Below are positions 1 to 24,629 of a DNA stretch of 24,629 nt, piece after piece. Location of the stretch: positions 1 to 24,629 of the IMG/VR virus record IMGVR_UViG_3300032282_006311; one strand, written 5' to 3'. The notes under the pieces were generated by a model. The model searched no databases and was not told where the DNA came from. It was given only the letters and a program-made list of their open reading frames with translations. The stretch comes from a virus. Every line of letters begins with the position of its first letter. Position 1 is the first letter of the stretch. The translations under genes were made by a program, and so were the position numbers.

Positions 1-607
1 ATTTAAACGTAATTGAAGGGTCTATAGAGGCAACTTTATTTTTAATGTAATTCCACTCGGTCCAGCCGCAGAAAAAGTCACGATCTTTTAAATAGTTCAC
101 CGTATATACTACAGACTTTGATTTATTTGGCTTCCACCCAGCAAAAACATTCATATCTATTCCATGCGGAACAACCGTGCCATTTTTATTTTCCCATGAG
201 TTTTTGTTATGCTGTGTTATGAAAACATTAATATCAACCTCTATTCCTCTGACTCTTTCGAAATTTGCATCCTTGATAGGCTCAACATGGTCTACATGGA
301 CTATTGGAAGTCTAGTTCCATTAGATAGGTTTATCATAGTTTGAATTTGATAATATCTATCCTGAGATAATAGGAAATCTGCATCCTTTGGTATCTGATC
401 AAAGTTATTGATTACAGTACAGTTTTTAGGCATACGCCTAAACTGCTCATTCCACTTCTTCATTCCATCCATTTCTAGTAGATAGAACTGGTGACCAGTT
501 TTTGCTAAAGCTTCCTGATAGGCCTCATGGGTCGAGAAGCATACAATCTTATATTTATCGCGACGCTTAGCGTTGATTTTGTTTGCTATAAAAGGTATTG
601 GGTTCAT
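1..607 (-). CDS. Glycosyltransferase, GT-B type, N-terminal part (cut by window edge)
   Basis: Reading leftward from ATG at 607 gives an open frame of about 202 residues with no stop before base 1, so the C-terminal half lies outside the window. It begins MNPIPFIANKINAKRRDKYK, followed by FSTHEAYQEALAKTGHQFYL and later VVPHGIDMNVFAGW. The last segment, a VPHGID-type motif followed by a residue pair that often ends the first Rossmann domain, is what GT4-like sugar transferases show. The ATG overlaps the stop of the next gene (604-1701) in an ATGA junction, so it is co-transcribed and probably translationally coupled with two upstream glycosyltransferases. The donor and acceptor cannot be told. 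The assignment rests on the fold-level pattern and the neighbours; the donor-binding domain is not visible. Confidence 0.7.
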   Translation of the reverse strand, partial: MNPIPFIANKINAKRRDKYKIVCFSTHEAYQEALAKTGHQFYLLEMDGMKKWNEQFRRMPKNCTVINNFDQIPKDADFLLSQDRYYQIQTMINLSNGTRLPIVHVDHVEPIKDANFERVRGIEVDINVFITQHNKNSWENKNGTVVPHGIDMNVFAGWKPNKSKSVVYTVNYLKDRDFFCGWTEWNYIKNKVASIDPSITFK

Positions 608-1701
608 AGTATTGCCTTAAGTTTTTCAGCGCATGCCTCTATAGAGAAGTTGTCTATTAAAAATTGTTTGTTTTCTTCGACTATGGTTGATACCGCATCT
701 GGATTTTCTATGACGAATCTCATCTTTTCACATAGCTCACTAGTAGATCCATCATACCAGTTTTCATTATGATTATAGTAGAATCCATCCATTCCAAAGA
801 CTTTCTTTTTTATAAGATTTTTAATCAAAAGATCTTGATTCTTGAAGTTCTTCTTAATTCCAGATATGCAGTTTGCTATTACTGGCTTTCCTTTGAGTGC
901 AGCTTGAGCCATGGGAAGTCCTTCGCCCTCGCCTCTAGAGGTCGATACAAAACAGTCGCAGGCATTCTCTAAGGCCGCCAAATCGTCATCAGATAGCATT
1001 TGAGTTATTATTGCTATCCTTGGATAGGCGTTCTCATTTTTACCTATCTGCCTCTTAAGCTCCTGAATCATCATTTTTATGTGATCTCTGCTTTCATCTG
1101 GACTCTTCTGGCTTATATACGATTTAATAACTAGAGACACATTGTCGTAAACAGTGAACTCAGTTAAAAACGCATGCACCATAGCGTTTATATTTTTCTT
1201 ATTTGAGTAATCAGATATGGTATAGAACTTATATGTGTTTTCAATGCCATATGGAGTAAAATCAAATACTCTACTAGACGGCACGGCTTCTTTTGGGTGA
1301 TCAATTATCTTTATTTTATCGCTTATTAATCCAGAGTTTAAGCATGCTTGCTTTTGTTCTTCAGTAGTAACCCAAATTTCATCCATTAGTGCGCAGCCGC
1401 TTTTCCAGCCAGACCCAATAAAACAATCGGTCTCCCAGAAAAAATATCCGATATTCTTAACCCCCTCTATTCTTACAAACATATCAGGAAGACACTGTTG
1501 AATTACAGTATCTATATCATTTAGACCGTTTTTCTCTAGATTATATATGTAGTCATTGTGCTTAACAGGTATTCTGCTGAGAGTTATCCATGTTGGGGTC
1601 ACTGTAAATCCCGCTCTATCTATGGCTTTGATCATAGAAACAGCCGCATTTCCGTATCCAGTGCCGTCTCTATATACTGATATATATGATATCTTTTTCA
1701 T
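604..1701 (-). CDS. Glycosyltransferase family 4-like protein
   Basis: 365 residues, a normal length for a GT-B enzyme. The N-terminal half contains the glycine-rich start (YRDGTGYGNAA, residues 10-20). The C-terminal half has SNKKNINAMVHAF (166-178), the usual site after the first strand of the donor domain, and SRGEGEGLPMAQAALKGKPV (255-274). The last segment is the EX7E donor-binding region, but the second acid is Gln: E258 followed eight residues later by Q266. The ATG at 1701 is preceded by a strong GGAGG and overlaps the upstream glycosyltransferase stop as ATGA. It is the middle member of a three-gene glycosyltransferase run. It probably transfers a sugar from a nucleotide-sugar to virion, host surface or DNA targets; which one cannot be read from sequence. 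Confidence 0.85.
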   Translation of the reverse strand: MKKISYISVYRDGTGYGNAAVSMIKAIDRAGFTVTPTWITLSRIPVKHNDYIYNLEKNGLNDIDTVIQQCLPDMFVRIEGVKNIGYFFWETDCFIGSGWKSGCALMDEIWVTTEEQKQACLNSGLISDKIKIIDHPKEAVPSSRVFDFTPYGIENTYKFYTISDYSNKKNINAMVHAFLTEFTVYDNVSLVIKSYISQKSPDESRDHIKMMIQELKRQIGKNENAYPRIAIITQMLSDDDLAALENACDCFVSTSRGEGEGLPMAQAALKGKPVIANCISGIKKNFKNQDLLIKNLIKKKVFGMDGFYYNHNENWYDGSTSELCEKMRFVIENPDAVSTIVEENKQFLIDNFSIEACAEKLKAIL

Positions 1702-3362
1702 ACCACCTCCACTATCTTTGGTTTTCTCTGTATATTGTTCATTGTTTCGTATCTAAAAGTCTCGAATCCATTATAGTTCTGCGCTACCTGAGCAATTGAC
1801 TTTACAATATCGTTTCTATCGAGTCTTTTATTTACTCCATTTTCATTTTTGATCTTTGATTTAAGACTAGTTAAAAACGATTTTCTTGCAGCATATGACC
1901 TGAGTGATGATTTTGGCGGAGTAAAATTAAATACTAGATAGTCAATAAAGTCATCGTCATTGTACGCAGCGTTTATATTTAAAGAGTTTAGATCTATATA
2001 TCTAGGGTTTTCGTACCATCTTTGGCTAGAAAGCATGGGAAGTTTTTCAAAAATCGCGTCCCATTTGTTATAGGTTTCCTGATTAGTATGTCGCGTTCTA
2101 GCTGTAAATAAAGCTTCTTGCGATAACTTATTTCTAAAATTGCTATCCTCTTGAAAATAGCTGGCTATTTTTTCTGCGCAATCATTTGGGTCTGGCATTG
2201 CTCTGATCTGCGCCGTTTCTCTTTCAGACTCTTCACGCCAGGCTGCAATTTTAATTGATCCATATGATCCACCAAAGGAGTTAAGCTCATGCATAGCTGC
2301 ATAGTCAGAAGCAATAGTAGGAACTGCGCACGCCTTAGCTTCTATTAGAGGTATCTCCAAAGCACCTGCTACGCTAAGTTGAACATAAAGATCTGAAGTA
2401 TTGTATACTGTAGCTAGTTGTTCCCTAGTTAGTCCTCGTGCCGTATTTGGCGGATGCGCTGTATAGTTACCGCATTTGTTGCATGTACAAACATCCCCAC
2501 TAAAAAATGAAGCAAAATAGTTGCCGCAATTGCCGCAGCAGTACGTCATTAAAACTTTAGATCCTAATTTGTACTTTATGATATCTTTACCTATGTCAAA
2601 TCCAACGTCTGGATAGCTTGTGTGTAGGTAAAGATATGTATTATCTACTAGATCATCCCTACCAACAGAAGCCCATTTATCTAGAGCTTTGCCGAAGGCG
2701 TACATTAGATCTGGGAATAGCTTCCTTGGTTGATTTCTCATCACTGTTAAAACCAAATTTACATCATCCTTAATACCTAAAGTCTTTCGAGCCTCATTTT
2801 TTGGCATTGGCTTGAACACCTCCTGGTCTACACCAGGCATAGTATTAGTATTAGCAATATTTGTTCTAGTACCAGAGTATTCTTTTATTACAGATAGACC
2901 CCAGTCTGTGTAGGACGAAACTATATCAACAGTTGAAAAAACGCCAATCCACTCAGATTTTGGAGGCTCTGAATCAACGCATGTAGACCAGACATAGTTA
3001 AATAAATGTCTAGAAGCGGACTTGCAAATCCACTCGTCGTGCCAAAAATCTCTATAAGAGAATACGATATCCGGCTTAAAATCCAATACGGTTCTATCAA
3101 AACGTAAACTACCAAACTGGGCTGTTTGATAGTTTGAGTTATATCTTTCAAGCTCGCTCTGCTCTGTTGGTATAACAGGATAGACTTTCCAAGGAACTGA
3201 CCGCACTCTTGGGTCACCATCATCTACATAAGATGCCAACTCTGCGACTTCATATTTGCCGCTATTGTGCATGATCTTTAGTAGATCATTTGCCATTACC
3301 GAAAAACCAGTATTTAACTGACTGAACTCACTGACCAAAAGTATTCTTTTTTTTCTCTCCAA
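1698..3362 (-). CDS. Glycosyltransferase with an inserted Cys-rich zinc-ribbon-like loop
   Basis: GT-B type protein of about 554 residues. The N-terminal domain starts RKKRILLVSEFSQLNTGFS; the donor domain has LVLTVMRNQPRKLFPDLM and SDLYVQLSVAGALEIPLIEA. The first Glu of the EX7E motif appears to be Gly while the second (IEAKACAVP) is kept. Between these, at residues 275-297, six cysteines are clustered (C275, C276, C279, C292, C294, C297) in a pattern like a zinc ribbon, where ordinary GT4 enzymes have only a short loop. A C-terminal extension of about 130 residues has no recognised domain. The frame opens at TTG 3395, but TTG 3362 follows AAGGA with a 7-base spacer and reduces overlap with the upstream small gene from 68 to 35 bases, so I chose it. 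It couples to the next glycosyltransferase by ATGA. Confidence 0.82.
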   Translation of the reverse strand: MERKKRILLVSEFSQLNTGFSVMANDLLKIMHNSGKYEVAELASYVDDGDPRVRSVPWKVYPVIPTEQSELERYNSNYQTAQFGSLRFDRTVLDFKPDIVFSYRDFWHDEWICKSASRHLFNYVWSTCVDSEPPKSEWIGVFSTVDIVSSYTDWGLSVIKEYSGTRTNIANTNTMPGVDQEVFKPMPKNEARKTLGIKDDVNLVLTVMRNQPRKLFPDLMYAFGKALDKWASVGRDDLVDNTYLYLHTSYPDVGFDIGKDIIKYKLGSKVLMTYCCGNCGNYFASFFSGDVCTCNKCGNYTAHPPNTARGLTREQLATVYNTSDLYVQLSVAGALEIPLIEAKACAVPTIASDYAAMHELNSFGGSYGSIKIAAWREESERETAQIRAMPDPNDCAEKIASYFQEDSNFRNKLSQEALFTARTRHTNQETYNKWDAIFEKLPMLSSQRWYENPRYIDLNSLNINAAYNDDDFIDYLVFNFTPPKSSLRSYAARKSFLTSLKSKIKNENGVNKRLDRNDIVKSIAQVAQNYNGFETFRYETMNNIQRKPKIVEVV

Positions 3363-3519
3363 TTGCAAATCCTTTGTATTTTTGAGGTGGCTCAATATTA
3401 GCTGATGTTTTATTCAACGAGTAAAATTTTTCTATAGTTTCTCCATAAGAAAAGGGCCTGCTTAGAAGCCCTTCCTTATTTAAAAAATCTAGAAACTTAA
3501 CGAGTAATTTTTCATTCAT
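3328..3519 (-). CDS. Small protein downstream of ssb, unknown function
   Basis: 63 residues, not recognised. It is Lys-rich, begins MNEKLLVKFLDFLNKEGLLS and ends KKKNTFGQ; the first third is probably helical. The ATG shares its A with the ssb stop codon (TAATG), so it is very likely translated by re-initiation after ssb. Its 3' end overlaps the start of the next glycosyltransferase. The tight coupling to ssb suggests a replication accessory role, but that is inference from position only. Confidence 0.6.
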   Translation of the reverse strand: MNEKLLVKFLDFLNKEGLLSRPFSYGETIEKFYSLNKTSANIEPPQKYKGFAIGEKKKNTFGQ

Positions 3520-3932
3520 TAGAATGGGATGTCTTGTAAAGCCGCTTCAGATTTTCCTTTTGACTTTGGTTTTGATTCTGAAACTGGTTTTGACTCTGTG
3601 TCTTTCTTTCCATTCATAAACTCAAAGTCTTGAATAGCAACTAGTATTTTACTGCGCTTTTCTCCATCTTTTGTTTCCCAATTCTCTTGCTTAAGATGCC
3701 CCTCCATTAGGATTGGATCGCCTTTCTTAAGGTATTCAGAAATGACAGAAGCTCTTGCTCCCCACATTTCTGCATCAATATATGTGCTCTCTTCTTTCTT
3801 TTCACCCGACTTTGTGGTGAATTTGCGATTTATAGCGACTCTAAATCTAACAACATTTGAGTCACCAACTGACTTTAGTTCAGGATCAGATACAAGATTT
3901 GCTGCGACGATAACTTTATTAAAATTTGCCAT
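3519..3932 (-). CDS. ssb: Single-stranded DNA-binding protein
   Basis: 137 residues with one OB fold, close to the size of small bacterial and phage SSBs. It starts MANFNKVIVAANLVSDPELK, followed by VVRFRVAINRKF and the STYIDAEMWGARA strand containing the conserved aromatic. Then come YLKKGDPILMEGHL and a Lys/Ser-rich flexible tail (about residues 112-130). It ends in DIPF, the acidic/Phe tip through which bacterial SSBs recruit partners. It would coat single-stranded DNA at the phage fork and in recombination. It follows the C-terminal half of the polymerase after a 41-base gap, the largest in the window, which contains a TATAAT. Confidence 0.95.
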   Translation of the reverse strand: MANFNKVIVAANLVSDPELKSVGDSNVVRFRVAINRKFTTKSGEKKEESTYIDAEMWGARASVISEYLKKGDPILMEGHLKQENWETKDGEKRSKILVAIQDFEFMNGKKDTESKPVSESKPKSKGKSEAALQDIPF

Positions 3933-3948
3933 ATATGTCTCGTGATTG

Positions 3949-3954
3949 ATTATA
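3949..3954 (-). promoter_or_regulatory. Possible -10 box (TATAAT) upstream of ssb
   Basis: A perfect TATAAT on the minus strand in the longest gap of the window (3933-3973), ending 16 bases before the ssb ATG. No convincing -35 box is visible 16-18 bases upstream (CTAAAG there). A weak GAG lies between it and the start codon. The box may be chance in AT-rich DNA. Confidence 0.25.
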
Positions 3955-3973
3955 GTATTTTAAATGCGTTTCT

Positions 3974-5494
3974 TTAGTTGATTTTTATAGTTTCTACAGA
4001 CCATCCAAACCCAGTGCCATTCAATTTTAGCATGCAGTACGCACCCTCTGAAATTACATTTTTCAATTTTTGATACTGCTCTGGAAAACAAACAACGTTT
4101 ATCGTTCCAGTATTATCAGAAATAGTTATTTGACACATTTCTTGACCTGGATTCTTGCCCTTTTTTGTGGTTGTTGGTTTGAGTTTTGTTATTTTAGCTG
4201 TCAACACAGCAGAAAGCTTTTTGTTATTCTTAGCTTTATTAAAGCAATCCTTACAAGACCAGTCATCCTCAGTATTTACATTATGATCATAGCTAAAGGC
4301 AAAACCCATCAAATCCTTTTCGGCGGAACTCTTAACCATAGCAGAATCACTAGCGAGTAGGTTTATTGAGTTCGCCTCGGATATAACTATTTCTTTTCTC
4401 TTCTTTACAGACTTGGATTCGGCGCAAAGTCTTACCGCATCTAAAAGATTCGATCCAGTTGATTGATCATTCAATTGTTGAAAAACAAATTCTATTTCCT
4501 TAGCTGTTAATTGCTTCAGCATCAAATAAATGCTCAGCATCGTTGTTCTTGAAAGACCATATTCATCGCAAGCTCCGCAGTTTATAAGGCTTTCTGTAGC
4601 CAATGAACGTATCTTATACTCTTCTGATGCGAAATGAAGTTTCAAAAGCTGTATGAAGTTTTTAGGTCTTGTTTTTATAATAGCGATTGCATCCGTATCT
4701 CCAACTTGCTTGATATGTGAAAGGCCATAGATTATTTTGTCCTGTTTAATGCAAAAGTCATTTTCTGATTTTGACATTGATGGAGGCTCAATGTTTATGC
4801 CTAACATACGACCTTCATTGATCAGATCCTGTATTTCTTCCCTAGGCTTCTGCTTAGCCTTACTGTAAGTAAGATATACGCAATAGAATTCTAAAGGAAA
4901 ATTTTCCTTTAGATAGGCTGTTTTATAAGCCCAAAGCGCGTATTTTTTAGCATGAGCATCATTAAAAGCATATCTTCCAGCTCCTTCAATTAATGAAAAA
5001 AGCTGCTCTGCCATATCGCTAGACCTGCCGTTTCTTAAGCAGCCAGCTATAAACCTATCCTTTAGGTCAATAATAATCTTTTGGTCTTTTTTGCCGATAC
5101 CTTTTCTTAGTTTATCGACAATAACCAAACGCTCTAGATATGGCATATCCTTCCAAGCGATATCGCCACCGAACTTCATCAACTGTTCTTGGTAAATTAA
5201 TACCCCTAAAGTTGGTGATAGTATGGAATTAACCGTCTCATCATTATAATCAGGTTTTTCTGAAAGTCCGTTTTTGACTTTTGAATACGTCTCAGTCATG
5301 CCTGACTCTAGACATGCGGGTCTAATTAATGAAATTACAGCGCTAAGCTCATTGATGTTTGACGGCTTAATTGTCGCAGACCACTTTTTACCAAGATCGC
5401 TTTCTAGCTGAAAGACTCCTATGGTGTGTCCGTTTTGGATTAGTCTCCAAGTCTTATCGTTCTTAAGTGAAAGGTTATTTGTATCGAATTTCAT
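3974..5494 (-). CDS. dnaE: DNA polymerase III alpha subunit (DnaE), C-terminal half: fingers to OB domain
   Basis: 506 residues matching the part of DnaE after the palm. In order: GVFQLES (26-32), SLIRPACLESGM (55-66), LGVLIYQEQLM (96-106), LRKGIGKKD (129-137), YAFNDAHAKKYALWAY (175-190), AYLKENFPLEFY (193-204), LINCGACDEYGLSR, the MGFAFSYDHN segment, and an OB fold in the last 80 residues (AVLTAKITKL to the end). The catalytic aspartates are absent; they lie in the gene at 10594-12459. Its first residues align from the linker before the fingers (FDTNNLSLKNDKTWRLIQ), so the two genes together make a complete polymerase. I see no clear QxxLF-type clamp-binding motif in the region where E. coli DnaE has one. 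The ATG overlaps the exonuclease stop as ATGA. Confidence 0.93.
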   Translation of the reverse strand: MKFDTNNLSLKNDKTWRLIQNGHTIGVFQLESDLGKKWSATIKPSNINELSAVISLIRPACLESGMTETYSKVKNGLSEKPDYNDETVNSILSPTLGVLIYQEQLMKFGGDIAWKDMPYLERLVIVDKLRKGIGKKDQKIIIDLKDRFIAGCLRNGRSSDMAEQLFSLIEGAGRYAFNDAHAKKYALWAYKTAYLKENFPLEFYCVYLTYSKAKQKPREEIQDLINEGRMLGINIEPPSMSKSENDFCIKQDKIIYGLSHIKQVGDTDAIAIIKTRPKNFIQLLKLHFASEEYKIRSLATESLINCGACDEYGLSRTTMLSIYLMLKQLTAKEIEFVFQQLNDQSTGSNLLDAVRLCAESKSVKKRKEIVISEANSINLLASDSAMVKSSAEKDLMGFAFSYDHNVNTEDDWSCKDCFNKAKNNKKLSAVLTAKITKLKPTTTKKGKNPGQEMCQITISDNTGTINVVCFPEQYQKLKNVISEGAYCMLKLNGTGFGWSVETIKIN

Positions 5495-6135
5495 TGTGTA
5501 ACTTGCGCCTGGCTGGTATTGATTTTAGGTCTGATTTTTACCATGAACTTCATGTATCTTTGAAACATCTTTTTTGTGATTTCAACGTCTTCTGACGCAT
5601 CATGATTGGATGTTGCTCTGCTTAGACCCATAAGTTCGGCATATGTATCCATTTTATTGTTTTTCAAACCATCTCTACCAAATATAGAAAACATTAGAGG
5701 CATCATGTCTATTTGGATATTTGACCAAGGCGAATCTTCGTCTAGATCTAGCAACTTATGCTCCGCCATATGATGCCTAATGAATGGTATGTCAAAATTA
5801 ATGATGTTAAAACCAACTAGAATAGGCGCTGTCCAAAACTTTTTTGTTGGATTCATTGAGTCAATATACTCTTTGAATTTTCTCATGGCAACCTTTGGAT
5901 GCAATCCGTCTTTATTTGCAGCGTTCCAAAGAGAATCACCTATAACAGCAAGAGCCTCTTTACTGGCCTCATTCGGCTTCTGCGGTTTTATTAGTATGGT
6001 AAACTTGCCATTTTCTATCTCTGTGTAGTCAGAGTATTTTAAAGCTGTGGCGGCTATTTGAACTATTTCCGAATTTTTCGGGTTCAAGCCGCTTGTTTCT
6101 ATATCAAAAACAATGAAATTTTTGTTGTTTGCCAC
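5491..6135 (-). CDS. DEDDh 3'-5' exonuclease (DnaQ-like proofreading candidate)
   Basis: 214 residues with all five acid/His positions of the DnaQ family: D11 and E13 in FDIETSGL, D115 in GFNIINFDIPFI, and H178 and D183 in NHDASEDVEI. It would remove mispaired 3' ends. It is immediately upstream of, and ATGA-coupled to, the C-terminal half of DnaE, so it is the natural proofreading partner of the split polymerase. The start is GTG at 6135, which gives the MANNKNFIVFDIET N-terminus expected for the family; no strong Shine-Dalgarno is visible. Other DnaQ-like roles, such as RNase T-like trimming, are possible but less likely given the neighbour. Confidence 0.9.
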   Translation of the reverse strand: MANNKNFIVFDIETSGLNPKNSEIVQIAATALKYSDYTEIENGKFTILIKPQKPNEASKEALAVIGDSLWNAANKDGLHPKVAMRKFKEYIDSMNPTKKFWTAPILVGFNIINFDIPFIRHHMAEHKLLDLDEDSPWSNIQIDMMPLMFSIFGRDGLKNNKMDTYAELMGLSRATSNHDASEDVEITKKMFQRYMKFMVKIRPKINTSQAQVTQ

Positions 6136-6143
6136 GCCATATT

Positions 6144-6755
6144 CTAGGCTTCAAGAAATGATGTTTCAACTTTCTTTGGTAAGGAGTTAAATGATCTTCT
6201 AAGCGATCCACCGCTAGCAGCTCTTTGTTTTGCCCCTATTTTAAAATCCCATTTTTTGGTCTTTAGTGTCATCCAATAAGTATAAAGAGTAGCTGAAGCG
6301 TGTTCTGAATATCTTTTTATGTCTATTGGCAGTCCGTACTCCTTAATGAGTTTAACAGCTCTTCTTTCAGCGTTAAGTTCACAGGCAATCATTTTCTTAG
6401 TGTAAGAAATTAAATCTTTATTTTTAACATCAACTTCATCTTTGATCCATTGGCAAACAACATTTTGAACGCTTCCATATTTTTCGTGACCGCAGTTTTT
6501 GTATGCATAGTCGCCGTCAATCCATTGTAGTACATGAGCAAATTCATGGACTAACGTTGAAAGAAAATCGGATTCATTTAATCCAATTCCACAGTGCAGT
6601 AATTTTTCATCTTCATCAAAATATCCAGCGACTTTAAAATTAAAAGGCGTCATCTTAACAAGTCTTCCTCGGCCAATTTTTACCTTTACGCCATTTTCTT
6701 TGCACGTTTTTCTTACATACTTCAGAAAGTCTTTAACAGCCTTAGAAGTCTTCAT
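6144..6755 (-). CDS. HExxH zinc metallopeptidase-like protein
   Basis: 203 residues. STLVHEFAHVLQWIDG contains the HExxH zinc site (H70, E71, H74). A downstream helix, ACELNAERRAVKLIKEY, offers E126 or E130 as third ligand, as in SprT- and gluzincin-like phage proteins. The C-terminus is basic (KQRAASGGSLRRSF). There is no signal peptide, so it probably acts in the cytoplasm or virion; the substrate is unknown. The gene is transcribed away from the plus-strand island across a 30-base gap that holds a 10-base palindrome, and is followed after 8 bases by the exonuclease. Confidence 0.75.
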   Translation of the reverse strand: MKTSKAVKDFLKYVRKTCKENGVKVKIGRGRLVKMTPFNFKVAGYFDEDEKLLHCGIGLNESDFLSTLVHEFAHVLQWIDGDYAYKNCGHEKYGSVQNVVCQWIKDEVDVKNKDLISYTKKMIACELNAERRAVKLIKEYGLPIDIKRYSEHASATLYTYWMTLKTKKWDFKIGAKQRAASGGSLRRSFNSLPKKVETSFLEA

Positions 6756-6759
6756 ACAT

Positions 6760-6769
6760 GTGTATACAC
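6760..6769. promoter_or_regulatory. Perfect palindrome GTGTATACAC in the only divergent gap
   Basis: The 30 bases between the metallopeptidase start (6755, minus) and the first plus-strand gene (6786) contain the self-complementary GTGTATACAC. On the minus strand it reads GTG-TATACA, then 5 bases, then ATG, the same arrangement found before three other minus genes. On the plus strand the same TATACA lies 17 bases before ATG 6786, leaving room for a TAGG Shine-Dalgarno. One element could therefore serve as -10 box for both directions, or as an operator. Confidence 0.5.
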
Positions 6770-6785
6770 CTTGTAGGTTCGCAAA

Positions 6786-7052
6786 ATGTCCTTGAAACGA
6801 GCAATCAATAAACTACTCAAGCACACCAAATCCAGCTATAAGGGCTTTAAAATTGGTGATACAGTTGTTAATACAAATACAAAATGTATGCACTACGGAA
6901 GCATGGGAGAGGTTGTTAAAATAGAGGAGTTGCCAAACAATTCTGGATATTTAGTTCACTATCATGTCACTAATTATGGCGCTAATTTTAAACCAGGCGA
7001 TATTTTGACAAAGACAGAAGACCAATTAGCCATGGGTATTTACAATGAATAA
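6786..7052 (+). CDS. Small basic protein, first gene of plus-strand island, unknown function
   Basis: 88 residues. It has a basic N-terminus (MSLKRAINKLLKHTKSSYKG) followed by a short beta-rich part (FKIGDTVVNTNTKCMHYGSM, GEVVKIEELPNNSGYLVHYH). The pattern of GD-V-N near a GxVVKI turn is reminiscent of small SH3/KOW-like barrels, but this is only fold-level similarity. A TAGG lies about 9 bases before the ATG. It overlaps the next gene by 8 bases. No family is recognised. Confidence 0.7.
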   Translation: MSLKRAINKLLKHTKSSYKGFKIGDTVVNTNTKCMHYGSMGEVVKIEELPNNSGYLVHYHVTNYGANFKPGDILTKTEDQLAMGIYNE

Positions 7053-7374
7053 TACAAAATCAGCAGTATGGACAACAAAATATAAAAACGATTTACCAGA
7101 CTCGGCCTTCATGCATATAGAGTCTGGTGGCAAAAAAGACTCCGAAGGGAAAACAACCCCAAGATCTTTAAGACATTTCCCATACAAAGACGCCGATGGT
7201 AAGGTAGATATAATACATGTTAGAAACGCAATTGCAAGAATTCCTCAATCAAAACTATCAGCTCAGTTGAAAGCTAGTCTTCAGGCAAAAGCTCGTTCTA
7301 TTTTGGCTAAACTTTATAAGTCTGGAAAGGCTTTTATAAACAAGATTCTATCTAAGGATTTTAGACATGGATAA
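7045..7374 (+). CDS. Phage head-associated conserved module (SLRHFP domain), stand-alone
   Basis: 109 residues. The central stretch runs NDLPDSAFMHIESGGKKDSE, then GKTTPRSLRHFPYKDADGK, then VRNAIARIPQ and an Ala/Lys-rich helix. This combination of LPDSaF, PRSLRHfP and hvRNAlarI is one I know as a conserved segment attached to or next to prohead proteases and scaffold-type proteins in many tailed phages. Here it stands alone. The family placement is from memory of the motif, so the exact domain name is not asserted. Its neighbour downstream is another head-region-type module, which supports a morphogenesis link. Confidence 0.65.
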   Translation: MNNTKSAVWTTKYKNDLPDSAFMHIESGGKKDSEGKTTPRSLRHFPYKDADGKVDIIHVRNAIARIPQSKLSAQLKASLQAKARSILAKLYKSGKAFINKILSKDFRHG

Positions 7375-7699
7375 TAAAAAGGTGACCTTAAATAAACCAA
7401 GACGAATTGGAAAAGGCGAGCCTGGTTATGGTAAAAAGAAATTTGTAGTTTATGTTAAGAACGACAAAGGTAATGTTGTTCGTGTTACTTTTGGTGACCC
7501 AAAAATGGAAATCAAAAGAGACAATCCGGGTAGAAGAAAAAATTTCAGATCTAGACACAGCTGTGACGACAATCCTGGACCAAAATGGAAGGCTAGGTAT
7601 TGGTCTTGCAAGATGTGGGAAAGTAAGAAGAGCGTAACAGACTATACATCCGGACGCTACAATAAATTTGTAGACCATATCAATAAGCAGGCTAAATGA
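7367..7699 (+). CDS. Conserved phage protein with RHSCDD...YWSCKMW motif
   Basis: 110 residues. KKKFVVYVKNDKGNVVRVTFG, then a basic stretch with RRKNFRSRHSCDD, then KARYWSCKMWESKKSVTDYT. The two cysteines (RHSC and YWSCKMW) and flanking basic residues are a conserved phage module often found beside, or fused to, capsid-maturation genes. Its biochemical role is not known to me. It has an excellent Shine-Dalgarno (AAGGA, 8-base spacer), overlaps the upstream gene by 8 bases and the downstream holin-like gene by ATGA. Confidence 0.7.
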   Translation: MDNKKVTLNKPRRIGKGEPGYGKKKFVVYVKNDKGNVVRVTFGDPKMEIKRDNPGRRKNFRSRHSCDDNPGPKWKARYWSCKMWESKKSVTDYTSGRYNKFVDHINKQAK

Positions 7700-8127
7700 T
7701 ACCTATTGAATTACTATCAATGCTAGGTGGCAGCGTAACTGGATTCGTATTCAGATATCTAGCAGAAAAAAGAGAAAATGATAAGCAGATGTTTGAGCGA
7801 TTGATAACGCTCAATGAGCAAAAAGAAAAAACAATAGAGTCTGCTGTTAAAAGAGTCCCAATAGATGTCGGAAAAGGCGTTAGGCAATTAATAGTTATAG
7901 CTGTTTTATTTGCTACGCTAGCTGCCCCATTCATACTGCCATTTTTCGGAATACCGACATTTGTTGAAATAGAAGCTTCGACTCCAGACATGTCTATTAT
8001 ACCATCTGTAACAAAAACATTTTTTGTAGAATTAAATGGTTATTTATACGCAGAGGAACATAGACAAGTGCTGCTTAGCATAGTTGGGTTTTACTTTGGG
8101 AGCGCTGCAGCGTCTAATAAATCATGA
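7696..8127 (+). CDS. Holin-like membrane protein
   Basis: 143 residues. A short hydrophobic N-terminus (LLSMLGGSVTGFVF, 6-19) is followed by a charged helix (AEKRENDKQMFERLITLNEQ). A clear membrane segment follows at about 64-86 (RQLIVIAVLFATLAAPFILP), and a second hydrophobic stretch at 124-141 (VLLSIVGFYFGSAAASN). Small size, two to three membrane segments and a position before a short lipoprotein fit the three-segment holin families of phages. No endolysin is in the window, so the lysis assignment is inference. It is ATGA-coupled on both sides. Confidence 0.5.
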   Translation: MIPIELLSMLGGSVTGFVFRYLAEKRENDKQMFERLITLNEQKEKTIESAVKRVPIDVGKGVRQLIVIAVLFATLAAPFILPFFGIPTFVEIEASTPDMSIIPSVTKTFFVELNGYLYAEEHRQVLLSIVGFYFGSAAASNKS

Positions 8128-8342
8128 AGTCTATTATAATATTGGTATCTTTAATTATTGGCGGATGCTCTATAACACCTCAGATTATATCGCCAAAAAA
8201 ACAAGAAATGCAACAGCCAACACCAAGGGTTGTTGTTAAGGAAGGCGGATGGGGTTGGATTTTATGGTATATTCCAATAGCGTCAATAGCCATAATGTGG
8301 GGATATAAAGAGATAATAAAGAAGAAAGACAAGAAAGATTAA
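8124..8342 (+). CDS. Short lipoprotein with C-terminal membrane segment (spanin-like candidate)
   Basis: 72 residues. The N-terminal signal MKSIIILVSLIIGGCS has an acceptable lipobox (I-G-G-C, Cys15). A Pro/Gln/Lys linker of about 28 residues follows, then a hydrophobic segment WGWILWYIPIASIAIMWGY and a basic tail (KEIIKKKDKKD). Lipobox plus C-terminal transmembrane segment is the architecture of unimolecular spanins, which link outer and inner membrane at lysis. The linker here is far shorter than in known examples, so it could instead be a small inner-membrane protein. It is translationally coupled to the holin-like gene, and its stop overlaps the convergent glycosyltransferase stop. Confidence 0.55.
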   Translation: MKSIIILVSLIIGGCSITPQIISPKKQEMQQPTPRVVVKEGGWGWILWYIPIASIAIMWGYKEIIKKKDKKD

Positions 8343-9388
8343 AAGTCTAAAAGTCTAAACCAATCTCTCAAGGCCTGTCTGTTATGTTCATTTAGCAAAG
8401 ATGTATTTTCACTTGTTATCTTATGTGAATGAACTGTCCTTCCATCTGACTCTTGATTAAAAAACGCATCATTCATTGCTTCTAGTATCTTTTTATCGTT
8501 ATGCACATCTGATCGGCAATACTCTGTCACGAATTTAATTTCATTTGAAACAACTATTGGAACTTCGCAGTATACAAAATCTGCAGCAGTTATATTGAAT
8601 GTTTCGCTGAATGATATCTGCATTCCAAAGTTCATAGCCCTAACCAGTTGTAAAAAATCCTGGTGTTCATACCATGGATGTTCTATCAATTTATGATTTG
8701 TGTTAGAAAAAATTTCCCTTAGATTTTTCAGTATTGGAGTTGCGACAGATTGTTCATGTTCAGAAACATTAACATGAAAATTCAAACTCTTATCTAATGA
8801 ATCTGCAAAAAGTATGCTAAGGATTGACTGCTGAACAGTGTTTTTAAGCGGCCTTAAAGCTCCAAAACAACCAATATTCATAGTGTTATGTTCTGTATAA
8901 TCAAACGATAAACTTGACTCTTTTTCGTCTGGCATGTATATGTTTGGACTGTAGGAAACATACTTATATAATGGTCTTAGATATTGAAATAGCTTTTGAT
9001 TATTGCAACTAAGAGATACTTTTATCTTGTCCTTCCTTAGCTGCATATACTCATTCATCCATTCAAAAGCCATACCTTCATTCGATAAAAATGGAATCAT
9101 TGAGTGGAGTCTAATAACCCATTCAACATTTGGATGAAGTTGAGCTAGGACTCGTATTTTAGAAGGAACAACCCATAACGCTTCTATGAAGCAAATTGTT
9201 GGCTTAAACTCAGCTACCTCGGCGTCTATATAGTTATTATCTATTACCTGTACAACTTTGGCTGGTATATTATGTTTAGATAACGCCCTTACGACAAAGT
9301 CGCACGAGTTATATAAACCGTAGCTCTTTGTTGGAGAACCATAGTTATATCTTTCCTTTACTATGAAAAGTAGGCGTTCGGTTGGCAT
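8339..9388 (-). CDS. Glycosyltransferase-like protein (GT-B fold)
   Basis: 349 residues. The N-terminal part has LFIVKERYNYGSPTKSYGLY and IEALWVVPSKIRVLAQLHPN. The C-terminal part begins MNIGCFGALRPLKNTVQQ, the usual strand-loop of the donor domain, and contains SETFNITAADFVYCEVPIVV. That segment aligns with the EX7E loop, with Asp as the second acid. It differs from the other glycosyltransferases here, so it is probably a separate family member. It is preceded by the GTG-TATTTA element 5 bases before the ATG, has no visible Shine-Dalgarno, and converges tail-to-tail with the plus-strand island with a 4-base overlap. No terminator hairpin is seen at the junction. Confidence 0.7.
   Translation of the reverse strand: MPTERLLFIVKERYNYGSPTKSYGLYNSCDFVVRALSKHNIPAKVVQVIDNNYIDAEVAEFKPTICFIEALWVVPSKIRVLAQLHPNVEWVIRLHSMIPFLSNEGMAFEWMNEYMQLRKDKIKVSLSCNNQKLFQYLRPLYKYVSYSPNIYMPDEKESSLSFDYTEHNTMNIGCFGALRPLKNTVQQSILSILFADSLDKSLNFHVNVSEHEQSVATPILKNLREIFSNTNHKLIEHPWYEHQDFLQLVRAMNFGMQISFSETFNITAADFVYCEVPIVVSNEIKFVTEYCRSDVHNDKKILEAMNDAFFNQESDGRTVHSHKITSENTSLLNEHNRQALRDWFRLLDF
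8341..8356. repeat. Tandem 8-base repeat at the convergent gene junction
   Basis: AAAAGTCT occurs twice head to tail, directly after the stop of the plus-strand lipoprotein and inside the last codons of the minus-strand glycosyltransferase (RLLDF-stop). It is probably incidental, but it lies exactly where two transcription units meet and no hairpin terminator is present. Confidence 0.5.
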
Positions 9389-9393
9389 GTATC

Positions 9394-9402
9394 TAAATAC
9401 AC
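9394..9402 (-). promoter_or_regulatory. GTG-TATTTA promoter-like element before the glycosyltransferase
   Basis: On the minus strand GTGTATTTA is followed by 5 bases (GATAC) and the ATG at 9388. If TATTTA is a -10 box, transcription would begin at or next to the start codon. No Shine-Dalgarno and no clear -35 box are present in the 27-base gap. The same element and spacing precede the genes starting at 6755 and 21702. Confidence 0.45.
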
Positions 9403-9415
9403 GTAAAACAAGTTA

Positions 9416-10423
9416 TTAGGTTGGTAGTTTTTTCCTTAAAGCGGCTCTAAGAGCCTTTATTCTATCACTAGCCATAACTGCCTCAGTACCTGTACCAACG
9501 CATCCGGCGGCAGAAGCCTGATCTTCCATTAGCTGCCTAGCTTCATCTTCACCGATATTGATTCCTATCCTAGCTAATAAAGCTATGATAGCGGTCATAG
9601 CGACTGGCAACCCGGAGCATCCAACGAATGTTCCTCCGCAGGCCGCTAAAGCAGCAGCTATTATTGCCGCTATGGCGGCTAGTACAACTATCGCGTACCC
9701 CACATTCTGTATCTGGTCTCTGTACTTCTCCCACAAGTTTTGCTCTATTTTATCCTTGTTCGGCTTGCATGTCTCTGAATCAGGAGAAGATCCGCCGCTT
9801 GGAATTAAAACGGGTCTAGAGTCAGGATTGGCTCCGTTAAGAATCCAATCTAAAATCTTCTTAATAAGCTCTAAAATTTGCTCGTCAGAAAGACCTAGAG
9901 ATTTAAAATATACTTTCAAATATGATTCTAATAGAGCTAATATTGCGGATCTAGCCCAGTCGCAACCAGATAAAACACTAAGAATAGTGCTTATTTCTCC
10001 TATAGCGTCGATTAATCCAGGAATTGCATCTGGATGACCGTTAGACCAATTGTGTAAGACATCAGTTAATCTTTTTATCGCAATACAGCATGGGGCTGTT
10101 GATCCTTTTGGGCATCTTCCCTTGAGCATAAGTAGAAGATCTGCTATTTTTTTTGAAGTCCATCCGTTATTCTTTAGCCATCTTATAAAAACCCAAAATA
10201 GAGCTACCCCTCCTAGGGTGTTTATAACCTCCTGGAAATTTAGCTGCCACCATTTTCTACCGTCTTCGGTGTTTGGATCTAGTCCTTGCTCTATAACTCG
10301 AACTAACTCGTCAGCCCATGGATCATTAGGCGGAGTTTGAATTTGATCATTTACATAAGGGCCTTCTTGAAAGGCTAAAAGCTTATTTAAGTCCTCTAAC
10401 TTTTTTCTGATGTCTCTATTCAT
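9416..10423 (-). CDS. Ala-rich membrane-segment protein, unknown function
   Basis: 335 residues, no family recognised. The N-terminal third is soluble and charged with NTLGGVALFWVFIRWLKNNG as a hydrophobic stretch (about 69-88). The middle has a Cys pair (STAPCCIAIKRL) and helices. The C-terminal third holds a very Ala/Ile-rich segment (YAIVVLAAIAAIIAAALAA) followed by a second hydrophobic stretch (GLPVAMTAIIALLARIGI). It ends in a basic tail (KALRAALRKKLPT). This mix of soluble helices and small-residue-rich membrane segments is seen in internal virion or ejection proteins, but that is a guess. It is preceded by GTG-TATTTA with a 7-base spacer and no Shine-Dalgarno. Confidence 0.75.
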   Translation of the reverse strand: MNRDIRKKLEDLNKLLAFQEGPYVNDQIQTPPNDPWADELVRVIEQGLDPNTEDGRKWWQLNFQEVINTLGGVALFWVFIRWLKNNGWTSKKIADLLLMLKGRCPKGSTAPCCIAIKRLTDVLHNWSNGHPDAIPGLIDAIGEISTILSVLSGCDWARSAILALLESYLKVYFKSLGLSDEQILELIKKILDWILNGANPDSRPVLIPSGGSSPDSETCKPNKDKIEQNLWEKYRDQIQNVGYAIVVLAAIAAIIAAALAACGGTFVGCSGLPVAMTAIIALLARIGINIGEDEARQLMEDQASAAGCVGTGTEAVMASDRIKALRAALRKKLPT

Positions 10424-10604
10424 GACTATTTAAATACACATCTTGACTCATTGTTAAATAATATCTATCTTTTAGTCTTAACATGGTATCTATTATGATA
10501 TTTATGTCATTTATATTTGAGACAATGATTTTTTCGTCTTGTTGATTCATTAGAACTGAATCACAGGCTTCTGTGATTGTAATAGTAGCACCTTTAATCG
10601 CCAT
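10416..10604 (-). CDS. Small protein following the DnaE N-terminal half, unknown function
   Basis: 62 residues from ATG 10604, which has GGAG 9 bases upstream; the longer frame from TTG 10619 has no such site. Sequence MAIKGATITITEACDSVLMN, then a beta/alpha pattern and a C-terminal RLKDRYYLTMSQDVYLNSHE. It overlaps the dnaE N-half stop by 11 bases, so it is probably coupled to it. It contains no intein motif and does not extend the polymerase. A perfect 8-bp inverted repeat lies inside its 5' end. Function unknown. Confidence 0.6.
   Translation of the reverse strand: MAIKGATITITEACDSVLMNQQDEKIIVSNINDINIIIDTMLRLKDRYYLTMSQDVYLNSHE
10431..10439 (-). promoter_or_regulatory. GTG-TATTTA promoter-like element before the Ala-rich membrane protein
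   Basis: The minus strand reads GTGTATTTA, then AATAGTC (7 bases), then ATG 10423. It sits inside the last codons of the 62-residue gene. No Shine-Dalgarno is visible for the downstream gene. It is the same nonamer as at 9394-9402. Confidence 0.42.
10559..10578. other. Perfect inverted repeat, 8-bp stem with 4-base loop
   Basis: AATCACAG-GCTT-CTGTGATT forms a perfect stem-loop 16-35 bases past the stop codon of the DnaE N-terminal half (minus strand), inside the next small gene. There is no T-run on the 3' side, so it is not a typical intrinsic terminator. It could stabilise an mRNA end, bind a dimeric protein, or be chance within codons. Confidence 0.45.
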
Positions 10605-12459
10605 GGGATAAAACTCCAAATCTTATCTCATTCATTTTAAAATTAAGCATTCTTTCTATCTGAAAGATCTTTTCTAGAGCAGAAACTCCAAGGATATCAA
10701 ACTTTACCCCGCCTAGAGTTTCTATATCAGAACCCTCTACATCTATCACCATTTGTCCTAGCTTTGGTGAGTAAGTCATAGGAAAGTGATTGGATAATAA
10801 TTTATCGCTAATAATTATACCGGCCGCGTGAACGCTTTCGTTTTTAGGTAGCTTTTCGATTCTAATGGCAAAATCAAACGCTTCTTTGTATTGCTCGTAG
10901 TATTTCGCAACATCTTTTATATTATCAATGTTCCATCTTATAATACCGTAGGATGGATCTTCTTCTTGTATCTCGCTGAGTTCATCAGAGATCTTGGCTT
11001 CTTCAACAAAAAGTTTTGTAATTTCATTTGCTACATCAAAGTAATTTGCTACAGGTTTTAGTATTCTAAAAGCCTCTTTTATAGCACCCTTACCTTTAAA
11101 TCTAGAGTGTGTAATGATGTGAGCAACAGAATCAAAGCCATATTTTTCTCTAATATATTGTATAACTTCTGCTCTAACAGATGGTGGTAAATCCATGTCT
11201 ATATCAGGAAGAGATGCGTTAGTTGCTGTATTTCGACCTTCATTATAAAATCTTTCAAACGGCAATTCTCTTTCACTAGAATATGCTAGCGTTGGATCTG
11301 GTAAAATAGGATCAATTGATGAAACGCCTATTAGGTATGAAATGATAGATCCAGACGATGAACCTCTACTATCGGCTGGATATCCAAAAGACCTGATAAA
11401 ATCTACGATGTCCTTTACGATAAGAAAATATCCAGAGATTTTTGCTTGCTTAAACACTTCAAGCTCATGCTTTATTCTATTTAAGTACACCGCTCTTAAA
11501 TCTTTACTTGATTCTATCTTTGGCAGAATTTTTTCTGAGAATCCCTTTCTGCATATATTCTTTAGATATTCATCTTGATCTGAGATGATATGATCTTTTA
11601 TTTTAAATTGAGGCAGCATTGGTCTTTCCTCAATTGAAAACGATTCAACCATATCTGATATTGAATTTGTTAACTCTCCATCAGGTATCTCCTTCATCAA
11701 GTGACAAAAACTAAATCTATCGTCAAATATTCTTTTGTCATTTATATCAGACTCGATTCGTTCTGAATCGTTTATAATTAACTTATGAATATCTAGATCC
11801 TTTTGGGTTAGATAGTGTATATTATTAGCTGGAATTGCATTTGGAAAATTTCTCTTTATTTCTGATCCAAGAACTTTCAGGCATGGAAGTTTTGAATAAT
11901 CAAAATACAGAAATACCTCAGAAAATACTTTTTCATATTTTCCAATAACATCTAATATGCACTTCTTAAAATCCTTTTTGAGAAGCTCTTTGCACTCATC
12001 TTCACTATCTGAGTTATAAGCCATGTTAGGATTTACATATGCTGAATCAAAAATCTCGCTTTTGAGATCCCCTATTAGGCAGATAATACCGGACGAGTAT
12101 TGGTGTAGTTCGTTTAGATATGACTTTGGATTACCGTCGTTAGCAACACGCTCTTTTGAACGGGCGTTAGATACTATCGTTAGGATATTCTTATATCCAT
12201 TTTTATTTTTCGCTAGAAGCGTTATTCTACCAATAAATGAGTCATTATGCCACACGTCAAGCTCAACACCAAATATAGGCTTTATTCCTTTTGACTTACA
12301 CGCCTTATAGAAAGGAACAAGTCCCTTTATGTTGTTATGATCTGTAATAGCGCATGAAGATCCTCCATGCTCCTTTACAAAAGCGACGTATTCTCCGATG
12401 TCAAGAGTGCTGTCTAGTAGTGACCAACATGTGTGAACGTGTAGCGGTGTGTAATTCAT
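10594..12459 (-). CDS. dnaE: DNA polymerase III alpha subunit (DnaE), N-terminal half: PHP, palm and thumb
   Basis: 621 residues from ATG 12459. The frame opens at TTG 12471, but the ATG gives the expected MNYTPLHVH start. The PHP domain keeps H7, H9, D16, H41 (ITDHNNIKG) and E66 (GVELDV); the late D-x-H appears as N-x-H (NNIHYL), so metal binding is uncertain. The palm follows: PADSRGSSSGSIISYL, LPDIDMDLPP with D421 and D423, and KFDILG with D588, the three catalytic aspartates of the family. The gene ends 33 residues after the last aspartate (D588), in the linker between palm and fingers. The fingers, OB and C-terminal parts are in the separate gene at 3974-5494. The start lies one base after the upstream nuclease stop. 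Confidence 0.93.
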   Translation of the reverse strand: MNYTPLHVHTCWSLLDSTLDIGEYVAFVKEHGGSSCAITDHNNIKGLVPFYKACKSKGIKPIFGVELDVWHNDSFIGRITLLAKNKNGYKNILTIVSNARSKERVANDGNPKSYLNELHQYSSGIICLIGDLKSEIFDSAYVNPNMAYNSDSEDECKELLKKDFKKCILDVIGKYEKVFSEVFLYFDYSKLPCLKVLGSEIKRNFPNAIPANNIHYLTQKDLDIHKLIINDSERIESDINDKRIFDDRFSFCHLMKEIPDGELTNSISDMVESFSIEERPMLPQFKIKDHIISDQDEYLKNICRKGFSEKILPKIESSKDLRAVYLNRIKHELEVFKQAKISGYFLIVKDIVDFIRSFGYPADSRGSSSGSIISYLIGVSSIDPILPDPTLAYSSERELPFERFYNEGRNTATNASLPDIDMDLPPSVRAEVIQYIREKYGFDSVAHIITHSRFKGKGAIKEAFRILKPVANYFDVANEITKLFVEEAKISDELSEIQEEDPSYGIIRWNIDNIKDVAKYYEQYKEAFDFAIRIEKLPKNESVHAAGIIISDKLLSNHFPMTYSPKLGQMVIDVEGSDIETLGGVKFDILGVSALEKIFQIERMLNFKMNEIRFGVLSHGD

Positions 12460-12460
12460 A

Positions 12461-13447
12461 TTATTCTTCAAACGTGTTTCTTCTATTGCTGGTAAGCTTC
12501 ATTTTTTCTTCGGAACGAGATTGCTTGATCTTACTTATTTGTTGAATGGTGTTGTCTATGCCGTTTCCAACCATGTAAGAATGCACTGTATCGCATATGC
12601 TGCAGCCAGCTGCGGTCATTGTTTTTCCAAAGTGGCATACGCTTTTGCATTTCCATTTTTCTCCAGCCTTGCTCTCCTTGATTCTAGTCGGAAGCTGGTT
12701 CCACTTGATCGCATTAAAGGTATTCTTTATGATATCTATGGTTTGTTGCCGTTGTTCGTTATCGAAGGCTACTGTAAAAGGGCCTCCGTCATTTATGAAA
12801 TGAATGGTCAATAACCTGTGTTTATATTGCGGAAAAAGCATAGAACAAGCAAAATCATACATTCTTAACTGTATATCTTTTGATTGAAGATAGTCGTATT
12901 CTTTCACTTCTCCGCTATTCCAGCATTTTCTAGACCCGGTTTTCCAATCAACTATTTCTATAGTATCCTTGTCAATTTCAGTTATAAGATCTATTGTTCC
13001 GCGAATTTCATAATTGCCTTTTTCAACAGATCCATTGACTATGTCATAGTATTCATATTTAAACCCTTCTGAAACTAAAGGTATCTTGAATTGCTTTTCA
13101 GTGAACAAAACCTTAAGTTTTCTAGGATCGTACTGAGTACCAAGTACCTTTTCAATGCTCTGCAAGCAGAATTTCTTGTCAGCTGGCTTCATGGCAATTG
13201 TTGGATTTTCATTGGTATATCTGTTCCAGCAAATATCTAGCAATTTGACATGGTCAGTGATTATGCCAAAGTCTCTTCCTGTCTTGCTTCCCTTTGCCAT
13301 AAGCTCCAACACATGGTGAACTATTGTTCCTAAAAGAGCTTTTTTCCCGCTTTTAGATGGTATCTCTAGTATTTGTTCCATGAAAAACTGGAACTCACAC
13401 CCTTTATACGAGTTTATTGAAGAGGCTCTTAGGAATTTGATATTCAT
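12461..13447 (-). CDS. PD-(D/E)XK exonuclease, Cas4/RecB-like with probable iron-sulfur cysteines
   Basis: 328 residues. Motifs in order: C17 near the N-terminus (SYKGCEFQF), LGTIVHHVLELM (H44, E48), RGTIDLI (D153), IEIVDWKTG (D167, K169) and DIQLRMYDFA (Q193, Y197). A C-terminal cysteine set follows (C267, C271, C282, C285). This order, with one early and several late cysteines around the nuclease core, is that of Cas4, AddB and phage RecB-like nucleases holding a 4Fe-4S cluster. It probably resects DNA ends for recombination. It sits between the unknown gene at 13404-13868 (44-base overlap) and the DnaE N-terminal half. No cas genes or repeats are near, so a phage recombination role is preferred over CRISPR adaptation. 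Confidence 0.85.
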   Translation of the reverse strand: MNIKFLRASSINSYKGCEFQFFMEQILEIPSKSGKKALLGTIVHHVLELMAKGSKTGRDFGIITDHVKLLDICWNRYTNENPTIAMKPADKKFCLQSIEKVLGTQYDPRKLKVLFTEKQFKIPLVSEGFKYEYYDIVNGSVEKGNYEIRGTIDLITEIDKDTIEIVDWKTGSRKCWNSGEVKEYDYLQSKDIQLRMYDFACSMLFPQYKHRLLTIHFINDGGPFTVAFDNEQRQQTIDIIKNTFNAIKWNQLPTRIKESKAGEKWKCKSVCHFGKTMTAAGCSICDTVHSYMVGNGIDNTIQQISKIKQSRSEEKMKLTSNRRNTFEE

Positions 13448-13868
13448 TTTTTGCTACCAAGGTTATCTTTTCAACGCCATTATTTATGGTTATATTTATG
13501 ATTATATCTGAAGATGTCGATGCATAAGCATCCATGTCTTTTAATTTTTTTGGATTGAATCCGCCCTTGTGGAGCAGCTTTGTCTTTTTAGATTTTTTTA
13601 CTATATCAGCAAACTTGCTCTTAATTGGAATCGGCCATGAGTTATCATTATCCTCATAAGGTATAATGACTTCTTGTAAAATGTTCATATTAGCGCATAT
13701 CTGGCAAAAGTCCATAGATATTCCATTTTTGTATTTACCTAGACAGCGCGAATCTGCAGGAAGGCTTTTTAGAATAAGCTCTATGCGATTTCTAATACGA
13801 GATCTTACTATACTGTCTTCGTCGTATATATTTGAATTTAATAACTCTTGCCCAAGAGCGATTATCAT
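13404..13868 (-). CDS. Unrecognised protein in the replication operon
   Basis: 154 residues. The N-terminal half is helical and charged (SIVRSRIRNRIELILKSLPA) with a small Cys cluster further on (MDFCQICANMN). The C-terminal half is Lys-rich then beta-rich (SDIIINITINNGVEKITLVA). No family is recognised. It overlaps the dNMP kinase stop (4 bases) and the downstream nuclease by 44 bases; the overlap is long but both frames are otherwise well formed. Position suggests a replication or recombination accessory. Confidence 0.6.
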   Translation of the reverse strand: MIIALGQELLNSNIYDEDSIVRSRIRNRIELILKSLPADSRCLGKYKNGISMDFCQICANMNILQEVIIPYEDNDNSWPIPIKSKFADIVKKSKKTKLLHKGGFNPKKLKDMDAYASTSSDIIINITINNGVEKITLVAKNEYQIPKSLFNKLV

Positions 13869-14503
13869 ATATGCAATTCTATTATCTTTTTAAGCTCAGA
13901 GTTTTTTTCCTCCATACTCATATTAGCGTTATCTAATAAGTGGAGTTTTGCTATAGATTTGAAATCATATGCATCTAAAGCTGTTTCGCTTTCATGTGAA
14001 TTATTCAAAACATTTCTAGTCAGCCTGATGACTATTGGGTCATGCTTAATGAAGAAATCTAATTCATTTGGAAATCTTGCATCTGATATGATTGCGCATC
14101 CAATTTGGTCTTTGATTATCTGGTTTAAAATAGACCTAGACCAACAGTCTTGATCAATTTTTCTAAATATATCAGTCCCCAAAACCTGCATCAACTCTCT
14201 AGCCGTCATGTAGTCATCTATGGTTTTTGGATACTTATCTAGCATTAGCTTTGCTAGTTTACCTCTGCATAAAGGTAAATTTTTCCATTTTATTAATGTG
14301 TTTGTATCTTTTTCAGCATTAGATCCCCAACATTGATCTTCTGACAGACCAAACATTTCTGAGCAAATTCTCTTCAATGGCTCTGCAAGTGGATATAGCT
14401 TAGACTTTATGCCCTTAGATTCCATCAGTTTTTTAATAAAAATCGCGGATGTATCTTTACCGCTTTGGGCTTTACCAGTTAATATTATTATTTTGGGTGT
14501 CAT
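13865..14503 (-). CDS. Deoxynucleoside monophosphate kinase
   Basis: 212 residues, similar in size to the T4 gp1-type enzyme. The P-loop is GKAQSGKDT (10-18), with the GKD form typical of phage dNMP kinases. Later motifs are LKRICSEMFGL, RELMQVLGTDIFR and the IISDARFPNELDF segment, followed by VIRLTRN, the usual lid and substrate strands. It phosphorylates dNMPs to dNDPs for dNTP supply, complementing the ribonucleotide reductase and dUTPase also in the window. It has a good Shine-Dalgarno (AAGG) 5 bases before the ATG and overlaps the primase end by 32 bases. Confidence 0.9.
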   Translation of the reverse strand: MTPKIIILTGKAQSGKDTSAIFIKKLMESKGIKSKLYPLAEPLKRICSEMFGLSEDQCWGSNAEKDTNTLIKWKNLPLCRGKLAKLMLDKYPKTIDDYMTARELMQVLGTDIFRKIDQDCWSRSILNQIIKDQIGCAIISDARFPNELDFFIKHDPIVIRLTRNVLNNSHESETALDAYDFKSIAKLHLLDNANMSMEEKNSELKKIIELHI

Positions 14504-15551
14504 GTCGCCTTCTTAGGATTGATAGTTGAGGTTTAATAGTGTCATTATAGTCTTGTTTTGATAAAGATCCCGGATCTTTGCCATCAGGTAGCATTAATTT
14601 CTCTACTTTTGTTTCAGATCCAAACGCATGCTTAGCTTTTGTATATCCATTTTGCCCAGCGTCATCTGAGTCAAAAGCTATGGCTACGCATTTAGTCATT
14701 CCTTTAAGCGTATCCATCTGCTTATTCGATATGGAGCATCCATAAGAAGCGACGCAATTTTTCACTCCAAACTCCCACATCCTCCAAAGATCAAAAGGCC
14801 CTTCAACAACAACAGCAAATCCAACTCTTTTTATGTAATTGCACGCCTCGTGAATATTATATAATTCAATGCTTTTATTAAGACCTTTAGGGTAATGTCT
14901 CCACTTGCTAAAAAGGCCTGCAAATTTCTCGTCTAAAGAAAACCACGATGGGTGATACGCATTGGTTAGTTTATTTTTTTCGTAGACGCTTCTTCCTGTA
15001 AATCCAATCAATAGACCGTCAATATTCCTTATTGGAATCATTAGTCTATGGTGGTATAGTTTTGATTCCTTTTTTGGCACACCGCATTGAAAATGCAATA
15101 GAGTTTCATCTTTGAATCCCCTATCTGATATGGAGGAAAAATCCTTAACTAATCCGTCTATATGATGCTCTCCTATTGGTTCATTAGTTTGTTTTTTTTC
15201 CAACTGCTTATCTGCTGGAACATATCCAGCTGATATTTCTGGATCATTTATTACAGCATTAGCCCAGTCAACTGCTTCAGTGAAGGAGCAGTTTTTAATT
15301 GCCTTTATAAGTCCTATGATGTCATTTCCGTATTTTGAATGGCATCCATGGGTGAAACATGACCAACAGCATCTGTTTCTATCATATGAAAACGCCATCG
15401 GATTATCTCCATCATGTATTGGGCATGATTGCTGCACACCTTTGCTTGTTATGTTGGAAAACCCAAGCTTCTCTAGAATTAGGCTATCAAATGAGCAAAT
15501 GATTTTTCTTTGTTCAGAAGTCAAACTCATCTTCATCTTCCGATGGGTCAT
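14472..15551 (-). CDS. DNA primase, CHC2 zinc finger plus TOPRIM
   Basis: 359 residues from the longest start. The zinc-binding N-terminus is QQSCPIHDGDNP and NRCCWSCFTHGC (C43, H46, C62, C65). Then comes HRLMIPIRNIDGLLIGFTGR, the core strand that precedes TOPRIM in DnaG proteins, and TOPRIM itself: VVVEGPFD (E250) and AFDSDDAGQ (D294, D296). There is no helicase domain, so it acts with the separate DnaB. It would make RNA primers at the fork. The start is uncertain: ATG 15551, 15536 and 15530 are all in frame, and 15530 is best placed behind GGAAG. It overlaps the helicase gene end, implying coupling. Confidence 0.93.
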   Translation of the reverse strand: MTHRKMKMSLTSEQRKIICSFDSLILEKLGFSNITSKGVQQSCPIHDGDNPMAFSYDRNRCCWSCFTHGCHSKYGNDIIGLIKAIKNCSFTEAVDWANAVINDPEISAGYVPADKQLEKKQTNEPIGEHHIDGLVKDFSSISDRGFKDETLLHFQCGVPKKESKLYHHRLMIPIRNIDGLLIGFTGRSVYEKNKLTNAYHPSWFSLDEKFAGLFSKWRHYPKGLNKSIELYNIHEACNYIKRVGFAVVVEGPFDLWRMWEFGVKNCVASYGCSISNKQMDTLKGMTKCVAIAFDSDDAGQNGYTKAKHAFGSETKVEKLMLPDGKDPGSLSKQDYNDTIKPQLSILRRRHDTQNNNINW

Positions 15552-16977
15552 TTCCGTCTTGATCTAAAACCTCAAAATTAAACTTGCCTTCGGTGAACTT
15601 GGATTGCTCCATATTAGATATGATGTTTATGTATTCAGATGATGAATCCATACCCTTGCCGTATCTAGTCTCTATAACAACCATTTTTCTATCGCCGTTC
15701 GCTTTGCTGTCACCAGCAGCTACATCTTCGTCTGTTTTCTTCTTTAGATACGCTAGACTTGAACAAAGCCATAGAATTCTATCGCTTCCTGATACAACGC
15801 TAGTATCTTCTTTATTTATGCCGTCTCGATTAAGCTGAACTGTTGCCAATACAGGTACATCATTTTTAACTGCAAAATTATGTAGCTTGGTTATGAAGTC
15901 TCCAAGATATTGATATTCTTGAAAATCTCCTAGTTCGGCTAAATCCATTGTTTTAAGATAGTCTAAAACTATTAGACAATCCCTGGATGATCCATCCTTA
16001 TTTTTTCCAACAATGCTTGACAGCCATCTTCTGCAGATGGAGAATATCTCCTGTGGCTTCATACCGGCTACACTTATGTGATAAAATGGCTTTTTAGCGA
16101 ATTCCTTAGAGGCCTCCTTAAGCATTAGAGAATGTCTTTCATTGGTGCTAAATGCGCCAGTCTCAATTTCATTCTGCGGAACTCCAGAGCATAGAGAAGC
16201 CCATTTAATTGACTGGGTTTCTTTCTTCATCTCAGTATCTAGATACAGCACGGGGATATCTGCAAAAGTCACATTTTTAGCAATATTCAAGCAGAACGTG
16301 CTCTTTCCAACCTTAGGTCTAGCTCCAACTACATTAACGGTTCCTCTTCTAAATCCTCCGCCAATACACTCATCGTATCTAGGGAATCCAGTGGGAATAC
16401 CCACCATAGTTACTGGATTTTTTGCAACATAATCTAGATGCTCTATCGCAAATTCACTGATATTAGTGAAGTCGTTTTCTCTTTTGATTTCAGGAATAAA
16501 ATTAAAGATTGACTCTTCTACCGAAGAAATTATATCAACTACATCTTCATCTCCGTTTGCTTTAGAGACTAGCGAGTGGGCGTCGCGTATCTTTTTAGAT
16601 AGCTTTCGTATTATATGCCAATACTTTATTCTTTTAGCTGATATTTGGACTTCTGAAATAGAGACGTCGCCATCCTTGCAGCTTTTCACTATTTCTGAAA
16701 AAAGCTCTTTATTAACCTCATCCCAAAAACCAGAATTTCTAGCCGCTGCGATAACAGCTTCTGGGCTAAGTGAGTCCGCAGTCTCCTTTTCGTATATAGT
16801 TTGAATTGTTTTGAAAATTAGACCATAATTACCATCGCTGAAATATTCAGTATCTAGATCTGTTAAATAGCTATAAAATCCTGGAGATCCAGAGTTCATA
16901 GCATATTTGATTACTGAAAGTTCTGACTCTAAGTCAGATTTATTTTGCGCGGCAGTTGTTACACTTTGCTTTTGCAT
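15514..16977 (-). CDS. dnaB: Replicative DNA helicase, DnaB type
   Basis: 487 residues, the normal length. The N-terminal helical domain covers about 1-160, then the linker, then the RecA-like motor: GIPTGFPRYDECIGGGFRRG (193-212), Walker A GARPKVGKST (218-227), catalytic acid in YLDTEM (249), Walker B CLIVLDY (334-340), and VPVLATVQLNRDG. The last residues are very acidic (PSEDEDEFDF). It would form the hexamer that unwinds the fork and recruits the primase encoded immediately downstream, whose start lies inside this gene's 3' end. The start overlaps the zinc-ribbon protein gene by 38 bases. Confidence 0.95.
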   Translation of the reverse strand: MQKQSVTTAAQNKSDLESELSVIKYAMNSGSPGFYSYLTDLDTEYFSDGNYGLIFKTIQTIYEKETADSLSPEAVIAAARNSGFWDEVNKELFSEIVKSCKDGDVSISEVQISAKRIKYWHIIRKLSKKIRDAHSLVSKANGDEDVVDIISSVEESIFNFIPEIKRENDFTNISEFAIEHLDYVAKNPVTMVGIPTGFPRYDECIGGGFRRGTVNVVGARPKVGKSTFCLNIAKNVTFADIPVLYLDTEMKKETQSIKWASLCSGVPQNEIETGAFSTNERHSLMLKEASKEFAKKPFYHISVAGMKPQEIFSICRRWLSSIVGKNKDGSSRDCLIVLDYLKTMDLAELGDFQEYQYLGDFITKLHNFAVKNDVPVLATVQLNRDGINKEDTSVVSGSDRILWLCSSLAYLKKKTDEDVAAGDSKANGDRKMVVIETRYGKGMDSSSEYINIISNMEQSKFTEGKFNFEVLDQDGNDPSEDEDEFDF

Positions 16978-17431
16978 TGGCGCCTGATTCTAGTTGTCCG
17001 GCTGGATATTCTTTGTTAAAGTCGAATGTTCTGCCACAAGAGCCGCATTCAACCATCTTTGGCCTGTAAGGTTCTCTTGTAGACTTTTTTCTTTTTGACA
17101 TCTTCTTCATAGCTTCGCTGTAATTCGGCATGCTATCTTCAGGAAGCTCAAACTCTTTGCTAGATATAAACTGCATTCCTCCAGCCGTTATCTCTTTTTC
17201 TTCAATAGGCTCAGACTGTTCATCATCTATTACGCCCTCTTCTGATGAGATAGACTTCAGTATTTCAATAGCCTTATTCACCTTAGTGAGGTCGAAGGCT
17301 TGTCTAGGAGTTTCGTTTTGAACTAGCGTCTGTGGCGCTTTCTCGCTGAAAATATACTCATAAAAATCTCTAACCAAAGACATGTCGTTTGTTATTATTG
17401 CTTTTTGTAATTGCGCTTTTTTATCTGTCAT
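16940..17431 (-). CDS. C-terminal zinc-ribbon protein next to dnaB, unknown function
   Basis: 163 residues. The N-terminal helix has AIITNDMSLVRDFYEYIFSE; the middle is acidic and low-complexity (DDEQSEPIEEKEI). It ends in a zinc ribbon with C129-x2-C132 (VECGSCGRTF) and C157-x2-C160 (KCNNCRAK). It lies directly upstream of and overlapping dnaB, with a GAGG Shine-Dalgarno. The position would suit a helicase-associated or DNA-binding accessory, but no loader motif is seen. Confidence 0.7.
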   Translation of the reverse strand: MTDKKAQLQKAIITNDMSLVRDFYEYIFSEKAPQTLVQNETPRQAFDLTKVNKAIEILKSISSEEGVIDDEQSEPIEEKEITAGGMQFISSKEFELPEDSMPNYSEAMKKMSKRKKSTREPYRPKMVECGSCGRTFDFNKEYPAGQLESGANAKAKCNNCRAK

Positions 17432-17891
17432 GGAATGAACCTCGTTTTTCTATTGCTAGTGATTTAAGTGAATTTGCTAAGAATTCTATCTTTCTGTCTA
17501 TGTCTTCAAGCATAAGAAGTCTAGTTGAAAACGTCAGTCTTGTCTGTTCAAGTTCTTTAGCCACTGGATCATTTCTCTTTATTATAAGACTCTTTTCAGC
17601 CAATCCGTACCCGGTTGTATTTGATAGCTCTCTTCCAATAATACTGTCTATATTGGCCTGACACCAGTCTTCAGAAGACTTTATCTTATTTATTTCTGTT
17701 TTAATAAACAGCGCATACTGAGCTAGTCTAATAGTGTTGATAGACAGCTCTTCTCCCGACATAGCTTTTAGCTGAGATCTGTTAAGATTTATTATGTTAT
17801 CAATCTCTTCTGGTACCGTAAAGTTAAGTTTCACGCCAGACTGAATCGCGTTTATTTTATCTATTATACGGGTTTTAATTTCTTCAGACAT
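17421..17891 (-). CDS. Helical protein, possible UvsY-like recombination mediator
   Basis: 156 residues, no catalytic motif, almost entirely helical. LAQYALFIKTEINKIKSSED forms a helix; a short loop with RELSNTTGYGLAEK follows, then a long C-terminal coiled-coil-like part (LEDIDRKIEFLANSLKSLAI) ending in a basic EKRGSFHDR. T4 UvsY-type proteins have the same size, the same order of helix, short Gly/Tyr loop and helical tail ending in a basic residue, and sit with the recombinase. Here the recombinase gene is one gene upstream. The match is by pattern and position, not by strong identity, so the call is tentative. Confidence 0.45.
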   Translation of the reverse strand: MSEEIKTRIIDKINAIQSGVKLNFTVPEEIDNIINLNRSQLKAMSGEELSINTIRLAQYALFIKTEINKIKSSEDWCQANIDSIIGRELSNTTGYGLAEKSLIIKRNDPVAKELEQTRLTFSTRLLMLEDIDRKIEFLANSLKSLAIEKRGSFHDR

Positions 17892-18282
17892 GAAAGAACT
17901 TCTCCGCTTCTTTTATAGTTCTAAGCTCTAACAACTTTATACCATTTAGATCGCAGAAAAATCTTTTCATCTCATCTCTGCTCTTCTGTTCTTCAAATTC
18001 AGCGTTGCTTTTGTGAAAAAATGGATTGATTTCATCATGTTGTTCGCCTTGAACTTCAACTGCCATTTTTCGATGCGGTATATAAAAATCTAGCGATAGT
18101 CTTGTTTCAGGAATGGTTATGTCCTCTAGAATTGGGTCTAGAGGATATCGTCTCTTTATTACTTGGCCTATATTGTACTGTATCTTTGATCTACAGGTTG
18201 CCGCTGTTTTTTGCGGCCAGTTGCTTTCTTTTATATCCCAGGTTATCGTTTTACCTGGATCATTAATGGATTTTACTTTCAT
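17884..18282 (-). CDS. PD-(D/E)XK-type endonuclease-like protein (DUF559/Vsr-like)
   Basis: 132 residues. LSLDFYIPHRKMAVEVQGEQ (62-81) gives the spaced acids D65 and E76 with Q78, followed by H82, and then SRDEMKRFF (101-109). This D-(10)-ExQ-G-(E)QH layout with a downstream RDxxK is that of small Vsr-like and DUF559-like endonucleases. It would cut DNA, perhaps in recombination or joint-molecule processing. It is ATGA-coupled to the recA-like gene and overlaps the possible UvsY-like gene by 8 bases. Target specificity cannot be read. Confidence 0.7.
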   Translation of the reverse strand: MKVKSINDPGKTITWDIKESNWPQKTAATCRSKIQYNIGQVIKRRYPLDPILEDITIPETRLSLDFYIPHRKMAVEVQGEQHDEINPFFHKSNAEFEEQKSRDEMKRFFCDLNGIKLLELRTIKEAEKFFHV

Positions 18283-19259
18283 TTTGATGGTATAGCCATA
18301 TCTCTTATTTGGTTATATATTGATGTATATAAGTCCTTGTTTTTTCTCACGTGATCTATAACGGCAGCCTGTCCTTGCATTTTTTCCTTAGATCCAGGAA
18401 GCGTATACCAAGCTCCGGCTTTATTGATAATCCCCAGTTCGCATGCTAGATTAAATACGTCGACAGTCTCATCTACACCCTTGCCGTATATGATTGGAAT
18501 AGAAACGTCTGCTCCTGGAGCGCCTAACGCTGACGCTACTATATAGAAGTGTGCGTTTTGTCCTATTGTTTTATTATTATTGTCTTCTATATCCTGTTTC
18601 CATCCTCCTTCTAGCCAAACAGAAGCTCCATACTGCGGAGCATTTCCTCCGACTCCATAGCTCTTTTTACCTGGCCCTGGATTTGGATTTGCAATCATAT
18701 GAGTCAATGCTATGAAAGTGCTATGCGTTACTGGAAGTATTTGGCTAACGCGTCTAAACATTTTGTACATTAGGCTAGCTGTTCCAGCCATCTTTACACC
18801 ATCTCCAATGTTTGATGATAGTTCGGCTTCCGGACAAAGGGCTGCTATAGAGTCTAAAATACAAACACACTTAGGATAATCCTTGAGTGTTTGGTACAAA
18901 AGATTTAAAAAGTCTTCTGCGCTTAGGATCTTATTCTCATTTGATCTTACTATTGATACGTTCTCTCTGTTTAAGTCTGGAAAGCAGTCTAGAAGCTCTG
19001 TCCTTAATCTTCCTTCCACGTCAAAGAAGAATGCTTTCTTTGTCGGATCTTCTCTGTGACACTGCTGCACATAATGTAGCGCCAGTGTGGTTTTACCAAC
19101 TTTTGGTTTTCCACTCATCAAAACGCTAGACCCTTCAGGTATTCCTCCTGATAGCGCTATATCTAGCGATAGAGTGGTCTTGAAAGTTCTGCCTTGCTCT
19201 TCCTTTAATGAAGATATTGGAATAAGAAAATTTTCTAATGTTAGGTCTGTTTTGCTCAT
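18279..19259 (-). CDS. RecA/UvsX-like recombinase
   Basis: 326 residues. LDIALSGGIPEGSSVLMSG leads into Walker A GKPKVGKTT (50-58). The acid in FFFDVEG (82), Walker B CVCILDSIAA (131-140), the loop MAGTASLMYKMFRRVSQI and HSTFIALTHMIANPNPGPG follow, as in RecA and UvsX. It promotes strand exchange on single-stranded DNA. It is somewhat shorter than bacterial RecA and lacks the acidic C-terminal tail. It is coupled by ATGA to the nuclease downstream and to the unknown gene upstream. Confidence 0.93.
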   Translation of the reverse strand: MSKTDLTLENFLIPISSLKEEQGRTFKTTLSLDIALSGGIPEGSSVLMSGKPKVGKTTLALHYVQQCHREDPTKKAFFFDVEGRLRTELLDCFPDLNRENVSIVRSNENKILSAEDFLNLLYQTLKDYPKCVCILDSIAALCPEAELSSNIGDGVKMAGTASLMYKMFRRVSQILPVTHSTFIALTHMIANPNPGPGKKSYGVGGNAPQYGASVWLEGGWKQDIEDNNNKTIGQNAHFYIVASALGAPGADVSIPIIYGKGVDETVDVFNLACELGIINKAGAWYTLPGSKEKMQGQAAVIDHVRKNKDLYTSIYNQIRDMAIPSK

Positions 19260-19714
19260 ATAATTGATGATCCTTTTGATTCTCTGAAGAAGGTCTTTTC
19301 CTTTGGAATTATGATCTTCTTCTTCTCCTTGTTTTCTGTACGCCTGTCTAATTCCCTTTGAAAGAGATTGTATATTACTGTCTTTTGCTTATCTAGAGGC
19401 AAGAATCTAAATGTGATTATTCCTCTTTCCTTAACATATTCAAGTACATTTGATTGACTAAAAATATGAAGCAGATTTTTAACGTAGGATATCTCTAAAG
19501 AGTACTCTTCAGATAACTGCTTTAGCTCTGGATAATCCTTACATATTGATTTGCGCCAAAAAGGAACCAGGGGTCTTGTTATAGTAGCCCCTGATTTCTC
19601 TCTCCATTTGATTTTGTTATCTATTATTGTTTCTGTTATCAAAGCTTCGATTGGTATCTTTAGCTTTGGTACAAAGATGCTGTCAAATTCTTTGGTATTA
19701 GTGTCGGTAGGCAT
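19256..19714 (-). CDS. Unrecognised protein upstream of recA-like gene
   Basis: 152 residues. The N-terminus is PTDTNTKEFDSIFVPKLKIP, then a helical middle (PFWRKSICKDYPELKQLSEE, YVKNLLHIFSQSNVL) that could form a small winged-helix-like unit, then FRFLPLDKQKTVIYNLF and a very basic tail (DRRTENKEKKKIIIPKEK). No family recognised. It overlaps the upstream gene by 55 bases, the longest firm overlap in this block, and is ATGA-coupled to the recombinase. Confidence 0.6.
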   Translation of the reverse strand: MPTDTNTKEFDSIFVPKLKIPIEALITETIIDNKIKWREKSGATITRPLVPFWRKSICKDYPELKQLSEEYSLEISYVKNLLHIFSQSNVLEYVKERGIITFRFLPLDKQKTVIYNLFQRELDRRTENKEKKKIIIPKEKTFFRESKGSSII

Positions 19715-20088
19715 TTATCGAAATCTCTTATATCTAGATCAATAGGATTTAAATCACTATCGTACCAAGTAACTCTTACGTTGTTCGATACTCTATCATG
19801 ATAGCCTATGCCGTACTCTTCTTTTGAGGAATGGTCTCCAAGGGTGAATCTAGACCTTTTTGAAAAAAAGAAGTAGTCAGAACCTTCGCCCATCACAATG
19901 CTTTTAACGACATTTTTATTATCTAAAATAGCCAAGCCAATACTCGCAGGTTTTACCGAGAGTGACTCTTGAACTTTTCTCCATACAGAGATATCATTAG
20001 GAGGGGTGATGTTATCATGTACAATCTCACCGCCATCTAGATATAGCATCCATACAATTCTTAGGTCAGAGTTTATATAACGACTCAT
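19660..20088 (-). CDS. Unrecognised protein
   Basis: 142 residues. The sequence is beta-rich with DLRIVWMLYLDGGEIVHDNI, GLAILDNKNVVKSIVMGEGS and VRVTWYDSDLNPIDLDIRDF. There is no signal peptide and no known motif. ATGA coupling to the upstream gene (start 20088, upstream stop 20085). The 3' end runs 55 bases into the next gene. Confidence 0.58.
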   Translation of the reverse strand: MSRYINSDLRIVWMLYLDGGEIVHDNITPPNDISVWRKVQESLSVKPASIGLAILDNKNVVKSIVMGEGSDYFFFSKRSRFTLGDHSSKEEYGIGYHDRVSNNVRVTWYDSDLNPIDLDIRDFDKCLPTLIPKNLTASLYQS

Positions 20089-20342
20089 ACTGTTGATGTT
20101 CTAACAGCGTCAGCCTTTTCAGACTGTCCCTTTGTTCTTACTACGGAACCGCTAGAAGATTTTTCTTCTCCAGTTGAAGCTAAATATGGTTTTGATTTTT
20201 GCTTCTTCGTATTATCATCAAAATGATCATCAATGATCACGGCAATCTTTGCTGATAAAATTTCAGCATCGTCCGATTGGCAATTGTCTGCAATTGCTCC
20301 AAATACAGCTCTTTTTAACGAAAGTAGTTTATTCTTTTTCAT
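20085..20342 (-). CDS. Small basic protein, unknown function
   Basis: 85 residues from ATG 20342, which sits just after the upstream stop (TAAT-ATG) behind an AGAG; the longer frame begins at TTG 20357. It starts MKKNKLLSLKRAVFGAIADN, then a helical segment AEILSAKIAVIIDDHFDDN, and a Ser/Lys-rich flexible tail. No family recognised. Confidence 0.55.
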   Translation of the reverse strand: MKKNKLLSLKRAVFGAIADNCQSDDAEILSAKIAVIIDDHFDDNTKKQKSKPYLASTGEEKSSSGSVVRTKGQSEKADAVRTSTV

Positions 20343-20343
20343 A

Positions 20344-20682
20344 TTATCTCTTTGCAAAAAGCTCAGCTTTTGTAAGCATGTAGCTGTTTCTTGTCTTTAA
20401 GTATTCTAGATACGAGTCGTAGCATTCCTTAGATACGTCTTGAAAATCAAATTCAAGCTCTGTTCTAATAACGCTCTTCTGATCTATTTTATCAACTATT
20501 GGGTTAAATAGTCTTCTTTGTCGCTTTGAGGCTTTTATCAGAAACTTTGTTGCTCCGCTAGTAGCGATTGTTTTTGCTGCGGCAAAAGTCTCGTTATTAG
20601 TGATGGCACCGGTCTCGGTTACTAGACTGACAGAAGCTTCGTTTTCAGCTCTCATTTCCGTTGGGTTGCTTATAAATTTCAT
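20344..20682 (-). CDS. Unrecognised small protein
   Basis: 112 residues. The N-terminal half is Ala/Thr-rich (NETFAAAKTIATSGATKFLI), followed by a basic stretch (KASKRQRRLFNPIVDKID) and a helical C-terminus (KECYDSYLEYLKTRNSYMLT). No known motif. ATGA-type overlap with the upstream gene. Confidence 0.55.
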   Translation of the reverse strand: MKFISNPTEMRAENEASVSLVTETGAITNNETFAAAKTIATSGATKFLIKASKRQRRLFNPIVDKIDQKSVIRTELEFDFQDVSKECYDSYLEYLKTRNSYMLTKAELFAKR

Positions 20683-20978
20683 ATTTTTTTCACAAGTATG
20701 CGATGATTCATAATGCCGTTTTTCTTCTCAGTCATCGCTTTAATTATAGCAGTTTTTTGCGTAACTGTTTCAATAGGACTGCAGTATATATCTCCAGTTA
20801 TTTCATGCAATCCACTACTTTGAGATTTTGCATCATCCCACTTTGCCTGTATTGTATTTTTTTGATCAGACTCAATTATTATTATTTCTAGCATTTTCTT
20901 TCCTGTTTCATCGCAGTAAAGAGTTGCTATATTTGCTTCAAATTCATCTTTTTCAACTGTTTCAAATTTTATACTCAT
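20679..20978 (-). CDS. Unrecognised small beta-rich protein
   Basis: 99 residues starting at ATG 20978, which has AGGAG upstream and overlaps the FmdB-like stop as ATGA; a longer frame to 21089 would read through 37 Lys-rich residues inside that gene and is rejected. Sequence FETVEKDEFEANIATLYCDE, LEIIIIESDQKNTIQAKWDD, ending KNGIMNHRILVKKI. No family recognised. Confidence 0.6.
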   Translation of the reverse strand: MSIKFETVEKDEFEANIATLYCDETGKKMLEIIIIESDQKNTIQAKWDDAKSQSSGLHEITGDIYCSPIETVTQKTAIIKAMTEKKNGIMNHRILVKKI

Positions 20979-21328
20979 ATTTTTTTCTCTCCTGTCATAA
21001 TATAATGCGTTCTTTGAGCAGGCGTCATTCTTGCTATATCCTTTGCATGCTCTTTTTTCTTTCTTATTTCTTTTCTTTTTGTATCCCATTCAAGAGTTGA
21101 TTTTGGTAGCTGACCTTCTTTTACCATTCTTTCTGTATTTGCGTCAGCCAAATCGCCTATTGTCTTAGGTTGGTTTGAATCTATTACAGCACTAATGCCA
21201 GAATAGTCTCTAATATATTGACCAGAGCAATTTGCAATCGGGCATGTTGTAGGCTTTTCGTCATTCATCTTAAGAAAAAGCTCTTCTGAATGTCCGCACT
21301 TGCAGCAATAAAATGGATAGATTGGCAT
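20975..21328 (-). CDS. FmdB-like zinc-ribbon protein
   Basis: 117 residues. The N-terminus MPIYPFYCCKCGHSEELFLK with C8-x2-C11, then TTCPIANCSGQYIRDYSG with C29 and C34, is the FmdB/CxxC zinc-ribbon pattern: MPxYxYxCxxCG at the start, second Cys pair, then RxxS. The rest is a charged helix (TKRKEIRKKKEHAKDIARM) absent from the short bacterial versions. Such proteins are often called regulatory but the phage role is unknown. Confidence 0.72.
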   Translation of the reverse strand: MPIYPFYCCKCGHSEELFLKMNDEKPTTCPIANCSGQYIRDYSGISAVIDSNQPKTIGDLADANTERMVKEGQLPKSTLEWDTKRKEIRKKKEHAKDIARMTPAQRTHYIMTGEKKI

Positions 21329-21702
21329 TATTTAACCCTAATATACTTCTTGTACCTAGGAATCTCTTTAAATTCATCTGAAGATGCTGTTATATAAAAG
21401 TCGCCTTCTCTTGATAACTTGCCTTTTTTCACATGTTCTTCGCATAAAACAACAGAAAATAATTCATCTGACGTATATAGATCTGTTTTTGTAGCTTTAA
21501 TTCTATTTTCTATTGAAAAGTCAAGTTCAGAATCATTATTTCTATGCGAGATAGCAGCTAAAAGACACGCCTTTTTCTGCATGTCTTCTATTTTTTGATC
21601 GTAAATCGCTATGTCTAACTCAAGTCCAGAATAAAAAGCGGAGTATAGCTTAAGAAGCTCTCCTTTAAACTTTATGATATATTTTTCCGCACTTAGACTC
21701 AT
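21328..21702 (-). CDS. Unrecognised protein with promoter-like element at its start
   Basis: 124 residues, alpha/beta (YIIKFKGELLKLYSAFYSGL, KIEDMQKKACLLAAISHRNN, LFSVVLCEEHVKKGKLSREG). No known motif. The 13 bases before the ATG, plus the last bases of dut, contain GTG-TATAAT-TTAGC-ATG and no Shine-Dalgarno. It probably begins a transcript serving the small-gene block downstream. Confidence 0.58.
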   Translation of the reverse strand: MSLSAEKYIIKFKGELLKLYSAFYSGLELDIAIYDQKIEDMQKKACLLAAISHRNNDSELDFSIENRIKATKTDLYTSDELFSVVLCEEHVKKGKLSREGDFYITASSDEFKEIPRYKKYIRVK

Positions 21703-21707
21703 GCTAA

Positions 21708-21716
21708 ATTATACAC
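21708..21716 (-). promoter_or_regulatory. GTG-TATAAT promoter-like element
   Basis: The minus strand reads GTG, a consensus -10 TATAAT, 5 bases, then ATG 21702. No -35 box is recognisable 17 bases upstream. It has the same geometry as the elements before the genes starting at 6755 and 9388, and is the one closest to the bacterial -10 consensus. Confidence 0.5.
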
Positions 21717-22153
21717 TATTTGCTACCTGTTGATCCAAATCCGCCAACAGACCTTTGAGTTGTTGATATGTCTTCTACTAGATTAAGAGTCGCTTTTTTG
21801 TATTCACAAACGACCCCCTGAGCAACTCTATCACCTTCGTTTATTCTATAGCTGTATGGACCTAAATTACACATGATAATTCCTATTTCGCCACGATAAT
21901 CAGAGTCTATAGTACCAGGCGCATTAAGAACAAATACATGATTCTTTAGCGCTAGCCCGCTTCTAGATCTTATCTGAAGCTCGTATCCATCTGGTATTTC
22001 TAATGCAATGCCGGTTTTTATAAGTCTTACGTCACCAGCTAACAGCTCATAATTTCCACATGCATAAAAATCCATACCAGCTGACCCATCTGTTGCATAT
22101 ACAGGTAGTTTCTTTATGCTATTGTGTTCTAAAAATTTTATATTTATCTGCAT
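21716..22153 (-). CDS. dut: dUTP diphosphatase (dUTPase)
   Basis: 145 residues with all five trimeric dUTPase motifs: TDGSAGMD (21-28), RSRSGLA (62-68), GTIDSDYRGE (80-89), GDRVAQ (107-112) and RSVGGFGSTG (134-143). It hydrolyses dUTP to dUMP and pyrophosphate, keeping uracil out of phage DNA and feeding thymidylate synthesis. The start at ATG 22153 is two bases past the upstream stop. It is part of the nucleotide block with nrdJ. Confidence 0.97.
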   Translation of the reverse strand: MQINIKFLEHNSIKKLPVYATDGSAGMDFYACGNYELLAGDVRLIKTGIALEIPDGYELQIRSRSGLALKNHVFVLNAPGTIDSDYRGEIGIIMCNLGPYSYRINEGDRVAQGVVCEYKKATLNLVEDISTTQRSVGGFGSTGSK

Positions 22154-22154
22154 C

Positions 22155-22364
22155 TTATGAATCCAAAGTTAGAGCCTCGATAGCTTTTCTTATTTTTTCT
22201 TTTTCTTCTAGAATGACGTCTCGCAGAACTCTGCAGCAAATTTCAACTCTAGGCTCTTTATTCCATACTGGATATGAGCTTAAAATTTCAATAAGAATTT
22301 TTAGCGCATTGTCTTCTGTAATTGGCTCTTCGTCTGGCATAATTTTATTTGGTATGTTTGACAT
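22155..22364 (-). CDS. Small acidic helical protein between nrdJ and dut
   Basis: 69 residues, helical and acidic: PDEEPITEDNALKILIEILS, then CCRVLRDVILEEKEKIRKAI. No motif recognised. The Shine-Dalgarno AAGGA with 5-base spacing is strong. It sits 8 bases after nrdJ and one base before dut, so it is co-transcribed with nucleotide metabolism. Confidence 0.65.
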   Translation of the reverse strand: MSNIPNKIMPDEEPITEDNALKILIEILSSYPVWNKEPRVEICCRVLRDVILEEKEKIRKAIEALTLDS

Positions 22365-22372
22365 ATTGTTCC

Positions 22373-24298
22373 TTAGTTTGATAGATCTACAATTTCACAT
22401 GAATCGCCAGAGCAAGCAAATGTTTGCGAACCCTTGGTACTATCATCGGTTTCATACTCTGATAGCTTAGCCCAATCCACGTTCTTCGGCATTTTTGACA
22501 ATAACGCTTCGTATTGTTCTTTTGTGCAATCCTGATATGGAGCTTGCTTATATGTGTGATCTGAGTGTGGAAGGAACGAAATTCCTGATATCTCATCAAA
22601 GTGATCATAAACCCATGCTCCAACGCTCATCCATTCGTGTTCTTTGACAGTTATAGTCACAGAAGGCTTGTGCTCGCACCATAATCTCTGGTATGCCAAC
22701 CAAAGCTCTAACTGCTCAATTGCAGTCATATCTGTTCTAGTTATACAGCTATCTGGCGATTTTACCGGAAAAGAGAATACCATGGTGTGATCGGGCTTCA
22801 TTGCACACGGCTCGTATGGAAACCCCATATCAATCATGAGTTTGCATAGAGGATCTTTCTTATCAGCCCTTACTGTTCTTATGTAGAACTGGCTGTGTCG
22901 CGCGTGTATTCCAGATGCAGCGTCAACTAGTTGAGATACTGTTCCGGAAGGCTTTACGCAAGTGATTGCCGCAGCTGGACTAATCCCGATATCTTTAGCA
23001 AACCATTCATTTGTTTTGACAGCAATCTGCTTTAGATCTGGTAATACTTTCTCTGTCCATCCTAGATCGCGCATCATTTGGTTGTCTGTGATTCCTGTTA
23101 AGGAAACACCAAGCAAGGCTTCTTCTTCGCAGTTCTTTTTCCAAGACGTTGATAGATATGGGAAATATGTTAGCGAAGCTTGGAATGTGCCAAGAATTGC
23201 AGCCAAGCGCACCTTTCTAGCTAAGCTATTGAAATCGTCATCAGGTCTGACGACAACTTCAGTTAGATTGCAGAACTGTTTATCTCTCAGAATAATTTCA
23301 GAGCATGGATTTGTTCCAAACTCATGGGAGCTGTCTCTTCTGTCTCCAAGCTTTGACACTGTCTTTTTACACGCATCTCTATTGAATATCCCGCGCTCAC
23401 CGCTCTTGCTCTTGTATAAAGCAAGCCATTCTTCCATGTAGATTCCTATTTCTGGCTTTTCCTTATAGGCTACTGAATTATTGGCTAACGCTCTTTGTGG
23501 GTTTTCATGCCACCAAGCACCACTTTTGGCATCACGCATTCTTTCGTCCGTGAGATTACTGAGTGATATAAGAGCTGATCGTCTAACACCTCCGACCACG
23601 ACAATCTCCGCAACCTTACAAACGATGTCATGACACTCAATGGAAGTGAGTTTTCGTCCAGCAGCCTTTTTAAAAGTTTCAGTTGTAAATCTGAATAAAT
23701 CATTAAGCGGCTCTGGGCCTGATGCCCGCCCACCAAAAGTCTTAAGTCGCGCTCCTGCAGGACGAATCTTACTAACGTCCCATTTCGGAATTTGCCCACC
23801 AATAAGTAAAGAGATGAGTTCTCTAAAGGCTCTAGCCCATCCTGCCTTGCTGTCTTGTACAATAATGGTTGTATCTGAAGGACTGAACGTCTCAGCAATA
23901 GTAGGAAGCTTTTCCACATACTGTCTTTCTACACTAAAACCAACGCCAGTTCCACACATTAGTACATATAGAATTTCGTCAAAGGCCTTGACATTATTAA
24001 CTGCAACATATGAACAGTTATATCCAGCCGTATTATCTCTTTTAAGAGCTTCACCAGCTGTCATAAGCGCTCGCATGCTTGGCATGATTTCTAGATTTAG
24101 AATTGCGCTCTTTAGCTCTTTTTCTAGCTCAGCAGTTAATGCGTATTTATGCTTTTCGCTTAAGTGTTCTTTAAAAAACTTAAAGTACCTTTCGACTGTT
24201 TCATTCCAGGTTTCTCGTCTTTTTTCCTCTGGAAGATAGCGTGAGTATCTACTCAGATGTATAAACTGCTGATACTGAGTTGGTAACTGATTTGACAT
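22373..24298 (-). CDS. nrdJ: Class II (adenosylcobalamin-dependent) ribonucleotide reductase, monomeric type
   Basis: 641 residues. The active-site set of the Lactobacillus-type enzyme is visible: C95 in AGYNCSYVAV, C332 and E334 in FGTNPCSEI, and C343 in KQFCNL eleven residues later, the same spacing as the known thiyl and redox cysteines. The C-terminal CSGDSC gives the CX4C pair (C629, C634) that re-reduces the active site. KPSGTVSQLVDAASGIH is also typical. It reduces ribonucleotides to deoxyribonucleotides without oxygen using B12 from the host. It is shorter than the roughly 740-residue bacterial enzyme, mostly between the first and second active-site cysteines. No NrdA/NrdB or glutaredoxin genes are in the window. 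Confidence 0.95.
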   Translation of the reverse strand: MSNQLPTQYQQFIHLSRYSRYLPEEKRRETWNETVERYFKFFKEHLSEKHKYALTAELEKELKSAILNLEIMPSMRALMTAGEALKRDNTAGYNCSYVAVNNVKAFDEILYVLMCGTGVGFSVERQYVEKLPTIAETFSPSDTTIIVQDSKAGWARAFRELISLLIGGQIPKWDVSKIRPAGARLKTFGGRASGPEPLNDLFRFTTETFKKAAGRKLTSIECHDIVCKVAEIVVVGGVRRSALISLSNLTDERMRDAKSGAWWHENPQRALANNSVAYKEKPEIGIYMEEWLALYKSKSGERGIFNRDACKKTVSKLGDRRDSSHEFGTNPCSEIILRDKQFCNLTEVVVRPDDDFNSLARKVRLAAILGTFQASLTYFPYLSTSWKKNCEEEALLGVSLTGITDNQMMRDLGWTEKVLPDLKQIAVKTNEWFAKDIGISPAAAITCVKPSGTVSQLVDAASGIHARHSQFYIRTVRADKKDPLCKLMIDMGFPYEPCAMKPDHTMVFSFPVKSPDSCITRTDMTAIEQLELWLAYQRLWCEHKPSVTITVKEHEWMSVGAWVYDHFDEISGISFLPHSDHTYKQAPYQDCTKEQYEALLSKMPKNVDWAKLSEYETDDSTKGSQTFACSGDSCEIVDLSN

Positions 24299-24307
24299 GG
24301 TGACTCT

Positions 24308-24313
24308 ATTATA
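24308..24313 (-). promoter_or_regulatory. Possible -10 box (TATAAT) before nrdJ
   Basis: TATAAT on the minus strand, 9 bases before ATG 24298, overlapping the end of the upstream glycosyltransferase. It lacks the GTG prefix of the other elements, and AGAG follows it. It may be a promoter for the nucleotide block or chance. Confidence 0.25.
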
Positions 24314-24629
24314 GTGGCGCAGATTTGTTTGGGTTCATTGCCAATTGATATTCGGCAATAATTCTTTGCGCAAAATTTTTAGCGGAGTGCTTCAGGTAGT
24401 TTTGGTAATTTACAGCGCCTATAGCTTCTCTTTCATTTGGTTTTAGATTTATTAGTTTTTCTGTTTTATTTAGCATGTCATCAGGATTGTCTGCTAGCCA
24501 TTCGTCAGTATCAAAGAACTCTTTAACAGCATCTAGTTTGTATGAGATGACAGGTTTAGCCGCTGACATGGCTTCTAATACAGAAAAGCAAAACATCTCT
24601 GACGATGTCGGATAGTGCCAAATATCGCA
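24309..24629 (-). CDS. Glycosyltransferase family 4-like protein, C-terminal part (cut by window edge)
   Basis: About 106 codons are in the window; the frame is open to the right edge, so the N-terminal part is missing. It reads CDIWHYPTSSEMFCFSVLEA, a complete EX7E donor-binding motif (E followed eight residues later by E), then MSAAKPVISYKLDAVKEFF and a C-terminal helix ending NPNKSAPL. This is the last third of a GT4 enzyme. It lies 10 bases upstream of nrdJ. It is the only glycosyltransferase here with both EX7E glutamates intact. Confidence 0.82.
   Translation of the reverse strand, partial: CDIWHYPTSSEMFCFSVLEAMSAAKPVISYKLDAVKEFFDTDEWLADNPDDMLNKTEKLINLKPNEREAIGAVNYQNYLKHSAKNFAQRIIAEYQLAMNPNKSAPL

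Follow-up and report, generated by a model that had tools for sequence, protein, structure and literature searches.

The window, a stretch of viral DNA of 24,629 nucleotides, carries two minus-strand genes that together encode the domains of a DnaE polymerase. The gene of the N-terminal half (N-half; positions 10594–12459) encodes a 621-residue protein from the ATG at 12459, with an upstream TTG at 12471 as an alternative start in the list of open reading frames (ORFs), and includes the PHP, palm, and thumb domains with the catalytic aspartates D421, D423, and D588. The gene of the C-terminal half (C-half; 3974–5494) encodes a 506-residue protein, which includes the fingers, HhH, and OB fold. 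The plus strand over both regions is full of stops. Pfam searches assigned PHP (residues 6–161) and DNA_pol3_alpha (residues 297–591) to the N-half, and the fingers (residues 2–156), HHH_6 (residues 232–318), and OB (residues 445–488) to the C-half. According to the Pfam, NCBIfam, and fold matches, the domain order over the pair is PHP, palm/thumb, fingers, HhH, and OB, and both this order and the fold are those of bacterial DnaE1 and E. coli Pol III alpha. The predicted structures of the N-half (pLDDT 89.6, pTM 0.87) and the C-half (pLDDT 92.1, pTM 0.83) have the same top fold match, the DnaE structure 7pu7 (E-values of 5.5e-40 and 5.4e-23, respectively).

Comparison with full-length polymerases revealed that the two halves are complementary. 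On PHROG 405, the full-length phage DnaE family, the N-half covers positions 42–615 and the C-half covers positions 624–1054 with zero overlap; by sequence, residues 6–573 of E. coli DnaE are matched by the N-half and residues 589–900 by the C-half. An earlier note, made from the letters of this DNA, had described these two genes as halves of one DnaE with no block duplicated and none missing. The ORFs, the Pfam domains, and the coverage of PHROG 405 confirm the pair and the lack of duplication, and the last part of the claim is correct at the cut. The cut site is the loop joining the last palm-side helix to the first fingers helix. The distance from the last aspartate to the FQLE motif, summed over both halves, is 59 residues in the window versus 46–54 in fused DnaEs; therefore, nothing is missing at the cut. 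The window N-half ends 33 residues past D588 (621 − 588), as the note had counted, and across the relatives 19–34 residues follow the last aspartate in the N-halves and 26–71 residues precede FQLE in the C-halves. At the other end, the claim is slightly too strong, because the C-half stops directly past the OB fold and its match to a 1146-position DnaE model reaches only position 1043, that is to say, the tau-binding C-terminal domain is absent. The three aspartates, which the note had correctly placed in the N-half, are invariant in 87 sequences, and 88 C-halves share conserved fingers motifs. Judged by eye, the metal site of the PHP domain seems eroded in the subgroup of the window but is nearly complete in the large clade.

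About 5 kb of other intact genes lies between the two halves, as the note had described. Directly ahead of the C-half is a minus-strand gene (5491–6135; 214 residues from a GTG) for a DEDDh 3′–5′ exonuclease similar to DnaQ and the PolC exonuclease (Pfam RNase_T, E-value 1.4e-15; PHROG 192, polymerase exonuclease subunit), which in NCBIfam is best matched by the exonuclease region of PolC. In the window, the last 4 bases of this gene are shared with the start of the C-half, and across the loci this junction is overlapping or abutting (median −4 bases), which suggests translational coupling. Of 96 C-halves, 30 have an SD-like site ahead of them, as do 39 of 96 N-halves; the background is 9%, and these sites are suggestive only. 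Two lineage-specific insertions occupy part of the gap: (i) a gene for a putative metallopeptidase-like protein (6144–6755, minus; weak DUF6782 match), which lies between the N-half and the exonuclease and is not in the compact loci L006 and L020; and (ii) the inverted island of five small ORFs (6786–8342, plus), which is present in L002, L004, L009, and L019, partly present in L031 and L037, and absent from L006 and L008 as well as from the inspected distant loci. The remainder consists of a gene for a 349-residue protein of unknown family (8339–9388, minus), which is outside the polymerase and has homologues, among the inspected loci, only in L002 and L019, and a gene for an unknown 335-residue protein (9416–10423, minus), which directly follows the N-half in the window subgroup, has homologues in L002, L004, L009, and L019, and had zero Pfam or PHROG matches.

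The flanking genes described here are all on the minus strand. An SSB gene (3519–3932; Pfam SSB, E-value 4.9e-25) is syntenic downstream of the C-half in most relatives, and a gene for a PD-(D/E)XK exonuclease (12461–13447; PHROG 69 exonuclease), RecB/Cas4-like by eye, directly precedes the N-half in all inspected loci. The replication module includes a primase (14472–15551; PHROG 47), a DnaB-like helicase (15514–16977; PHROG 19), a UvsX-like recombinase, and nucleases.

The split is an old one, conserved across a phage group. The halves are separate ORFs in 160 loci, which represent 95 distinct relatives (defined at 97% identity) besides the window. The exonuclease gene lies between the N-half and the C-half in 153 of 153 loci and in all 95 distinct relatives. 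The underlying gene order is N-half, exonuclease, C-half, and the inverted island was added later. The split phages form a single clade (SH-aLRT 100); in this lineage the split has a single origin, in the common ancestor of a large group of uncultured phages. In close pairs, both halves have dN/dS values of 0.03–0.06, so both are under strong purifying selection, which contradicts decay of either half. The evolutionary distances of the N-half and the C-half have a correlation of 0.95, a value expected from shared descent alone. The best listed matches of the polymerase halves have approximately 35% identity or lower, and those of the terminase 26% or lower; judged by these sequences, the searched collection contains no cultured phage closely related to the lineage. 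No named phage of the split clade was among the best matches examined from approximately 50,700 phage records; these matches were fused DnaEs, except for the separate split of phage phiT1 (described below) and otherwise fragmented records. The Terminase_6N model found weak terminases and the Terminase_6C model had zero matches. No earlier description of the DnaE split in the present lineage was found in the literature searched.

The window record is a 24.6 kb fragment, and the polymerase content of the whole genome was judged from related contigs. Each of the 22 long related contigs (120–244 kb; completeness uncertified) has exactly one palm domain and exactly one fingers domain, which lie on different ORFs; none encodes a full-length DnaE. 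A second set of related contigs, of which four are common to both sets, is concordant (18/18). PolA and PolB (PF00136) were likewise found in none of the 22 by Pfam models, which polymerases of too great divergence would escape. The split DnaE is thus the sole DNA polymerase detected in contigs of up to 244 kb. With the only recognisable polymerase encoded as two proteins, the replicase would therefore have to be assembled from pieces. The same contigs contain no detected beta clamp gene (0/22), and a simple pattern search of the C-halves found no conserved clamp-binding-like motif (Q..[LMI][FLY]); together with the missing tau-binding domain, these absences count against the reading as a replicase.

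How two genes could yield one polymerase has several possible explanations. In cyanobacteria, DnaE is likewise encoded at two separate loci, with the cut further into the fingers, and a split intein joins the halves post-translationally. Split inteins do occur in relatives of the window: L073 has one in the palm (Intein_splicing, E-value 2.3e-8; Hint), with its C-part preceding the SAAGC motif, and L175 has one past FNK in the fingers (TIGR01445 intein_Nterm, E-value 1e-6), and an endonuclease-like ORF adjoins each. However, the models that fire on these two positive controls found no intein domain in the window N-half, the window C-half, or the 88 C-halves, and the tails at the junction are too short for intein pieces. 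A split intein at the shared junction, none of which was visible to the earlier note either, is refuted at the level of sequence, and joining of the halves by an intein is extremely improbable. Equally improbable is a single dnaE interrupted by a frameshift or an assembly artefact, or restored by RNA splicing of an intron. Further fragmentation in L073, L106, and L175 would fit such an explanation, but the identical cut, with the exonuclease gene inside, recurs in 95 distinct relatives, the window gap of 5 kb holds genes on both strands, and no group I or group II intron or other Rfam family was found in the window or seven relatives. The note's statement that the split is neither a frameshift nor an assembly break thus stands.

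The remaining alternatives concern function. The halves may now have separate jobs, for example one as a PHP nuclease and the other in DNA binding, in a phage that relies on the host replicase. The eroded look of the PHP metal site in the window subgroup would fit this reading, although the site is nearly complete in the large clade, and the joint function of the halves is itself deduced from their sequences. Nevertheless, we consider separate jobs very unlikely: the aspartate triad is invariant, the fingers motifs are conserved, both halves are retained together with the exonuclease, primase, helicase, and SSB, and PolA and PolB were not found in the long relatives. The pair could also be a repair or recombination polymerase, which would be consistent with the UvsX-like recombinase and nucleases in the same module and with the undetected clamp gene and tau-binding domain. 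This reading is very unlikely as well, because no other DNA polymerase was detected in the long contigs and the neighbours include a DnaB-type helicase, a primase, SSB, and a proofreading-type exonuclease.

The two genes are therefore, in all probability, those of two subunits of a non-covalently assembled replicative polymerase of the C family (DnaE type). What we infer from the genes is that the halves physically assemble, have polymerase activity, and serve as the replicase, and that the exonuclease proofreads. The N-half (PHP-palm-thumb, with the aspartate triad) and the C-half (fingers-HhH-OB) would fold separately and dock over the palm-fingers interface, by which the DnaE active site would be rebuilt, and the DEDDh exonuclease would most likely be a third subunit that supplies proofreading. 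The ancestral split occurred at a surface loop between the palm and the fingers, and the exonuclease gene has been retained in the gap since. It is conceivable, though rather doubtful, that the order of N-half, exonuclease, and C-half reflects an obligate three-part core in which the exonuclease also bridges or stabilises both halves.

Split phage polymerases have precedents. In Aeromonas phages 25 and 44RR, gp43 is likewise a two-polypeptide replicative polymerase (43A/43B) with no intein reported, and the halves of phage 25 co-purify and have polymerase activity (PMC2988022). By contrast with the window pair, 43A/43B belongs to the B family, and its gap is occupied by an untranslated spacer or a seg-type endonuclease rather than by a proofreading-type exonuclease gene (PMC2988022). 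The group 2.2 jumbo phages have a minimal split Pol III alpha, likewise a C-family polymerase of two standalone proteins with predicted reassembly (Iyer et al. 2021, PMC7824862). This version differs in that (i) it comprises a minimal core that lacks the other Pol III domains, whereas the window pair has the PHP, palm, and thumb together with the fingers, HhH, and OB; (ii) its cut separates an NTP-binding part from an Mg- and template-binding part, whereas all the aspartates are in the N-half in the window lineage; and (iii) its halves are distant genes alongside PolB (PMC7824862), which was found in 0 of 22 long contigs here. Rossellomorea phage phiT1 (PV767480) has a DnaE split into gp20 and gp18 (573 and 469 residues) at the same palm-fingers linker, but merely a 49-residue ORF (gp19) lies between the halves and the exonuclease is absent. 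Because phiT1 groups with the fused DnaE of Bacillus phage PS1 (support 90), its split is probably an independent event. In GenBank, the phiT1 halves are two genes named "DNA polymerase III subunit alpha". The earlier note had overlooked these precedents, the missing tau-binding domain, and the constancy of the exonuclease gene. Compared with single-chain polymerases, the exonuclease of the lineage is a separate protein like E. coli epsilon, whereas the exonuclease of PolC is inserted into its PHP domain, within a single chain; E. coli Pol III alpha is one polypeptide with a tau-binding C-terminal domain and a clamp-binding motif, whereas the window pair is two genes without the tau-binding domain.

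Replicative DnaE is usually viewed as a single large chain, in which the palm and fingers move relative to one another. In an entire phage lineage, replication appears to proceed with the palm and fingers on separate chains and no intein to rejoin them, which provides a natural test of how tightly the two must be linked and offers biochemistry and synthetic biology a split polymerase that is ready-made. When such replisomes are annotated with full-length DnaE models, the feature that defines them is missed. If the three-part core is true, proofreading would be coupled to the assembly of the active site, and the split would be a functional design under selection rather than a tolerated accident.

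The two halves of DnaE are separate genes on the minus strand of the 24.6 kb fragment, where the earlier note had placed them. The upstream gene (12459–10594, 621 aa; N-half) encodes the PHP domain and the Pol III alpha palm/thumb domain, and the downstream gene (5494–3974, 506 aa; C-half) encodes the fingers, HhH, and OB domains. The N-half matches positions 42–615 and the C-half positions 624–1054 of PHROG 405, the phage DnaE family; on the bacterial DnaE model PRK05673 (1146 positions), they span 4–580 and 582–1043, respectively. No part occurs twice, as the note had claimed, and no residues are lost at the break. The note's statement that no block is missing does not hold for the tau-binding domain (the final hundred or so positions of PRK05673), which is absent. 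The catalytic residues that it named (D421, D423, and D588) are correct and are invariant across 87 N-halves. The replication module around the polymerase comprises a primase, a DnaB-type helicase, a UvsX-like recombinase, a dNMP kinase, a dUTPase, a ribonucleotide reductase, and an SSB. The ribonucleotide reductase (22373–24298) shares ~65% identity with adenosylcobalamin-dependent enzymes of Roseobacter phages, far above the polymerase identity, which reflects either recent exchange or strong conservation.

Structures were predicted with confidence for the N-half (pLDDT 89.6, pTM 0.87) and the C-half (pLDDT 92.1, pTM 0.83), and both have bacterial DnaE structures as fold matches. In these models, the N-half ends in a helix (residues 593–607) followed by a short disordered tail, and the C-half starts with a few loose residues before a helix (residues 13–20). 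The N-half runs 33 residues past its last catalytic Asp, and the C-half has 26 residues ahead of the FQLE motif of the fingers; together these give a spacing of 59, compared with 46–54 in fused polymerases. The predicted helix ends, the fold matches, and this residue count place the cut in the loop immediately after the palm, right where the fingers domain starts by Pfam boundaries.

IMG/VR was scanned first with individual proteins as queries and later with alignments, and purpose-built profile models were then used for an ORF census. The halves occupy separate ORFs in at least 160, partly redundant, loci, and removal of near-identical pairs left 96 distinct pairs; the split is thus conserved in a lineage comprising the window and 95 distinct relatives. 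The 77 fused loci came from a bacterial-genome scan and two fused-type records; each scan covered the best 80 loci, outside which more distant fused relatives would fall. An ORF for a DEDDh exonuclease (5491–6135, minus strand, in the window) lies between the halves in all 153 testable loci and in 95 of the 95 distinct relatives. Compact loci (for example, L006 and L020) have the order RecB-like exonuclease, N-half, DEDDh exonuclease, C-half, SSB, and glycosyltransferases. In the window subgroup, extra genes, among them an inverted island of five small ORFs (6786–8342, plus strand), are inserted between the N-half and the exonuclease. Therefore, the 5 kb gap is late and the N-half–exonuclease–C-half order is old. 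The stop of the exonuclease gene is adjacent to or overlaps the start of the C-half gene (by 8 or 4 bases in most cases), which suggests translational coupling of the two genes.

The loci differ in several further features: (i) in the large-clade loci read, the N-half–exonuclease gap holds a small conserved ORF of ~50–80 aa with the pattern FxELxxGxKF...EYxK...CC (L020:9065–9243, L190:7868–8053, L157:7860–8034, and L026:8975–9211); (ii) a large protein (~830–860 aa) is inserted in the same gap in L139 (8048–10552), where RCC1 repeats were detected, and in L185 (8071–10662), whose protein is similar by eye; (iii) locus L175 has DUF1501, DUF1559 (prepilin-like), and ThyX genes between the exonuclease and the C-half (8728–11788), of which the first two are reminiscent of Planctomycetes proteins, a tentative sign of a planctomycete host or of chimerism in the contig; and (iv) the large-clade C-halves (L020, L024, L026, and L028) have an N-terminal extension of 20–30 residues with a CGCxF motif, perhaps a metal site or docking element, which is absent in the window subgroup.

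Both halves are under strong purifying selection in close pairs (dN/dS 0.03–0.06), and comparison of the window with its closest relatives shows saturated synonymous sites and little amino-acid change. Each of 22 related contigs of 120–244 kb, whose completeness is uncertified, contains a single palm domain and a single fingers domain; no full-length DnaE, PolA, PolB, or beta clamp was found in them, and known-genome controls behaved as expected. The window's own genome is represented by a fragment. An intein at the main junction was rejected, in agreement with the earlier note: no intein domain was found in the window halves or in 88 C-halves, and the junction tails are too short. Two relatives, L073 and L175, carry split inteins at other sites and served as positive controls; therefore, main-junction inteins would have been detected. 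In L073 (1969–5045), a split intein with Intein_splicing and Hint domains, flanking an endonuclease-like ORF (3437–4231), breaks the N-half again in the palm before SAAGC, so that the polymerase occupies three genes. In L175 (11970–13780), an intein N-part (TIGR01445) interrupts the C-half after the FNK motif, near the site of the intein in cyanobacterial DnaE, and is followed by a DUF559-type endonuclease ORF. The ancestral cut may have started as an intein-fractured gene that later lost its intein.

A tree of 66 polymerases was built by a quick search under LG+G4, with the two parts of each split enzyme concatenated in their order; it was rooted at the midpoint and is too coarse to single out the exact sister. 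In it, all 33 split phages with the exonuclease form one clade (support 100) on a long stem of 0.57 changes per column, which excludes the fused DnaEs of phages and bacteria. The palm-fingers linker is likewise the break point in Rossellomorea phage phiT1, whose two halves flank a 49-aa ORF, but the phiT1 polymerase clusters (support 90) with that of Bacillus phage PS1, which is fused. Therefore, this linker was probably cut at least twice. Other DnaEs are broken elsewhere: in Bacillus phage Jayan (L295:2980–6387) the gene is interrupted within the palm, giving parts of 410 and 634 aa that are separated by a 76-aa ORF, and PS1 has a similar neighbourhood and a fused DnaE; the DnaE of Alicyclobacillus phage KKP_3916 (L296:360–6974) is distributed over four ORFs, each annotated as hypothetical, and is possibly split by introns or endonucleases; and in a human fecal phage contig (L291:1535–4953) one ORF encodes PHP and a second ORF, which follows and overlaps it, encodes the polymerase from the palm on, an arrangement that may be a frameshift. 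The terminase large subunit of a 159 kb relative (L298:124–2124) has at most ~26% identity to cultured phages among the matches listed.

The N-half and C-half would bind each other at the palm-fingers interface, giving an ordinary DnaE active site, with the separate DEDDh exonuclease as the probable proofreader. The split polymerase 43A/43B of Aeromonas phage 25, a pair that co-purifies and is active, is a direct precedent for a working split phage polymerase (PMC2988022). By eye, several PHP metal ligands of the large clade (H before F/L..LAKN and D in DAHY) appear to be replaced in the window subgroup (by R and N), and the DEDDh residues of its exonuclease are retained. The replacement of several metal ligands suggests that PHP activity was lost in this subgroup.

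Cyanobacterial DnaE uses a split intein, whereas the present DnaE is intein-free. The minimal split Pol III alpha of group 2.2 jumbo phages has none of the other Pol III domains, is divided at a different place, and occurs beside a PolB (Iyer et al. 2021, PMC7824862), which places the present DnaE outside that system. The present split DnaE is therefore distinct from both. An intein-free two-gene DnaE, running from PHP through OB and conserved across a large uncultured lineage, appears to be undescribed in the open-licence literature searched; it is the only polymerase detected, with an exonuclease gene fixed in the gap.
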